From contig JAFRRT010000014.1 of NCBI GenBank assembly GCA_017427945.1, positions 1 to 64,000 on the forward strand: DNA of 64,000 nt, written 5' to 3'. The stretch's first letter is position 1; each line of letters begins with the position of its first letter. Both the position numbers and the translations under genes were made by a program. The DNA is from Muribaculaceae bacterium. GTDB lineage: Bacteria > Bacteroidota > Bacteroidia > Bacteroidales > Muribaculaceae. The notes below the pieces were generated by a model, which was not told the DNA's origin, did no database searches, and was given only the letters and a program-made list of their open reading frames with translations. Below, one piece after another: positions 1-64,000 of the stretch.

Positions 1-161
1 AAAGGTTCACCTTTACCGGCACCGGAAAGATTAAAAGAAGACATGCTTACAAGAGTCACATCCTGACCAAGAAGAGCAAGAAGCGTAAACGTAACCTGGG
101 TAAGATGAGCATCGTTGAGAAAGCCAACATGCCTATCGTGCGTAAGCTCCTGGTGAAGTAA
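1..161 (+). CDS. rpmI: 50S ribosomal protein L35, 3' part
   Basis: The first 161 bases encode the last 52 residues of ribosomal protein L35, a small basic protein of the large subunit. The frame begins at base 3 and ends with TAA at 159-161. The family core is visible: [12 protein letters not shown] near the start, then a very basic [13 protein letters not shown] stretch. The 5' end lies outside the window. rplT follows 110 bases downstream on the same strand, which is the usual infC-rpmI-rplT operon order, so infC is expected just upstream. Confidence 0.95.
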
Positions 162-214
162 ACAACTCCTAACTTTCTTTTAATCAACGAGAGATTTTTA
201 TCATTTTATTAACC

Positions 215-250
215 GAATGTCTAGCTCAAAGTGCCGGAAACGGCCGCTAG
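215..250 (+). promoter_or_regulatory. possible hairpin in the rpmI-rplT spacer
   Basis: The 110-base spacer between rpmI and rplT contains a short GC-rich element in an AT-rich setting. It reads CCG-GAAA-CGG, a minimal stem with a GNRA-type loop, flanked by AGTG and CACT that could pair around it. L20 represses its own operon through leader RNA structure in other bacteria, so an autoregulatory site here is conceivable. The stem is short and this is only a suggestion. Confidence 0.25.
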
Positions 251-271
251 CACTCAAAACAATTCAAAAAA

Positions 272-625
272 ATGCCAAGATCAGTTAATCACGTGGCTTC
301 AAGAGCCAAACGCAAGAAAATCTTAAAACTTACAAGGGGTTACTTTGGCGCTCGCAAGAACGTCTGGACCGTTGCTAAGAACACCTGGGAGAAGGGTTTG
401 ACCTATGCTTACGCTGACCGTAAGAAGAAAAAACGCAACTTCCGCGCGCTGTGGATTCAGCGTATCAACGCTGCCGCTCGCATGGAGGACCTCTCCTACA
501 GCAAGCTGATGGGCCTGATTCACAAGGCTGGTATCGAGATCAACCGCAAGGTGCTCGCCGACCTGGCCATGAACAATCCCGCCGCTTTCAAGGCTATCGT
601 TGACGAGGCTAAAAAGCACGCCTAA
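272..625 (+). CDS. rplT: 50S ribosomal protein L20
   Basis: Complete 117-residue L20, the normal family length. The N-terminus [16 protein letters not shown] and the downstream [17 protein letters not shown] block are the conserved rRNA-binding segments. L20 is needed early in 50S subunit assembly. The gene lies directly after rpmI and is followed by a strong terminator hairpin, so it is the last gene of the operon. No Shine-Dalgarno is obvious; the bases before the ATG are A-rich, as is common in Bacteroidota. Confidence 0.98.
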
Positions 626-666
626 TCAACGCCGGTTCTTAAGAATTAATTCCGCAAAATGCTACA

Positions 667-705
667 AGGCTCCAAGGGGGTAACCCCAAGGAGCCTGATT
701 ATTTT
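667..705 (+). terminator. intrinsic terminator after rplT
   Basis: AGGCTCC pairs with GGAGCCT and GGGG with CCCC around a short GTAA loop, with matched AA/AA bulges between the two stems. It is followed by a T-rich run (TTATTTTATT). It lies 42 bases after the rplT stop codon. Confidence 0.85.
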
Positions 706-713
706 ATTACCTC

Positions 714-750
714 GAACGACCCATGTGTGGTACATGAGTCGTTCAGTTTT
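714..750. terminator. hairpin between convergent rplT and the 768 gene
   Basis: GAACGAC (714-720) pairs with GTCGTTC (738-744), with an inner CATGT/ACATG pair. AGTTTT follows on the plus strand. It lies between the ends of two convergent genes and may serve both, although the minus-strand T-run is weak. Confidence 0.6.
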
Positions 751-767
751 AATATGCCCTGATTGGC

Positions 768-1376
768 CTACTCGTTGTAGAGGCCAATGTACTCCATGAT
801 GCTGTCGATGGCCTCCTGACGCATGTCGAGATTGAGCGAGCCATCGTGAAGCACGTCGGCAACCACTTTATAGACCATACTCCAGTCGCTGTCCAGGTAG
901 TGCTGGGCATCGATGAGAGCCGACGCCATCGCCACGCTGAAGCTCTTATTCTTGTTCTTCTTCAAGGCCTGGTGAGCCAACTCGCGGGCCTCCTTCACAT
1001 CAAAGTAGTCACTCATCGCCACGGCATAGGCATAGACCACCAATGTCCCGGCATCAAGCTTCTTGACGAGCTTTGCCTCGTTCTTGGCGTTGTAGCGCCC
1101 CATGAGGAAGTCACGCAGTTGCGCTCCCATCGAAGTCCCGTCAAAGTTCCACCCTATCTTGTTGATCACCGCCAGACGCACATCTACCGGAGAATGCTTA
1201 TCGGCAAGGAAATTCAGCAACGTAGTAGAGATGTCGCCCTGCATAAACTCGTTGGCCATCTGCACCATCTCGTGGTCGGAATAAGCCTCGGCAAAATGGG
1301 TTGAAGTCAGTGGCGAGTCGGCCCAAGCGGCGGTAAAAGCCATCAGTAATGCAATAGTTGTCAGTAATCGTTTCAT
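768..1376 (-). CDS. small secreted protein of unknown function
   Basis: A 202-residue protein with a clear signal peptide (MKRLLTTIALLMAF..AWA). The frame stays open further upstream, but I chose the ATG at 1374-1376. It begins the signal peptide, and a -7 promoter box lies at 1411-1419, which would place a longer start upstream of transcription. The mature part is mostly helical, with segments such as DVRLAVINKIGW and KEARELAHQALKK that look like HEAT- or TPR-type helical pairs. No catalytic motif is recognisable. It probably acts in the periplasm. It is a single gene, convergent with rplT. Confidence 0.75.
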   Translation of the reverse strand: MKRLLTTIALLMAFTAAWADSPLTSTHFAEAYSDHEMVQMANEFMQGDISTTLLNFLADKHSPVDVRLAVINKIGWNFDGTSMGAQLRDFLMGRYNAKNEAKLVKKLDAGTLVVYAYAVAMSDYFDVKEARELAHQALKKNKNKSFSVAMASALIDAQHYLDSDWSMVYKVVADVLHDGSLNLDMRQEAIDSIMEYIGLYNE

Positions 1377-1410
1377 AGTCATTTGTCGTTTTGAGGTTGT
1401 TATTCTATCG

Positions 1411-1419
1411 GCAAAGATA
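1411..1419 (-). promoter_or_regulatory. -7 promoter box for the secreted protein at 768-1376
   Basis: On the minus strand this reads TATCTTTGC, a perfect match to the Bacteroidota TAnnTTTGC box. It lies 34 bases before the chosen start codon. No well-placed -33 TTTG is seen. Confidence 0.55.
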
Positions 1420-1445
1420 ATACAATTACTCAAATTGATGGCATT

Positions 1446-2531
1446 TTATGAATTTTTCTTATAGCTCAGGACGGCCCAGGTGGCCATGACCGAGCCGATG
1501 CCCAACAGGGCAAGCAACTGGTGCCAGATGCTGGAAATGCCGCCTCCACGGATGAAGACGGTGCGCACCGCCTCGATGAAGTAGGACATCGGGTTGACAT
1601 AGGTCGTGGCATAGGCCCACGAAGGCATGGAGCGCGTGGGCGTGAACAGGCCCGACAGCAACAGCATCATCACCACAAAGAACCACATCACAAAGATGGC
1701 TTGCTGCATCGTGTCACTGTAGTTGCTGATCATCAGGCCAAAAGAACTCCAGAACAGCGCCAACAGCAAGACGAGAAGGTAAATGAGCGCCAATGGACCC
1801 ACACTGGTAATACCATAGACCGCCCAAGCCAGCAGCAGGCAGACGGTGATGACAAACAGGGCAATAATCCAGTAAGGAATGAGTTTGGCGAGGATGAACG
1901 ACCACTTGCTCACTGGCGTGACATTGATCTGCTCGATGGTGCCTGCCTCTTTCTCGCCCACGATGTTGAGTGCTGGCAAGAATCCTGTCATCAACATCAT
2001 CACGATGGCAAACAGCGCGGGTATCATAAACAGCTTGAAATTCAAATTCTTGTTATACAAGAACAGGGTGGACACACGCGACTGCAGCGCGGTGACGTCA
2101 GGGTTGACGTGGGCCGTGACAATCTGCGTCAGGTAAGCCCCGCCCATTGCCCCTTTGGTGCCGTTGACGGCATTGGCAGCAATGAGCACCTGTGGCTGGT
2201 TGCCCAAGGTCACGTCACGACTATAGTTCTGGGGAATGACCATCACAACGTCGGCACGTGATTTCTCGATTTCCTGCATCGCGGCACGATAGGTTGGCTG
2301 CTGCCCCTTGAAGATAAAGTAGTTGCTGGCCTCGATGCTGTGCACCAGCTGCTGCGACAAGGTCGAGCGGTCATTATCCACAACAGTGACCTTGATATTC
2401 TTCACCTCCATATTCATCACCCAGGGCATGACGCACATGATCATGATGGGGAACACGACGATGAGTTTGGGCAGGAACGCATTGCGGCGAATCTGCGTGA
2501 ATTCTTTTTGTATGAGATATTTGAGCGTCAT
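1446..2531 (-). CDS. ABC-2 type exporter permease (second of pair)
   Basis: A 361-residue membrane protein of the ABC-2 permease family (YbhS/YbhR/YhhJ type). One N-terminal membrane helix (near residues 22-40) precedes a large extracytoplasmic domain up to about residue 165. Five more hydrophobic segments follow in the C-terminal half. The conserved NIVGEKEAGTIEQINVTPV motif marks the cytoplasmic coupling region. It would pair with the 352-residue permease 11 bases upstream and be driven by the ATPase at 3614-5074. It is the last gene of the efflux operon. The substrate cannot be told from sequence; drugs or other amphiphiles are usual. Confidence 0.9.
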   Translation of the reverse strand: MTLKYLIQKEFTQIRRNAFLPKLIVVFPIMIMCVMPWVMNMEVKNIKVTVVDNDRSTLSQQLVHSIEASNYFIFKGQQPTYRAAMQEIEKSRADVVMVIPQNYSRDVTLGNQPQVLIAANAVNGTKGAMGGAYLTQIVTAHVNPDVTALQSRVSTLFLYNKNLNFKLFMIPALFAIVMMLMTGFLPALNIVGEKEAGTIEQINVTPVSKWSFILAKLIPYWIIALFVITVCLLLAWAVYGITSVGPLALIYLLVLLLALFWSSFGLMISNYSDTMQQAIFVMWFFVVMMLLLSGLFTPTRSMPSWAYATTYVNPMSYFIEAVRTVFIRGGGISSIWHQLLALLGIGSVMATWAVLSYKKNS

Positions 2532-2542
2532 GGCAATGGGGG

Positions 2543-3601
2543 CTATTCGAGTCGTTTGTTAAACTTGGCCAGGGCGAGCGTCATCAACAAGACCAGCATA
2601 CCCGTCAAAATCAATACCTCACGGGCGACTTCCTTGATGCCCACACCCATAATCATGAGTTTGCGCATCGCCTCGATGTAGTAGCGGGGCGGGATGACAG
2701 CCGATATCCACTGCAGTACCCGTGGCATCGACTCCACAGGGAAGAGCATGCCACTAAGCATCACGATGGGCACGAGCAGCACCATCGCCGATAGCAGGAG
2801 TGCCACCAGCTGTGTCTTGGCAACATTGCTGATGAGCAAGCCCAACGCCAACGCCAACAGGATGTAGATTACCGAAACGGCAATGATCCAGAACAGAGAA
2901 CCCACCAACGGCACGCCAAGCACAAAGCGAGCCATCAACAGGATGATGATGAGGATGGCAAAAGCGAGGACCAAATAGGGTATCGCCTTGGCGACAATAA
3001 TCATCAGCGGCTTGACGGGCGAGACCAGCAACACCTCCATCGTCCCCTTTTCTTTCTCGCGCACGATAGAAATAGAAGTCATCATCGCGCACACGAGCAT
3101 CAGCAACATGCCCATGATGGCCGGCACGAAGTTGTAGGCCGACTTCATTTGGGGGTTATAGAGCATCCTGGTATTGACGACGCCGCCATCGGCATTAAGC
3201 ATCACGGCAGTGGCATAGTTGGTCCACTGCTGCGCCATGTTCGGGTCGGCTCCGTCAACAATCAGCTGCACGCCACTGCGCTTGGAGGCAAAGTCGGGAC
3301 CGAAAACAATGGCCATATCCGCCTTTTGACTTCGAATAATGCGCTCGGCATCGCGGGGTGTAGCGACCAGTTGGGTAATGGTAAAATATTCTGATGCCGC
3401 CAGACGGTCCACGGCCTGCTGCGTGAGGTGGTCCATCGAACTAGTTACCACCACGGTGCGCACATTCTTCACGTCGGTGGTGATGGCAAAGCCGAAGATG
3501 AGCATCAGCACCAGTGGCATGCCGAACAGGATGAGCATCGTGCGCTTGTCGCGCAGGATGTGCTTGCCTTCCTTGATGACAAATGAGATAAACTGTTTCA
3601 T
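2543..3601 (-). CDS. ABC-2 type exporter permease (first of pair)
   Basis: A 352-residue permease paralogous to its downstream neighbour. It has the same plan: one N-terminal helix, an external domain (about residues 40-170), then five or more membrane segments. Its coupling motif reads SIVREKEKGTMEVLLVSPV. The two paralogues probably form a heterodimeric channel. The gap to the ATPase gene is 12 bases and to the next permease 11 bases, indicating translational coupling in one operon. Confidence 0.9.
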   Translation of the reverse strand: MKQFISFVIKEGKHILRDKRTMLILFGMPLVLMLIFGFAITTDVKNVRTVVVTSSMDHLTQQAVDRLAASEYFTITQLVATPRDAERIIRSQKADMAIVFGPDFASKRSGVQLIVDGADPNMAQQWTNYATAVMLNADGGVVNTRMLYNPQMKSAYNFVPAIMGMLLMLVCAMMTSISIVREKEKGTMEVLLVSPVKPLMIIVAKAIPYLVLAFAILIIILLMARFVLGVPLVGSLFWIIAVSVIYILLALALGLLISNVAKTQLVALLLSAMVLLVPIVMLSGMLFPVESMPRVLQWISAVIPPRYYIEAMRKLMIMGVGIKEVAREVLILTGMLVLLMTLALAKFNKRLE

Positions 3602-3613
3602 GCCTCGGGTGGT

Positions 3614-5074
3614 TTAGTCGCTGCTGCGGGTGGCTTGGCGTGCCAGATAGGTGAACACGTGGTCCATATCGGGCTGGTTATACTTGCGTTTCAACTCTTC
3701 GGGCGTGCCCATGGCCTTGATTTTGCCATCGACCATGATGGAGATGCGGTCGCAGTACTCGGCCTCGTCCATGTAGTGGGTGGTGACAAACACGGTGATG
3801 CCCCTGCCCGCTGCCCCATAGATGAGTTCCCAAAACTGGCGCCGCGTGGCGGGGTCCACACCGCCCGTGGGCTCGTCGAGAAAGACCACGCCCGGCTCAT
3901 GGAAGATGCTGACCGAGAAGGCCAGCTTCTGTTTCCAGCCCAGCGGCAGCGAGGCCACGAGCGTGTCCTTGTGGTCGGCAAACCGAAGACGAGCGAGCAA
4001 CTCGTCGGTCTTGCGGGCAATCTCCTTGTCATCCATGCCGTAGATGCCTGCAAAGAGGCGGATGTTCTCGGCCACTGTCAAGTCCTCATATAGCGAGAAA
4101 CGCTGACTCATGTAGCCGATGTGCTTCTTGATCTGCTCATGCTCGGTGCGGATGTCATAGCCCACCACGCGACCTGTGCCGCTCGTGGGCTGATTGAGGC
4201 CAGTGAGCATGTGCATAGCCGTGGTCTTGCCGGCACCATTAGCACCGAGGAAGCCGAAAATCTCGCCGCGTTTAACGGTGAAACTGATATCGTCAACAGC
4301 ACGGAACGAACCGAAAGCCTTGACCAGGTGTTCCACCTCGATCACATTCTCGTCCTTGACCTCACCACCCTGGGCGTGCTCGATGCCCGGCGGATTAAAA
4401 ATGTCGGCAAAACGAGTTAGAATCTCTTCAGGAGTGCCAATGCCGCGAATCCTGCCTTGTTCAAGGAAGGCCACGCGCTCGCAACGGCGCACTTCGTCAA
4501 GATAGGGCGTTGAGGCAACGATGGTGATGTTGCGCTCCTTGAGGTCACCAAGCATCTCCCAAAATTCCTTGCGGGACACAGGGTCAACACCCGTCGTGGG
4601 CTCATCGAGGAAGAGCACGCTGGGGCTGTGCACCAGTGCACACGAGAGTGCCAACTTCTGCTTCATGCCACCTGAGAGAGCGCCCGCACGGCGATCCTTG
4701 AAGCGTTCAATCTGACCATAGATGGCCTTGATGCTGTCATAGCCCTCCTCGACAGTTGTGCCGAACAGTGTGGCAAAAAACTGCAGGTTTTCCTCGACCG
4801 TCAGGTCCTCATAGAGCGAGAACTTGCCAGGCATATACCCCACCCTACGGCGGATATCGGTCATCTGCCGCACCGTGTCATAGCCATCAACCGTTATCTT
4901 GCCAGCATCGGGCAACAACAGGGTACACAAGATGCGGTACATCGATGTCTTGCCAGCTCCGTCAGGGCCAATGAGGCCAAAGACCTCACCTCTACCCACC
5001 GAGAACGACACGCCATCGAGCGCCTTGACCGCCCCATAGGACTTGGACACGTTGTTGACCTCTATTGCATTCAT
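3614..5074 (-). CDS. double ABC ATPase of tripartite efflux system
   Basis: A 486-residue protein with two ABC ATPase domains in tandem, as in E. coli YbhF. Domain 1 (about residues 1-225) has Walker A GPDGAGKT at 36-43, signature LSGGMKQKL and Walker B VLFLDEPTTG. Domain 2 (about 243-480) has GANGAGKTT and VVFLDEPTGG, but its signature is degenerate (LPLGWKQKL instead of LSGGxxQ), as is also usual in YbhF-like proteins. This implies two unequal ATP sites. It powers the two permeases encoded downstream in the same operon. Confidence 0.92.
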   Translation of the reverse strand: MNAIEVNNVSKSYGAVKALDGVSFSVGRGEVFGLIGPDGAGKTSMYRILCTLLLPDAGKITVDGYDTVRQMTDIRRRVGYMPGKFSLYEDLTVEENLQFFATLFGTTVEEGYDSIKAIYGQIERFKDRRAGALSGGMKQKLALSCALVHSPSVLFLDEPTTGVDPVSRKEFWEMLGDLKERNITIVASTPYLDEVRRCERVAFLEQGRIRGIGTPEEILTRFADIFNPPGIEHAQGGEVKDENVIEVEHLVKAFGSFRAVDDISFTVKRGEIFGFLGANGAGKTTAMHMLTGLNQPTSGTGRVVGYDIRTEHEQIKKHIGYMSQRFSLYEDLTVAENIRLFAGIYGMDDKEIARKTDELLARLRFADHKDTLVASLPLGWKQKLAFSVSIFHEPGVVFLDEPTGGVDPATRRQFWELIYGAAGRGITVFVTTHYMDEAEYCDRISIMVDGKIKAMGTPEELKRKYNQPDMDHVFTYLARQATRSSD

Positions 5075-5091
5075 GAGAGTGTTTGTTCTCT

Positions 5092-5133
5092 AGAATTACC
5101 AGATAATCCAGAATTACCAGATTGTCTAGAATT
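5092..5133. repeat. 18-base tandem repeat between adaptor and ATPase genes
   Basis: AGAATTACCAGAT occurs at 5092-5104 and again at 5110-5122. A partial copy (AGAATT) starts at 5128 within the 3' end of the adaptor gene. The period is 18 bases. It looks like a small slippage duplication that copied the end of the adaptor gene into the spacer. Confidence 0.6.
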
Positions 5134-6103
5134 TCACTTCCCCGTACATGCCAATCTTCACGTAGCCGTCGTTCTTAATGGCGATCTTGACGGCATAGAC
5201 CAGGTCAGCACGCTCATCGTCGGTCAAGATGGTCTTGGGGGTGAACTCCGAGCGACTTGAAATCCAAGTGATTGTGCCAGAGTATTCTTTCTTTTGGCCA
5301 TCGCCATAGTCGGCAAACACCTTGCACGCCTGCCCTACCTTGATATTCTGCAACTGTGCCGAGGTGACATAGGCACGGATGAACATATTGTCCACATCGG
5401 CCATCTTGAACAGCGGCTTGCCCGTCGAGACAAACTCTCCCTGTTCGACATATTTTTCCAGCACTGTGCCCTTGTAGGGTGCCACGATGTCGGCATTGGC
5501 AATCTGGTCATCAAGTTGCCTCTGCTGGGCGTCTATGCCCGCAACCTGAGCGTCGATGCCGTCCATTTGGGCGCCTATGCCTTTCCCCTGATCGGCGAGC
5601 GCCGCGTTGGCGCTACGAATCTGGTCACGGGTGGCATCCAACTGACGGTTCAAGACCTTGATCTGGTTGTCGATGTCATCGAGTTGCTTGCGCGGAACAG
5701 CCCCGTCCTTGACCAGTTCGGCATAACGCTGCCGTTCCCGCTGGGCATTAGCAATCTGCTGCTGGATAGACGAGAGTTGCTTGTTCAAGTCCAGCTGCTG
5801 GCTGCTGGCTGCCGACCGGTTGGACGACAGCTGGCGTTTGCTGGCGGCAAGCTGACCGCGTTGCGTCTCGAGCTGCTGCTTCTTGAGTACCAGCTGATAG
5901 GTGTCGATGCGTCCCACCTGGGTGCCGCCATCGATGGTCTCCCCCTCGGTGACGTCAAAGGACTTCAATTCGCCCGTCGCCTTAGCCGAGATGGTGACCT
6001 CGGTGGCCTCGAACGTTCCCGTGGCGTCAAATGCCTTTTCTTTTTTGCCGCAAGCGGTCATCACCATCAGTGCCACACTTGCAATGATTGTTATCTTTTT
6101 CAT
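5126..6103 (-). CDS. HlyD-family periplasmic adaptor lipoprotein
   Basis: A 325-residue membrane fusion protein. The N-terminus has a lipobox (VMTAC, Cys18), so it is probably lipid-anchored to the inner membrane. A biotinyl-lipoyl-like beta domain (residues 25-70) precedes a long coiled-coil hairpin rich in Q, K and R (about 70-200). The second lipoyl half (DIVAPYKGTVLEKYVEQGE) and a beta-barrel domain follow. It bridges the ABC permeases and the TolC-like channel. It resembles YbhG. Only 11 bases separate it from the channel gene. Confidence 0.92.
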   Translation of the reverse strand: MKKITIIASVALMVMTACGKKEKAFDATGTFEATEVTISAKATGELKSFDVTEGETIDGGTQVGRIDTYQLVLKKQQLETQRGQLAASKRQLSSNRSAASSQQLDLNKQLSSIQQQIANAQRERQRYAELVKDGAVPRKQLDDIDNQIKVLNRQLDATRDQIRSANAALADQGKGIGAQMDGIDAQVAGIDAQQRQLDDQIANADIVAPYKGTVLEKYVEQGEFVSTGKPLFKMADVDNMFIRAYVTSAQLQNIKVGQACKVFADYGDGQKKEYSGTITWISSRSEFTPKTILTDDERADLVYAVKIAIKNDGYVKIGMYGEVKF

Positions 6104-6114
6104 CGTTATGCTGA

Positions 6115-7380
6115 TTAATTATTTGTCGTATATTTCAGGTCATACATCTGCTTGAGCATCTCTATCTCATGGATAGACTGCTGCACACGGGCGGCATTCT
6201 CGCTGTTGATGTCACGAATCAGGTCATTGACATCGATAATGCCGTGTGAGAGCTTGGACTCGGCCGCCTTGCGCACTTGCTGACGCAGGGCGATGATTTC
6301 CTCGTCTTGTGCCATAAGACGGCGGTAGCGGTCGATAGCCTCGTTTTGCTGCATCTGCTCCAGGCGATTGTTGAACAGGAAAACCTCGCGCTGATTCCGG
6401 GCAGTTTCACGCTGCAGCTGCAATTTGGCCTTGTCGTTGTGATGGGTGTAGAGAGCACCGATGTTCCATGTCAGGCGCGCTCCTACCATACCGTTCCATG
6501 ACCAGTCACGGCTCATCATGTCCTTGAACATGTTATAGCCCGGGTAGCCATAGTAGCCCTGAGCAAAAACGCCCAACCGCGGCAACATGGCCGCCTTGAG
6601 GGCACGTTCCTGGGCATCGGCAAGCCGCAGTTGGCTATCGATGAGTCTAAGTTCGGGACGATTGTTGCCATTGGTTGCATCGACGGCAGCCGGCTTTATT
6701 ACGCCATTCACCTCGATGCCGCAAAAGGCGGCCAGCATCGATGCCAGCACACGGCGTTGCGACTCCAGCGTGGTCATCTGCTGAGCAACGTTCAAGCGCT
6801 CGGCGGTGACATTGTTCAGGTCACACTCGGCAGCAGTACCGTGTTTGACCATCGAGGTGAGTTTCTTCTCGCTGGCAGCAAGTTGCTCCTGCAAATCACT
6901 GTTGAGGCGTATCTGGTCATCAAGCAGCAACAAGCCAAAATACATCTCGTTGACACGCTGGCGCACCTGATACAGGCTGACGTCTAGTTGCGCCTGCTGC
7001 ACAGCGCCCTGCTCACGAGCCACCTGCTTGTGGGCGCTGATGGCACCGCCGTCAAACACCGTCTGCTGGAGGTCGATTCCTACACGATACTGGTCCTTGG
7101 CCAAGCCTTTCATGTCCACACCCATCTGCTGCATCATTCCCTTCATTTCGTCGGGCCACGCAGGGACAGCATTCTGGATAGTCGCTTGGGCGGTCGCCGA
7201 AAGCTGTGGCAGCCACCCCTTCTGGATGTTGGCAACGGTGAGGTCGGTGGTGCGGGCAATCAGGTCATGCTGGGCAATGAGCGGGTAGTTGTGCTCGGCA
7301 GCCTGTTGACACTCCTCAAGGGTTTGTGCCGCAGCCGAAAGCGCCATGCACACGCTAATGATAAAAAATAGCCGTTTCAT
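6115..7380 (-). CDS. TolC-family outer membrane efflux channel
   Basis: A 421-residue outer membrane factor with a signal peptide (MKRLFFIISVCMALSAAAQ). It shows the two long helical repeats typical of TolC, with a predicted coiled coil through most of its length. The frame extends 21 codons upstream, but I chose the ATG at 7378-7380. It starts the signal peptide, and a TATCTTTGC promoter box lies at 7405-7413. It is the first gene of a five-gene operon: channel, adaptor, ATPase, permease, permease. Confidence 0.92.
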   Translation of the reverse strand: MKRLFFIISVCMALSAAAQTLEECQQAAEHNYPLIAQHDLIARTTDLTVANIQKGWLPQLSATAQATIQNAVPAWPDEMKGMMQQMGVDMKGLAKDQYRVGIDLQQTVFDGGAISAHKQVAREQGAVQQAQLDVSLYQVRQRVNEMYFGLLLLDDQIRLNSDLQEQLAASEKKLTSMVKHGTAAECDLNNVTAERLNVAQQMTTLESQRRVLASMLAAFCGIEVNGVIKPAAVDATNGNNRPELRLIDSQLRLADAQERALKAAMLPRLGVFAQGYYGYPGYNMFKDMMSRDWSWNGMVGARLTWNIGALYTHHNDKAKLQLQRETARNQREVFLFNNRLEQMQQNEAIDRYRRLMAQDEEIIALRQQVRKAAESKLSHGIIDVNDLIRDINSENAARVQQSIHEIEMLKQMYDLKYTTNN

Positions 7381-7404
7381 GTCGTAGTGAATTGGTTTGA
7401 TATG

Positions 7405-7413
7405 GCAAAGATA
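7405..7413 (-). promoter_or_regulatory. -7 promoter box of the efflux operon
   Basis: The minus strand reads TATCTTTGC, a perfect Bacteroidota -7 box, 25 bases before the channel start codon. No -33 element is seen at the expected 20-base distance, so activation by a regulator is plausible. The AraC-family gene starts divergently about 130 bases away. Confidence 0.55.
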
Positions 7414-7509
7414 CAGTGATATCATAAAGCAGCTTTTATCCAAAGCAGGGAAATAATATCCTATTTGTACAAAATATCAATTAATTCTTATTTTTTTACC
7501 CAGTTTGAT

Positions 7510-7518
7510 TATCTTTGC
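7510..7518 (+). promoter_or_regulatory. -7 promoter box of the AraC-family regulator
   Basis: TATCTTTGC, a perfect Bacteroidota -7 box, ends 20 bases before the ATG at 7538. A T-tract stands where the -33 element is expected. It is divergent from the efflux operon promoter. Confidence 0.55.
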
Positions 7519-7537
7519 GTTCAAAAATCGGGAAAAC

Positions 7538-8428
7538 ATGGCAGAAATGAGACAATTAAATCTGGCTCAACTCAAGCAACTCGTTGAGGGAAAAGATGAG
7601 AATTTGGCCAATAACTACATCTCGCGCAAGATGGCAGTAGCGCGCAATGTGCGTCTGGACCTTATTAAGGAGCAAATCGTTGACCAACCGACGCTCATGC
7701 CCGAGATGCGTATTCTCATTATCAAAAACGGCTGGGCCAGGCCCGTCATCAACATGATAGAGCGACGTTTTGAAGCTGGTGACCTGGTGTTCTTGGGCAC
7801 CAACGGCATCCTGCAGTACAAGGATGCATCGAGCGATGTGCAGGGCATCGGCCTGTCGATCAGCGACGAACTGTTCTCGCTGGCCATCGGCAACCGCATC
7901 CCGCAGGCATTTGATGGGCACCTGCGTCATTTCCAGCTGCGGTTGCAGCCCGATGAACTGGAATACCTTGACCAGCTGCACCTGATGCTGTACCGCCACT
8001 TGAGGCAGCAGGACGGCAGCAGCCAGGTAACACTGCACCTGTTGAGCGCATTCCTGTGGTATGTGGACCACCTGTGGAGCCGCCAAGAAGAAACTTATCG
8101 TGAGAGCCAAACACGAGAGCAACGCCTGTTCACCGACTTCATCCAACTGGTGAGCGAGTTTGCCCCCGAGCACCACACCATCGACTACTATGCTTCACGT
8201 CTGTGCATCACACCGCGTTACATGAGCACTATTATCAAGCAAGTGAGCGGCAAGAGTGCCAAGCAGTGGATTGACGATGCCCTGGTCACCCGCATCAAAA
8301 TCGAACTCAAGCACACCGACAAGTCCGTTGCCCGCATCTGCGATGAAATGAATTTCCCCAATCCCTCGTTCCTGACCAAGTTTTTCAAGCGCATGACAGG
8401 CATGACGCCGAGAGAGTTCCGCCATTAG
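7538..8428 (+). CDS. AraC-family transcriptional regulator
   Basis: A 296-residue regulator. The N-terminal two thirds fit a cupin-like sensing domain. The C-terminal 100 residues are a double helix-turn-helix AraC domain, with YASRLCITPRYMSTIIKQ as the first recognition helix and the family-typical MNFPNPSFLTKFFKRMTGMTPREFR ending. I chose the ATG at 7538 because the -7 box at 7510-7518 leaves no room for the longer start. It is divergent from the efflux operon, which suggests that it controls that operon. This is inferred from position only. Confidence 0.9.
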   Translation: MAEMRQLNLAQLKQLVEGKDENLANNYISRKMAVARNVRLDLIKEQIVDQPTLMPEMRILIIKNGWARPVINMIERRFEAGDLVFLGTNGILQYKDASSDVQGIGLSISDELFSLAIGNRIPQAFDGHLRHFQLRLQPDELEYLDQLHLMLYRHLRQQDGSSQVTLHLLSAFLWYVDHLWSRQEETYRESQTREQRLFTDFIQLVSEFAPEHHTIDYYASRLCITPRYMSTIIKQVSGKSAKQWIDDALVTRIKIELKHTDKSVARICDEMNFPNPSFLTKFFKRMTGMTPREFRH

Positions 8429-8431
8429 ACA

Positions 8432-8480
8432 ATAAAAAAGATAATGGTTGGACTTCTGTTGCCCAACCATTACCATTATT
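8432..8480. terminator. bidirectional terminator between the regulator and arcC
   Basis: AATGGTTGG (8443-8451) pairs with CCAACCATT (8463-8471). An A-rich run precedes it and a T-rich run follows it, so it can end both the convergent regulator gene and the arc operon. Confidence 0.8.
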
Positions 8481-8498
8481 TAAATGAGATGTTGTTTA

Positions 8499-9437
8499 CT
8501 ACTTGACGAGCAGAGTGCCGGTTTTGCCCTGCAGGGCCTCGCGTGCCTTGTCGAGCGAGGTAATCAGGGCAGTGCCGCCCGTAGTGTTTTCCACAAAGCT
8601 GATGCAGCTCTCCACCTTGGGCAGCATGCTGCCGGGGGCGAAGTGACCCTGCTGGATGTACTCGCGGGCCTCGGCGATGGTCATGCGGTCGAGGTCTTTC
8701 TGGTCAGGCTTGTTGAAGTTGATAGACACCTTCTCCACGGCGGTGAGAATCACCAGCATATCGGCATTCAGGTCGAGGGCCAACTTGGCGCTGGCGCGGT
8801 CCTTGTCAATCACGGCTGCCACACCCTCATAGTCGCCAGGGCCATTCTCCACAACGGGGATGCCACCACCACCCACGGTGATGACCACGCTGTGCAGGCC
8901 GACGAGCTGTTCAACGATGGGCAGCTCAACGATCTTGACGGGGATGGGCGAAGGAACGACGCGACGATAACCACGGCCGGCATCCTCGACAAAGGTGTAA
9001 CCGGTCTCGGCCACGATGCGGTCGGCATCTTCCTTGCTATAGAACATGCCCACGGGCTTGGTGGGTTTCTGGAAAGCATCGTCATTCTTGTCAACAACCA
9101 CCTGAGTCACTACAGCGGCGCAGGGCTTGTTGATGCCACGGCGAGCGAGCTCGCGCTCCACAGCCTGCTGCAAGTGATAACCGATGTAACCCTGTGTCAT
9201 GGCGCCGCACTCGGGGAACGGCATGGCGGGGGTGCCGCCTCCGTTGTTGGCCGAGTATTCAAAGGCCAGGTTTACCATGCCCACTTGGGGGCCGTTGCCA
9301 TGACCGATGACTACATCGTAGCCCTCTTCGACGAGGTCCACGATGGTCGAAGCAGTACCCTTCACCAGGTCCAGCTGCTCTTGAGGAGTCTTACCCAGGG
9401 CATTGCCGCCCAGGGCGATAACAAGACGTTTGCTCAT
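8499..9437 (-). CDS. arcC: carbamate kinase
   Basis: A 312-residue carbamate kinase of the amino acid kinase family. It turns carbamoyl phosphate and ADP into ATP, carbamate and then CO2 and ammonia, the energy-yielding last step of the arginine deiminase pathway. The N-terminus VIALGGNALGK is the phosphate-binding motif, and the central GHGNGPQVG and TVGGGGIPV segments are characteristic. The gene lies 15 bases downstream of the transcarbamylase gene and is the last gene of the arc operon. Confidence 0.95.
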   Translation of the reverse strand: MSKRLVIALGGNALGKTPQEQLDLVKGTASTIVDLVEEGYDVVIGHGNGPQVGMVNLAFEYSANNGGGTPAMPFPECGAMTQGYIGYHLQQAVERELARRGINKPCAAVVTQVVVDKNDDAFQKPTKPVGMFYSKEDADRIVAETGYTFVEDAGRGYRRVVPSPIPVKIVELPIVEQLVGLHSVVITVGGGGIPVVENGPGDYEGVAAVIDKDRASAKLALDLNADMLVILTAVEKVSINFNKPDQKDLDRMTIAEAREYIQQGHFAPGSMLPKVESCISFVENTTGGTALITSLDKAREALQGKTGTLLVK

Positions 9438-9452
9438 ATTGCTGCCAATCGA

Positions 9453-10445
9453 TTACTTCAAGGTGGCGTACATGACGGCCTTGATGGTGTGCATGCGGTT
9501 CTCGGCCTCGTCAAACACCTTGGACTGCGGGCTGCGGAATACCTTGTCGGTTACTTCCATCTCGGGCAGACCGAACTTCTTATAGATATCAGCGCCGATG
9601 GTGGTCTCCAGGTCATGGAACGAGGGCAGGCAGTGCAGGAAGATGGCGCCGGGGTTGGCGTTCTTCATCACGGCGTCGTTCACCTGATAGGGGCTGAGCA
9701 GCTTGATGCGCTTCTCCCAGATCTCGTCGGGCTCACCCATCGATACCCAAATGTCGGTATAGATGACGTCGGCGTTCTTGGTACCCTTCTTCACATCGTC
9801 GGTCAAGGTGATGGTGCAACCATTCTCCTTGGCGATCTTCTTGCAGGTGTCAACGAGCTTCTTGTCGGGCATGTTGTCCTTAGGACCGCAAGCCACGAAG
9901 TTGATACCCAACTTGGCCGAAACAACCATCAACGAGTTGGCCACGTTGTTGCGGGCATCACCCATGAAGACCATGGTCAGGCCCTTATAATAACCGAAGT
10001 TCTCCTCGATAGTGAGCACGTCGGCCAGCATCTGAGTGGGATGGAATTCGGTGGTAAGACCGTTCCATACGGGAACGCCGGCATACTTGGCCAGGTTCTC
10101 GACAATCTGCTGGTCAAAGCCACGGTACTCGATACCGTCAAACATGCGGCCCAGCACCTTGGCGGTGTCCTCGAGCGACTCCTTCTTGCCCATCTGCGAT
10201 GAACCGGGATCAAGGTAGGTAACGCCCATACCCAGGTCATTGCCAGCCACCTCAAACGAGCAGCGGGTGCGGGTCGAGGTCTTCTCAAACAAGAGCACGA
10301 TGTTCTTGCCGGTGAGGTACTTGTGAGGAGTACCAGCGCGTTTCATGCGCTTGAAATCCTTGGCAAGCTCAAGTAAATACTGAATCTCTTCGGTGGAGAA
10401 GTCGAGTAACTTCAAGAAACTTCTTCCTGATAAACTTCTAGGCAT
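9453..10445 (-). CDS. arcB: ornithine carbamoyltransferase, probably catabolic
   Basis: A 330-residue ornithine transcarbamylase. It shows the carbamoyl phosphate motif STRTR near residue 57, the HPTQ motif and the ornithine-binding HCLP motif near residue 270. The enzyme can run either way: biosynthetic as ArgF, or catabolic as ArcB, giving carbamoyl phosphate from citrulline. Its place between arginine deiminase and carbamate kinase indicates the catabolic role. The length fits ArcB (about 335 residues) better than typical Bacteroidota acetylornithine transcarbamylases. Confidence 0.93.
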
Positions 10446-10509
10446 AATAGTAAAATGTTTTGTTAAATGATTAATATGTGATGTATTAAAGATAATTTCT
10501 AATTAAAGG

Positions 10510-11739
10510 TCAATCCCTCCAGAGCGGCATGCTCATGCAACGGGGTCCTCCACGGCCGCGAGAGAGCTCGCTGCTGGGAATCTCGAGTACGGTGATGCCC
10601 TCCTCACGCAGGATGGCGTTGGTCACGTTGTTGCGCTCATAGACAATGACCTTGCCCGGAGCAACGCACAAGGTGTTGGAGCCGTCGTTCCATTGCTCGC
10701 GCTCGGCGGTAATGCGGTCTCCGCCACCGCACTTAATAAGCGTGACGTGCTCCAAGCTGAGTGATTCGGCGAGGATTTCCTCCAGCGTCTCCTCCTTGCG
10801 CTCGAGCTTCACCTCGTCCTCGCTGTCGCCACGGGTGAGCTTGAAGACCTCAAGCGGCCCCAGGATACCGGGATGCACCGTGAATTTGTCATAGTCAATC
10901 TGGGTAAACACAGTGTCCAGATGCATGAAGGCACGCGTCTCGGGGATGTGGATGGCGAGCACGGTATCAATGGCCGAATTGCCGTTCTTGAAGATGTTCT
11001 TGGCAATCAGTTCGATGCCGTTAGGCTCGGTGCGCTGCGAGATACCTATGGCGAGCGTGTGCTCGTTCAGGTTCAGGATGTCACCGCCCTCGATGCGGTA
11101 AGGCATGTCGCGGTCGTAGTAGTGCTCTACGTCCTTGAAATCGGGGTGATACTTGAAGATGTAGTCCCCGTAGATGGTCTCGCGGCAGCGAGTCACTGAG
11201 AACATGCGGTTGATGCTCACGCCAGTGCCGATGCTGGCAAACGGGTCACGCGTGAAATACAGGTTGGGCATCGGCTTAACCACAAAGCGGCTGTCACCGC
11301 GCACCTGATCGACCAGCGAATTCTGGATTTGGCGCGGATCACGGGGCAATTCCTTGAGGTAGATGCCCTCCATGGTCTTAAGCACCAGGTCCTTGCTGGC
11401 TTTGATGTCGTTGAGGTAATTGTAGATGATATCGTGATACTTTGTCGCACAAATGCCGGCCTCCTCGATGAACTGGCGCAGGAACGCCTCGCGGATGTCG
11501 GGGCTGATGTCCAGCACCTCGGCCATCAGGTCTTCGAGATACACCACTTCAACACCGTTGTCACGCAACACCTGCGAGAAGGCGTCGTGCTCCTCCTCGG
11601 CCACTTTCAGATAAGGGATATCGTCAAAGAGCAGTTCCTCGAGGGTGTTCGGTGTCAAGTTGAGCAATTCACGTCCCGGACGGTGCAACAAAACCTTTTT
11701 AAGCGGCTTTATCTCACTTGTTACATGAATACCTTTCAT
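10510..11739 (-). CDS. arcA: arginine deiminase
   Basis: A 409-residue arginine deiminase, which hydrolyses arginine to citrulline and ammonia. Family landmarks are FTRDPFASIG, EGGDIL, HLDTVFTQID and the C-terminal RGGPRCMSMPL with the catalytic cysteine at about residue 401. The gene heads the arcA-arcB-arcC operon. No arginine/ornithine antiporter (arcD) is present next to it, so exchange must be handled by a transporter elsewhere. The pathway yields one ATP per arginine and raises pH by releasing ammonia. Confidence 0.96.
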   Translation of the reverse strand: MKGIHVTSEIKPLKKVLLHRPGRELLNLTPNTLEELLFDDIPYLKVAEEEHDAFSQVLRDNGVEVVYLEDLMAEVLDISPDIREAFLRQFIEEAGICATKYHDIIYNYLNDIKASKDLVLKTMEGIYLKELPRDPRQIQNSLVDQVRGDSRFVVKPMPNLYFTRDPFASIGTGVSINRMFSVTRCRETIYGDYIFKYHPDFKDVEHYYDRDMPYRIEGGDILNLNEHTLAIGISQRTEPNGIELIAKNIFKNGNSAIDTVLAIHIPETRAFMHLDTVFTQIDYDKFTVHPGILGPLEVFKLTRGDSEDEVKLERKEETLEEILAESLSLEHVTLIKCGGGDRITAEREQWNDGSNTLCVAPGKVIVYERNNVTNAILREEGITVLEIPSSELSRGRGGPRCMSMPLWRD

Positions 11740-11792
11740 GACTTGGAAATCTATCGTTTAGTTTATGAAAATGGATGTTTCTTTATTATCGT

Positions 11793-11801
11793 GCAAAGGT
11801 A
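11793..11801 (-). promoter_or_regulatory. -7 promoter box of the arc operon
   Basis: The minus strand reads TACCTTTGC, matching TAnnTTTGC, 54 bases before arcA. No clear -33 TTTG is found at 20 bases. Confidence 0.5.
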
Positions 11802-11941
11802 AACATTTTCCCTCAACTCGACATCATTTTTCACATCTTTTTATTAACACGGCCGAAGCGCGACTTGCGGGCATCACAGACGCGACCGAAATCGGTAGTG
11901 GCCGAAATGTTAAAATGTTGTGTTAAAAAGCAGGAAAGGTG

Positions 11942-11973
11942 TTGCAATATATGGGGAAATGCTATAACTTTGC
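11942..11973 (+). promoter_or_regulatory. promoter of the candidate intergenic RNA
   Basis: TTG at 11942-11944 and TAACTTTGC at 11965-11973 are separated by exactly 20 bases. The same spacing is seen before nuoA, ruvC and other genes in this window. It fires plus-ward into a region with no convincing gene. Confidence 0.65.
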
Positions 11974-11979
11974 GATGTC

Positions 11980-12236
11980 ATTAAGACAAAAGTTCCTTGA
12001 AAGGATGTCCACATCAAAGTAGATCGGGATACTCTTCAAATTTTATTGAAATGCCGAGCAAAGCGCTGCCCGTAATGGCGGGCCTCGACCGCAAGGTGCT
12101 TAACAGCCGGAGGATTACAAAGCGAGTGGCGCCCTCAAATCCTGTATTTAGTCGGAGTTTCATCACATCCTTTGGTGTGGCTTTTTATAGAGGAGCGAGA
12201 TGCTGCACACGACAGCATCCCGCTCCTTATTCTTTT
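11980..12236 (+). ncRNA. candidate structured small RNA
   Basis: The 520-base gap between arcA and the sugar kinase holds a good promoter, a fold-rich stretch and a terminator, but no convincing gene. CCACATCAAAG (12009-12019) can pair with CTTTGGTGTGG (12170-12180), closing the element just before TTTTT at 12182-12186. Inside are hairpins TTCAA/TTGAA (12035-12050) and GCCCG/CGGGC (12068-12083). AAAGGATGT (12000-12008) can alternatively pair with ACATCCTTT (12165-12173), so two folds compete. A stronger terminator follows at 12191-12236. The layout, promoter to terminator and about 200-250 nt, is that of 6S-like or Bacteroidales-1-type RNAs. I cannot assign it to a family. It could instead be the leader of an unrecognised short gene. 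Confidence 0.45.
12191..12236 (+). terminator. terminator of the candidate RNA
   Basis: AGGAGCG (12191-12197) pairs with CGCTCCT (12221-12227), extended by GATGCTG/CAGCATC. TATTCTTTT follows on the plus strand. On the minus strand the hairpin lacks a T-run, so it mainly serves plus-strand transcription. Confidence 0.75.
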
Positions 12237-12259
12237 GGCATGAATTCCTATTACAACGT

Positions 12260-13114
12260 TCACTCACTGGTGTGGTAGGCCACCAGACCGGGCATGGAAC
12301 TGAGGATGATTTTGCGCACCGTTGCACCAAAGTCGTGTGCCACCTCAAGCAGGATATCGCTGTAGGTGGTAGCTACCGAGCCAACAAAGTTGACAGGATA
12401 GCTCTTATAGTCATACTGTGCCACGTTACGCTCAAAGAAGCGACTGAACTCATGGGCAATCATGTCGTGGACATAGGCACTGTCAAGATGCTCGCTCAAG
12501 AAGAACGAGTAGGAGCGCAGGTTGCGAGTAGCGGCAGGGTTGTTGAGCACAGCGTCAAGCACCTCGGCACGCGTTACCTTGTATTTGTCAAAGAAAGCCT
12601 CGGTCAGCTCTTTGGGCGCCAAGCCCTTGAGCGCGTCACCCAGGAACACGCGGCCCAGTGCGGCACCGCTGCCCTCGTCACCCAAGATGAAGCCCAGGGC
12701 AGGTACATTCTTCACAATCTCGTTGCCGTCATACAGACACGAGTTGCTACCGGTACCCAAAATACACGCCAGTCCCGGCTCACGCACGAGCAGACCGCGC
12801 GCAGCTCCCAGCAAGTCGCTCATCACCGTCACCGGAGACTTGAACTGTGCCACCAGCGACCCCTCAATGATCTTATTCTTCTCAGGACCCGAGCAACCGG
12901 CACCATAGAAATAGACATGGTTCCAACGGCGCTTGAAGAAAGCCGACGGCAATTCCAGACGGATGCTATGGCTGATCTCGCGGCGGGACATGAAGAAGGG
13001 GTTCAAGCCCGACGTGAAGGCGTGCTCCAGCACTTCCCCACCCCCAACCAACGACCACTCGGTGCGCGTTGTGCTGCTCTCAGCAATGAGTGTGATATCT
13101 TGACCTTTTATCAT
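12260..13114 (-). CDS. BadF/BadG-family ATPase, N-acetylglucosamine kinase-like
   Basis: A 284-residue protein of the ASKHA (sugar kinase/Hsp70/actin) fold. It has the phosphate-1 like ESSTTRTEW near the start, YGAGCSG, the adenosine-region motif ILGTGSNSCLY and GFILGDEGSGAALG. These are typical of the BadF/BadG/BcrA group, which in Bacteroidota is usually annotated as N-acetylglucosamine kinase. It would phosphorylate an amino sugar salvaged from cell wall or host glycans. It is a single gene. Substrate specificity is inference. Confidence 0.8.
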   Translation of the reverse strand: MIKGQDITLIAESSTTRTEWSLVGGGEVLEHAFTSGLNPFFMSRREISHSIRLELPSAFFKRRWNHVYFYGAGCSGPEKNKIIEGSLVAQFKSPVTVMSDLLGAARGLLVREPGLACILGTGSNSCLYDGNEIVKNVPALGFILGDEGSGAALGRVFLGDALKGLAPKELTEAFFDKYKVTRAEVLDAVLNNPAATRNLRSYSFFLSEHLDSAYVHDMIAHEFSRFFERNVAQYDYKSYPVNFVGSVATTYSDILLEVAHDFGATVRKIILSSMPGLVAYHTSE

Positions 13115-13285
13115 CTTTATCCTGTTAACGATTGTACCTTTCTGTTAATTTAATGTTAAAGCCGACTCAAGGCCGACTTTTACGGGCACAAAATTATGCA
13201 TTTCCTCCCTGTTGGCCCACATTTTTACAGACAAACTTTAAAAATACCCATAAATTTAACACCATTAAACATTCCTTAACTAAAT

Positions 13286-13323
13286 AAAAAGCCGCTTGCC
13301 GTGATTTTCACTCCGGCAAGCGG
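13286..13323 (-). terminator. terminator after hsp20
   Basis: CCGCTTGCCG (13292-13301) pairs perfectly with CGGCAAGCGG (13314-13323). On the minus strand GGC and a five-T run follow. It lies about 50 bases after the hsp20 stop. Confidence 0.85.
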
Positions 13324-13370
13324 TGATTACTGGATAGCCTTGTCTTTTCCTGACTTGGCCCGAAAGGCGA

Positions 13371-13826
13371 TTAGCCTATCTCAATGACGCGGTCCATCTT
13401 CTTGGCGGGCTCGGGAGCCAGCTTGGGCAGTTCGATGGTAAGGATGCCGTCCTCAACCTTGGCGGTGATGGCCTCCTTGTCCACTTCCTCAGGAAGGGTG
13501 TAGGTCTGCTCATAGTTAGCATAGGAGAACTCACGGCGCAGATAGTGGTGAGTGGGTTTCTCCCCCTCGGCGGGCTTAGCCTCGTGATGCGACTTGTTCT
13601 CGATCTTGACGACGAGGTTGCCCTCGTTGTTTATGTTCACGGTGCAGTGCTCCTTCTTGAGACCGGGAGCTGCAACCTCCATTGTGTAAGCCTTCTCACT
13701 CTCCTTGACGTTAACGGCCGGGGCGGTGGTCACGTGACGCGGAGCCCAGTCCATGTCAAACAGGTCATTGAATGCGGTGTCTAACCAGTTGTTGCAACGA
13801 TTGTTGCGAATTACGGGAAAATACAT
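13371..13826 (-). CDS. Hsp20 small heat shock protein
   Basis: A 151-residue alpha-crystallin family chaperone that holds unfolding proteins without using ATP. The alpha-crystallin domain spans about residues 30-135, with VNVKESEKAYTMEVAAPGL at its start and EDGILTIELPKL at its end. The start is fixed by a very good ribosome binding site. The gene stands alone between its own terminator and the hairpin that ends the amidase operon. Confidence 0.95.
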   Translation of the reverse strand: MYFPVIRNNRCNNWLDTAFNDLFDMDWAPRHVTTAPAVNVKESEKAYTMEVAAPGLKKEHCTVNINNEGNLVVKIENKSHHEAKPAEGEKPTHHYLRREFSYANYEQTYTLPEEVDKEAITAKVEDGILTIELPKLAPEPAKKMDRVIEIG

Positions 13827-13834
13827 AATGTTTA

Positions 13835-13840
13835 CCTCCT
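13835..13840 (-). promoter_or_regulatory. consensus Shine-Dalgarno of hsp20
   Basis: The minus strand reads AGGAGG, eight bases before the ATG at 13824-13826. Full Shine-Dalgarno sites are rare in Bacteroidota and in this window, where most starts have only A-rich leaders. It suggests unusually strong translation. Confidence 0.7.
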
Positions 13841-13999
13841 AATTTTTTGTTTGTTATTGTTTGTTGATAAATAATCTTGTTCTGGACGCCGCGACATCTG
13901 TGCCGTGAGTGGCGTTCACTGCTCTTAATGCAAACCCGGTGCCAATGGCCCGAAGTTTAACCACCGTTAAAAAACGAAGCCAGCGTGTCAGGTTTTTTA

Positions 14000-14039
14000 C
14001 AAAAATTAAACCAGAAACTGACAAAATGTCAGTTTCTGG
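14000..14039 (-). terminator. perfect inverted repeat, probable terminator of the amidase operon
   Basis: CCAGAAACTGACA (14011-14023) and TGTCAGTTTCTGG (14027-14039) are a perfect 13-base inverted repeat around AAA. On the minus strand TTTAATTTTTG follows, which fits a terminator about 70 bases after the amidase stop. An operator for hsp20 is a less likely alternative. Confidence 0.65.
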
Positions 14040-14111
14040 TCATTTTAGGGTTGATTTTTTATTGAAGATTATTAGGCGCCTAAAGCTATTAAAGAGCCTA
14101 AAATCTGATGG

Positions 14112-16514
14112 TTAGAGTCTCACCTTCTGGGTCGAGGTGCGTCCGTTGATGAAGACGCGCACGAGATAAACTCCAGGGGCAATGCCGTTCACGTTGATGC
14201 AGTTACTGCCGACGGCCTTAATGGTGCGGCCGTTCATGTCGATCAACTCCATGCCCTGGATGTAGGTGTCGGCGCTGGCAACAATATAGTCACCTTCACA
14301 CATCACCTTGAGGCCAGCCAGGGAGACCTCGTCGATGCCGCTGGACTCGGCCTTGAGCACGTTGTCAAACCTAATAGTGCCGCCGTCCTTGCCCATCAGT
14401 TCATGATCACGACTAATCATGAAACCGTAGAACTTATAGTTATTGTCGGGCACACCTTCAATCGGCAGGGTCACATAACGCCAACCGTGGAAATCGATAG
14501 TCACAGAGGGCAACCCGTAGGCAATGGATCCATCGGATAAGGACACATAAAGTTTGTTATAGCTCATATCACCCCACACGTGGAAGCCCACCGTGTCGCC
14601 AAGGTTGAAGTTGATGTCCGATTCAGCGTAATTCGAGATTATTACTGGCGCATCGTTATAAAAGTCGTAAACCAACTGCATAGATTTGCTACCGAACAGC
14701 CTGTCGGTTGAAGTTGTCAACGGTAAGCCGTGGCCTTCGTGGATGTAGATGTTACCTGTATAAGCGTAGTAGTTGTCGACATTCTCGAAATCCTCAACGA
14801 CGGCCATACCGGGCTTATTGGCACCAGCGTCAACGCCATGGAAAACGATGTCGCGTGCTGCAGGCAGATGGATGCCTGCAGTGTCGGCGATGTCCACGTC
14901 AAGGATAAGGTGGTAATCCTTGCCTGCCTCGATATCCCTGGTGAGCGGGATGCGCACGAAGCCGTAGTCGTCACCTTTCTTGTTGTACTTGATGCTACGC
15001 TTGTTCCAAGGCAGTTCATTGCCCTCGTCATCGAGCACGCGCAGGCGCTGGAACAGATTGTAGGTATCGAGCAGCGAGTCCACACGCAACTCCACGGTGG
15101 GAGTCTTCAGATGAACGGGTGCACCCTCGTAGGGGAAGACAGCCAACTCGGACAAGTGGTTGCGTGGCTGGGTGTAGAACTGCAGCGTGAAGTCCTCCTC
15201 CATGGGCGTACCGCCACCGTGCTCGGCAGTCTTCTTGAGTGTGAGGGTGTAAAGGGTGTTCACATCAAAGGCGTCGGTCGGCTCAAATATCAAGCGATAG
15301 TAGGAGTCCTCCCACCTGAAATGGCCCTCGACGGGCGGGTCGAGCGTGAAGGCGCTGCAAGTCGTCAAGCTGTCCATATCCCAGTTGAAGGCGAGCGTAA
15401 TGGGCGTGCTGCACTTCACGGCGGGATCGCCCTCACTCCACACGGGACCGTATTCCACTACCTCAGGAGGCGTGTCGCGCACGCGCTTGAGGTAGAAGTT
15501 CTGGTAAGTCGAAGCGTTGGCGTTGACGGTTACTGTCGCGGTCTGGGTGAAATGCGATGGCTCGGTCACCTCGACAGTATAGATGCCGGGGTTGACAAAC
15601 TTGAAAGTGTAGATACCATTCCTGAGGGTATCGGTCTGCGTGCGTTGCACCTCGGTGCCGTTATCGTCCAGCAGACGCACGGTGGCGTTGTGGATGGGCA
15701 TCAGGTTGTCATCTCCATAGACGAGGAACGGCTGAGCGCACTCCTGCAGACGCTTGATCCGGTCGTCGCGGATATTACCCGAAATCACGCCCTGGCTATA
15801 GTTGCCCAGACGGTCAAAATATTTGTCGGCACCCAGCGAGATGTTCCAACCTTCCATCCAGCAGTACTGGAGGCCCAGCAGACGATAAGCCTCGGGGATG
15901 TAGTCATGGAACGAGCCCTCGCTCAGGTTAGCGACGGCATGGTTGCCGCGCAACACGCCGTAGCCCTGCGTGCCCCACTCAGGACGGAATGACCAGTCGC
16001 CCCAAATCTGATAATTGTGGGTCCACACAGTGGTCTGGCTGGCATACAGGTAAGGCTCCAGATCGGCAGCCAGCACGTCGGCATTGGGTATCTGGGGCGA
16101 GCCGGTATAACCGCGATAGAATACCATCGGGAAATTGGTGCGCGAGCTGGTGCCCGTCGCGTTACTGTGGATTGAGTAGAACACGTCGGCGCCACTCTGG
16201 TTACACAGGGCGACGATGGTCGAGAGCGCCAGGTCATCGGCCGTGGTGTTGGTCACACGTGAGATGCTGGTCTTGTAGCCTTTCTTCTGCAGGATATCCT
16301 GCAAGGCAAGACCTTTGCGCAGGTTGGACTTGGATTCCCAAGAGCCCGCCGAGTCACCCTGGCTGAAGGGATAGATGACCATGTTGCGGTCATCGCTGTC
16401 ATAGCCGCCATGACCCGGGTTGATATACACATGCGGCTGTTGAGCGGTAGCGACATTCACGGCAAAAACCGCCAGCAGCGCCACCATGATTGTATGAAGT
16501 GAATTCTTTTTCAT
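14112..16514 (-). CDS. secreted N-acetylmuramoyl-L-alanine amidase with type IX secretion tail
   Basis: An 800-residue secreted protein. After a signal peptide (to about residue 24) comes an Amidase_3-type domain (about 27-235). It has VYINPGHGGYDSDDRN (zinc His near 35), ESKSN, YSIHSNATG and SEGSFHDY, matching the zinc ligands and catalytic glutamate region. Next are carboxypeptidase-regulatory-like and Ig-like beta domains, a carbohydrate-binding-like jelly roll (about 590-720) and a C-terminal sorting signal (NVNGIAPGVYLVRVFINGR..). The tail indicates export by the type IX system. The protein should cut peptide stems from peptidoglycan outside the cell. The propeller gene lies 14 bases upstream. 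Confidence 0.88.
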   Translation of the reverse strand: MKKNSLHTIMVALLAVFAVNVATAQQPHVYINPGHGGYDSDDRNMVIYPFSQGDSAGSWESKSNLRKGLALQDILQKKGYKTSISRVTNTTADDLALSTIVALCNQSGADVFYSIHSNATGTSSRTNFPMVFYRGYTGSPQIPNADVLAADLEPYLYASQTTVWTHNYQIWGDWSFRPEWGTQGYGVLRGNHAVANLSEGSFHDYIPEAYRLLGLQYCWMEGWNISLGADKYFDRLGNYSQGVISGNIRDDRIKRLQECAQPFLVYGDDNLMPIHNATVRLLDDNGTEVQRTQTDTLRNGIYTFKFVNPGIYTVEVTEPSHFTQTATVTVNANASTYQNFYLKRVRDTPPEVVEYGPVWSEGDPAVKCSTPITLAFNWDMDSLTTCSAFTLDPPVEGHFRWEDSYYRLIFEPTDAFDVNTLYTLTLKKTAEHGGGTPMEEDFTLQFYTQPRNHLSELAVFPYEGAPVHLKTPTVELRVDSLLDTYNLFQRLRVLDDEGNELPWNKRSIKYNKKGDDYGFVRIPLTRDIEAGKDYHLILDVDIADTAGIHLPAARDIVFHGVDAGANKPGMAVVEDFENVDNYYAYTGNIYIHEGHGLPLTTSTDRLFGSKSMQLVYDFYNDAPVIISNYAESDINFNLGDTVGFHVWGDMSYNKLYVSLSDGSIAYGLPSVTIDFHGWRYVTLPIEGVPDNNYKFYGFMISRDHELMGKDGGTIRFDNVLKAESSGIDEVSLAGLKVMCEGDYIVASADTYIQGMELIDMNGRTIKAVGSNCINVNGIAPGVYLVRVFINGRTSTQKVRL

Positions 16515-16528
16515 GACGTTGAGCGGTA

Positions 16529-17419
16529 TTATTCGTAAATGTTGATTTTCATCTCATAAAGCAGTCCGTCGATGGTCGTATAGACAATCTTGCCGCCGCC
16601 ACTGGTGGGCTGCATCGTCATCGACGCGGGTTTGGTCAGCTCGGTGCTGTAAGTACCGTCAGCCTTGAGCAACAGAATCTGCGAGGAAGTGAACTGGTGA
16701 CCGTCGTCCTTGGCGTTCTGCGCCACAAGGTAATCGTTGTTGTACCAGCACGGCATCTCATAGTTCCCCAGCATGGCGAGCATCTGGCCGCGCAGGTCGA
16801 TGACCACAATGCCCTTGCCCGCGGCAAAGAATGCCACACGCTTGCCATCAGGCGAAAGCGAGGCCCACAGATAGCCGGCCCATGAATCAACAGGCGAGAA
16901 AACGCGCTCCTCACCGTTGACGGTCACATGCACGGTGCTGCCCTCGGTCCACACGGCACTGCCGATGTCTGTGGACGAGCTGTAGCTCTGCACGGGTGCC
17001 TTCAAGGCGCCGCCATGCGTAGCAGGCACGGCACGCACGGCACCGTGTTGAGCCTCGGTAACGATGGCCGTCTTGCCCGTCAATACATCGTAGCAATTCC
17101 CGGTGCGGTACACCAGGTGGTTCTCCCCCACTTCTTGGGTGACGAAATAGACCTTGCCGTCACCGCCAAAGCAGGCATCATGACCAGCCACATAGTCGCG
17201 CGACACGGTGGTCGTCACGCCGTCGGCGAAGTCGTGGAGCTTCAGAGCGCCGCTCTCACTCAAGAACAACAGGCGGCTGCCCTGACTGTCGAGCACGGGA
17301 TAATAGGCAGGTCCCTCCACGCCCTCAAGCAGGCGAGTCAGCGAGGTGACCTCTACCTCCTGCGCCATGGCAGGCAGCAGTGCCGCCAACGCCAGTAATA
17401 TGACAAATCCTTTTTTCAT
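16529..17419 (-). CDS. secreted beta-propeller protein, partner of the amidase
   Basis: A 296-residue protein with a signal peptide (MKKGFVILLALAALLPAMAQ) and PD40/TolB-like propeller blades such as GYLWASLSPDGKRVAFF. It is clearly homologous to the N-terminal 295 residues of the 650-residue protein encoded just upstream, sharing FGGDGKVY.VTQE, LVYRTG.CYD and the NNDY blocks. There it is fused to an amidase; here the amidase is the next gene. This points to a physical partnership. Blades of this type usually bind proteins or glycans. It has no catalytic motif. Confidence 0.8.
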   Translation of the reverse strand: MKKGFVILLALAALLPAMAQEVEVTSLTRLLEGVEGPAYYPVLDSQGSRLLFLSESGALKLHDFADGVTTTVSRDYVAGHDACFGGDGKVYFVTQEVGENHLVYRTGNCYDVLTGKTAIVTEAQHGAVRAVPATHGGALKAPVQSYSSSTDIGSAVWTEGSTVHVTVNGEERVFSPVDSWAGYLWASLSPDGKRVAFFAAGKGIVVIDLRGQMLAMLGNYEMPCWYNNDYLVAQNAKDDGHQFTSSQILLLKADGTYSTELTKPASMTMQPTSGGGKIVYTTIDGLLYEMKINIYE

Positions 17420-17450
17420 ACTTATTTTGTTTTAGATGTTAGACGTTACA

Positions 17451-19403
17451 TCAATGCCTTTTTTTCTTTTTCGACTTCTTGGGCTTCTGGTCGGTTTTGA
17501 GTTTCAGGTTCTTGTAAACCGTATCGTTCTTTTTTGTCTTGATCTTGAGGGTCTCATACAGTTCCTCGTCGCCGTAATACAGTTCAAGTTTGTATTTGTC
17601 TTTGGGCAGGTCGGTGAACACAAACACGCCGTTGTCACGGTTGTCGAGCGTATAGATGCGCGAGAGCACGCCACGGCCGTTATAGAGCCTGAGCAGCGCG
17701 CCGTTCACAGGCTTGAGCTGGTCCTCGCCAAACAGGCGCTGGTCGTCGTCGCGGCGCTCACGGTCGCTCCAGCGCACCGTGCCGGCTATGACGCCGTTCT
17801 TGCTCTTGCCCTTGCGGCCAAAATACTCGTCAATACCCAACGACTGGTTCCAGGCCTCCAGCCAGCAGTAGTTGTCGCAGAAAAGGCGCTCACGCTCGGG
17901 CAGATAGTCATGGAACGAGCCTTCGCTCAACATACCCGGCAACTTGTTATAGCGCAATACCCCTAGACCGACCTGATAGCCCCAATCATAGAAGGACCAG
18001 TCGCCGTTACTGCGCTGCTTGTGGGTCCACACAGTCACCTCGTTTCGCTCGAGGCTCTTCATCACGGCCTCGCTCAACTTGAGGCTGCCGTCAACGACAG
18101 GCTTGCCGTCCCAACCGCGATACAATCCCAGGGGGAAGTTCAGACGGGTGTCGGTACCCGTCGCATTGCTGTGAATAGCGAAGAAGATGTCGGCGCCGCT
18201 GTTGGCTGCCAACGATACAATCTCGAAAAGGTCGAGGTCATCCTCGGTGTTATTGGTCGTGCGCGAGAGCACAGTCTCATAACCCTTATTGGTGAGAATC
18301 TCATCCAAGGCAAGTCCCTTGGTCAGGTTGGAATTGGACTCATAATAGTGCAACGTGTCACGGGCACCGATAACCCATGTGGGAACGTGGCGGTCGTCGC
18401 TGTCATGTCCGCCATGGCCCGGATTGATGAACACACGCGGCACGTCCTTGCCGCCCTCAGGGTTCTTCACCTTAAAGGTCTTGCTCTTGCCTATAGCAAA
18501 ATCACGCCCTATGGCTGGTGCGATATCCAGCTCCAGCTGGTTCACTTGACCGCTGTACTGGGCGGTATAGACCACCTTGCCGCCTGCCGTCATGGGCTGC
18601 ACGGCCCGCTCTTCCTTGGGAGATATGGGCTTGAACGTCTCACCGTCAATCGAAATCAGCCAAATGCGCTGACCTTTATAGAAAGAGTTGGCGGCATTGC
18701 TCATGGCGATTATATAGTCGTTATTATACCAGCTGGGCATCAGGAACTCGCCCAGCTCGGCAATAATCGTTCCGTTGAGGCCACACACTACAACACCGCG
18801 CGAAGCAGCCTCAAACATGACCTTGGAACCGTCGGGCGACAATGATGCCCACAGGTAGCCATTGGAGTCGCGCACAGGCTGCAACATGCGAGTGGTGCCA
18901 CTCTCATCGACGATGTATAAGGCATCACCGCGCGTGTAGGCATAGACACCGACATTCTTGCTGCTCTGATATACCTGGCGCTCGCCGTTGATGACGACAC
19001 CGGCAGTTGCCCGGATGGCCTGCACCCTGCCATGCTGTGGATTAAGTACCACCTTGTCTTTGCTGGTTGCAGGGTCATAGCAATGGCCAGTGCGGTAAAC
19101 CAGTCCGTTTTTCTTGCGCTCCTGGGTGACATAATATACCTTGCCGTCGCCACCAAAGATGGCGTCAAAGCCAGGATAGCCCACACTCGACACGGTCTTG
19201 ACCACACCAGTGGAGAGGTTTTTCAACATCAGCTGCCGCGCATCGGTAGGCGAATACAGCAGCCACTCGCCATCATCGCTTATCTGCGGGAAGAAGCCGC
19301 AACTGTCCACCAGCATTTCCATGCTGCCGGGTTTAACGCCTGCTGCCGTTGCGCACAGTGCGCACAGGCACAATAATGGCATCAGGAAGAATCTTTTTCG
19401 CAT
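17451..19403 (-). CDS. propeller-amidase fusion protein
   Basis: A 650-residue secreted protein. A signal peptide is followed by a beta-propeller (about 28-295) and an Amidase_3-like domain (about 322-545). The amidase has VFINPGHGGHDSDDRH (His 330), YYESNSN, FAIHSNATG and SEGSFHDY, all equivalent to the motifs in the 800-residue amidase. A short carboxypeptidase-regulatory-like beta domain follows, then a lysine-rich tail. It heads a three-gene operon with its split counterpart. It lacks a type IX sorting signal, so it is probably periplasmic. It likely trims peptidoglycan. Confidence 0.88.
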   Translation of the reverse strand: MRKRFFLMPLLCLCALCATAAGVKPGSMEMLVDSCGFFPQISDDGEWLLYSPTDARQLMLKNLSTGVVKTVSSVGYPGFDAIFGGDGKVYYVTQERKKNGLVYRTGHCYDPATSKDKVVLNPQHGRVQAIRATAGVVINGERQVYQSSKNVGVYAYTRGDALYIVDESGTTRMLQPVRDSNGYLWASLSPDGSKVMFEAASRGVVVCGLNGTIIAELGEFLMPSWYNNDYIIAMSNAANSFYKGQRIWLISIDGETFKPISPKEERAVQPMTAGGKVVYTAQYSGQVNQLELDIAPAIGRDFAIGKSKTFKVKNPEGGKDVPRVFINPGHGGHDSDDRHVPTWVIGARDTLHYYESNSNLTKGLALDEILTNKGYETVLSRTTNNTEDDLDLFEIVSLAANSGADIFFAIHSNATGTDTRLNFPLGLYRGWDGKPVVDGSLKLSEAVMKSLERNEVTVWTHKQRSNGDWSFYDWGYQVGLGVLRYNKLPGMLSEGSFHDYLPERERLFCDNYCWLEAWNQSLGIDEYFGRKGKSKNGVIAGTVRWSDRERRDDDQRLFGEDQLKPVNGALLRLYNGRGVLSRIYTLDNRDNGVFVFTDLPKDKYKLELYYGDEELYETLKIKTKKNDTVYKNLKLKTDQKPKKSKKKKRH

Positions 19404-19430
19404 TGTCTTTCTATACTTTGGTTACAATAG

Positions 19431-19439
19431 GCAAAGGTA
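19431..19439 (-). promoter_or_regulatory. -7 promoter box of the amidase operon
   Basis: The minus strand reads TACCTTTGC, 28 bases before the start of the 650-residue gene. No good -33 is seen. Confidence 0.5.
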
Positions 19440-19539
19440 GTGAAAATCTTTACACGTTTTATGCTTTTTTGCCATTTTTTCTAAAAGATTTGCGACCATG
19501 GTTTTAAGGGTCAATAACGACAAAGGCTCTCATATCAAA

Positions 19540-19577
19540 CTGTGCCCACGACCTGTTTGACCAAGTCGCGGGCACAG
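19540..19577. terminator. strong hairpin after the LRR gene
   Basis: CTGTGCCC pairs with GGGCACAG and CGAC with GTCG, with one A-C mismatch. It lies about 60 bases after the stop of the LRR gene. Neither strand has a strong T-run, so termination is plausible but not certain. A second stem, GCCCCGTT/AACGGGGC (19625-19632 with 19654-19661), overlaps the LRR stop codon. Confidence 0.45.
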
Positions 19578-19639
19578 TATTCGGCACTCAAAACATGAGC
19601 CGGGAGAATTCAAACTTGAAATTCGCCCCGTTGATGATG

Positions 19640-22219
19640 TCAATTCTTATACAAACGGGGCTTTTCAAGAACGATTTCCTCGTCGAGGATGAGGCTGCGC
19701 ATTGAAGCTGTCCCGGTACTTCCAACGGACTGCTTCGCCACATGGCTTGAGTTGCTGAGCAACATATCAATCAAGGCGGTCACGTCAGCAATGGAAATGT
19801 TGCTGTCGCCGTTCACGTCGGCATTAGCCAAATTGACGGCACTGGCGTCATGACTCAACAGATAATCAATCAGGGCTGTCACGTCGGCAATTGACACATT
19901 GCCGTCATCATTCACATCGCCAGGTATGGACGTGCTGCCGGCATAGGGTCCCCAACCTGTGCCGTCCCAAGCCCAATGATAGACATCCCAATTCTTGGCA
20001 TTGGCCTGGCTGACCTGGGCTGCAGTGATTACATTCCCCTCAACGGTATCGTCTTCGGGATTATCATCGACAATGGCATAAAGCTCTCCGGGATCATCGG
20101 CGCTGCGTGTGGGCAACGCGTTGACGATCCGACCCATCTGGCTGGCATTGAGTTTATTATAGAATAGGGCTAATTGATTCAAATCAGGGCTATTACCCAA
20201 CTGCAGGCTGGTCAACTGATTGTTCTGAGCACGGAAAATTTGCAAAGCACTACAGCCACTGGCATCAATACTTGTTAGCTGATTAAAATCTAACAAAAGG
20301 TAAATGAGATCATCATGGTTACCAAGTACCACTTGAGAAATCTGATTGTTGGTGCACATTAAATGGAGTAACGAGGCAAACCTCGAGACATCGATAGTGC
20401 CCGCAACCTGGTTGCCACGGATGTCAAAAGAAAGGAAATTGTCAGGACAAGTGCTCAGGTCCACACTTGTCAACAGGTTGTAGCGGCACCAGAGGTAGAG
20501 GAGTTTGGAGTTGCGGCTGATGTCCAGTTCGGTCAGTTGATTGTCTTCACACAGTAGATACATGAGCTCTGGGCAAGTGGTGACGTCCAGTTCAGTCAAT
20601 TGGTTGTACATGCAATCGATATAATTCAGTACAGGACAATTATAAACTTCCAAACGGGTCAGAGCGCAAGAGTAGCATTCTAATTGTTCAAGTGATAGAT
20701 TATCGTTGGCAACCAGTGCCGTCAACTGGGGTTTATTAATTACCAAGAGTGTGGTGAACAGATTGTCACTGCACCACAGTTCCCCCAGGTCGTTCATATT
20801 ATCCACATTCAGGCTGGTGAGGCCGCAGTTAGAGCAGTTAAGATAAGTCATGGCCGAGCAGTCACTCAAGCCGGTAATGCTGCCAAGGTCAGGGTTGTTC
20901 ATGCAGTTCAAGTTCACAAGGGAAGTCAGACCCGTCACGTTGAGCGAGGTCAACTGGTTATTATAGCAATACAAACTTTTGAGGCCAGGACAGAACGTCA
21001 CGTCAAGTGAAGTGAATGCGCAATAATCGCAGCCAAACCAAGCCAACGCTGTGCAGTCCGTCAGTCCCTGGATGGTGGAAAGATTGCTGTTTACTTCACA
21101 ATGTAATAAGTTCAGACCAGTGCAGCCTGTCACATCAAACGATGTCAAGGCGCAGTAGGCGCATCTGAGCTCTAACAGCCCCGTGTTACCACTAACCCTG
21201 AGATATTTCAGTTGAGGTTTGTTGCTCACTTCAAGGGTGCCTGTCAACTGGTTGTTACGGGCCCACAGCGTTTGCAGGTTGTTCATGTTGTTCACGCCGG
21301 GCAGTTCGGTGATGGCACAATCCTCACAGTCCAGATAGGTCAATGCGATACAACCAGCCAGGCCAGTGATGGCAGTTAGATTAGAATTATAATAACACTT
21401 CAGCGTTTTTAACGCCGAGCAGCCCGAAACCACGAGCGTGGTCAAGTCACAACTATAGCACAAGAGCTCTGTCAGCTGTGTATTACCCGTGACCCTGAGG
21501 TAAGACAGGTTGTGGTGACCAGAGACATTGAGTGACGTCAGCTGATTGTAGCGTGCATAAAGTTTTTCCAAGTTCGTCATGCCTGAGACAGCGCTCAAGT
21601 CGGTGATGGCGCAGTCCTCACAGTCCAGATAGGTGATTGCTGTACAGGAGGCCAACCCATAGATAGTGGTTAGATTAGCATTCTCGTAGCACCTCAAACT
21701 GGCCAAGGCAGTACAATTGGAGATATCAAAACTGGTGATTGCGTTGCGGTAGCAGGTGAGTGACGTCAGATTAGGATTGTTTGCTATCCACAACGTCCTC
21801 AAGGCACTATGGTTCGTTACTGAGAAAAGAGAAATCTGGTTGTTCTGGAGATACAATTGCTCCAGAGCCGTGTTACTATCCACGTTGATTGAGGTCAACT
21901 TGTTGTAGCCCAAGTTGAGGTATTTCAACTTGGTGTTCTGGCTCAAATCGACAGACGAAAGGTTGTTGCTGAAACACATCAGATAGGTTAACTGGGTGAA
22001 GTATTCCACACCCTTCATGTTAGAGATGCCTTTGTTGTATAGATACAGTGTGTCGCGGGCATTGAGCTGCGCCGTGGTGATGGTGCCGCTGGGATACTCA
22101 CTCAGCAGGTAGCTGCGGAAGTTCGCGTCAGGGAAGTTGGTGCTGTTGATGACCACGTCGGCGTGTGCGGCAAGCGATGCCGTGAGCACGGTCAGGAAAA
22201 TGAGTAAAAGCTTTTTCAT
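19640..22219 (-). CDS. secreted leucine-rich-repeat protein with dockerin-like tail
   Basis: An 859-residue secreted protein with a signal peptide (to about residue 20). About thirty leucine-rich repeats follow, of the bacterial LxxLxCxxNxLTSLxV type. Residues 197-393 hold two copies of a 98-99 residue super-repeat starting with YLDCEDCAIT, and diverged copies follow from residues 394 and 459. Cysteines recur at fixed positions. The C-terminus has two dockerin-like calcium repeats (DVNDDGNVSIADVTALIDYLL and DVNGDSNISIADVTALIDMLL). It is probably a surface binding protein of unknown ligand. It is a single gene with its own promoter at 22283-22314. Confidence 0.85.
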   Translation of the reverse strand: MKKLLLIFLTVLTASLAAHADVVINSTNFPDANFRSYLLSEYPSGTITTAQLNARDTLYLYNKGISNMKGVEYFTQLTYLMCFSNNLSSVDLSQNTKLKYLNLGYNKLTSINVDSNTALEQLYLQNNQISLFSVTNHSALRTLWIANNPNLTSLTCYRNAITSFDISNCTALASLRCYENANLTTIYGLASCTAITYLDCEDCAITDLSAVSGMTNLEKLYARYNQLTSLNVSGHHNLSYLRVTGNTQLTELLCYSCDLTTLVVSGCSALKTLKCYYNSNLTAITGLAGCIALTYLDCEDCAITELPGVNNMNNLQTLWARNNQLTGTLEVSNKPQLKYLRVSGNTGLLELRCAYCALTSFDVTGCTGLNLLHCEVNSNLSTIQGLTDCTALAWFGCDYCAFTSLDVTFCPGLKSLYCYNNQLTSLNVTGLTSLVNLNCMNNPDLGSITGLSDCSAMTYLNCSNCGLTSLNVDNMNDLGELWCSDNLFTTLLVINKPQLTALVANDNLSLEQLECYSCALTRLEVYNCPVLNYIDCMYNQLTELDVTTCPELMYLLCEDNQLTELDISRNSKLLYLWCRYNLLTSVDLSTCPDNFLSFDIRGNQVAGTIDVSRFASLLHLMCTNNQISQVVLGNHDDLIYLLLDFNQLTSIDASGCSALQIFRAQNNQLTSLQLGNSPDLNQLALFYNKLNASQMGRIVNALPTRSADDPGELYAIVDDNPEDDTVEGNVITAAQVSQANAKNWDVYHWAWDGTGWGPYAGSTSIPGDVNDDGNVSIADVTALIDYLLSHDASAVNLANADVNGDSNISIADVTALIDMLLSNSSHVAKQSVGSTGTASMRSLILDEEIVLEKPRLYKN

Positions 22220-22282
22220 GATCTTAATATATTAACGTTAATAATAATCGGGACGACAAGCGACATCATCAAATGATTTTTG

Positions 22283-22314
22283 GCAAAAATATAACAAATA
22301 AACGGAAAACACAA
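22283..22314 (-). promoter_or_regulatory. promoter of the LRR gene
   Basis: On the minus strand a TTG (22312-22314) and TATTTTTGC (22283-22291) are separated by 20 bases. This predicts a start about 60 bases before the ATG. Confidence 0.55.
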
Positions 22315-22400
22315 GAAATCCCTAATATTTTTTAAGCGATCGCCCTATATATATCAACATACAGGAGAAGCACCACATTATGTGCTCACATACCTAAAGA

Positions 22401-22440
22401 CAGGAAACGCAACGGCTATCCGTCACGTTTCCTGCTTTTA
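22401..22440. terminator. terminator after nuoN
   Basis: CAGGAAACG (22401-22409) pairs with CGTTTCCTG (22426-22434), with an inner ACGG-CTAT-CCGT stem. It lies about 55 bases past the nuoN stop and marks the end of the nuo-atp-nuo gene block. The minus-strand run is TCTTT and the plus-strand run CTTTTA. Confidence 0.7.
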
Positions 22441-22491
22441 TAAAATAAGAATTATGAAAACTCTTTTCTAATGTGGTCTTTTTACTTCCAA

Positions 22492-23976
22492 TTACTGGAT
22501 AGCAGCGAACATCGAGCTGATGGCATCCACAGCCCCGTTAATGTAGGCATAGATGCAGCTGATCAGACCGATGAAGATGATGCCAGCCACACACAAGATG
22601 AGGCCCAGACGCTCGGTCCAGTGACTCTTGATGGTGGGGATGACACAGTCGTCCTGACGCAGGAACATGGCCTTGACCACAAGCAGATAGTAGTACAACG
22701 AGATGATCGTGTTGACCAACGCGATGAGCACCAGAATGTAGATGGCTATCGAACCCTGTTGGCAAGCGCCCACAAAGATGAAGAACTTGCTGAAGAAGCC
22801 TGCGAACGGGGGAATACCACCCAGCGAGAACATCGCCAGCATCATCGTGAAGGCCAGCCACGGATTGGTCTTGAACAAGCCGTTGTAGTCATCCATGGTC
22901 ACCTTGCCGGTTTGACGCTCGATAGCGGCAATCACACCAAATGCAGCGAGGTTGCTGAAGATGTAAACCAGCACATAGTAAATCATCGAGGACATACCCA
23001 TCACGTTCACGGCAATGATACCGAGCATGATGTAGCCTGCCTGCGAGATTGACGAGAAGGCCAGGAAACGCTTAAGGTTGCGCTGACGGACGGCAAACAG
23101 GTTACCCAGCGTGATGGTGAGCACGATAACGGCATAGAGCATCCACTCCCATACCTGACCATAGGCCGATCCGAAGACCTGCACAAGGATAATCAGGAAC
23201 GAGAAGGCTGCAGCACCCTTGCTGATAACCGACAGATAGCTGGTCACAGCGGTGGGAGCACCCTGATAAACGTCGGCAGTCCACTGGTGGAAGGGCACGA
23301 GCGACAACTTGAAGCCTACACCGGCGATAACGAACGCCAGTGCCGCGATGAGCAAGGCTGAACGGTTACCGATGAGTGCAGTGGCAATCTCCTTGAAGTA
23401 GAGCGTTCCGCTCATGCCATACACAAACGAGATGCCCAACAGGAAAATAGCCGATGAGAAGATGGCCGTGAAGATATACTTAGCAGCGGCCTCATGTGAC
23501 TCATAATGGCGTTTCTCAAATGCCGCAAGGGCTGCGATGGGCAGCGAAGCGGTCTCGAGACCGATGACGAACAACAGGAAGTGGCGTGCCGATATCATCA
23601 GGAACATACCCAACAATGTCAACAACGTCAACTCATAGAACTCGCCACGGCGAACGCTCACAAAGTCGCTGTTGGTCCACTTGACAGCCTGCAGGAGCAC
23701 CAGCAGCACACCCACGTTGAGGATGTTCTTCATCACCCAAGTGGGGGCATTGGACTCGAACATGCCGCCAAAGGCCTCGCCCGTTGCTGCGGGGAAGCAG
23801 AAGCAGTATATCGTGTAGAGCGCCATCATGATGACCGTAAAGATGGGCATGTAACGCTGAGAGCGCTCAGGCATGAAAGTGTCGTAGATGAAAACAAGCA
23901 GGAAAACCAGCAACAGGCCTATCTCCTGCGGCATCAATAAGAATTGTGAATAATCCATCATATCTATATTATGCAA
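22492..23976 (-). CDS. nuoN: NADH-quinone oxidoreductase subunit N
   Basis: A 494-residue antiporter-like membrane subunit of Complex I, the usual family length (about 480-490). About fourteen hydrophobic helices are visible. The SLVPFHQWTADVYQGAPTA segment is the conserved NuoN signature around the discontinuous helix, and lysines such as in VKWTN lie where proton-channel residues are expected. It pumps ions next to NuoM. It is the last gene of the block, 24 bases after nuoM. Confidence 0.96.
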   Translation of the reverse strand: MHNIDMMDYSQFLLMPQEIGLLLVFLLVFIYDTFMPERSQRYMPIFTVIMMALYTIYCFCFPAATGEAFGGMFESNAPTWVMKNILNVGVLLVLLQAVKWTNSDFVSVRRGEFYELTLLTLLGMFLMISARHFLLFVIGLETASLPIAALAAFEKRHYESHEAAAKYIFTAIFSSAIFLLGISFVYGMSGTLYFKEIATALIGNRSALLIAALAFVIAGVGFKLSLVPFHQWTADVYQGAPTAVTSYLSVISKGAAAFSFLIILVQVFGSAYGQVWEWMLYAVIVLTITLGNLFAVRQRNLKRFLAFSSISQAGYIMLGIIAVNVMGMSSMIYYVLVYIFSNLAAFGVIAAIERQTGKVTMDDYNGLFKTNPWLAFTMMLAMFSLGGIPPFAGFFSKFFIFVGACQQGSIAIYILVLIALVNTIISLYYYLLVVKAMFLRQDDCVIPTIKSHWTERLGLILCVAGIIFIGLISCIYAYINGAVDAISSMFAAIQ

Positions 23977-24000
23977 TTTTTATCAGGTTAAACACTTTCA

Positions 24001-25533
24001 TCACAACACATTGGGCAGAGCAGCCTGCAAAGCCTCGACCACGGGGTAGAAGCTGCTCTTGATGATGTCGATAAAGAAGTTGGGGAAGCAACCGATGGCT
24101 GCCACAGCAAGGATAAGCGTGGCGGTCGAGAGGCGTTCCTCCCACGTAGCGTCGGTCAATGAGCGGTGATGCTCATCCTGTACCTCGCCAAAGAGCAATT
24201 TGGCGACAACACGCAGGATGTAAACCGCAGTCACGACAATCGACATGGTGGCCAGGATGGTGAGCACACGGTGGAACAGGTCGGTGTGCTGGAACGAGCC
24301 GAAGAAGATAGTCATCTCGGCAGCGAAACCGCTCAAGCCCGGCAGACCCAACGATGCCAAACCGGCAATCACGTAGCCCACACCCAGATAGGGCATGATG
24401 TGCATCATACCGCCCATGTCGCGGATGTCACGCGTGTGGGTGCGACCGTAAATCATACCGATGAGGGCAAAGAAGAGGGCCGTCATCAAACCGTGCGAGA
24501 GCATCTGCATCACAGCACCGGTCATCGCCGTGGTGTTGAACATGAGGATGGCAAACAGCACCATGCCGCAGTGGCTCACACTGGAATAAGCGTTGATGTA
24601 CTTGAGGTCGGTCTGCACACAAGCGCTGAAGGCACCATAGACGATGCTGAAGCCCGTCAGCAGCAGGAAAATCCATGCCAGCTGGTTAGCAGCAAACGGC
24701 ATCAGGTAGATGGCGATGCGGAAACAGCCGTAACCTCCCAGCTTCATCAACACACCAGCGTGGAGCATCGACACCGCGGTGGGCGCCGAAGCATGACCAT
24801 CGGGCGACCATGTGTGGAACGGGAACATAGCACCCAGGACGCCAAAGCCCACAAACGTGAGCGGGAACAACAGGTATTGCCAGTTGTGCGGGATGGCATC
24901 GTTATGGGCGATATCCAGAATATTCATCGTCAGGGGCTGACCTGCAGGAGCCGAGTGGAAATAGATACCGATGAGGCCCAACATCAGGAAGGCAGAGCCA
25001 CCCATCAGCATCAACGTCAGCTTCATGGCACTGTAGTTCTTGTTGCCGCTGCCCCACACACCAATCAAGAGGTACATGGGAATAAGTGCGACCTCATAGA
25101 ACATGAACATCGTGAACAGGTCAATCGAGATAAAGAAGCCAAACACACCCGTGGACAACAAGAAGAACCACATGAAGAACTGCCTGGGCAGCGGGTTCAT
25201 CTTCCACGAGGCGAAGACTCCGGCGAACACGATGAAGGCCGAGAGCAGTATCATCACCACGCTCACGCCATCGACGCCCAACGCCAGATGAACGTTGAAC
25301 GGGGCATACCACATCACGTCGCTGCGCAATATCATCTCACTGGTGTCACCGGCACCGCGTGCCTGCAGGAAAATGCTCACCAGCCAAAAGGCAAGCACCA
25401 TGAGCACACTGGCACCAATCACGGCAACGGTCCTGATGGCCTTGATGCCGCGGTTGCTGCACAGGGCCAGGCCTCCAAGCGTCAGCAGAGGCACGATCAC
25501 AAAGTAAATCAGTATATTATTGAAAATTTCCAT
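24001..25533 (-). CDS. nuoM: NADH-quinone oxidoreductase subunit M
   Basis: A 510-residue antiporter-like subunit of Complex I. It has MFPFHTWSPDGHASAPTAVSMLHAGVL-type family blocks, with the conserved lysine and glutamate (FMFYEVALIPMYLLIG) of the proton path. About fourteen membrane helices are present. It lies 32 bases downstream of nuoL and 24 bases upstream of nuoN on the same strand. Confidence 0.96.
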   Translation of the reverse strand: MEIFNNILIYFVIVPLLTLGGLALCSNRGIKAIRTVAVIGASVLMVLAFWLVSIFLQARGAGDTSEMILRSDVMWYAPFNVHLALGVDGVSVVMILLSAFIVFAGVFASWKMNPLPRQFFMWFFLLSTGVFGFFISIDLFTMFMFYEVALIPMYLLIGVWGSGNKNYSAMKLTLMLMGGSAFLMLGLIGIYFHSAPAGQPLTMNILDIAHNDAIPHNWQYLLFPLTFVGFGVLGAMFPFHTWSPDGHASAPTAVSMLHAGVLMKLGGYGCFRIAIYLMPFAANQLAWIFLLLTGFSIVYGAFSACVQTDLKYINAYSSVSHCGMVLFAILMFNTTAMTGAVMQMLSHGLMTALFFALIGMIYGRTHTRDIRDMGGMMHIMPYLGVGYVIAGLASLGLPGLSGFAAEMTIFFGSFQHTDLFHRVLTILATMSIVVTAVYILRVVAKLLFGEVQDEHHRSLTDATWEERLSTATLILAVAAIGCFPNFFIDIIKSSFYPVVEALQAALPNVL

Positions 25534-25565
25534 TGTATATCCTTTCTATTTTGTCAAGACCGTTA

Positions 25566-27563
25566 TTAGATGAATAGACAAACCATTGTGATTGCCGCAA
25601 GCAGCAGGGCTCCCAGCAAGTACACATACACATAAGCCTGAATGCTGCCCGACTGCAAACGACGGATGCCGTAGGAAACCGAGTTGGTGGTGTCGGCAAG
25701 CAGGTTGAAGAAGCCGTCGATGATGTGACGGTCGAACCAGGCGATGGGAACACAGATGGCCTGGAAAATCACCTTGTGGGTGATGAACTGGTAGAGCTCA
25801 TCCATGTAGAAGCGCTTGTAGGAAGCTGTCCACAGGCCGCGCATTGCATTGGCCATGCGCTCGGGCAACTTGTTTTCCTTGTAGTACATCACCGTGGCGA
25901 GAATGATACCAATCAATGCCACGCCGATGCTCGAACCGGCCACGGTCCAGTCAATGGAGGTGTGCAACGCATGACCGTCCCAGGTTACCAGGTCGTGGAA
26001 GGGCACGAAGCCGGCAACACACGAGATGGCGGCGAGGACAATCAGCGGCAGCGTCATCGTCCAAGGCTGGTCCTTGGGCTTGTGATGCTCATCATGAACC
26101 TCATGTTTCTTCCAGAAGAAGATGAGGTAGTAGATGCGGAACATGTAGAAGGCGGTCATACATGCCACCATCGACATCCACAGACCCCAACCCAAGCCGC
26201 GATGATAAGCGGCAACGAGGATTTCGTCCTTACTGAAGAAGCCGGCGAACGGGGGAATACCCGCGATGGCCAGACAGCCGATAAGGAAACAGATGCTGGT
26301 GATGGGCATGTACTTGTGCAAGCCGTGCATCTTGTCGTTCTCGTTGCTGTGAACTGCATGGATAATGGCACCGGCGCACAGGAAGAGCAACGCCTTGAAC
26401 ATAGCGTGGGTGAACAAGTGGAACATCGATGCCATGTAGCCCAAGCCGTAGCCCTCGTGAATCTCGACGAGGGCATTGTTGTTGGAGCTCACGGCGAGCG
26501 AAGTCATCATAAAGGCAATCTGCGAAATAGTCGAGAATGCCAGCGCACGCTTGATGTCGCTCTGGGTGCAGGCGATGGCAGCGGCATAGAATGCCGTGAA
26601 CGCGCCGACCACCAGGATGATGTTCATCGCGCCCTGCACAAGCACATAAAGCGGGAAGAGCCTTGCCACCAGGAATACACCGGCCACAACCATCGTTGCA
26701 GCGTGGATCAACGCCGAAACGGGCGTGGGGCCCTCCATAGCATCGGGCAGCCAGATGTGCAACGGGTACATCGCACTCTTACCGGCGCCGCCGATGAAGA
26801 TGAAGGTCAAAGCCCATGCCATAACCGAGCAGCCCATGAAGGTGGCGCCTCCAGCAGTGGTGATGGCGCTCTGGGCGGTTTCCAGGCTACCCGACATCGT
26901 GGGTCCGAAGACCAGCTTGTCGAAGTCGAAGGTATTGGTGTAGTAGCTCAGAATCATGATACCCAACAGGAAGAACAAGTCAGCCAGACGGGTGACGATG
27001 AATGCCTTCTTGTTGGCATGGTTGGCAGCGGGTGTGGAATAATAGAAACCGATGAGCAGGTAGGACGAAAGACCCACCATCTCAAAGAAGACGAAAATCT
27101 GGAAAATGTTGGTAGCTACCACCAGACCCAGCATCGAGAACGTGAACAGGGCTAGGAAGGCATAGTAACGCTGGAATCCCTTCTCGGCGTTGCCGTCGTG
27201 GTCGCTCATGTAACCAATGCTGTAAAGGTGCACCATGAAAGATACTGTGGTGATGACCACAAGCATCATGGCTGCGATGGGGTCAACCAGGACGCCCATA
27301 CGCACCACCAGCGTGTCGGTAAACGACAACCAGGCGGGATTAGCGACCACCACTGCCTGACGCACGCCATCCACTATCTGGCCCTGGCTGCTGCCAAAGA
27401 AATAGGTCAGCGCCACGCCATAAGCAAGGACGGTATCGACAAGCATGGCCAATACACCTATCCAGCCAGTGATTTTTCTACCCATTTTCACCCCGACGAG
27501 TCCCAGGAACAGGAACATGAACAGGGGTAATGCTACAACTATTATTGCTAAACTCAGTGGCAT
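25566..27563 (-). CDS. nuoL: NADH-quinone oxidoreductase subunit L
   Basis: A 665-residue distal antiporter-like subunit of Complex I, carrying the long lateral helix at its C-terminus. Landmarks are KSAMYPLHIWLPDAMEGPTPVSALIHAATMV and the FFSKDEILVAAY segment. A histidine-rich loop (HEVHDEHHKPKD) sits before the C-terminal helices. NuoL forms the far end of the membrane arm. The gene is 5 bases after nuoK. Confidence 0.96.
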   Translation of the reverse strand: MPLSLAIIVVALPLFMFLFLGLVGVKMGRKITGWIGVLAMLVDTVLAYGVALTYFFGSSQGQIVDGVRQAVVVANPAWLSFTDTLVVRMGVLVDPIAAMMLVVITTVSFMVHLYSIGYMSDHDGNAEKGFQRYYAFLALFTFSMLGLVVATNIFQIFVFFEMVGLSSYLLIGFYYSTPAANHANKKAFIVTRLADLFFLLGIMILSYYTNTFDFDKLVFGPTMSGSLETAQSAITTAGGATFMGCSVMAWALTFIFIGGAGKSAMYPLHIWLPDAMEGPTPVSALIHAATMVVAGVFLVARLFPLYVLVQGAMNIILVVGAFTAFYAAAIACTQSDIKRALAFSTISQIAFMMTSLAVSSNNNALVEIHEGYGLGYMASMFHLFTHAMFKALLFLCAGAIIHAVHSNENDKMHGLHKYMPITSICFLIGCLAIAGIPPFAGFFSKDEILVAAYHRGLGWGLWMSMVACMTAFYMFRIYYLIFFWKKHEVHDEHHKPKDQPWTMTLPLIVLAAISCVAGFVPFHDLVTWDGHALHTSIDWTVAGSSIGVALIGIILATVMYYKENKLPERMANAMRGLWTASYKRFYMDELYQFITHKVIFQAICVPIAWFDRHIIDGFFNLLADTTNSVSYGIRRLQSGSIQAYVYVYLLGALLLAAITMVCLFI

Positions 27564-27568
27564 AATCG

Positions 27569-27880
27569 TTAGAATTTCAGTTTAGTGATTTGGTTGATGT
27601 CCACCTTCCTGGCAATGCGGAACACATTGATGATGATGGCAAGGGCCAATGCCGTCTCGGCAGCCGCGATGGCAATCGCGAACAGCGAGAAGAACATGCC
27701 TTCCATCGAACCGGGGAACAGGTAACGGTTAAACACCACAAAGTTGATATCCACCGAGTTGAGCATCAACTCCAGTGAAATCATGATCGCAATCATGTTC
27801 TTACGGGTGATGAAACCGTAAACACCGCAGCCAAACATGATGAGGCTGGGAATAAGATACATAAACAGAGTCAAATCCAT
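27569..27880 (-). CDS. nuoK: NADH-quinone oxidoreductase subunit K
   Basis: A 103-residue subunit with three membrane helices. It has the conserved glutamates in MISLELMLNSVDINFV and AAAETALALAI that carry protons. The frame is open upstream to 27943, but I start at the ATG at 27878-27880. That gives the family length, and a GGAG-type ribosome site (AAAGGAGAG) precedes it. It overlaps no neighbour; nuoJ ends 23 bases upstream. Confidence 0.95.
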   Translation of the reverse strand: MDLTLFMYLIPSLIMFGCGVYGFITRKNMIAIMISLELMLNSVDINFVVFNRYLFPGSMEGMFFSLFAIAIAAAETALALAIIINVFRIARKVDINQITKLKF

Positions 27881-27903
27881 AATCTTTCTCTCCTTTCTCG
27901 TGT

Positions 27904-28419
27904 TTAGCGGCGACGGGCAATAACCACACCTCCGATGATACAAGCCAATAACAACACACTGATGGCCTCAAAAGGCAACAGATATCCGAACTTGTCGGTA
28001 CTTAACAGGAACTGGCCTATTTTCTCCATATTGACGTCAACGCCGCTGGATAGCAACTTGCCGCCAAAGTCCAAATAACTGAATAGCGCGAAGCCACAAA
28101 CCGCTACGCCAGCCAACGCAGCCGACAATCCCAGCCAGCGGCGGTGTGACGCGAGTGCATCGGCACTCTTGCCGGGCTCCTGCGTAAGCATGATAGCAAA
28201 CACAAACAGCACCATGATACCACCGGCATAGACGGCAATCTGCACAGCTCCCAGGAACTGATAGTCCATCTGGAAGTAGATGATGGCTGTGGCGAACAGC
28301 ACAAACAGCAGATAGGTTGCTGAGCGCAGAATCTTGCGCGTGGTAACCGTCAACACCGAGAAGACGATGATGGCGATCGCAACGATAAAGTATAAAATGA
28401 TGTTACCTACTGATTCCAT
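27904..28419 (-). CDS. nuoJ: NADH-quinone oxidoreductase subunit J
   Basis: A 171-residue subunit with five predicted membrane helices. The VQIAVYAGGIMVLFVFAIML segment is the conserved third helix with the pi-bulge that moves during coupling. Its start codon overlaps the nuoI stop by one base (TAATG), so translation is coupled. Confidence 0.95.
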   Translation of the reverse strand: MESVGNIILYFIVAIAIIVFSVLTVTTRKILRSATYLLFVLFATAIIYFQMDYQFLGAVQIAVYAGGIMVLFVFAIMLTQEPGKSADALASHRRWLGLSAALAGVAVCGFALFSYLDFGGKLLSSGVDVNMEKIGQFLLSTDKFGYLLPFEAISVLLLACIIGGVVIARRR

Positions 28420-29012
28420 TATTCTTTGTTTTCTTGAGGTTCTTGTTCGGGCTTGTCAGCAGCAGGCTTCTCCTGGGCCACGGGTGCCGCTACGGGCTTG
28501 GCGGGTGCAGGAGCAGCGGGTGCCGCAGGCTTTGCGGCGGGTGCGGGAGCGGGAGCGTCGTCCTTCTCGGGCAGGTAATTGAGCTGCTTATTGAGCTTGT
28601 CACGCGTGAATACCGCCTGCTCAAAGTCGTTGCTGAACTTGATGGCGTTGGTCGGGCACACCTGGACACAGAGTCCGCAGAAGGTGCAGCTTCCCAAGTC
28701 ATACATGTACTTGTCCAGTTTCATTTTCTTCTTGCCGTCAGGCAGTTCCACCATGCGTTTCGTGATGCTGATGGTCTGGTTGGGGCAGTTGCGCTCGCAG
28801 CTACCGCATGCGATGCACTTGTGGTAACCATTCTCATCATAGATGATTTCCAACGTCGCACGGAACCGCTCGGGAATTTGAAGTGTCGCGCGGTTCTCGG
28901 GATATTGCTCGGTCACCTTGGGAGTCACCAGCTCCTTGCCGGTGACCTCCATGCCCTTAATCAGGCTATAAAAGCCTTTAAAGATTGAGACGAAATACTC
29001 CTTAATGCTCAT
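28419..29012 (-). CDS. nuoI: NADH-quinone oxidoreductase subunit I with Pro/Ala-rich tail
   Basis: A 197-residue two-cluster ferredoxin subunit that passes electrons to NuoB. Cys 66, 69, 72 and 76 and Cys 109, 112, 115 and 119 form the two 4Fe-4S motifs. I start at the ATG at 29010-29012 (MSIKEYFVSIFKG), since the 43 codons upstream are not NuoI-like. Residues 151-197 form a low-complexity tail rich in proline, alanine, lysine and glutamate, which the core family lacks. It follows atpG by 37 bases with no terminator and resumes the nuo series after the ATP synthase genes. Confidence 0.94.
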   Translation of the reverse strand: MSIKEYFVSIFKGFYSLIKGMEVTGKELVTPKVTEQYPENRATLQIPERFRATLEIIYDENGYHKCIACGSCERNCPNQTISITKRMVELPDGKKKMKLDKYMYDLGSCTFCGLCVQVCPTNAIKFSNDFEQAVFTRDKLNKQLNYLPEKDDAPAPAPAAKPAAPAAPAPAKPVAAPVAQEKPAADKPEQEPQENKE

Positions 29013-29049
29013 ATTTCCTATGATTTTCTTGTTTTCGTTACATTTAGCG

Positions 29050-29934
29050 TCAGCGTTCAACCTGTCCACCGAGGATGTCAAGCAGCTCGGTGGTGATACC
29101 CTGCTGTCGCAGTTTGTTGTATTCCAGCTGCAACTCGTCAAGCAACTCCTTGGCGTTGTCGCTCGCCGCCTGCATCGCCATCACACGCGCACTCTGCTCG
29201 CTGGCCGCGCTCTGGATGAAGACATCTTGAAGCATCGACTTGACGTGCAACGGGAGCACGGTGTTAAAGATGGTGTTGGCGTCGGGCTCAAACAAGCACG
29301 GGCTGTTGGCGGCACGAGGGTCAACATTGTCTGCCAACCCCTGATAGCTCACGGGGAGCAACTGCTCGCGAACGAACACCTGCTTACCGGTGGAGATGAA
29401 GTGCATGTACAGCACCTCCACCCGGTCATAGGCATGCTCGAGGAAGCGTTGCTTCATCAGGTCGGTGAAGGCATACAAGTCTTCACTGCCACTGCGTGTA
29501 TTTAGTGCAACGCGTTCCATCTTGATGTCCTTTCCCGTGATCTTGGTGACAGCCTTGGTCATCTTCTTGCCCACAGGCACAACGGTGATACCCACCTGCT
29601 GGCCATACTGCTTGCGCACCTCGTTGATACTGGCAAGCAACTGCTTGAAGATGTTGACGTTAAAGCCACCGCACAGGCCGTCATCACTGCCGAACACCAC
29701 CAGTGCAATGTTCTGCACATCCCTCTCGACGATGAGAGGCGAGTCAAAGTGCTGGTCGGTAACCAGCAGGTGACTGATGACGTGCTGCACCATGTGGCGG
29801 TAGGGTGACAGACGCTGCAGCTGGCCGGTGGCCTTGCGCATCTTGGACGAGCTGATCATCTTCATGGCGCTCGTCGTCTTTTGCGTTGAGGCTACCGAGC
29901 CAATTCGCGTCTTGAGTTCTCTTAATGTTGACAT
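29050..29934 (-). CDS. atpG: ATP synthase F1 gamma subunit
   Basis: A 294-residue gamma subunit, the rotating central stalk. The N-terminal helix (LRELKTRIGSVASTQKTTSAMKMI) and the C-terminal helix (LLDELQLEYNKLRQQGITTELLDILGG) form the coiled coil that turns within the alpha-beta ring; VFGSDDGLCGGFN is the conserved mid-segment. It is the last ATP synthase gene. atpA lies 24 bases upstream, and nuoI starts 37 bases downstream. Confidence 0.97.
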   Translation of the reverse strand: MSTLRELKTRIGSVASTQKTTSAMKMISSSKMRKATGQLQRLSPYRHMVQHVISHLLVTDQHFDSPLIVERDVQNIALVVFGSDDGLCGGFNVNIFKQLLASINEVRKQYGQQVGITVVPVGKKMTKAVTKITGKDIKMERVALNTRSGSEDLYAFTDLMKQRFLEHAYDRVEVLYMHFISTGKQVFVREQLLPVSYQGLADNVDPRAANSPCLFEPDANTIFNTVLPLHVKSMLQDVFIQSAASEQSARVMAMQAASDNAKELLDELQLEYNKLRQQGITTELLDILGGQVER

Positions 29935-29958
29935 CTTGCGAACTAAAAAATTGCAGGA

Positions 29959-31554
<1,596 letters not shown>

Positions 31555-31566
31555 CTCAATAGCGGT

Positions 31567-32109
31567 TTATTTCTTTTGCAGTTGTAATCGCAATTCGTTC
31601 AATTCTCTCTTTACCGACGCGTCAAGCACCAATCCGTTGATCATCACGGTGAAACCGCCAATCAGTTCGGGGTCGATAACCTGCTCGATCTCGAGCTCCA
31701 TGGCACCCAGCCGCTTTTTCACGATGTCGATAATGGCATTGACCTCGGCCTCGGGCATAGGAACTGCCGTAGTGATGACCACATGGGCTATCTCATGCGC
31801 CTCGCGGTAGAGATCGACGTAGGCAAGGGAAATCTTCTGCAAATATTCGGCACGGTTGTTACGCACACACAGCAAGAGGAACTTGTCCAGAGAGCTGCCT
31901 GGCTTACCGCCCACAATCTTCAGCATGAAGGCACCCTTATCCTCGTCAGAGATTTCGGGGTTGAGCACGGCGCGCTTGAGTTCGTCGATAGCGGCGTAGC
32001 GGAAACTGAGCGTCTTCAAGAGCTCATAGATTTCCTTGGCGTCGCCGTTCTCGACGGCGAACTTGTATAGCGCCTTGGCATAACGGCGTGGAATCAGTCC
32101 GTCACTCAT
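31567..32109 (-). CDS. atpH: ATP synthase F1 delta subunit
   Basis: A 180-residue OSCP/delta subunit that joins the F1 head to the peripheral stalk. It has the typical helical N-domain (IPRRYAKALYKFAVENG) and the C-terminal GGFTVMINGLVLDASVKRELNELR block. Only six bases separate it from atpF. Confidence 0.95.
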   Translation of the reverse strand: MSDGLIPRRYAKALYKFAVENGDAKEIYELLKTLSFRYAAIDELKRAVLNPEISDEDKGAFMLKIVGGKPGSSLDKFLLLCVRNNRAEYLQKISLAYVDLYREAHEIAHVVITTAVPMPEAEVNAIIDIVKKRLGAMELEIEQVIDPELIGGFTVMINGLVLDASVKRELNELRLQLQKK

Positions 32110-32115
32110 ATCGCG

Positions 32116-32613
32116 TTAGTTTTTTGCCTCAACCTCACTCAGATATTGGTCAACAAGCGCTCTTTGGGCATCGTCCCCGGCAATGTTGCGACGAATCACC
32201 TTTTCGGCGATTTGCAACGCGAGGTCGCCCACTTCAAGACGCAGTTGCTTCTCGGTCTCCTTGCGCGCCTGCTCGATGGACACCTGGGCAGCTTCGGTCA
32301 CCTTCTTGGCTTCGATGGCGGCCTCGCTGCGAGCGTTCTCAATGAGCTGGTTGCGCATCTTTTCGGCCTCGCGCAGAATTTCGTTCTGCTTGGCGTGGGC
32401 CTCCGAGAGCACCTTGTCTGCTTCGGCCTTGGCGTTGTCGCGATGCATCTTAGCCTCCTGAGCGTATGCCACACCCTTGTCAATGAGGTCGGCACGGTCC
32501 TCCATCGACTTGATGATGAAGGGCCAAGCCCACTTGGCAAGGATGGCAAACAGGCACAGGAATGCGATGAACATCCAGAAAGCCAGGCCAAATTCAGGCT
32601 TGAAAAGTTCCAT
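32116..32613 (-). CDS. atpF: ATP synthase Fo b subunit
   Basis: A 165-residue b subunit, with one N-terminal membrane helix (FGLAFWMFIAFLCLFAILAKW) and a long charged helix that forms the peripheral stalk dimer. Length and composition fit the family. It lies between atpE and atpH, as in other Bacteroidota. Confidence 0.95.
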   Translation of the reverse strand: MELFKPEFGLAFWMFIAFLCLFAILAKWAWPFIIKSMEDRADLIDKGVAYAQEAKMHRDNAKAEADKVLSEAHAKQNEILREAEKMRNQLIENARSEAAIEAKKVTEAAQVSIEQARKETEKQLRLEVGDLALQIAEKVIRRNIAGDDAQRALVDQYLSEVEAKN

Positions 32614-32636
32614 CTGGTAAACCGGTTAAGGGTGGA

Positions 32637-32891
<255 letters not shown>

Positions 32892-32894
32892 TTA

Positions 32895-32916
32895 ATTGTT
32901 ATTGTTATTGTTATTG
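32895..32916. repeat. hexanucleotide repeat before atpE
   Basis: ATTGTT-type hexamers are repeated almost four times in the atpB-atpE spacer (AACAAT units on the mRNA). The spacer is unstructured and AT-rich, which may aid ribosome loading on atpE. The copy number could vary by slippage. Confidence 0.6.
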
Positions 32917-32954
32917 ATTATTTATTGAATTTCTTTGTTATTGTTTCCATATTA

Positions 32955-34052
32955 TCAATCCTTGACCTCCTCGGGCACTGCCTCCTGATGGTGGGCATGC
33001 ACATGGGCCATCGAGATGAACATGGTTGAAAGGATGGTGAACACATAGGCTTGGATGAAGCTCACCAGCGTGTCGAGCAAGAGCATGAAGAGCGACATCG
33101 CCAGCGAGAGCACTGTCATGCCTGCACCGACTGCCACGCCAAACATGCTGCCAAAGATGAAGATCAACAGGATGAAGACGATCACCACCATGTGGCCGCC
33201 CAGCATGTTCGCAAAAAGACGAATCATGAGGGCTACAGGCTTGGTGAAGATACCAAAGAGCTCGATGATCTGCATCATCGGCACGGGGCACTTGAGGGCG
33301 GTGGGCACCTCGGGCCAGAACATCTCCTTCCAGTAATGCTTGGTGCCTGTGAAGTTGGTGATCAGGAAGGTGGCGAGGGCAAGTACCGCCGTCACTGCCA
33401 GGTTGCCCGTCAGGTTAGCACCGCCGGGGAAGATCACCGTAAGGCCAAGCAGGTTCATCGTGAGGATGAAGAAGAACGCCGTGAGCAGGTAAGGCCCGTA
33501 TTTGGGAGCCTCCTTGCCCATGATGGGACGAATGGTGTCGGTATAGACGAAGTCCACTACCAACTCCAATGCTGCGGTGAAACGCCGCGGTGCCTTCATT
33601 CCGTTCTTGCGGTACCAGTTGCGCACCTTGAAGATCATCAACAACACCAACAGGGCAGAAATGAGTATTCCGGCCACATTCTTGGTGATTGACAAATCCC
33701 AGGGGCGGTACTCGCTGCCGTCAGGCAACATCTGAACCACCTTGTTGTTGTAGTCCCCACCCTCGGCAATCTTGAAGCCCTGATACTCAGATCCGTTCTC
33801 AAGACGCGACGACATGAAGACATGCCACGGACCGCCTTTTTCCTTGACGATGATGGGTAACGGAATGCGCTTGCTATGCGAGAAGGGCACCTCCCAGCCA
33901 TAGGTGTCGCCCAGGTGTTCAAAGATGATCTCCTGGGGATTCACCTCGGTCAGTCCGCCATGGCTATGGCGTGCCGCATCGGCATACCCCCACGCCATGA
34001 GCGCGAGGATGACGACCGCAATGATTGCTGTGATTGCTTTCTTCATAGTCAT
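32955..34052 (-). CDS. atpB: ATP synthase Fo a subunit
   Basis: A 365-residue a subunit, the stator channel for ions. It is longer than the E. coli protein (271) because of an N-terminal helix plus a roughly 110-residue extracytoplasmic segment, a known trait of Bacteroidota. The essential arginine is in MIRLFANMLGGH. The tail is rich in histidine (HVHAHHQEAV). The start may be at 34052 or two codons later at 34046. It follows atpC by three bases; the small atpI-like gene often found here is absent. Confidence 0.94.
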   Translation of the reverse strand: MTMKKAITAIIAVVILALMAWGYADAARHSHGGLTEVNPQEIIFEHLGDTYGWEVPFSHSKRIPLPIIVKEKGGPWHVFMSSRLENGSEYQGFKIAEGGDYNNKVVQMLPDGSEYRPWDLSITKNVAGILISALLVLLMIFKVRNWYRKNGMKAPRRFTAALELVVDFVYTDTIRPIMGKEAPKYGPYLLTAFFFILTMNLLGLTVIFPGGANLTGNLAVTAVLALATFLITNFTGTKHYWKEMFWPEVPTALKCPVPMMQIIELFGIFTKPVALMIRLFANMLGGHMVVIVFILLIFIFGSMFGVAVGAGMTVLSLAMSLFMLLLDTLVSFIQAYVFTILSTMFISMAHVHAHHQEAVPEEVKD

Positions 34053-34055
34053 GCA

Positions 34056-34289
34056 TTAATATAGGCACACGGACACCACATTATCCTTTACATCGGCAAC
34101 GCCACCGTGAATATCACGTTCCACGTTGTTGCCATCGGCGACATAGCTCATTTTGCCCTCGGTGAGGGCGGCGATGATAGCCGCGTGGTTCTTCAGCACC
34201 TGGAAACTGCCCATTACACCAGGAAGTGTCACGGACTCGACGGTGCCTTCAAACTCGATCTGCTCTGCCGATATGATTTTGAGTGTCAT
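34056..34289 (-). CDS. atpC: ATP synthase F1 epsilon subunit, short form
   Basis: A 77-residue epsilon subunit holding only the N-terminal beta-sandwich (MTLKIISAEQIEFEG..TLPGVMGSFQVLKNHAA). The C-terminal helical hairpin that inhibits ATP hydrolysis in many bacteria is missing. I start at the ATG at 34287-34289 because the 31 codons upstream do not resemble the family. The enzyme here may thus be poorly inhibited against running backwards (inference). Confidence 0.93.
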   Translation of the reverse strand: MTLKIISAEQIEFEGTVESVTLPGVMGSFQVLKNHAAIIAALTEGKMSYVADGNNVERDIHGGVADVKDNVVSVCLY

Positions 34290-34323
34290 GTTATATATAA
34301 ATAATGTATAAGAATAGCGCCGA

Positions 34324-35826
<1,503 letters not shown>

Positions 35827-35881
35827 TCAATTATCGACTTTTAGTGGTTTTATATGATTATTATTTTTTGTTCTCTCAATA

Positions 35882-36964
35882 TCATGAACCAAAGTACCAT
35901 CCCTGGGTCACGATGATTGCCATCACCACCAGGTTCACCAGGCCGATGGGCATCAGGTAACGCCATTCCAGAGCCAGCATCTGGTCGATACGCACGCGCG
36001 GGAACGACCAGCGGATCCAGAAGAAGATGAAGGTGATGAAGAAGGCCTTGCCGAGGAACCATACCACGCTGGGAATATAATCCATCACATGGTTGAAGCC
36101 CTCCCAACCAGGAATGTGCAACGGCATCCAGCCGCCCAGGAAGAGCAGTGTGGCGATTCCCGACACGATGAACAGGTTGAGGTACTCGGCGAGGTAGAAG
36201 AAGCCGAAGTGGATACCCGAATACTCGGTGTGGTATCCTGCCGTCAGCTCATGCTCGGCCTCGGGGAGGTCAAACGGGCCACGGTTGTTCTCGGCATTGG
36301 CGGCAATCATATAGATGATAAACGCGAGGATGGCAGGCAGATGGCCCTTAAACAGGAACCAGCCGTCTTGCTGTGCCTCGACGATGCCCGTGATGGACAT
36401 GGTGCCAGCCAAGCACACTATGGTGAGGATGGAGATGCCGCAGCTCAGCTCGTAGCTGATCATCTGGGCACCGCTTCGCATAGCGCCGATGAGGGTGTAC
36501 TTGCTGTTACTTGCCCAACCGGCGAGCAGGATGCCCAGCACGCCGATGGACGATACGGCAACAATGAAGAACACGCCGATGTTCATGTCAACAATCTGCA
36601 ATCCCTTACCCCAAGGCAGGCATGCAAAGGTGAGCATCGAGGCGATGAGCACCAGATAGGGAGCCAGTTTGAAGAGGAACTTGTCGGTGTGCCACAGGGT
36701 AATCAGCTCCTTCTGGAGAATCTTGATTACGTCGGCGAACACCTGCAGCAAGCCCCATTTGCCCACGCGCATCGGGCCCAGGCGGCACTGAATCCAACCG
36801 CAGACCTTGCGCTCGTAGAAGATGTAGAACATGGCGATGAGCGAATAGGCTACCAGCAGTCCCACTGCTACCAGCACACACTCGATTGTCGTGGTCAGCC
36901 ACGCGGGCATATAAGTCATCAGGAACTCATGAATCCAATTGGTGACTATTCCGAAGTCAAACAT
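35882..36964 (-). CDS. nuoH: NADH-quinone oxidoreductase subunit H
   Basis: A 360-residue membrane subunit forming much of the quinone site. It has about eight helices, with [21 protein letters not shown] and the hallmark [22 protein letters not shown]. It lies 45 bases after nuoCD. The next gene is atpD, not nuoI, which is the start of the unusual insertion. Confidence 0.96.
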
Positions 36965-37009
36965 ATCTCGTTTCCTTTTTAGTGGTTTTGTTCGTTGTTT
37001 ACTCTCGTT

Positions 37010-38644
37010 TTATCGGTCGATGTCAGGGATGACGAAGTCGAGCGATGCCGTGATGGTGATAAGGTCGGCAATCATGTTGTCGCGGCAGGTCAAATCCACC
37101 ACGCCAATCAGGTTGAAGCACGGCGACTGGAAGTGAACGCGCACCGGCTTGGTGCCGCCGTCACTCTCGATATAAACGCCAAAGGCACCGCGGCTAGCCT
37201 CAACCTGCTGGTACCAGTGACCTGCGGGGAGCTTCATCAGCTTGGGCACCTTGGGAGCGCAGTACTCACCCTGCAGACCCTCGGCCTCGAGCTTGTCACA
37301 AGCCTGACGCAGAATCTTGATGCACTCTTCCATCTCCTTCATACGCACCATGTAACGGTCCATTGAGTCGCCGTTCTCATAGACTACCTCGTTGAAGTCA
37401 AACTCGTTGTAGAGCGAATAGGGGTTGGTCTTGCGCACGTCGCAATGGAAACCGCTGGCACGTCCCGACGGGCCGGTGATGGCATAGGCGATGGCATCCT
37501 CCTTAGTGAGGATTCCCACGCCGGTCATGCGGTTAACGGCAATGACGTTGCCGGTAAAGAGCTTGTGGTATTCCTTGAGGTTCTTCTCGATGACGTCACA
37601 GGCATGACGCACATCCTTGACGAAGTCCTCATGCACGTCGGCCACCACGCCGCCGATGGTGCTGTAGCTCATCGACATGCGGGCGCCGCAGGTGCGGTCA
37701 AAGATATCATAAATGAGCTCGCGCTCACGGAATCCGTAGAAGAATGCGGTGGTAGCGCCCTGGTCCATCGTCAAGCAACCATAGCTCAACAAGTGGGAAG
37801 AGAGACGCATCAACTCGTCCATCATCAGGCGGATGAGCTCGGCGCGGTGAGGCACCTCAATACCGAGGGCCTTCTCGACACACATGCACATGCAGTGGCG
37901 ATTGATGTGGGCAGCCATGTAATCCATACGCTCGGTGTAAAGGAGCATCTGGGGATATGTGAGGTCTTCACACATCTTCTCGATGCCGCGGTGGATATAT
38001 CCGCTGACAACGTCAATTTTCTTGACAATCTCGCCATCGAGACTGGCGCGGTAGCGCATCACACCGTGCGTTGACGGGTGCTGCGGGCCCACGTTGACAA
38101 CATACTCGTCGTCCTCAAACACCTTGCCGTCGATTTTCTCGACCTTGCCGTTCTCGTCCTCGACCCAGCGGCACGTGTAATCCTCACCGGTCTCGTCCTC
38201 GAGACGCAGGGGATTGGTAGCGGGGTCATAGTCCTTGCGCAAGGGGTAGCCTACCCAGTCGTTGCGCAGGAACATGCGGCGCATGTCGGGATGGCCGATG
38301 AACACGATGCCAAAGAAGTCGTACACCTCGCGCTCCTGGAAATTGGCCACGGGCCATACGTCGCATACCGAGTGAAGACGCGGATTCTCGCGGTCGGGGG
38401 CTGTCACCTTGACGTGCAGCAACTCGTGGGTGCTGGTGTTGGTGAGGTAATAAACGCAACCAAAGGCCTCGGTCCAGTCCATGCCGACGACGGCGCTGAG
38501 CACGTCGTAGTGCAGTTGGGTCTTCAGGGCGCATGCCAGTTCATGCCACTGTGCATCGGCAACGGTCACCATCGGGAACTCACCGGTGGTATCGACCTGG
38601 GCCTGCGGGCACAACTGTGTGATTTTATCTTGTATCTCTGCCAT
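37010..38644 (-). CDS. nuoCD: NADH-quinone oxidoreductase fused C/D subunit
   Basis: A 544-residue fusion. Residues 1-170 match the 30-kDa NuoC, with RENPRLHSVCDVWPVANFQEREVYDFFGI and the LRKDY end. Residues 185-544 match the 49-kDa NuoD, with GPQHPSTHGVMRYRASLDGE and HRGIEKM. The C-terminal VVDLTCRDNM..ASLDFVIPDIDR is complete. The NuoD part forms the quinone cavity with NuoB. Fused NuoCD is common in Bacteroidota and enterobacteria. Confidence 0.96.
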   Translation of the reverse strand: MAEIQDKITQLCPQAQVDTTGEFPMVTVADAQWHELACALKTQLHYDVLSAVVGMDWTEAFGCVYYLTNTSTHELLHVKVTAPDRENPRLHSVCDVWPVANFQEREVYDFFGIVFIGHPDMRRMFLRNDWVGYPLRKDYDPATNPLRLEDETGEDYTCRWVEDENGKVEKIDGKVFEDDEYVVNVGPQHPSTHGVMRYRASLDGEIVKKIDVVSGYIHRGIEKMCEDLTYPQMLLYTERMDYMAAHINRHCMCMCVEKALGIEVPHRAELIRLMMDELMRLSSHLLSYGCLTMDQGATTAFFYGFRERELIYDIFDRTCGARMSMSYSTIGGVVADVHEDFVKDVRHACDVIEKNLKEYHKLFTGNVIAVNRMTGVGILTKEDAIAYAITGPSGRASGFHCDVRKTNPYSLYNEFDFNEVVYENGDSMDRYMVRMKEMEECIKILRQACDKLEAEGLQGEYCAPKVPKLMKLPAGHWYQQVEASRGAFGVYIESDGGTKPVRVHFQSPCFNLIGVVDLTCRDNMIADLITITASLDFVIPDIDR

Positions 38645-38668
38645 ATTTGAATGGATTATTATCGGGTT

Positions 38669-39277
38669 TTACTTGGCTTCATTCAGAGCTTCTACGTCAT
38701 ACTTGATGCCTTCCAGCTTCTCTTTGCGGTTTACGCCGCCAAAGTACTTCTGCACCTTGATCTTGCGCTGCAACTGCATCAAGGCATAGAAGAACGCCTC
38801 GGGACGGGGCGGGCAACCGGGCAGATAGACGTCCACGGGGATGATCTCGTCAACGCCCTTGACAACGCAGTAGCTGTTCTTGAACGGGCCACCGCTGACG
38901 GTGCACGAGCCGCATGCAATGACGTACTTGGGCTCGGCCATCTGCTCATAGAGGCGCTTTAACGCGGGAGCCATACGGTAGTTGATGGTACCCTGGCACA
39001 TGATGTAGTCGGCCTGACGGGGGCTGTTGCGCGCTACCTCAAAGCCGTAACGGGCCATGTCGTAGCGGGCAGCACCCAAGCACATGAACTCGATAGCGCA
39101 GCAGCTGGTACCAAAGCACAGCGGCCACAACGAGTTGCTCACACCCCAGTTCATCAGCTGGTCCAGCTTGCCAACAATGATGTTGGTGCCGCCGGCACGC
39201 AGTTGTTCTACCAGGTTATCGATATATTCATTGTCCTTGAAGTCCTCATGCTTCATCGACTTGATTTTCACTTCCAT
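38669..39277 (-). CDS. nuoB: NADH-quinone oxidoreductase subunit B
   Basis: A 202-residue subunit that holds the last iron-sulfur cluster (N2). Its ligands are visible in CFGTSCCAIEFMC, CGSCTVSGGPF and LPGCPPRPEA. I start at the ATG at 39275-39277 (MEVKIKSMKHEDF); the longer frame upstream only reads through nuoA. It overlaps the nuoA end by 10 bases, so the two are translationally coupled. Confidence 0.96.
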   Translation of the reverse strand: MEVKIKSMKHEDFKDNEYIDNLVEQLRAGGTNIIVGKLDQLMNWGVSNSLWPLCFGTSCCAIEFMCLGAARYDMARYGFEVARNSPRQADYIMCQGTINYRMAPALKRLYEQMAEPKYVIACGSCTVSGGPFKNSYCVVKGVDEIIPVDVYLPGCPPRPEAFFYALMQLQRKIKVQKYFGGVNRKEKLEGIKYDVEALNEAK

Positions 39278-39642
39278 CTCAACGCTCCTTTCTTCCAGGC
39301 ATAAGCCAGACCTAAAACGAGAATAACAAGGAAGGTACCCACTGCCAGCAGAGCCTGGCTGCCGATGTTCTTGCAGATGGTCGCCCACGGGAACAGGAAG
39401 ACCGTCTCGACGTCGAACATCAGGAACAGGATGGCAAACAAGTAATAGCCCACATGATACTGGGCCATCGAGTCGCCCCTGGTGGGGATACCGCATTCGA
39501 AGGGTTCACCCTTCTTCTTAGTGTAGCTGCGCGGTCCAATAAGCCACGCGATAACCAGGGCTCCGACTACCAATAACACACCAGTCAACGCTGCTGTGAT
39601 GGCAAGAGTCGTGCTCTGTACTCCGAAAATTGAGAAATCCAT
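39268..39642 (-). CDS. nuoA: NADH-quinone oxidoreductase subunit A
   Basis: A 124-residue subunit with three membrane helices and the conserved KKKGEPFECGIPTRGDS loop near the quinone site. FLMFDVETVFLFPWA is the second-helix signature. It is the first gene of the nuo-atp-nuo block and lies about 125 bases after a predicted transcription start. Confidence 0.96.
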   Translation of the reverse strand: MDFSIFGVQSTTLAITAALTGVLLVVGALVIAWLIGPRSYTKKKGEPFECGIPTRGDSMAQYHVGYYLFAILFLMFDVETVFLFPWATICKNIGSQALLAVGTFLVILVLGLAYAWKKGALRWK

Positions 39643-39708
39643 AAAACGAAGTTATTTTCTATTGTTTGTTAATTTCTGACAGGTTAAATCATGTTTACAC
39701 CTCAAAGC

Positions 39709-39758
39709 CGCTATCACACAACGACTTGCGATAATCATCACAAGTAATCAGGATAGCG
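39709..39758 (-). promoter_or_regulatory. folded leader of the nuo-atp-nuo block
   Basis: Just inside the predicted transcript, CGCTATC (39709-39715) pairs with GATAGCG (39752-39758), and ACTTG (39724-39728) pairs with CAAGT (39741-39745) within it. The two-level stem begins about ten bases after the expected transcription start. It may stabilise the long mRNA or be a binding site. It is not a terminator, having no T-run. Confidence 0.4.
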
Positions 39759-39774
39759 AACCACTAAATGCGGT

Positions 39775-39807
39775 GCAAATTTACACAATATTTATTTAAC
39801 AACCAAA
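39775..39807 (-). promoter_or_regulatory. promoter of the nuo-atp-nuo block
   Basis: On the minus strand TTTG (39804-39807) and TAAATTTGC (39775-39783) are separated by exactly 20 bases, a full match to the Bacteroidota promoter. It is the only good promoter I found near the front of the 17-kb block. Confidence 0.7.
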
Positions 39808-39940
39808 CCAAAAGCGCACCATTTTTCGCACTTGTTAACAAATCGTTTGGCGTCCTCAGGCCCGGCCATTCGGCATCACTCCAAGGCCTTGTCCGCAGCC
39901 TCCTGGCAGGGCACTTCAGATATGGCGTGCAAGGGCGTTA

Positions 39941-39985
39941 AAAAGCAATGCCACAGCATCATTCGAGAAGATGTTGTGGCATTGC
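39941..39985 (-). terminator. terminator of the sigma factor operon
   Basis: GCAATGCCACA (39945-39955) pairs with TGTGGCATTGC (39975-39985), with GCATC/GATGT inside. On the minus strand a T-run follows. It lies about 70 bases after the Spy-like gene. The 410-base gap to nuoA also holds the nuo promoter and leader. Confidence 0.8.
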
Positions 39986-40053
39986 GGGCGTGTGTGTTAA
40001 AAATCGTATTAGAATAACAACAATGATAAAAAAATCTAATTACCCTTCTTAGC

Positions 40054-40494
40054 TTATTTTTTCTTGTTCTTTTTCTTGGAAAGCATCTCGCGGGTGAACT
40101 TGGCTTCAGCCTGCTTGAGCTGGAAAAGCTGCTTCTTGGTTAAGATTTTGGAGAACTTCTCGAAGTACTTGGCCTCGATTTCACCCTCCTGGATGCGCGT
40201 GTTGGAAAGAGCCGATGCTGCCGCCTCATAGTCGCGGTCGGTGGGGTTCTTCTTCTTTTCCACCTCGTTAGCCAGCATGCGTGCGGTGCGGTTCACCTGA
40301 TAGATCTCTCGTTCCATCTGTTCATAGACCGGCATGAATTGCTTTTGCTGTGTCTGGGTCAGTCCCAGTTCCTTGATAATCATTTCATGCTTAGCCTGAT
40401 ACATGTCGGCTGCAAACTTGGTGCGTCCGTTTTGAGCCACGGCGACCGTAGTCACTGCCAGCACAAGCACCAATATAGATATTAACCTTTTCAT
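40054..40494 (-). CDS. Spy/CpxP-like periplasmic protein
   Basis: A 146-residue secreted, mainly helical protein with a signal peptide (MKRLISILVLVLAVTTVAVAQ). It carries LTQTQQKQF and LTKKQLFQL, which match the LTxxQ motif of the Spy/CpxP family. The C-terminus is very lysine-rich. Spy is a periplasmic chaperone and CpxP a stress-signal modulator. The gene follows an ECF sigma and an anti-sigma-like gene, so a role in sensing or relieving envelope stress is likely. Confidence 0.8.
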   Translation of the reverse strand: MKRLISILVLVLAVTTVAVAQNGRTKFAADMYQAKHEMIIKELGLTQTQQKQFMPVYEQMEREIYQVNRTARMLANEVEKKKNPTDRDYEAAASALSNTRIQEGEIEAKYFEKFSKILTKKQLFQLKQAEAKFTREMLSKKKNKKK

Positions 40495-40510
40495 AGCAGT
40501 TCAGTTCTTG

Positions 40511-40915
40511 TTATTGAACGTCCTCGGGAAGTTCTCTCTCGTTGCTCATCATCACGGAGTCCTCATAGTTGAGGATGTCGTAGTCGCTCACTGCTCCGCT
40601 CATAATGAAATCGTCCAGATTGTCCCTGTCGTCGGTCAGCTTCTCGGCCACTGCCTGCACACCATTCATGTTTTCGGTAGAGGTCAAGTGGCTGAATATC
40701 GTCATCATGCACCACACGCCGGCAAACATGGCAGCCATGTAAACCAACGGTTTCACACGCTGCCACAACGTGGGTTTGACATCAACCTGGGTAATCTCAA
40801 CATCGGGCAGCATGTCGGCCATCCGCTGATTGAAGTCGGCAAAGTAATTCTCGGGCACCTTGAAGCCCGGGTCTTTCCCGTATTTGTTCAGTATTGTGGA
40901 GTCTTCTTGTTTCAT
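40511..40915 (-). CDS. probable anti-sigma factor, single-pass membrane protein
   Basis: A 134-residue protein with one membrane segment (VKPLVYMAAMFAGVWCMMTIF, about residues 55-75). A soluble N-terminal part reads KVPENYFADFNQRM, a phrase common at the start of Bacteroidota anti-sigma-like proteins. The acidic C-terminal part would lie in the periplasm. The start at 40913-40915 (MKQEDS) fits the operon spacing: 53 bases after the sigma gene. The anti-sigma role is inferred from its position and topology. Confidence 0.65.
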   Translation of the reverse strand: MKQEDSTILNKYGKDPGFKVPENYFADFNQRMADMLPDVEITQVDVKPTLWQRVKPLVYMAAMFAGVWCMMTIFSHLTSTENMNGVQAVAEKLTDDRDNLDDFIMSGAVSDYDILNYEDSVMMSNERELPEDVQ

Positions 40916-40968
40916 AACGCCTATTTGACTATCAAATGTCAATAAAGTTTAATCGTAGATGAGAAAAA

Positions 40969-41529
40969 TTATTCCGTTTCGGCCAAATATTGCTCGATTT
41001 TTTTGACAGCATGATGATAGGACGCCTTCAGGGCACCTTCACTGGTACCCAAAATCTCGCTCATCTGGTCATATTTCATCTCGTCATAGTAGCGCATGTT
41101 AAATACCAAGCGCTGCTTTTCGGGCAAGGTGGCGATAGCCTTTTGGAGGTTAATCTGGGCCTGGTCGCCGTCAAACCACTCGTCGCTCTCCAGCTGGTTG
41201 ACGAGGAAGCTCTCGTCATCGTCGATAGAGAGCTGGTTCATCACCTTCTTCTTGTTGACAAACGTGATGCTCTCGTTGATGGCAATCTTGTAGAGCCACG
41301 TCGAGAGCTTGGCATCGCCACGAAAGTTGTCGATGCTGGTCCACGCCTTGAGGAAGGTGTTCTGCAACACGTCATTGGCATCGTCATGGTCGATAACCAT
41401 GCGACGTATCTGCCAGTAAAGCTGTGAGCTGTAATGCTCGATCACCTTACCGAACGCTGCCTTGCAGGTCGCTTGATTGTGCAGTTGCTCAATCACTTGC
41501 GCCTCGTCATATTTTTCGCGTGCTGCCAT
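40969..41529 (-). CDS. ECF-type sigma-70 factor
   Basis: A 186-residue ECF sigma factor. Region 2 includes DANDVLQNTFLKAWTSIDNFRGDAKLSTWLYKIAINES, the standard -10 binding block. Region 4 includes LPEKQRLVFNMRYYDEMKYDQMSEILGTSEGALKASYHHAVKKI. I start at 41527-41529 (MAAREKYDEAQ), giving the usual length. It heads an operon with an anti-sigma-like gene and a Spy-like gene, and so probably controls an envelope stress response including its own operon. Confidence 0.92.
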   Translation of the reverse strand: MAAREKYDEAQVIEQLHNQATCKAAFGKVIEHYSSQLYWQIRRMVIDHDDANDVLQNTFLKAWTSIDNFRGDAKLSTWLYKIAINESITFVNKKKVMNQLSIDDDESFLVNQLESDEWFDGDQAQINLQKAIATLPEKQRLVFNMRYYDEMKYDQMSEILGTSEGALKASYHHAVKKIEQYLAETE

Positions 41530-41613
41530 TAAATAACTTTCAAGCCGTAAAGATAGCAAAAATTTTGCCAACCCGACCCAAAACCATCAGATTTTTATGT
41601 TTTTTTCGTTTTA

Positions 41614-42309
41614 TCAGCCCTTCAAGGCGATCAGCACAAGCACAGCGGGAATGTTATTGGCAATGTGGAACAGCACACCCCACCAGAAGCCCATATTGAC
41701 TCTGACATAAGTGATAACGCAGCCCACAAGACCAGGACGCAGACAGATAGCAAGGCAATAAGGCAAGAGACCCCATGTGAGGACAGTGAAGGCCTTGAGG
41801 TGTATCAGCGCAAAGGCTATGGCCGACACCCACATCGCCAACCGCAGGTAGCGCGACCTCCACCCCACCCACTGTTCATCGGTGGTAAAATGCTTCACGA
41901 GCCAGTACAGGAGGGCGCCAAGAGCCACCAATCCCGCAAGCAGCGGCCAATTGTAATAGCACTTGAAGATATAGGCAGCGATGGCGACCGGCAGCAGCCC
42001 AACCCACAACGCCACCGTCTGCCGCTTGAACGACAGTCCCAGTCGGAAGATGATTTCCTCGACAACAGGGGCGATGATGAGCAGCAGCAAGAGGGTCTGC
42101 GCAAGAGGCTTGTCCTTATGCGTGCTGACGTCGCCCCCGAATCGCGTGAGTTCCTCGGGATTGATGCCAATACTCTTGTAAATCATGCCCACGCCAACAA
42201 TGATGGCAGAGCTCACCATAAACATGGCGACGAACCAGATGAAAGCCAGCCACAAGATTTTGCTCTCAGGCATTGTTGCCCTGTCATTAACACGATTAAG
42301 AATAAACAT
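41614..42309 (-). CDS. CPBP-family intramembrane metalloprotease
   Basis: A 231-residue membrane protein with about seven hydrophobic segments. The CPBP/Rce1 motifs are present: EEIIFR (Glu84, Glu85, Arg89), FALIHLK and a final FHIANN with the metal-binding histidine. The family includes CAAX-type proteases and bacteriocin immunity proteins; its substrate here is unknown. The ATG at 42271-42273 (MPESK) is an alternative start that removes 12 residues. It is a single gene. Confidence 0.82.
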   Translation of the reverse strand: MFILNRVNDRATMPESKILWLAFIWFVAMFMVSSAIIVGVGMIYKSIGINPEELTRFGGDVSTHKDKPLAQTLLLLLIIAPVVEEIIFRLGLSFKRQTVALWVGLLPVAIAAYIFKCYYNWPLLAGLVALGALLYWLVKHFTTDEQWVGWRSRYLRLAMWVSAIAFALIHLKAFTVLTWGLLPYCLAICLRPGLVGCVITYVRVNMGFWWGVLFHIANNIPAVLVLIALKG

Positions 42310-42400
42310 GACGCAAATGATTTATTGACACAAAGTAAAGCAATTATCCTCATTCAACAAAATGTGTAACGCAAAATGTTGAATCAATAGTCATGCAACT

Positions 42401-42432
42401 AAAAAAGTTCCCGCAGTGGTGACTGCGGGAAC
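42401..42432 (-). terminator. terminator after the lipoprotein genes
   Basis: GTTCCCGCAGT (42407-42417) pairs perfectly with ACTGCGGGAAC (42422-42432) around GGTG. On the minus strand a six-T run follows. It ends the gene at 42472-43263. Confidence 0.88.
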
Positions 42433-42471
42433 GATGATTAATGATAAGTTTATCTATGTCCTAAATACTCG

Positions 42472-43263
42472 TTATTGAGGGAAAGAGAACAGGTCACCCG
42501 AGAGCGAGTACTCAAGGCCGTTGCACTTGAACGAGCCGCTGATGACTTGGCACTGGTCATTGAGCGTGATATTCACGTCGGTGAGGGTGAAGTAGCCCTT
42601 GTAGTTCGACTCAACCATGTCGGCGGTGATGGTATAACCGAAAGCGGTGGGAGTCAGCGTCAGGCCCTGGTACTGAAGCTCAGCAGCATCAACCACGCCA
42701 TTCAGGTTGGACATGAAATTGCTAATCTGCATGATACAGGTCTCACCCTTGCTGTCGGGGGCAAACAGGTAAGCCGACTGCTGATGGCTTCCGTGGTTGC
42801 CATTCTCGGGGTTGGTCATAGTCGTGGTCGTGTATGCATACAACAGGTGTGAAGTGCACACTACAGTGGTCGTGCCGTCGATCATAAAGGTATACCACAA
42901 CATGCCGGTAGCCATGTCGATGAAGCCCTCAAACATGTCAAAGCCGGCGTAGGTCGATGACGCCATATTGTTGAAGGAATAAACCGTACTGGTTACGGAA
43001 TACAACTTCATGTCTGAAGTGGTCAAGCTGTGGGACCTGCCAGCGGCATCCTTATAATCAGAGGTGATTTTTAAGAACATGTCGCTGAAGTTGAGTTCAA
43101 TAGTGGCAGAGCCTTGCGAGAACAGCACCTCACCGTATTCGATGGCGCGGCAGTTGATGGTGCTGGTGATGGTCTGCTTGCTTTGAGGCTCGTCATCGTT
43201 ACCGCAGGCTGTGAGCATTGTCACGGCCAGCAAGGATAACATCAAAAAAGATAATTTCTTCAT
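42472..43263 (-). CDS. lipoprotein of unknown function
   Basis: A 263-residue lipoprotein with a signal and lipobox (LLAVTMLTAC, Cys20) and an acidic GNDDEPQ stretch after it, which in Bacteroidota favours surface export. The rest is beta-rich with repeated Y, T and F residues. It and its two upstream neighbours share size range, the DDDEP-type leader and similar beta-strand wording, and may be distant paralogues. It shares an operon with the 281-residue gene (30-base gap). Confidence 0.65.
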   Translation of the reverse strand: MKKLSFLMLSLLAVTMLTACGNDDEPQSKQTITSTINCRAIEYGEVLFSQGSATIELNFSDMFLKITSDYKDAAGRSHSLTTSDMKLYSVTSTVYSFNNMASSTYAGFDMFEGFIDMATGMLWYTFMIDGTTTVVCTSHLLYAYTTTTMTNPENGNHGSHQQSAYLFAPDSKGETCIMQISNFMSNLNGVVDAAELQYQGLTLTPTAFGYTITADMVESNYKGYFTLTDVNITLNDQCQVISGSFKCNGLEYSLSGDLFSFPQ

Positions 43264-43293
43264 TTCTTAGTTCTTGAAATTTATTGAATGTGA

Positions 43294-44139
43294 TTAATAG
43301 GCGGTATAGTCAGGATAAGTCCTTCCTGATGCGACAACGGTAGCACTGCTGCCCATCATGAAGGTAGTCACGAGCGTATCGTTCTCCAGGTCAACGGTGG
43401 CGTTGAACGTCTTGAACGGATATTTGTCGGTGCTCTTGGTGCCCATACTGGTACCCGTGCTATCCATGTGGGCCATATAGGTCGCATTGGTCTTGAGATC
43501 ATTACCGGCAATGATGTAACCGTTTGTAGTGACGGTGACAGGAACACTCGAAGCAGTGATGTTGATGAAGCGCTTCAGGTCCTTGGCATGCACAATGTCC
43601 ATCACCTTGACGATGCAGGTCTGCTGACCGGGCTCGAGGTTGAACTGGTACATGACATTTTCCATCGAGGTGGCCTCGGTCGTGTCGTCATAAGTGATGA
43701 TGTTCTGCGTCTTCAGGAAAAAGACTTCAGAGATGGTCGAGATGACACGTATGCCGTCGGTCGTAGTATAGGTATAACGCATCGACGACTCGTTGAAATC
43801 GACGTAGCCCTTGAAGTTGGCATAACTGGGCGAGCTCAAGACATAGAAGCCGCGCCTCGATGGCCTTGCAGTCAGGTCGGTGAGCTTGAGCGTCTTGTCG
43901 CTGCCATCATTGTAACGGAGTTCGAGCGACGCCTTGTGGTTCACGGTGTCGATGGTGAGTTTGTTATGAGTGGAACTCATGCCCAGCACATTGCCTGTGT
44001 TCAGGTCAACGATGTGGTTGACCATGGGCGAGTTGACAGTGAACACGCCGTCGCCGTGCCTGGGTTCATCATCGTCGCTGCAGGAAACGACTGCACCCAA
44101 AAGTGCGAAAGCAGCAATCATTAAAAGTATCTTCTTCAT
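43294..44139 (-). CDS. lipoprotein of unknown function
   Basis: A 281-residue lipoprotein (lipobox LGAVVSC, Cys20; then SDDDEPRHGD). The mature part is beta-rich, with no recognised domain. A -7 promoter box lies 35 bases upstream at 44174-44182. It is followed by a similar lipoprotein gene. The function is unknown. Confidence 0.65.
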   Translation of the reverse strand: MKKILLMIAAFALLGAVVSCSDDDEPRHGDGVFTVNSPMVNHIVDLNTGNVLGMSSTHNKLTIDTVNHKASLELRYNDGSDKTLKLTDLTARPSRRGFYVLSSPSYANFKGYVDFNESSMRYTYTTTDGIRVISTISEVFFLKTQNIITYDDTTEATSMENVMYQFNLEPGQQTCIVKVMDIVHAKDLKRFINITASSVPVTVTTNGYIIAGNDLKTNATYMAHMDSTGTSMGTKSTDKYPFKTFNATVDLENDTLVTTFMMGSSATVVASGRTYPDYTAY

Positions 44140-44173
44140 ATCATCTAAAGTGTTATTACCATTTATTCGCGGC

Positions 44174-44182
44174 GCAAAGTTA
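44174..44182 (-). promoter_or_regulatory. -7 promoter box of the lipoprotein pair
   Basis: The minus strand reads TAACTTTGC. It precedes the start at 44139 by 35 bases. No -33 is seen at 20 bases. Confidence 0.45.
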
Positions 44183-44258
44183 CATTAAAAAACAAATGGC
44201 GCACGCATTCTTGCACCATTTGTAATGTTTTTTATATTAAATGACGTTAAAAACCGTG

Positions 44259-44714
44259 TTACTTGAGCTTGCCGCTGTCGCTGAACTCACCGCCGTGGCA
44301 ATTGAAGAACATGCTGTAGGTCTTGTCCTTGGTGTTGACTGTACATGTCAAGTTCGTCACGATAAAACTGGGCATTGGCCTGGGAGTCATGCCGCCCAAC
44401 AGATAAGGAACGATGTCGGTACCGGCATAGGTAAAGACCTTACCCGTCTTGTCAACGGTCACGGGGGCATCGATGCGAATGTTCATTGCAGGCGAGTGTT
44501 GCTCACCGATAGTGAAAATCACATTGTAAAGATAGATACTGCTCGAATCCTTATCCAAATCAATGTCAAACGTGAAATGGGCATCAGTCTCCTCCAAATA
44601 CAAGCTCTCCAACGTCTGCGTGGGAGGTACATTGGGTTCATCGTCATCGCCGCACGATGCGCAAACAAACAACATGGCTGCTGTCATCAGCAACATTGGT
44701 AAAAACTTTTTCAT
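44259..44714 (-). CDS. small lipoprotein of unknown function
   Basis: A 151-residue lipoprotein (lipobox MLFVCASC followed by GDDDEPN). I start at the ATG at 44712-44714 (MKKFLPML); an alternative start four codons upstream is possible. The mature part is beta-rich, with a central SPAMNIRIDAPVTVDKTGKV segment. It ends EFSDSGKLK, comparable to the SLSGDLFSF end of the 263-residue lipoprotein nearby. The function is unknown. Confidence 0.65.
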   Translation of the reverse strand: MKKFLPMLLMTAAMLFVCASCGDDDEPNVPPTQTLESLYLEETDAHFTFDIDLDKDSSSIYLYNVIFTIGEQHSPAMNIRIDAPVTVDKTGKVFTYAGTDIVPYLLGGMTPRPMPSFIVTNLTCTVNTKDKTYSMFFNCHGGEFSDSGKLK

Positions 44715-44810
44715 TACTTTTTTCATTTTTTGTTATTGGTGTTTAGTTATTACACAAGTAAAAACGTGGCTTTTATCAGTTTTATTACATTGTCCACCGT
44801 ACTTTTACCA

Positions 44811-44848
44811 AAAGCAATAAAGGCCATTACTTCACGATGATGGCCTTT
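44811..44848 (-). terminator. terminator overlapping the macroglobulin stop codon
   Basis: ATGGCCTTT (44840-44848) and AAAGGCCAT (44819-44827) form a perfect nine-base stem whose loop covers the last codons of the alpha-2-macroglobulin gene. On the minus strand TTTATTGCTTTTGG follows. Confidence 0.65.
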
Positions 44849-47800
44849 CCGGCACTGTGGGCACTCAGCTGCGGCGCATACTGGCACTGCACGGTGGCGA
44901 TGCCCGAGGTAAACTCGCCAGGGTTTGTCACCCACACGTCATAACCTATGATGTGCGTACCCTTGTCCAGGTTGGTGATGAACACGTTGGTCTGGCTGTC
45001 CTTGGTCTCCTGATAGAACCATGTGTTGTCCTCGTTACGATAGCCCGAGAGCTGATCCACCGGTTCGAAGCAGGCGGCACGCTCGTCGGTCAAGGTCACA
45101 TAATCCATGTCCTTGTTGACCTTGATGATGACACGCACCTTGACCTTGTCGCCCACATTGAACGAGGTGGCCTGATGCAAGCTGCCGTCCTGGCCATACA
45201 CATAGTATTCTTTGCTGATGGACATTTCCTGGATGGCAACTTCCTTGACTTGCGTCATCGGAGCCTTGAACTGGCTGTAAACGGCACCCCAAGCGGGTCC
45301 GCTGCCCGTGCGGTCGATAACGACGTTACCTGTCGTGGTGGCGGGCAAAGTGGTGCGGAAGTAACCCACATATTGCGCCATCTTGTCAAGGGCAATGGGC
45401 TGTCCTGCCACGGTAATCGCGGGATTGGCGGCACGCTCCAGCCACTGGCTGCCGGTGCTCAATATGGTGTAAACGGCATCGGCTGCGAGGCTACGGGTAC
45501 CCCAGTCATTGCTTTGCTTCATGAGCAGCATCCACTTGCGCACCTGGTCAATCTCGTCGGTGATCGGATTCACCTCGTTCATGGCCTGCAGGATGGTGCT
45601 GGTATAAGCCACCTTGTCAAATTCCCACCAGCCATAGCCGGTCTGCAGGTTGTCCCAGTACATACCCAACTCGGGCTTCACGATGGCAAACTGGCGGATG
45701 CTCTCGATGATGGCGTGGGCTGTATTGGCGTAATCGTTGCGGTAAAGCGTCATGGCATAATAGGCCTTCTGCTTGAGGGTAAGGCCCTTGCCCCAGTTCT
45801 TGTCCATGTACCTGAGCACTTTATTCATAATGTTGGCGCTCGAAGTAGTCTGTTTAACCTCAGGGAAGAGGGAGCGGATGTAGGCATAGTCGGTGAACTG
45901 GCCTTCAGGTGCTTTATTGTACTTCAGGGCCTCGTTGTACAAGCGCACGGTCTCGGTGTCATAGAAGGAGAGAGCACGGTTGACCATCGAGGTCAGGCGG
46001 CTATCGTCGGGCAGGTAGCCCAAGCGCTTGGTCTCGCCTATGAGTTCCAGCACGGCGCCTGTGGTCCACGCGTCGGCCCTGCAATTCGGGTGGCGGAACC
46101 AGGTGAAGCCACCGTCGCCCATCTGCAGATTTTGCAAGGCGGTGATAATCTTCTCATATTCTTTAGCCATCAATGCCTCGTCAAACAATTCGTTTAACTT
46201 TGACATTCTAAGCGTCTGACGGTCAGCGTCACGCACCCACGGCGATGCCAGCAGGGTGCCGATTTTCAGGTCTTGGTTTTTCTGCAGCATCGACACGAGG
46301 GTAGAATCCTCGTTGTGCTCCTTCCAGTAAGTGACAGCCTCCTTGATTTGGGGCTGTGACTTGGCTACGCCTTGTGCCACTTGCAGAGCAAACAGGCTAT
46401 GTGCAGCACTTGTGGCGACTTTGTAGTTGTCATCCCAGATGGTGGGCAATGCCAGTACACAGTACCACACGGGGTTGTCGCAGTATTCCAGCGTCACGCG
46501 GGCGTCGGCGGGGAAGTCGGGCAACGGTTGCTCGAAATGTCCCTGTCCTGCCTCGACATAGAACGGTTGGGTCTCGATAACAGGCGAAATGGTCGTCAGC
46601 ACGGGCACCATCACCTGCTCACCATCGCCAAAGGTGCTGTTGGCAGCCTTGATGCGGAATCCCACCATAGCAACGGTATCGGGTACCAGCCAGTCGATAG
46701 TAACCGCCTCGCTGCCCATCGGGTCGAGCGTCAGGTTGAATTTGCGGGTCGCATAGACGTCATTGGTGCGCGGGTCGAACAGTTCAATGACGGCATCGCA
46801 TGCGGCGGCCTCATCGGTAGCATTCTGTACGGTGGCGGCGAGTGTGGCCTTGTCGCCCTGGCGCAGGAAGCGCGGCATGTTGGAGCGTACCATCAGGGGC
46901 TTCTGCGTCAGCACCTCGGCCATCCAATTGCTGCCCACCATCTGCTTGTCCCATGCCACGGCCTGGGTAATCCATGTCGTGTTGAAATTGGGTGCATCAA
47001 ACTCGACTTGGATGTTGCCATTGTTATCACTGGTCAGCATCGGCTTCCATAAAGCCGTCTTAACGTCGCTTTCGCGCAACTGCACCTTATCAAGGTTCTT
47101 CTCGTTGACCTTAGCATCTTCAGTTTGAGAGCTGTCTGTATAAGCAGCAACGACGACAGACTCATTCAACGCATAATCATCCTCAGACATGCCCAACAGC
47201 ACTTCTTCCTGATCGCCTGCCTCGACCTGCACCCCTGCGACTCTGCCCTCTATGGCACTATTATCATTGACAGCACCCAGCGATTGGGATTTCATCATCA
47301 TACGGCCACGGCCCATCATGTAACTGAACGGGTATTGGCCGTAGGTGTACAGCTCAGGCAGTTGGGCATTAGCCTCCTTGGGGATACTCCAGTACTCCTG
47401 GCTCCAATGGGATGAGTTACTGTTACTCCCGTCCACGTGCATGCCCCTGATGTCGTGAGAAACGAAACGGTAGTATGAATGGGTGGTAAAGTTCCAGTTG
47501 TTCTCGGCAATGCTGGCGATGGCCTTGTCGAACATGTCCAGCAGCATGGCACCGGGACGGGGCATGCCGTTCTGGTCGGTCAGAGAGAAGGTCCAGCGCT
47601 CGATGTCGCCTGGCACAAGTTTATTGCGGAACGACGTGGCAGAAATCTTCAGCGCCTCGGCCTTATACGGATTCTCCAGTTTCACGTCTTTAGTCCACTT
47701 CTTGGTGCCGTAATAAGTAATGAACGTCACGGTCACGTCAGCACCCGCTTCTTTGGGCAAGGGGACGGTAAAGTCATGCATGCCGGCCTTGTAGTTCAAC

Positions 47801-50427
47801 CAGCCCTCGCTGATGACGTCTTTATAGTAACTGGCAATATAATAGATGTAGGCCTGGGGCGTGGAGACGCCAATGGTAATGTGGCCGGTGTTTTTCTTGT
47901 CCACGCTCTTGCCGAGCGGCGAAATCCACAACGGGCAATCTTTGACAGGCGAGGTCTTGTCGCCCTTGCGGTAAAGGATGATGTCGCGGCTCACGTCAAC
48001 GTCCTGCTCCCCATCTTCGGCATCAAGGATATGGATTTTAAGGGTGTACTCGCCCGAGGGCAGGCTGGTCAGGTCGATGGTCGGGTCGGCGGTGTTGAGA
48101 CTACCGGTCATTACGGGCTCCTCGCTGCCCTTAGGTGTGACCTTCCATGTGCACCAGGTGTCGGGGTGCTCCTCGTCGGTGGTATTGTACTTCAACGGCA
48201 ACTTGATGGGTTGGTCATTGAGATAGACGTTGTCGTTGGAGCTGCCCAGCTCGATGCCTCGGCGTGTGCCCACAATAAACGAGGTGCTCTCCTCGTGAGT
48301 CTCGCCGGCATCGTTGGTCACGGTGGCGACAAGCTCATAGTTATAATGAGCCCAGCAGCGTTTGCCAGGTTTCAGGTCTTTGTTCTCTTGGAACAACTCT
48401 GGGGCAAATTCAAAGGTGAAGTTGCCTTGGGCATCGGTCACGACGGTGGTGTCCAGCAGATGTTCGCCATTGTCGTTGCGCATGCGCCACCACCACCAGG
48501 ACCACTCATTCTGGATGAGCGACAGGCGCACCTCGCTGTTGGCGACAGGAACGCCGCTGTAGGTCAACGCCTTACCCGTAACTTTGACGGGTTGACCAGC
48601 GACATAACTGTTGCGGGCGTCGGGGAAAGAGACTTCGAAAGTGGGCGTCTTGTATTCGCTCACGTTCACGTACCAACTGCCGATCTGGTCTTCGTCTTTG
48701 TCATATCGGCTTTCTAAAGTGATGCGGAAATCGCCGTTCATACGGTCCTTGGGCACGACAAACGAGCCCTCAATACGTCCGTACTCATCGCTGACAACCT
48801 TCACCGTGTCAATCAACTCGAAATTGGAATCTTCAAATCTCACCATGAATTCCTTACCGCCCACGGGAGTGTTGCCCTCGTTGGTGGCGTGATAGACGAT
48901 GATGGCCCATTGGATGGTTTCTCCCGGACGGTACACACCCAGGTCTTTGTAAAACTTGGCTTCCACTTGCTCAAATTCGCGTTCGCCCATCTTACCGTAA
49001 TAGGTATAGGGACCATAACGGTCATCTCCCTTGAGGGTCTTCATTTCTGAACTATCCGGATTTTTCAGCCTCAGTGTTCCATCGCTGCCAGTGTTGCCTA
49101 AATTATTATTGTTTTTGTATCTTTGTTTTTGCAAAACGGTCACGCCAGCAAGCGGTTTGCCGGTTGCGAGATCAACGGCGGCAATGAGGTCCTGCTCATT
49201 GTACCTGCTCACCATGAAGTTTCCGATGTCGGTAACATGCAGCAGATTGTAATGATAGACGTCAAGGTGCGGTTTCTCGTCTTTCTCCAGCATGGGAATG
49301 ATGACGTAGTAGCCGTAAGGCAACGGCGGCAATTCGGTTTTGACTTCATTCACGTTGAACGGCACAATGCCTTGAACCGAAACTGGCGTCTGTGAAACGA
49401 GTTGCAGTTTGTTGGGATTAATACGGTAGGTGTTGTCTGCGTCATCAGGGGCACGATAAACGTTCAGCCAATAGGTATTGGCGTTTTGAACGCTGGACGT
49501 GACGGTGATAATGTCGTGCGAGGAGACAACTTCGGGGTAGTTCACACGCACGTTTTTCTGTTCCAGGTTGATGATGGAATTATTGACCCGAGCAGTGTAG
49601 ATTGAGTTGGGGAAACGATTCAGGTAGTCCTTTAATTCGGCATACCACTGTTTTTGGGTGTCAAAGATATTGTTGTTGAGCAAATAGGCGCAATGCTCGT
49701 TGTCGCGGTAACGCTGATAGGTCGAGTACCAATCGCCTTCATGGGTATTGACGATGGCAAAGATGTGGGCGGGGGCGTTGCCGTCGGTGGCGTCGAGCCA
49801 CTCGGCTTTGATGCGGTCGGTCAGTTCCTTGCTCTCGCCCTGCTCGAGCAACTCCAGACCCTTCATCGACATGAATTCCAATAAAGTGGGCACGTAGGTC
49901 GCACCCAACTCGTTGCACGCGATGATATCGGGCATCGATGTCACAGGGACCTGGTGCAGCGCGTCGGGCTCGGCAAGAGATTTCTCGACAAGTTCGGCAA
50001 TCTTTTTATTGAACTGGTCGCGGTCCCACTCACTCACGTCCTCAGGCACTTCCTCAACGGGGTTGTTACGGTCGCTCCAGCGGGCATAGCGGTTACTGTA
50101 GCCTTGATAGACCAACGCTTCAAAATAGTATAACAGCGCCTTGATATGGAGCTTTTTCTCCTTGGCTATGACATCCTCGAGCTTGGCCGTGATGTCAGCC
50201 ATGTTATCTTGTGAGATGCCGCTCTGGGCCAGGCTGTAGCGCACCAGTGCATCGACGGTCAGCTGACCGTCTCCGCTCGCCAACGCCTTGTCCAGATCGG
50301 CCAATGCCGTCTTGCTCACGTCCTGCGGATAGTTGAAGTCAATGACTTTCTTGTCCTTACCCATTGAGTTAAAAGGCCATGCCATAGTCAATAATGTTAT
50401 GATGAGACAGAATAAAACTCGTTTCAT
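44827..50427 (-). CDS. alpha-2-macroglobulin-like surface protein
   Basis: A 1866-residue secreted protein of the bacterial alpha-2-macroglobulin family, by far the largest gene here. The order is a signal peptide, a helical N-terminal region, then MG-type beta domains. A small carboxypeptidase-regulatory-like motif (DLATGKPLAGVTV, near 410) is followed by the MG2 region (RPGETIQWAIIVYHATNEGN) and the core A2M domain (NFNTTWITQAVAWD, about 1130-1160). An alpha-toroid region (about 1350-1680) and a receptor-binding-like end follow. I see no CxEQ thioester motif. Near residues 1055-1090 the text AIEGRVAGVQV..LNESVVVAAY resembles a SusC plug. Such proteins trap or block proteases, or guard the envelope. 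Confidence 0.85.
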   Translation of the reverse strand: MKRVLFCLIITLLTMAWPFNSMGKDKKVIDFNYPQDVSKTALADLDKALASGDGQLTVDALVRYSLAQSGISQDNMADITAKLEDVIAKEKKLHIKALLYYFEALVYQGYSNRYARWSDRNNPVEEVPEDVSEWDRDQFNKKIAELVEKSLAEPDALHQVPVTSMPDIIACNELGATYVPTLLEFMSMKGLELLEQGESKELTDRIKAEWLDATDGNAPAHIFAIVNTHEGDWYSTYQRYRDNEHCAYLLNNNIFDTQKQWYAELKDYLNRFPNSIYTARVNNSIINLEQKNVRVNYPEVVSSHDIITVTSSVQNANTYWLNVYRAPDDADNTYRINPNKLQLVSQTPVSVQGIVPFNVNEVKTELPPLPYGYYVIIPMLEKDEKPHLDVYHYNLLHVTDIGNFMVSRYNEQDLIAAVDLATGKPLAGVTVLQKQRYKNNNNLGNTGSDGTLRLKNPDSSEMKTLKGDDRYGPYTYYGKMGEREFEQVEAKFYKDLGVYRPGETIQWAIIVYHATNEGNTPVGGKEFMVRFEDSNFELIDTVKVVSDEYGRIEGSFVVPKDRMNGDFRITLESRYDKDEDQIGSWYVNVSEYKTPTFEVSFPDARNSYVAGQPVKVTGKALTYSGVPVANSEVRLSLIQNEWSWWWWRMRNDNGEHLLDTTVVTDAQGNFTFEFAPELFQENKDLKPGKRCWAHYNYELVATVTNDAGETHEESTSFIVGTRRGIELGSSNDNVYLNDQPIKLPLKYNTTDEEHPDTWCTWKVTPKGSEEPVMTGSLNTADPTIDLTSLPSGEYTLKIHILDAEDGEQDVDVSRDIILYRKGDKTSPVKDCPLWISPLGKSVDKKNTGHITIGVSTPQAYIYYIASYYKDVISEGWLNYKAGMHDFTVPLPKEAGADVTVTFITYYGTKKWTKDVKLENPYKAEALKISATSFRNKLVPGDIERWTFSLTDQNGMPRPGAMLLDMFDKAIASIAENNWNFTTHSYYRFVSHDIRGMHVDGSNSNSSHWSQEYWSIPKEANAQLPELYTYGQYPFSYMMGRGRMMMKSQSLGAVNDNSAIEGRVAGVQVEAGDQEEVLLGMSEDDYALNESVVVAAYTDSSQTEDAKVNEKNLDKVQLRESDVKTALWKPMLTSDNNGNIQVEFDAPNFNTTWITQAVAWDKQMVGSNWMAEVLTQKPLMVRSNMPRFLRQGDKATLAATVQNATDEAAACDAVIELFDPRTNDVYATRKFNLTLDPMGSEAVTIDWLVPDTVAMVGFRIKAANSTFGDGEQVMVPVLTTISPVIETQPFYVEAGQGHFEQPLPDFPADARVTLEYCDNPVWYCVLALPTIWDDNYKVATSAAHSLFALQVAQGVAKSQPQIKEAVTYWKEHNEDSTLVSMLQKNQDLKIGTLLASPWVRDADRQTLRMSKLNELFDEALMAKEYEKIITALQNLQMGDGGFTWFRHPNCRADAWTTGAVLELIGETKRLGYLPDDSRLTSMVNRALSFYDTETVRLYNEALKYNKAPEGQFTDYAYIRSLFPEVKQTTSSANIMNKVLRYMDKNWGKGLTLKQKAYYAMTLYRNDYANTAHAIIESIRQFAIVKPELGMYWDNLQTGYGWWEFDKVAYTSTILQAMNEVNPITDEIDQVRKWMLLMKQSNDWGTRSLAADAVYTILSTGSQWLERAANPAITVAGQPIALDKMAQYVGYFRTTLPATTTGNVVIDRTGSGPAWGAVYSQFKAPMTQVKEVAIQEMSISKEYYVYGQDGSLHQATSFNVGDKVKVRVIIKVNKDMDYVTLTDERAACFEPVDQLSGYRNEDNTWFYQETKDSQTNVFITNLDKGTHIIGYDVWVTNPGEFTSGIATVQCQYAPQLSAHSAGKAIIVK

Positions 50428-50466
50428 AGCTTCGCGCGTTTTAGTTATAATACACTATAAGAACTT

Positions 50467-50474
50467 CAAATGTA
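50467..50474 (-). promoter_or_regulatory. possible -7 box of the macroglobulin gene
   Basis: The minus strand reads TACATTTG, which fits TAnnTTTG, 40 bases before the start codon. No -33 is seen. The remaining 300 bases of this gap are AT-rich and hold only the plus-strand promoter at 50644-50676 and its leader. Confidence 0.35.
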
Positions 50475-50643
50475 CCTATTTTTTTATACACTCCCCCATC
50501 ATTTTGCAATAATTAACGTCAAATCGCTATAAATGCTGATTTCGCAACAGTTTCACATAGTGAGTTTGACCAACCATTTCACATTCTTCAATTGTTATGA
50601 AATGTTAAAAATTCACTTAGATAAAAAATAATTTACAAAATTG

Positions 50644-50676
50644 TTTGGTTTATATTATAAACTACTTTATCTTTGC
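50644..50676 (+). promoter_or_regulatory. promoter of the 50789-51709 gene pair
   Basis: TTTG (50644-50647) and TATCTTTGC (50668-50676) are separated by exactly 20 bases, a full match to the Bacteroidota promoter. The leader of about 105 bases begins with a GATTCG/CGAATC hairpin (50682-50707) and a CTTCT/AGAAG stem. Confidence 0.7.
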
Positions 50677-50788
50677 ATCGTGATTCGAAACACAACTGGT
50701 GCGAATCAAGCCTTCTGCAGGGGTGAGAAGAGTACCGCAAAGTATTGTTAGCCATCTTATTAATGATTAAAATTCAAGTAAAAAAGTT

Positions 50789-51412
50789 ATGGAAGAAAAG
50801 ACAAATATGACTGCTGAGCGCAGTCTGGAAATCATCCGCGAGTCGATTGAGCGCAGCCAGCGCACGATTGCCAAGAACGCAGGCCTGCCGCTGATGTGGT
50901 GGGGTGCACTCGTAATAGTATTTGCATTGTTGATTCATTATCTGTGGTGGAACTGCGGCGGTCCCGCTTGGAACTTCCTGTGGTTCGTCATGTGGATTAT
51001 CGGCTACCTCGGTAACCGAATCATCGACAAGAAGAATGAGACCGTTCCCACGACTTTCGTGGGCAAGACCATCGGTCATGCGTGGAACACGTTCGGCATC
51101 TTCTGCGGTGGCATCGCTTTGATACTTTGTATTATCGGCTTCTGCATTACGCCCGGGAAGTGCGAGGTTCCCGGCAGTCTCGTCTATTTGAATCTCACGA
51201 GCATCATCTCGCTGTGCTTCGGTATCGCTTCGACAATCACCGGATTAGTCCTTGAGAACCGCACCATCCAGATCTGTGGACTGATTGCCGGTTTCGGCGG
51301 CTTTTTCGCTGCCATTTATTTCCCGATGCAGCAGATGTATGTGATGGCCGCTGTATCTCTCATCGGTCTGTTCATCCCAGGCTTGCTCATTCATCTCCAA
51401 AACAAGAAGTAA
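50789..51412 (+). CDS. four- to six-helix membrane protein of unknown function
   Basis: A 207-residue protein with a charged N-terminus (EEKTNMTAERSLEIIRESIERSQRTIAKNAG) and about six hydrophobic segments, starting with LPLMWWGALVIVFALLIHYLW. No enzyme motif is visible. The next gene, seven bases downstream, is a small winged-helix regulator. Bacteroidota often pair a membrane protein with such a regulator, perhaps to sense a membrane signal. The exact function is unknown. Confidence 0.75.
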   Translation: MEEKTNMTAERSLEIIRESIERSQRTIAKNAGLPLMWWGALVIVFALLIHYLWWNCGGPAWNFLWFVMWIIGYLGNRIIDKKNETVPTTFVGKTIGHAWNTFGIFCGGIALILCIIGFCITPGKCEVPGSLVYLNLTSIISLCFGIASTITGLVLENRTIQICGLIAGFGGFFAAIYFPMQQMYVMAAVSLIGLFIPGLLIHLQNKK

Positions 51413-51418
51413 GGTCCC

Positions 51419-51709
51419 ATGTTCAAGCCATTAGATCCATTGTTGCACAGTGAGCTGCGATTGGCGGTGATGTCGCTGCTCATCGGGACCGAGTCGGCCG
51501 AGTTCCCCTATATCAAGGAGCAGACGGGCGCCACAGCGGGCAACCTGAGCGTGCAACTCGACAAACTCGCTACAGCAGGCTACATCACGGTCGAAAAGAC
51601 CTTTAAGGGCAAGCGTCCGTGTACCCTGTGCAGTATCACCCCTGAGGGTCTCAAGGCCTTTGAAACCTATGTGGAGACCCTGCGCGATTACCTCAATCCC
51701 ACCCAATAA
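51419..51709 (+). CDS. small winged-helix DNA-binding protein
   Basis: A 96-residue winged-helix protein similar to the MarR-like HTH_27 family. LHSELRLAVMSLL begins helix 1, the recognition region is TGATAGNLSVQLDKLATAGYITVEKTFKGKRP and the wing leads to TLCSITPEGLKAFETYV. It has no separate ligand domain. It probably regulates its own operon with the membrane protein encoded just upstream. Confidence 0.88.
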   Translation: MFKPLDPLLHSELRLAVMSLLIGTESAEFPYIKEQTGATAGNLSVQLDKLATAGYITVEKTFKGKRPCTLCSITPEGLKAFETYVETLRDYLNPTQ

Positions 51710-51749
51710 CCCGGCAAGCGGTTAGTTCAGCCAATCGGGACATATTCAT

Positions 51750-51800
51750 GACAACAAGGGACAACAATCAATGAAAGTTGTCTCTTGTTGTCTTATTAAT
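51750..51800 (+). terminator. terminator after the winged-helix gene
   Basis: GACAACAAGGGACAAC (51750-51765) pairs with GTTGTCTCTTGTTGTC (51777-51792) with a single G-U, then TTATTAAT. It also lies just before the TonB receptor gene. Confidence 0.75.
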
Positions 51801-51813
51801 CAAGATTTTCACT

Positions 51814-51822
51814 TAATTTTGC
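51814..51822 (+). promoter_or_regulatory. possible -7 box of the TonB receptor gene
   Basis: TAATTTTGC ends four bases before the ATG at 51827. If real, transcription would begin at or next to the start codon, giving a leaderless mRNA. The -33 element is not at the usual distance (TTG at 23 bases). Confidence 0.3.
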
Positions 51823-51826
51823 AGCC

Positions 51827-54064
51827 ATGAAAAAATTTATCCTGATAGGAATCTGTTTCTGGACATTGAGTTCTGTTGCCTCCACAATCGCCGAAGTCAG
51901 CGACACGGTGTCGCTGAGCGAAGTGACCGTTACCGCCATCAAACAGGGTGCTGACCTGCGTACACAAGCGACCGCGCTGACCATCGTCGGCATGGAGGAG
52001 TCGGAGCGTAACCAGGTGCAGTCGGTCAAGACGGCCTCTGATCTGGTGCCCAACCTGTTCATACCCGACTACGGCAGCCGCATGACCTCGACAGTGTACA
52101 TGCGCGGTATAGGCACGCGCATCGACCAGCCCGCTGTGGGTTTGACCATCGACAACGTACCGGTGATGACCAAAGAGAATTATGATATCGACCTGACGGA
52201 CATCGCACGGGTAGAGACTCTGCGCGGCCCCCAGAACACCCTATACGGTCGCAACACATTGGGCGGCGTGATGAACGTCTATACCCTGTCGCCGCTGAAT
52301 TATCAAGGCACCCGCGCCATTGCCGAAGGGGCGAGCCATGGCACCTGGCGCCTGGGTGCGAGCCATTACCGGCTGCTGAGCCAGGATTTAGGCCTGTCGT
52401 TGTCAGCACAATACAGCAGCAGCGAGGGTGAGTTCACCAACGAGTACAACGGCAAGCGGTGTGACTGGGAACGTATGTTCAACACACGCGCCAAAATCGA
52501 GTGGCGCAGCCAAAACGGCTGGTATTTGTCAAACGTGGCTTCGCTCGCTGTAAGCCGCCAGGGTGGTTACCCCTATGAATGGGTACAGACCGGCGAAATC
52601 GCCTACAACGACACCTGTTTCTATCGCCGCACGTCGGTCATGGACGGCTTGACGCTCCGTAAGGATTTATCCCGATTCACCCTGTCGAGTATCACGAGTT
52701 ACCAGTACATCGACGACAACATGACGCTGGATCAGGATTTCACTACCCATGACTACTTCACGCTGACGCAGGCACGCCGTGAGCACGCGATTACACAGGA
52801 TTTCATAGCCCGTAGCCACCCCAGCGGCAACTACAGCTGGCTGGCGGGCCTAAGCGGCTTTTATCGTCGTTACAACATGGACGCACCCGTGACGTTCAAG
52901 GACTACGGCATCGACCAGCTCATCGAGAGCCATGTCAACAGCGCCATCCCCGACTACCCCATCGCGTGGGATACACGCTCGTTTGTACTGGGGAGTCATT
53001 TCACCAGTCCCAGCTGGGGCGCGGCACTCTACCACGGGAGTACCTATCAAATAGGGCAATGGACCCTGCAAGCGGGTGTGCGCATCGACTATGAGCATGC
53101 GCGCCTCAACTACCACAGCTTCACCCACACGGGTTACGACGTGTTTAATTTAGCTACAGGCACCTTGTTCGCCCACGAGCCAATCGACATCGACGAGCAC
53201 GGCACGCTGGACAAGGACTTCTTTGAAATCCTGCCCAATGTGAGCCTCACGTGGCAACCGTGGGAAGGGAAACACCACACCGTATATCTCGCCGCCTCAC
53301 GCGGCAGCAAGGCGGGTGGCTTCAATACCCAGATGTTCAGCGACGTCCTGCAGCAGCGCTTGATGGGCCTGATGGGCATCGGCCTGCAGTACGATGTTGA
53401 CAAGATGGTGGGCTACGACCCCGAGAAAGCATGGAACTATGAAATTGGCGGGCACTTCGAGTGCTGGGACGGACGTGTACAGAGCGATATGGACGTGTTC
53501 TTCATGGATTGCCGCGACCGCCAGTTGACCGTGTTCCCGCCGGGAACCACTACGGGCCGCATGATGACTAACGCGGGCAAGACTCACAGTTGGGGCGGCG
53601 AGTTCGCGATGACGGTAGCGCCTACCGAGAGGACGCACCTTAACGTGAGTTACGGCTTCACCCGCGCCACCTTCAAGGACTACAACGACGGACGCAACGA
53701 CTATGAGGGCAAACGCGTGCCTTATGCCCCGATGCACACCTTGTTTGCCGAGGCTTCCCACGGCATCAGCATTGCAGGGAATAGCGAGCGACTGCTCATC
53801 TTTGCCGCCAACGTGCGTGCCGCCGGCGACATCTATTGGGACGAAGCGAACACCAAGAGTCTGAGGCAACCACTGTATGCCTTGTTAGGTGCATCCGTCA
53901 CCTGGCAGCAGCCGCGTTACAGCCTCCAGTTGTGGGGCAGGAACCTGACCGACACCAGCTATAACACGTTCTTCTTCGTGTCAATCCAGCATCCGTTCCT
54001 GCAACGAGGTCACGGCCGCCAGCTGGGCATCACCCTGCGCCTCAACCTCGCCACCAATCAGTAA
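51827..54064 (+). CDS. TonB-dependent outer membrane receptor
   Basis: A 745-residue outer membrane receptor. After a signal peptide comes a TonB box-like VSLSEVTVTA, a plug domain with DLVPNLFIPDYGS, YMRGIGTRIDQPAVGLTIDNVP and ARVETLRGPQNTLYGRNTLGGVMNV, then a 22-strand barrel ending GRQLGITLRLNL. It lacks the SusC-type extra N-terminal domain. The size fits iron-siderophore or vitamin receptors, but no ligand can be named. There is no neighbouring SusD or transporter gene, so it stands alone. Confidence 0.93.
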   Translation: MKKFILIGICFWTLSSVASTIAEVSDTVSLSEVTVTAIKQGADLRTQATALTIVGMEESERNQVQSVKTASDLVPNLFIPDYGSRMTSTVYMRGIGTRIDQPAVGLTIDNVPVMTKENYDIDLTDIARVETLRGPQNTLYGRNTLGGVMNVYTLSPLNYQGTRAIAEGASHGTWRLGASHYRLLSQDLGLSLSAQYSSSEGEFTNEYNGKRCDWERMFNTRAKIEWRSQNGWYLSNVASLAVSRQGGYPYEWVQTGEIAYNDTCFYRRTSVMDGLTLRKDLSRFTLSSITSYQYIDDNMTLDQDFTTHDYFTLTQARREHAITQDFIARSHPSGNYSWLAGLSGFYRRYNMDAPVTFKDYGIDQLIESHVNSAIPDYPIAWDTRSFVLGSHFTSPSWGAALYHGSTYQIGQWTLQAGVRIDYEHARLNYHSFTHTGYDVFNLATGTLFAHEPIDIDEHGTLDKDFFEILPNVSLTWQPWEGKHHTVYLAASRGSKAGGFNTQMFSDVLQQRLMGLMGIGLQYDVDKMVGYDPEKAWNYEIGGHFECWDGRVQSDMDVFFMDCRDRQLTVFPPGTTTGRMMTNAGKTHSWGGEFAMTVAPTERTHLNVSYGFTRATFKDYNDGRNDYEGKRVPYAPMHTLFAEASHGISIAGNSERLLIFAANVRAAGDIYWDEANTKSLRQPLYALLGASVTWQQPRYSLQLWGRNLTDTSYNTFFFVSIQHPFLQRGHGRQLGITLRLNLATNQ

Positions 54065-54100
54065 CCTATCCGTTTTTACTGTCTCTCCCCTACCCAGACC

Positions 54101-54177
54101 ATAAAACAAAGGGAGGGGGCATCGTTGTTGATGCCTCCTCCCTGTTGCTTATTGTCTCAAGGGGATTCAAAATCCCC
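54101..54177. terminator. two hairpins between convergent genes
   Basis: GGGAGGGGGCATC (54111-54123) pairs with GATGCCTCCTCCC (54130-54142); on the minus strand TTTGTTTTAT follows. GGGGATT/AATCCCC (54161-54177) is a second tight stem. They end the receptor gene and the BACON lipoprotein gene, which converge here. Confidence 0.75.
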
Positions 54178-54195
54178 TGTGCAGGTTAACAGTGT

Positions 54196-55716
54196 TTACT
54201 GCGCTTTCTTGTGCGAGAAGTAGATACCGTTAGCCAGTTGCGGTGACTCCTTGTAGGTGCTCTTGACGCCGATTACCGACAGTTCATCACCCACCTCGAT
54301 GCCCAAGGTCTCGAGCAGGTTCTTGCGGTTGTCGCCGGTAGCGCCCCATCCGGGATAGCAACCATAGACATATACCGTGCCGGTAGCGTCTTCGAGATAA
54401 ACGTTACCATAGGTGGGATTAGCAATCTCGGTGATGTTACCGGTGAGCAGATAGTAAACCTCAGGATCATCGGGCTGGTCAAGGAACTCGTCAATCGTGA
54501 CGATTCTCACTGACTTGCTGTCCTCGAGCACGGCACCCGACATCTGGGGATTGCCGTTGTACTCGGCACGACGGCCCACGAGCGTGACAACGTCGCCAGC
54601 CTTCAGACCGGCAGCCTCGAAGTCACCCTTCGAACCGATACCGTAAACGTAGGTCTCACCCGACCAGTCGCGTACATAGACATTGCCATACTCGGCCTTA
54701 GCCACGCTGGTGATAACACCGGTGATGCGGTACTGGGTGTCACCTACAGGAGCCTCGAGGAACTCAGCAATGGTTGCGGTAACCACCGAACCGTTCTGGA
54801 GGATGGTGGCGCTGGCGGTGTACTCCTTGCCGTTGTCATCGGTAGTCTTGAACATTACAGTAGCGCTGCGATCGCCCTCGTCGTTGGGAGCAACACGGAA
54901 GGTTACCACGGGGTTCTCACCACCGGTGACGGAGGTCATCGAGAGCCAATTCTGGGCTTCCTCGGGAATCTCTACCGAGATGCCGTTGCCGCTCTTGCAA
55001 GAGAGCGTTACAGTGACGTTGCCGCCACCCACGGGAGCCGTGGCGTTCTCGGGATCATAACCCTCGACCTTGATGAGCGACTTCTGGATATTGATAACCG
55101 TTACGTCAACGAGCTCAACGGTACCATTATAGAGCGTCTTGGGACCCTCAACAGTGACGATGTCACCTACTTCAAGGCCCAGGCTCAGGAAGTTCTTGGT
55201 CTTACCGGCGGCATCGAGCGTACCATAGATATAGATTTCGCCCGTCTCGTCACGCAGGTACCAGTTACCATAAGTGGTGTTAGCGATAGAAGTCACCGTA
55301 CCGGTCACGCGGTAGGTCTTGCTCTCAGGACCGGCAATAACCTCGGCACAGGTAGCCTCGCTGACGGTAGAAAGACCTTGCAGGATGTTGATGGTCTGAC
55401 GCTCGTCGCCGCAAGTGATGTGCAGCACAGCGGTACGGCCGTCGGGGGCTGCGGGAGCGCTGAAGTTAACACCCGTCTGTCCGGCATTGCCGCTGAGGGG
55501 TGAAACCGTAAGCCAGTCAGGAATCTCCTCGGGGTCGATAGACCATGACTGTGAAGCATTCACGCCAATCGCTGTCGAGCCACCATTGATGTCGATGCCC
55601 ACATAGGAAGAGGTGACTTGAAGGCCCTTGAGCAGGGTTGCGTCATCGTCACTGCAGCTAACAAGTGCCAGCATGCACAGGGCAATGGTTGACAGAATAA
55701 AATATTTGAGTTTCAT
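54196..55716 (-). CDS. BACON and OB-fold repeat lipoprotein
   Basis: A 506-residue lipoprotein (lipobox LALVSC, Cys21, then SDDD). Two BACON-type beta domains (about 30-115 and 215-315) alternate with OB-fold-like repeats (about 120-210, 315-405 and 405-500). The OB repeats share YRVTG.VTSIA...YGN.Y.RD.TG..Y.YG then GL..GD.VT..G....YNG. BACON domains are thought to bind mucin or carbohydrate; OB folds can bind nucleic acids or glycans. It lies 22 bases after an Oar-like TonB receptor gene, so it is likely its surface partner. Confidence 0.8.
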   Translation of the reverse strand: MKLKYFILSTIALCMLALVSCSDDDATLLKGLQVTSSYVGIDINGGSTAIGVNASQSWSIDPEEIPDWLTVSPLSGNAGQTGVNFSAPAAPDGRTAVLHITCGDERQTINILQGLSTVSEATCAEVIAGPESKTYRVTGTVTSIANTTYGNWYLRDETGEIYIYGTLDAAGKTKNFLSLGLEVGDIVTVEGPKTLYNGTVELVDVTVINIQKSLIKVEGYDPENATAPVGGGNVTVTLSCKSGNGISVEIPEEAQNWLSMTSVTGGENPVVTFRVAPNDEGDRSATVMFKTTDDNGKEYTASATILQNGSVVTATIAEFLEAPVGDTQYRITGVITSVAKAEYGNVYVRDWSGETYVYGIGSKGDFEAAGLKAGDVVTLVGRRAEYNGNPQMSGAVLEDSKSVRIVTIDEFLDQPDDPEVYYLLTGNITEIANPTYGNVYLEDATGTVYVYGCYPGWGATGDNRKNLLETLGIEVGDELSVIGVKSTYKESPQLANGIYFSHKKAQ

Positions 55717-55738
55717 AGCTGTATTATCGTCTTTTGGA

Positions 55739-58700
55739 TTAGTTGAAGATGTACTTGATACCGATAGAAGCGTTCCAGCACTGACCTATGGCCTTGTTGG
55801 GAACGAAGGTCTTGGTGGTGCCATCGATAGAACTCGGGGTCGAGAAGGTGGGATAACCCTGTGCATCAACGCCCTCATACTTGAGGATGCGAGGATCGGA
55901 ACCAATCTCGGGGTTGAGATACTTGCTCACGCCCCAGCTGGAGTTGAACAGGTTGAGCACGTTCTTCACGTCGAGGAGCAGCTGCAGCGTGTGCTTAGCG
56001 CCACACACCTTCACCGAGAAGTCATGCTTGTAGCTCAAGTCAACACGGTGAACCCAGGGGTTGTAAACGCTGTAACCCTCGGCATACTCACCCTGATGCT
56101 TCTTCAGGTAGCTGTTGCCATGAACATAGTCCATGAAGCGACGCTTGTCACTCTCGCTGACGAAACGGAAGTCACCATTCTCTACCTCGGCATCGGTGGG
56201 GATGTAGAGGGCGTCATAGTTGTAACCGTCACCGTTCATGTCGTTGGCCATCATGTAAGAGTAGTTGTAACCACCGCGCCAGGTCTCATAAATGAGGCCG
56301 TAGTGGTTACCGCTGCGGTCATGACCAGTAGCCGACAGCACGAAGCGGTCGGGGGTCACATACTGTGAGTTGTGCAGCTTGATGTGGTTGGGACCCTCAC
56401 TGGTGGGAACATAGGTGAAGGCACTCTCGGCAGCCGAACCGGGCATACCAGTAACCTCCTTGCTCACCACGTGGGTGTAGGCAGCCATCAGGCTCAGCCA
56501 GTCGGTGGGACGGGCATTCAAGGTCACGTTGGCAGACCAACCATAACCACGGCTGGTGTTCTCAAGAACGAACGCCTTGGTAGCGGTGCGGAATCCGGCA
56601 GGATAGATGGGACGGTTGTCAGCACCGTTGAAGCGGGCGAAGCCTGCTACACTGGGAATACTCCAGTCACTGATGGTTACACCGTTGATGGTCTTGTTGA
56701 AGATACCTTCAATGGTGGCAGTGAAGGGGAAGGAAACGGGAATCGTGTAATCCAATGCTAAAGAGGTCTTCCAAACCATCGGCATCTTGAAGTCGGGATC
56801 AACAGCCGAAATCGAAGAAGGAACAGCACCCATGTCGGGGTTCACATCGCTGGGATAACCCATCGAGATGAGCTTGTTCTTCAGGGCCTCGATAGTGGCC
56901 TTGCCATTAGCATCGGTTACCAGACCGCCGGCAAACTCGCTCATGTCGGCATTCTTGCTGGTGAGCTGTGCCTGATACTGTACCAGACCACCGTTGGTGG
57001 GCATGTTGGTGAAGAACACCAAGGGGAGACGGCCCGAGAACAGACCAGAACCACCACGCAGCCTTAAGGTCTTGTTGCCAAGCACATCCCAAATGAAGCC
57101 CACACGGGGTTGAATAATCAGGTTGCTGTTGGGCCACTTGCCTGTATCGATGTGACGCACCTTGCCGTCGTGGTCATAATAGTCCAACGCGAGGATTGCG
57201 TTGTTGGTAATCAAGTCACCGTTGTTGAAGAACAGACCGTCAAGACGCAGACCGTAGGTCAGTTTGAAGCGGCGTGAGACGTTCCACTCGTCCTGTGCAT
57301 AGATACCGGCCTTATTGAACTGTACGCGTGCGGCAGGCTTGGTCTCGCCACCGTAACCGTAAGTCAAGCAGACAACATCGGGGATAGCGCCGTTGATGAA
57401 GTCATCAACGCTGTTGTAGCGGTAGTAACCCGTACCGTTACGCATGTACTGGTTGTCGGCCATCTGATGCTCAAATGACAAGCCACCCATGATTTTGTGG
57501 TTGCCGCGATACCAGGTGATATCGTCCTTGATGTTCCAGATGGTGTTGTGGACAGCGTTGTTCCAGGTGAACAACTCATAACCCAGCGCCATGTAGTTGT
57601 CGCGGTTGCCCTCATCGTCAACCATCGTGATGTCGATGAAGGGGAACTCATCAGAGTTGCTGGCACGCACGTCATCAAGCTTTGAGAATGTAGCCAGGAA
57701 CTGGTTCGACAGGTTGTCGCTCAAGCGGCTGTTCAAGTCGAGCGAGAAGGTGTGTACCAGGTTGTCCATGCCATACATCGAGTTGGCGAAGGAGAAGGAC
57801 TTCTGCGATACACGGGCACTTGCCATACGCGTTCCGCCGTCCATCGACGAAGCGTTGGGGTTCTGCCAGTAACGGTTCTTGGTATAGTTGTAGCGCAGAG
57901 CCACGTGATGATCCTGATTGATGTTCCAGTCCAAGCGGGCGAGCAACTTGTAGTTGTTCTCGTCGGCGGGGAAGCTGGTATACGAACCCGTGTCATAACC
58001 ATACTTGTTCTTTACAAATTCGCTCACGCGGGCCAGGTCGGCGAGCGTGGTGCGGGAGATGTACTGGTCGGGAACAGCTACACCATCGGACGAGGCACGC
58101 CAGCTGTTGACGATGGTCGGCTGCTTGGTCATTTCACCGTTAACGAAGAAGAAGAGTTTGTCCTTCACGATGGGGCCGCCCAGGGTGAAACCGTAGGTGG
58201 TCACCTGCATCTTCTCGCGGGCCTGACCAATCTGAGTGCGGTCAACAGCGTCACCACGCATGTTCTCGTTGCGGTGGAACCAGTAGGCACTGCCGCGGAA
58301 ATTGTTGGTACCGCTCTTGGTGATGGCATTAACACCACCGCCAATGAAGTTGGTTTGACGCACGTCATAAGGTGAGATCACCACCTGCATCTCCTCGATT
58401 GCCTCGATAGAGATGGGGTTACCGCCACCAGGCAGACTGCTGCTCAGACCGAAGTTGTTGTTGAAGTTGGCACCATCAACGGTGAAGTTGGCGGTACGTC
58501 CGTCCGTTCCGGCAAAGCTCATGCCGTTGCCGCCATAGGGCGACAGGCGCGTGATGTCCGTCAGACTGCGCGACACCGTAGGCAGGCTCGAAATCTGAGC
58601 GCTGTTGATGTTCGTTGCAGCACCGGTCTTCTCGGTCTGGAACTTACTGCCTACTCCAGTTACAACAACCTCACCCAGGGCATTGGCATCAACACTCATG

Positions 58701-59023
58701 TCGATGTCGAGGTTGTAGGTCTCAGCCAGTTCCAACGTCACATCCCTGACTTCACGAGGGCTGTAGCCGATGTAGCTCACCGACACCGTGTAAGGTCCAC
58801 CGGGACGCATACCTTGGATGGTGTAACGGCCATCGACGTTGGTCACAGCGTTGTACTTGGTGCCTGAAGGCGTGTGCAACGCGGTAATCGTCGCACCAAT
58901 CATCGCCTGCTGGTTTTCATCGGTCACAACACCCGACAAAGCTGATGTCGTCACCTGGGCACTTGCCGACAATGCTACGAAGAACATTGCCACTAATGCC
59001 ATTAACTTAACTGTTCTCAACAT
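55739..59023 (-). CDS. Oar-like TonB-dependent receptor
   Basis: A 1094-residue receptor with a signal peptide (to about 22). A carboxypeptidase-regulatory-like domain (about 25-110) has GVVTDENQQAMIGATITAL and VDGRYTIQGMRPGGPYTVSVSYIGY. The plug contains LGEVVVTG, TVDGANFNNNFG and EAIEEMQVVISPYDVRQTNFIGGGVNAITKSGTN, a phrase typical of the Oar/OmpA-like TonB receptors. The barrel fills the rest. It is the first gene of a pair with the BACON/OB lipoprotein and may import or anchor a polymer; the substrate is unknown. Confidence 0.88.
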   Translation of the reverse strand: MLRTVKLMALVAMFFVALSASAQVTTSALSGVVTDENQQAMIGATITALHTPSGTKYNAVTNVDGRYTIQGMRPGGPYTVSVSYIGYSPREVRDVTLELAETYNLDIDMSVDANALGEVVVTGVGSKFQTEKTGAATNINSAQISSLPTVSRSLTDITRLSPYGGNGMSFAGTDGRTANFTVDGANFNNNFGLSSSLPGGGNPISIEAIEEMQVVISPYDVRQTNFIGGGVNAITKSGTNNFRGSAYWFHRNENMRGDAVDRTQIGQAREKMQVTTYGFTLGGPIVKDKLFFFVNGEMTKQPTIVNSWRASSDGVAVPDQYISRTTLADLARVSEFVKNKYGYDTGSYTSFPADENNYKLLARLDWNINQDHHVALRYNYTKNRYWQNPNASSMDGGTRMASARVSQKSFSFANSMYGMDNLVHTFSLDLNSRLSDNLSNQFLATFSKLDDVRASNSDEFPFIDITMVDDEGNRDNYMALGYELFTWNNAVHNTIWNIKDDITWYRGNHKIMGGLSFEHQMADNQYMRNGTGYYRYNSVDDFINGAIPDVVCLTYGYGGETKPAARVQFNKAGIYAQDEWNVSRRFKLTYGLRLDGLFFNNGDLITNNAILALDYYDHDGKVRHIDTGKWPNSNLIIQPRVGFIWDVLGNKTLRLRGGSGLFSGRLPLVFFTNMPTNGGLVQYQAQLTSKNADMSEFAGGLVTDANGKATIEALKNKLISMGYPSDVNPDMGAVPSSISAVDPDFKMPMVWKTSLALDYTIPVSFPFTATIEGIFNKTINGVTISDWSIPSVAGFARFNGADNRPIYPAGFRTATKAFVLENTSRGYGWSANVTLNARPTDWLSLMAAYTHVVSKEVTGMPGSAAESAFTYVPTSEGPNHIKLHNSQYVTPDRFVLSATGHDRSGNHYGLIYETWRGGYNYSYMMANDMNGDGYNYDALYIPTDAEVENGDFRFVSESDKRRFMDYVHGNSYLKKHQGEYAEGYSVYNPWVHRVDLSYKHDFSVKVCGAKHTLQLLLDVKNVLNLFNSSWGVSKYLNPEIGSDPRILKYEGVDAQGYPTFSTPSSIDGTTKTFVPNKAIGQCWNASIGIKYIFN

Positions 59024-59095
59024 AGTTAAATCAGTTTTTGAATTGATGATTAAAAGTGATTAATAATTATTGTATAAAAATTGATTTACTACCGT

Positions 59096-59141
59096 AAAAA
59101 AATGCGCCACATTAGCGGGCACTCTCCCATCTAATGCGGCG
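59096..59141 (-). terminator. terminator inside the leader of the Oar-like receptor
   Basis: On the minus strand CGCCGCATTAG (59141-59131) pairs with CTAATGTGGCG (59115-59105), followed by CAT and a seven-T run. It lies between the promoter at 59271 and the start codon at 59023, so it can stop transcription before the gene, as in an attenuator. Confidence 0.7.
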
Positions 59142-59264
59142 TTTCTTTGGCTGGCACTCCTGTCCTGCAGCGGCTTGTAGAACTGCCTGGCAGCATCTCC
59201 GCTACAAACTATCTTAAAAGGTATGCCAAATTGATGCATAAACATCTTGGATAATCTCCTGAAA
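59142..59264 (-). promoter_or_regulatory. structured leader upstream of the terminator, possible riboswitch or attenuator
   Basis: The roughly 120 bases between the predicted transcription start and the leader terminator can fold. TTGTAG/CTACAA (59202-59207 with 59175-59180) encloses a CTGCC/GGCAG mini-stem, with flanking CCGC/GCGG pairs. No known riboswitch core (for example cobalamin or TPP) is recognisable. The region also contains a short open frame that does not look like a protein. Confidence 0.35.
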
Positions 59265-59270
59265 ACTGGT

Positions 59271-59302
59271 GCAAAGGTAAGCATATTTCCCCGCTCCACC
59301 AA
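59271..59302 (-). promoter_or_regulatory. promoter of the Oar-like receptor operon
   Basis: On the minus strand TTG (59300-59302) and TACCTTTGC (59271-59279) are 20 bases apart. The predicted leader of about 240 bases is far longer than others in the window. Confidence 0.6.
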
Positions 59303-59387
59303 CAAGAAAACGAAAGAATTATTAACAACCTACCTACTTTAACATATTCTACCAAAAACCGTAGGTTGCAAATACTTTGTAAATCAA

Positions 59388-59417
59388 GCGGGTGCCAACC
59401 TTTGGCACCCGCTTTTC
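59388..59417. terminator. terminator after the Ig-like dockerin gene
   Basis: GCGGGTGCC (59388-59396) pairs with GGCACCCGC (59404-59412); TTTT follows on the plus strand, while the minus-strand run is weak (TTGATTT). It lies about 55 bases past the stop of the 587-residue gene. Confidence 0.65.
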
Positions 59418-59467
59418 AATTCACCACTGATGAGCGTGGATATTTTACTCGAGCTTGTTTCTTTGTC

Positions 59468-61231
59468 TTAATTATTACCTAACAACACGTCAATGAGTGA
59501 TGTGACATCGGCGATGGTGACATTGCCGTCCTCGTTCACGTCACTTCCCGGATGCAGGAGAATCTCCAAATCATTGAGCAGAATGCCGTCAATCAGGCGA
59601 GTCACGTCGGCGATGCTCCAAACAGTCTCCTCGCAGTCGAACAACTGACCGTCAGTGTAGGACAGCACATTGTCGATGAATACATCACTTGACCACACGC
59701 CTTGACCATTGCCAAAGGTGGTCTGTCCCCAGGTGAGGGATTCCTCAGTCGCTTTACCCTTGACACCGCGGTACCTGTGAGGATAGGTCACCACCGAAAT
59801 CATCGGTTCGGCCTCAGGCTGAGTGGAGCGATAGTAAGTGTAATTGTACCAGTTTATGCCGTCATCACTGTAGTTGCATTGCTGCCAAGGCCATTCAAAG
59901 AAGCCATTATCGAGCACCATCGTGTTGGCTCCACCCATGTTGTAAAGGTTCCAGACCTTGACCGTGTTTTCTTGCTGCTGAATATACACAGGAGCATTAC
60001 CTACTATTGAATAGTTAAGCATCGGCTCCGCAGTTCCAGGATCGGGCTCAAGGGGTCTGTCATACCTGTGGACGCCGTTGGGCTCTGCCAACAGCACGTT
60101 GCGATAAAGCTTGGAATAAGATGTCGTATCAGTCGAAATCACATGATTGAGCAATCCATAGGTGACTATGACAATCTTCTCGGTCTCAATGATAAAGCCA
60201 TCGAAAGCGATGGAGCCGTCTTCGGCGATGGTTCCAGTGATGATACCAGGCTGAGCATTTTGACCGCCCAAGGTCTCATCACACTTGAGGACATAGCGCG
60301 TCTGGGTTGTGGTGTTATCCTGGCCCGATGACGTGGTGCTCTGCGTAGAATTCTCGTAAAGCGTCGCCGTCATATTGTCATAATCAAGATCAATGCTCAA
60401 GAGGTTGTCAAACTCGTTCAACGTCAATGTGTTGCCACTCATCATACCCGATAACGACAAGCCACACTCCGAGGGCTCAGATAAAGCCATCCCACCACTG
60501 CCTTCATCGGTCAGGTCATAGACCTCACCCATCAAGATGCGGTTTTGGAACGTCAGCAGGTTTCTTGCCCTGCCATATAGCGTGATGACCACATCATTGG
60601 CATAATGGCTCCACAACGTGACCGTTGCGGTGTCACAGCCCGATTGGCGAGGCTGATAGCTCACCGTCACTGTCGAAGTGCCCATCGCCTCATCATAGGG
60701 GATGCTCACCTTGTCAATGGCAAAAGCCTGATGATCCGGGTCGCCCTCAAGATCCAGCCAGATGCCTTCTTCCAGGTTGCTGCCCATGACGGTGAACGTC
60801 GCAGTTGCCAGGCCATCGACCTCACAATTCAGGTGCAGCGAGGTGGGGCTTGCCGTGATGGAGGGAGGTTCCTCGCCCACGCCGAACAATTGGACCACTT
60901 GGGACACCTCGCCAGACGTAATCCAGATATTTGCGCCAAATTCCCCGACTTCCTGCGGCTTGAAATACACTTTCACCACAGCCCCGTCAAACGCCTCATG
61001 GACTGAGATGGTTGTCTTGTCCATCGAGAAGGCAAAGTCATCACCAAACATCGTGAGCGTCAAGTTCTGGGTCAGGTTTTCGCCATAAACTGTGAACGTG
61101 CGATAATATGTACGCCCGGGATAGCACTCAAAGGTCAACCGTTGGGGACTCACGCTCAATCTGGGTGCTGCCCATGCGGGCAATGCCATGAGAAGCACAA
61201 AAAACAATAAAGTTAACTTTTTCATTTTCAA
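59468..61231 (-). CDS. secreted protein with Ig-like repeats and dockerin-like tail
   Basis: A 587-residue secreted protein with a signal peptide (MKMKKLTLLFFVLLMALPAWA). It has two or more Ig-like repeats of about 100 residues (from SPQRLTFECYPG and SPTSLHLNCEVDG), then a mixed beta region. The C-terminal dockerin-like repeats read WSIADVTRLIDGILL and DVNEDGNVTIADVTSLIDVLL. The tail is shared with the LRR protein and the amylase of this window. It has no catalytic motif and may be a surface adhesin or scaffold partner. Confidence 0.75.
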   Translation of the reverse strand: MKMKKLTLLFFVLLMALPAWAAPRLSVSPQRLTFECYPGRTYYRTFTVYGENLTQNLTLTMFGDDFAFSMDKTTISVHEAFDGAVVKVYFKPQEVGEFGANIWITSGEVSQVVQLFGVGEEPPSITASPTSLHLNCEVDGLATATFTVMGSNLEEGIWLDLEGDPDHQAFAIDKVSIPYDEAMGTSTVTVSYQPRQSGCDTATVTLWSHYANDVVITLYGRARNLLTFQNRILMGEVYDLTDEGSGGMALSEPSECGLSLSGMMSGNTLTLNEFDNLLSIDLDYDNMTATLYENSTQSTTSSGQDNTTTQTRYVLKCDETLGGQNAQPGIITGTIAEDGSIAFDGFIIETEKIVIVTYGLLNHVISTDTTSYSKLYRNVLLAEPNGVHRYDRPLEPDPGTAEPMLNYSIVGNAPVYIQQQENTVKVWNLYNMGGANTMVLDNGFFEWPWQQCNYSDDGINWYNYTYYRSTQPEAEPMISVVTYPHRYRGVKGKATEESLTWGQTTFGNGQGVWSSDVFIDNVLSYTDGQLFDCEETVWSIADVTRLIDGILLNDLEILLHPGSDVNEDGNVTIADVTSLIDVLLGNN

Positions 61232-61275
61232 TAAGTTTAAGTTGATTTATATTAATACTTCATTCGAATAAAAGA

Positions 61276-61407
61276 TTATTCTGAAAAGATTCTATTTAAA
61301 ATCATGTTGGCGTCGGCAATATTTACCTCGCCGTCGCCATTCACGTCGGCACGACCATCGGTTTGATCGTTACCACCAAGGATGATATTCAGAAATATTC
61401 GACTCAT
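61276..61407 (-). pseudogene. orphan dockerin-like fragment
   Basis: This 43-residue frame ends GRADVNGDGEVNIADANMILNRIF, a single dockerin-like calcium repeat with its following helix. It has no signal peptide, and the open frame runs only about 20 codons further upstream before a stop. It looks like the surviving 3' end of a lost or truncated gene of the same type as its neighbours. The 325-base gap around it holds nothing else I can support. Confidence 0.55.
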
Positions 61408-61556
61408 CTCGCGGTAAAAATAAAAAGTTATAATATCATCCAAGCAAAAATAAATTTGCCTACAAAATTACTAACTGTTTTCCATATAAGCAAGACATAC
61501 AGTGGTTTTATCAGCAATTTATTCCCCCACCAAGCATGCCATCAAAAGAATCGTCC

Positions 61557-62126
61557 CTATTTCCCCTTGACGCGGTCAGGGTGCTGGGCGATGAAGGCTT
61601 TCCAGGATTTGGTGCCCTTGCCCGTGAAGGGCTTTTGGCGCTCATAGAAATGGCACAGGGCGGCAGCCAGGGCATCGGTAGCGTCGAGCAAGTCGGGCAT
61701 CTTTTCCTCATCGATGCCGAGGATACGTTGCAGCATCATCGCTACCTGCTCCTTGCTGGCGGCGCCGTTGCCTGTGATGGCCATTTTGATCTTGCGCGGT
61801 TCATACTCGGTGATGGGAATTTCGCGGTTCAGGGCAGCGACCATCGCCACGCCCTGAGCCCGGCCCAACTTGAGCATCGATTGTACGTTCTTGCCATAAA
61901 ACGGTGCTTCAATGGCCATTTCATCGGGCAGATAGGCCTCGATGACACCGCTCAAGCGTTCATAGATGTGACGCAGGCGCATGTAGTGGTCCTCCATGCG
62001 GTCGAGCTTAATCACCCCCATGACGATGAGTTGGGGCTTCTTGGCATTAACCCCCAACAAAGCATAACCCATGACATTGGTTCCCGGGTCGATGCCGATG
62101 ATGATATTTTCCCAATCCTTTGCCAT
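61557..62126 (-). CDS. ruvC: Holliday junction resolvase RuvC
   Basis: A 189-residue RuvC, which cuts Holliday junctions during recombination and repair. The catalytic acids are visible: Asp13 in [12 protein letters not shown], Glu in [11 protein letters not shown] and the pair in [18 protein letters not shown] start at the ATG at 62124-62126 (MAKDWEN) because the promoter lies at 62138-62170, and the longer frame would begin upstream of transcription. The expected mRNA leader is only about five bases. It is a single gene. Confidence 0.96.
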
Positions 62127-62137
62127 CAAGTATGGGT

Positions 62138-62170
62138 GCAAAATTAAAACATTTTCGCTACTTCACCAAA
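62138..62170 (-). promoter_or_regulatory. promoter of ruvC
   Basis: On the minus strand TTTG (62167-62170) and TAATTTTGC (62138-62146) are exactly 20 bases apart, a full match. It predicts a start near 62131 and an almost leaderless transcript. Confidence 0.65.
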
Positions 62171-62211
62171 GAAAATCCGGGCCTGGACACTTTCTTGTGC
62201 CCAAGCCCGGA
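62167..62211 (-). terminator. terminator of the amylase gene, touching the ruvC promoter
   Basis: TCCGGGC (62176-62182) pairs with GCCCGGA (62205-62211), with inner TGG/CCA and CAC/GTG. On the minus strand TTTTCTTTGG follows, and its final TTTG is also the -33 element of ruvC. Confidence 0.7.
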
Positions 62212-62234
62212 AAAATCATGTCTCTTACCGCTAA

Positions 62235-64000
62235 TTACCAGCTGCCAGTCAACAGGCGGTCGATGAGTGCTGTCACATCGGAAATCGTGACGTGGCTATC
62301 CTGGTTGCAGTCGGCATTCTCCACGCTGATGCTCTGGGCATTGCCCGACAGCAGATAATCGATGAGTGCTGTCACATCGGCGATATTGATGTCACCGTCC
62401 TTGTTCACGTCACCTCGCACAACAATGATTGGCTCGGTCCACCTATCAACAACAAGCACGCTGTTTGTGAGGTAGAATGTCAGGTTATACTTGCCGACAG
62501 GGATTCTGAAGGCATTGGAGCCGGGCACAACAGGCAGCTCAGTACCCAGACGAGCCTCATTGATGAGGAAGTTGTTGGAGGTAGCACCCATACGGTCGGC
62601 CTCGATGTCATTCCACGTCTGGCCCAGCGACTTGGAGAAGCTGAAGTAGCTGTAACCGCCATAGGGGTCAACAAAGTCGATGGTAGCGGTATATTTCTCG
62701 CCGTTGGTGGTGGTCATCTGTACACCGTTGTTGGGAGCCCAACCTGTGGTGTTGATATTACCCAGCACATAGACAGTGCTGAAGCTTGCCGAACCCATGC
62801 CGGCATAGCGCTCGGTCACGTCGATATAAGTGTCGGCTGCGGTATAGTTCAATCCTGTCAAATCGCTGTTGGGATAGATGAAATAGGAGTCGCGCGTTAC
62901 ATCGATAACCGAGGTCTGATTCTCAAATCCCCACTCGCCGGTGTTGAAGACGAGGCTCAATTGGTCGGCATCGACATGCAGACAGTACCACTCGATGTCA
63001 TTGACGGTCACCTTGTCCAGGCTGCTGATGGCCTTGCCGGGCCAGCTGCTGCCGGTCACGCTACCCTCGCTGGTCCATGCCCATACATAAGCATCGGCCA
63101 ACGAAGTCTTCACGTACACGTTGATACCCGTTGTGGCGGCATCGGTGATGGTATAAACATAGGACTCGATATTCTCGACCTGATTGCCGTTGAGGACACC
63201 CACCTTGAGGGTGGTGTTCTCGGTAAAGGTCATTGCAGTAGAAGCCGTCAACGTGGCGCTGGCGGTAGTGGGAACGCTGCCGTCGGTGGTATAGACGAGC
63301 GTCGTGCCAGTGGCACTGGGAGCCACGGTAAGGGTTACGCTGCCCACATAGTTGCCGGCAGCCTTGCTCACAACGGGATAACCCAAGATGCGGCCGTCCT
63401 TGCCCACATGCTTCCAGTCGATACCGTTGCTGATGAACAGGTTGTAAGCGTCACCGCCCTGCACCAGGGTGTAGCCTGAAGGCGTGCCGTTCATGACGGC
63501 ATAGCCCACCTGCAAGTACAGGTTGCCGCGGGTACCCTGGGTTTCCAGGATGTATCCGCCATTGCTCTCCTGCTGAGTGAGAATTGCACTCTGGTTGTGG
63601 ATGCCGGCGGCACGGCGGGCCTTAATGCAGTTGTTGATCTCGTTGGTATAGACGTTATAGTGCTTGTAGAAAATACACGGTGTGCCGGGCATCGCCAGGA
63701 TAAAGGCGTTGGCGGGCATGACGTTGGTCTTCAAGCAGTCATAGTTGGTGTTTTGGCCAGTGTCATGATTGTCGACAAAGGTCACCGAGTAGCGCTGATA
63801 GTTGGGGTCGGCGGCAAGGCCCTTATCATTCAGGGCGCTCCAGGTGCCACCGGCAAAAGCATGCTGCATCGGGTATTTCAACGAGAAGTCGAAGACAGCG
63901 CTCTGGATGCGGTTGTTCTGCTTGGTCTCGTTAAGCCACCAGCGCAGCGTCTCGGCGTTGCCGTCCCAGTACTCACCCACCGAGAACGTGGGCTGTGAAG
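62235..64000 (-). CDS. GH13 alpha-amylase with starch-binding and dockerin-like modules, 3' part
   Basis: The gene runs off the window end, so the N-terminus is missing; the visible part is 588 residues. It begins in the catalytic domain with SVGEYWDG, whose Glu is the GH13 acid-base residue, and then FVDNHDTG, whose Asp stabilises the transition state. After the barrel come a chitobiase-like C-terminal domain (TTLVYTTDGSVPT), a starch-binding module of the CBM26 type (VYVKTSLADAYVWAW..WPG), a SusE/F-like beta domain (VYVLGNINTTGWAP) and two dockerin-like repeats (DVNKDGDINIADVTALIDYLL). It should cut starch-like glucans at the cell surface or outside. Confidence 0.9.
   Translation of the reverse strand, partial: SQPTFSVGEYWDGNAETLRWWLNETKQNNRIQSAVFDFSLKYPMQHAFAGGTWSALNDKGLAADPNYQRYSVTFVDNHDTGQNTNYDCLKTNVMPANAFILAMPGTPCIFYKHYNVYTNEINNCIKARRAAGIHNQSAILTQQESNGGYILETQGTRGNLYLQVGYAVMNGTPSGYTLVQGGDAYNLFISNGIDWKHVGKDGRILGYPVVSKAAGNYVGSVTLTVAPSATGTTLVYTTDGSVPTTASATLTASTAMTFTENTTLKVGVLNGNQVENIESYVYTITDAATTGINVYVKTSLADAYVWAWTSEGSVTGSSWPGKAISSLDKVTVNDIEWYCLHVDADQLSLVFNTGEWGFENQTSVIDVTRDSYFIYPNSDLTGLNYTAADTYIDVTERYAGMGSASFSTVYVLGNINTTGWAPNNGVQMTTTNGEKYTATIDFVDPYGGYSYFSFSKSLGQTWNDIEADRMGATSNNFLINEARLGTELPVVPGSNAFRIPVGKYNLTFYLTNSVLVVDRWTEPIIVVRGDVNKDGDINIADVTALIDYLLSGNAQSISVENADCNQDSHVTISDVTALIDRLLTGSW

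Follow-up and report, generated by a model that had tools for sequence, protein, structure and literature searches.

A complete ATP synthase operon lies within the Complex I gene block of a Muribaculaceae bacterium and its relatives

Results

Gene content of the locus

The window analysed here is the whole stretch of 64,000 nucleotides from a Muribaculaceae bacterium (contig JAFRRT010000014.1 of GCA_017427945.1), whose draft genome comprises 39 contigs. On its minus strand, from 39642 to 22492, the genes nuoA-B-CD-H, atpD-C-B-E-F-H-A-G and nuoI-J-K-L-M-N follow one another unbroken, forming a block of 18 genes and about 17 kb in which every reading frame is open (Table 1). All 18 genes were named via NCBIfam and the best-scoring models are those of the expected subunits, with several best matches, such as that of AtpC, falling below the curated cut-off. 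The longest ORFs of nuoB, nuoI, nuoK and atpC begin too far upstream and, by reading, the likely starts are 39277, 29012, 27880 and 34292, respectively. NuoC and NuoD are fused in a single protein and nuoE, nuoF and nuoG are absent from the block, which is the 11-subunit form of Complex I.

Table 1. Features of the nuo-atp block and its flanks (positions in the window)
Feature	Position	Strand	Evidence or remark
terminator-like hairpin upstream of nuo promoter	39940..39985	-	MFE -24.0 kcal/mol, then TTTTT; missed by terminator scan
promoter-like site before nuoA	39776..39807	-	TTTG, 20-base spacer, TAAATTTG; 10/10 to consensus
nuoA	39268..39642	-	NCBIfam
nuoB	38669..39277	-	NF011391, 342.6 bits; ORF reaches 39496
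nuoCD fusion	37010..38644	-	NuoC part 27-140, NuoD part about 180-544
nuoH	35882..36964	-	NCBIfam
nuoH-atpD junction	35824..35881	-	58 bases, A-rich
atpD (F1 beta)	34324..35823	-	TIGR01039, 769 bits
atpC (F1 epsilon, short)	34056..34292	-	TIGR01216, 53.9 bits (cut-off 67.25 bits)
atpB (Fo a, long N-terminal part)	32955..34052	-	NCBIfam
atpE (Fo c)	32637..32879	-	TIGR01260
atpF (Fo b)	32116..32613	-	NCBIfam
atpH (F1 delta)	31567..32109	-	NCBIfam
atpA (F1 alpha)	29959..31554	-	TIGR00962, 729 bits
atpG (F1 gamma)	29050..29934	-	NCBIfam
atpG-nuoI junction	29013..29049	-	37 bases, unstructured here; in relatives, site of pseudoknot RNA or hairpins
nuoI	28419..29012	-	NCBIfam
nuoJ	27904..28419	-	NCBIfam
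nuoK	27569..27880	-	NCBIfam
nuoL	25566..27563	-	NCBIfam
nuoM	24001..25533	-	NCBIfam
nuoN	22492..23976	-	NCBIfam
terminator-like hairpin 3' of nuoN	22396..22434	-	MFE -24.0 kcal/mol; poor T run (TCTTT)

The site before nuoA was scored against the Bacteroidota promoter consensus, TTTG/TAnnTTTG. The terminator scan demands a longer T run than that of the hairpin after nuoN, which is therefore unlisted. Neither window junction holds a stable hairpin (MFE -0.95 kcal/mol for nuoH-atpD and 0.0 kcal/mol for atpG-nuoI) or, by reading, a TAnnTTTG box. A sigma-70-type scan placed one weak match (9/12) at 35885-35857, in the nuoH-atpD gap, the window having 16 such matches against 15.1 expected from shuffles. 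An earlier note on this DNA had described the same gene order, strand, coordinates and gap lengths, with every gene intact and neither hairpin nor -7 box in the gaps, and the present analysis bears this out.

Genome-wide, PF00006 matches only AtpA, AtpD and one 707-aa frame that is probably Rho, so that the locus seems to hold the sole F1Fo set of the genome. The single PF01512 (NuoF-like) match lies beside an [FeFe] hydrogenase on a contig other than that of the locus. Na+-Nqr is found elsewhere in the genome through nqrE, the one subunit searched, with a match above cut-off on contig C19.

The arrangement is common in the family and found beyond it

In the gene-order search that the earlier note had proposed, all 80 relatives' loci selected by AtpG (the best 80 of 176 confirmed stretches, 61-94% identity) carry at least one nuo/atp junction in the order of the window and none shows a contrary order, as far as the contigs reach. 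The closest named loci of this set are titled Muribaculaceae, Ca. Sodaliphilus, Prevotellaceae, Porphyromonadaceae or Bacteroidales MAGs. Within the family of the window (f1), a single read-through match covers both NuoH and AtpD in 50 of 197 genomes, and the two lie side by side in 45 of a further 47 genomes tested, the exceptions being G191, interrupted by a contig end, and G065, with an AtpD fragment only. A nuoH-atpD gap of 19-161 bases is present in all 60 selected stretches of the family and the atpG-nuoI junction in 58, the other two ending before it. Uniting this evidence, the arrangement occurs in at least 137 of the 197 family genomes, with 58 left unchecked and 2 cut. Several named loci and family genomes are the same assemblies, so the sample sets are not independent.

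The full 18-gene order was also found in one genome each of five other families (f18, f24, f43, f49 and f79), and short nuoH-atpD gaps are maintained across all six. In a further family, f76, the nuo and atp operons lie apart in 19 of the 19 genomes with both genes matched. Separate atpD-C-B-E-F-H-A-G operons (L095 of f76 and L098 of f9) share the internal order of the window but are located elsewhere, and in f3 (L103) even that internal order differs. In Bacteroidales with separate operons (L096, L097) nuoH adjoins nuoI, the gaps at eight loci ranging from -4 to 37 bases. The nuo operon of Bacteroides fragilis, BF638R_0841-0850, is of the same 11-subunit type without NuoEFG, with a donor given there as unknown (PMC7002350); the atp genes are apparently not inside it, since ten locus numbers for ten nuo genes would leave no room for them.

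The family S24-7, or 'Ca. Homeothermaceae', is today's Muribaculaceae. The integration of nuo and atp is already known, having been printed for S24-7 in 2016 in the one paper of the literature searched that was found to state it: an F-type ATP synthase (26 genomes) inside an 11-subunit Complex I locus without NuoEFG, Nqr in 27 genomes, and one genome, H5, lacking Complex I and ATP synthase alike (Ormerod et al. 2016, PMC4936053). The window likewise has the atp genes within an 11-subunit Complex I locus lacking NuoEFG, and its genome has nqrE elsewhere; to the statements cited, the present analysis adds the gene order, the junctions, the occurrence outside the family and the RNA element described below. 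The earlier note had taken separate operons to be the rule in Bacteroidota, which stands for other Bacteroidales such as f76 and, apparently, B. fragilis, and had presented the embedded block as unusual, which does not stand for this organism: the 2016 report and the occurrence in the window's own family and five more go most of the way towards the wide occurrence across the order that the note named as counting against it.

The nuo tree fits a single insertion

In a nuo tree of ten embedded rows (five of f1 and one for each of the five other families) and five separate rows, the two arrangements are split with a UFBoot of 100, which fits a single insertion. The atp tree is undecided, giving a UFBoot of only 49 for a split between the embedded families and f76 with the remainder; both values were read from the Newick strings, the neighbouring branch after rerooting having 99 (nuo) and 88 (atp). 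In the atp tree the row for f66, whose locus (L108) is without atpA, stands out by its great length and may contain an AtpD cross-match. We infer one insertion event, in which a complete eight-gene F1Fo operon (atpD to atpG) would have landed between nuoH and nuoI before several Bacteroidales families diverged from their common ancestor, the embedded arrangement then being passed down by inheritance.

A candidate RNA element at the atpG-nuoI junction of some relatives

Across the relatives' loci, an MFE below -8 was found for 49 of 142 atpG-nuoI gaps compared to 11 of 129 nuoH-atpD gaps, and this more frequent structure argues against plain read-through at atpG-nuoI in relatives. In the first sample, z < -2 and MFE < -8 were reached by 18/83 and 36/83 atpG-nuoI gaps, by 2/69 and 4/69 nuoH-atpD gaps and by 2/76 and 6/76 nuoCD-nuoH gaps, respectively. 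In the second sample, drawn from the wider family, 13 of 58 atpG-nuoI gaps had an MFE below -8 and 45 were without strong structure. Among the closest relatives, none of the 38 atpG-nuoI gaps of at most 44 bases had an MFE below -8.

An H-type pseudoknot core was found in 26 of 142 atpG-nuoI gaps, compared to 0/129 for nuoH-atpD and 0/135 for nuoCD-nuoH, with core patterns picked after the sequences were seen and control gaps that are shorter. The element is absent from the atpG-nuoI gap of the window. The own outer arms of the 26 core loci sum to 464, above the best of 5000 arm swaps (384), with the own arm being the best partner in just 9 of the 26. In an alignment (A3) of nine TATGCC-type loci trimmed by hand, the outer helix covaries, its covariation score being reached by none of 500 shuffles; 112 of the 500 attained the observed count of further pair types, and seven of nine inner-helix pairs are invariant. 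The outer-helix score is weak in L062 (6.6), L142 (9.8) and G118 (10.8).

Because alignments A1, A2 and A4 left the variable helix unaligned, the ATACCGG type was sought by pattern in place of a covariance model. The junction was matched in 10/10 genomes, with matches elsewhere too in 7/10, and a backward control pattern also matched in 7/10 (21 matches in G098). Outer-helix scores ranged from 10.8 to 36.8 at nine junctions against a maximum of 13.6 among 13 other loci, which are part of the non-junction matches; the tenth junction (G050, the same as L160) reached 15.8 in a separate scoring. By this score the G118 junction is not separable from chance. A free pseudoknot finder, which chose other helices in several rows, gave p < 0.1 in 26 of 61 gaps of at least 60 bases, 14 of them at the floor of 0.005. 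The element also occurs at the junction in four genomes outside its defining set.

A dispersed repeat as source of the element was rejected, model R1 having a single match in each of nine genomes out of 197 under search filters that lose weak matches. Seven of these genomes are the source assemblies of the model and the eighth is that of L075, already matched, leaving G201 alone as new, so that a single copy rather than spread is demonstrated. Seven loci gave nothing above the gathering cut-off of Rfam 15 (two matches far below it for the L067 stretch, none up to E 2 for the six others). No RNA element at the nuo/atp seam was found in the literature searched, whose coverage mostly excludes subscription papers and preprints.

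The SAM-II and preQ1 riboswitches are bacterial H-type pseudoknot cis-regulatory RNAs. The junction element resembles them in having two interleaved helices, with a short first loop and an A-rich third loop, and in its position before a coding start, but lies inside an operon rather than at its head and gave no Rfam match above cut-off in the seven loci searched. These data could reflect a composite operon with one promoter in which the RNA structure at atpG-nuoI lowers or regulates nuoI-N relative to atp, making the ratio adjustable. The confinement of the core to this junction, the arm sums, the covariation score and the four additional genomes are consistent with such a scheme, whereas its absence from the window and the closest relatives, the many wider-family gaps without strong structure, the pair-type count, the mostly invariant inner helix and the outer helices that are weak in three loci tilt us against it, and we regard it as possible rather than probable.

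Promoter-like sites and the transcription unit

Promoter-like sites (at least 9/10 consensus positions, with mononucleotide shuffles as control) precede nuoA in 41 of 60 loci (shuffles 10.7%). Before atpD they are at shuffle level (7/129 loci, shuffles 5.3%), and before nuoI they occur in 6/143, or 4.2%, above the shuffle rate of 1.0%. The figures are 1/128 for nuoH (1.6%), 1/70 for nuoCD (1.8%) and 1/136 for atpA (1.6%), and three of five atpD genes of separate atp operons have such a site (14%). Clear enrichment of promoter-like sites is confined to nuoA, in a consensus scan that can miss internal promoters.

Alternatively, nuoA-H, atpD-G and nuoI-N may be adjacent units with their own start or stop signals, their proximity being a frozen accident with no regulatory meaning. 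The structured atpG-nuoI gaps of relatives, the terminator-like hairpins at this junction in L092 (f49) and L093 (f43) and the sites before nuoI would fit such independence; however, the shuffle-level matches before atpD, the short nuoH-atpD gaps in six families and the junctions of the window, with neither a stable hairpin nor a TAnnTTTG box, make it unlikely. That the block arose by misassembly or misbinning, or by a recent insertion confined to this genome, has nothing in its favour beyond the draft state and is rejected with near certainty, the order being common to the 80 public contigs, within the extent of each, and to five other families, and NuoH adjoining AtpD in the single-contig family genomes G153 and G103.

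With a promoter-like site before nuoA, a hairpin after nuoN and nothing convincing at the junctions, the block in the window is likely, if not proven, to be a single transcript. The weak sigma-70-type match in the nuoH-atpD gap, the excess of sites before nuoI in relatives and the poor T run after nuoN count against this reading.

Discussion

Taken together, we consider it probable that the locus is an inherited 18-gene composite respiratory operon, created by one insertion, from which both complexes would be made together. Transcription would most likely run as one unit from the promoter before nuoA to the hairpin after nuoN, and the proton pump and the ATP synthase would thereby be produced together. 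We infer this coordinated expression, as well as an electron donor for a Complex I without NADH module that would probably be reduced ferredoxin or another.

Translation and decay differ among the genes of one operon. For this reason, and because the atpG-nuoI junction of many relatives is structured, a fixed ratio of pump to ATP synthase across the group is doubtful; of the earlier note's proposal that one transcript would fix this ratio, the uninterrupted block as a likely single unit is what holds. For many family members, we tentatively put forward, as a serious candidate short of a favoured conclusion, that H-type pseudoknot RNAs of a new class sit precisely at the atpG-nuoI seam, tuning or sensing energy state and setting the amount of distal Complex I per ATP synthase. 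The composite operon would then act as a bioenergetic circuit under regulation, the element having been lost, or never gained, in lineages like that of the window.

In a gut bacterial family, one gene block joins a proton pump to the ATP synthase that protons drive, an arrangement apparently retained since before several families diverged. The seam RNA element of some relatives provides a way to approach how a single transcript may give unequal amounts of two complexes, and the arrangement makes it testable whether bacteria gain by making both machines together.

Organization and spread of the nuo-atp block

In the window, the block runs on the minus strand from 39642 to 22492 in the order nuoA-B-CD-H, atpD-C-B-E-F-H-A-G, nuoI-J-K-L-M-N, just as an earlier note had read it, with NuoC and NuoD forming a single fused protein and with no nuoE, nuoF or nuoG within the block. 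All of its genes are named by NCBIfam, some with scores below the curated cut-off. That note's gap sizes and its reading of gaps free of hairpins were likewise borne out, with 58 bases at nuoH-atpD (MFE -0.95), 37 bases at atpG-nuoI (MFE 0.0) and no stable structure at either seam. An identical 13-base AAAACCACTAAAA stands ahead of both nuoH (in the nuoCD-nuoH gap, 36965-37009) and atpD (35839-35851). Directly downstream of the operon lies an 859-aa leucine-rich-repeat protein (19640-22219) with what we take to be dockerin-like repeats at its end; upstream lie an ECF sigma factor gene and a small protein (40511-41571), the latter, at a guess, an anti-sigma factor.

We found at least one nuo/atp seam in the window order in all 80 AtpG loci (the best 80 of 176 confirmed stretches, identity 61-94%), with no contradicting locus. 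For the window's family (f1), the set comprised 197 genomes out of a larger group, in 26 genera. NuoH and AtpD formed one read-through match in 50 of these genomes among the matches listed, and NuoH lay beside AtpD in 45 of 47 further genomes, the other two being one that ends at a contig edge (G191) and one with an AtpD fragment only (G065). Furthermore, stretches selected across the genera carried the nuoH-atpD seam in 60/60 and the atpG-nuoI seam in 58, the other two ending short. These sets overlap, some named loci and genomes being the same assemblies; joined, they place NuoH next to AtpD in 137 of the 197 genomes, with 2 cut and 58 outside the check. The composite arrangement is usual in the family, and it is already in print (Ormerod et al. 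2016, PMC4936053), so that the earlier suggestion of an arrangement out of the ordinary is not supported for this organism. No other statement of it was found in the literature searched. In Bacteroides fragilis the nuo operon has ten locus numbers for ten genes (BF638R_0841-0850; PMC7002350), which would leave no room for atp.

Occurrence outside the family and origin

An order-wide sample of 81 genomes from 80 families, one each apart from two of f1, showed NuoH-AtpD adjacency in f1 and in f18, f24, f43, f49 and f79, and the full 18-gene order was read in these five further families (loci L090-L094), so the search for the same order in relatives that had been proposed does recover it. In the remaining genomes NuoH and AtpD lay on separate contigs or far from each other, or at least one of them was without a match at the set limit. 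Consistent with the expectation that the operons are separate in other Bacteroidales, NuoH and AtpD were apart in all 19 genomes of family f76 that have both. Both operons share one contig in 7 of the 19, and in five of these seven (G283, with loci L095/L096, G313, G322, G318 and G311) they lie about 18-69 kb apart, perhaps an old neighbourhood.

In genomes with separate operons nuoH adjoins nuoI, the gap ranging from -4 to 37 bases over eight loci, and this junction is the empty site. A tree of NuoCD, H, M and L placed ten embedded rows (five of f1 and one per further family) apart from the five rows with separate operons at UFBoot 100; the AtpD and AtpA tree gave the same split with UFBoot only 49, both values being taken from the Newick strings. 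The simplest reading of these sequences would be one insertion of atp into nuo. What this analysis adds is the occurrence in the five further families, together with the seam RNA.

RNA structure at the seams

In a first sample, the 69 nuoH-atpD gaps (28-106 bases) had z < -2 in 2 and MFE < -8 in 4. At atpG-nuoI, gaps of at most 44 bases, mainly from close kin of the window, had MFE < -8 in 0/38, and longer gaps in 36/45, with z < -2 in 18/45. A second sample spread over f1 contained fewer structured atpG-nuoI gaps than the first (13/58). Joined, the samples gave MFE < -8 in 49/142 atpG-nuoI gaps versus 11/129 nuoH-atpD gaps. Families f43 and f49 (L093, L092) have plain terminator-like hairpins in the atpG-nuoI gap, with no pseudoknot. 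We read the predicted seam structures as signs that nuoI-N expression may be separable from atp in those species; for the plain hairpins, a remnant of a former atp terminator is an equally simple explanation.

A core pair, in which TATGCC, CATGCC or TACCG is followed 20-75 bases later by its complement (patterns picked after the sequences had been seen), occurs in 26/142 atpG-nuoI gaps versus 0/129 and 0/135 at two control seams, where gaps are shorter. The core is the predicted inner helix of an H-type pseudoknot, whose varying outer helix encloses the inner 5′ strand. The outer arms gave an own-pairing sum of 464 versus at most 384 over 5000 permutations, the own arm being the single best partner in 9/26. 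In nine loci trimmed by hand, pairing holds in 87% of cells, both bases change in 8 of the 18 pairs, and 7 of 9 inner-helix pairs are invariant. None of 500 shuffles reached the covariation score, and 112 of 500 had at least as many further pair types.

The model of this RNA, R1, found one copy per genome in nine of the 197 f1 genomes, all in the window's genus and only G201 outside loci already sampled; in a scan of 41 sources it also matched L075, L076 and L084, outside its build set. A pattern search for the second, TACCG-core type in ten known or likely carriers from four genera placed it at the atpG-nuoI seam in all ten, four of them not used before, and the pattern also occurs elsewhere in seven of these genomes. 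Rfam gave no match above cut-off in the seven loci searched, and the pseudoknot is absent from the window. In L085, L160, L161 and L165, the last 10-35 bases before nuoI, 3′ of the pseudoknot, contain TAGATTTG or TGATTTG, which are similar to the Bacteroidota -7 element; a promoter with a short leader is possible there.

Coupling ion and electron donor

The c subunit AtpE carries E-G at the position that is E-S or E-T in sodium-type rings, which would fit protons as the ion of the ATP synthase. The sole NuoF-like protein of the window's genome, together with a NuoE-like one, adjoins an [FeFe] hydrogenase: in L114 5353-9560 (contig C20 of G000), genes for a NuoF-like protein, a group A6 [FeFe] hydrogenase and a NuoE-like protein stand in a row 3′ of the one for ribosomal protein S1 and may together encode an electron-bifurcating hydrogenase. 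Since nqrE is also present, Nqr is the probable route of NADH oxidation, and a different donor would feed the Complex I pump, as has likewise been proposed for B. fragilis (PMC7002350).

Transcription of the block

The best-supported reading of the window block, judged from its sequence, is that it is probably a single transcript from a nuoA promoter. Scans used what we take to be the Bacteroidota promoter consensus, with promoter-like sites matching at least 9 of 10 positions and shuffles as background. Among embedded loci such sites precede nuoA in 41/60 (21 perfect; shuffles 10.7%), atpD in 7/129 (shuffles 5.3%) and nuoI in 6/143 (shuffles 1.0%); the few separate operons have them before atpD in 3/5, nuoA in 4/8 and nuoI in 2/8. 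The window's nuoH-atpD gap holds a weak sigma-70-type match (9/12), the regional total being 16 versus 15.1 expected.

Predicted features of the block and of the atpG-nuoI gap in relatives
Feature	Location	Strand	Remarks
Promoter-like site	39776-39807, before nuoA	minus	10/10 positions of the presumed Bacteroidota consensus
Hairpin with good T run, end of upstream unit	39940-39985		-24 kcal/mol; absent from terminator scan list
Hairpin with poor T run, after nuoN	22396-22434		-24 kcal/mol; absent from terminator scan list
Pseudoknot	L065 10910-10976; L079 10908-10972		also in the atpG-nuoI gap of L163, L155 and others (26 loci)

Joint production of both machines would, we infer, be useful to the cell.
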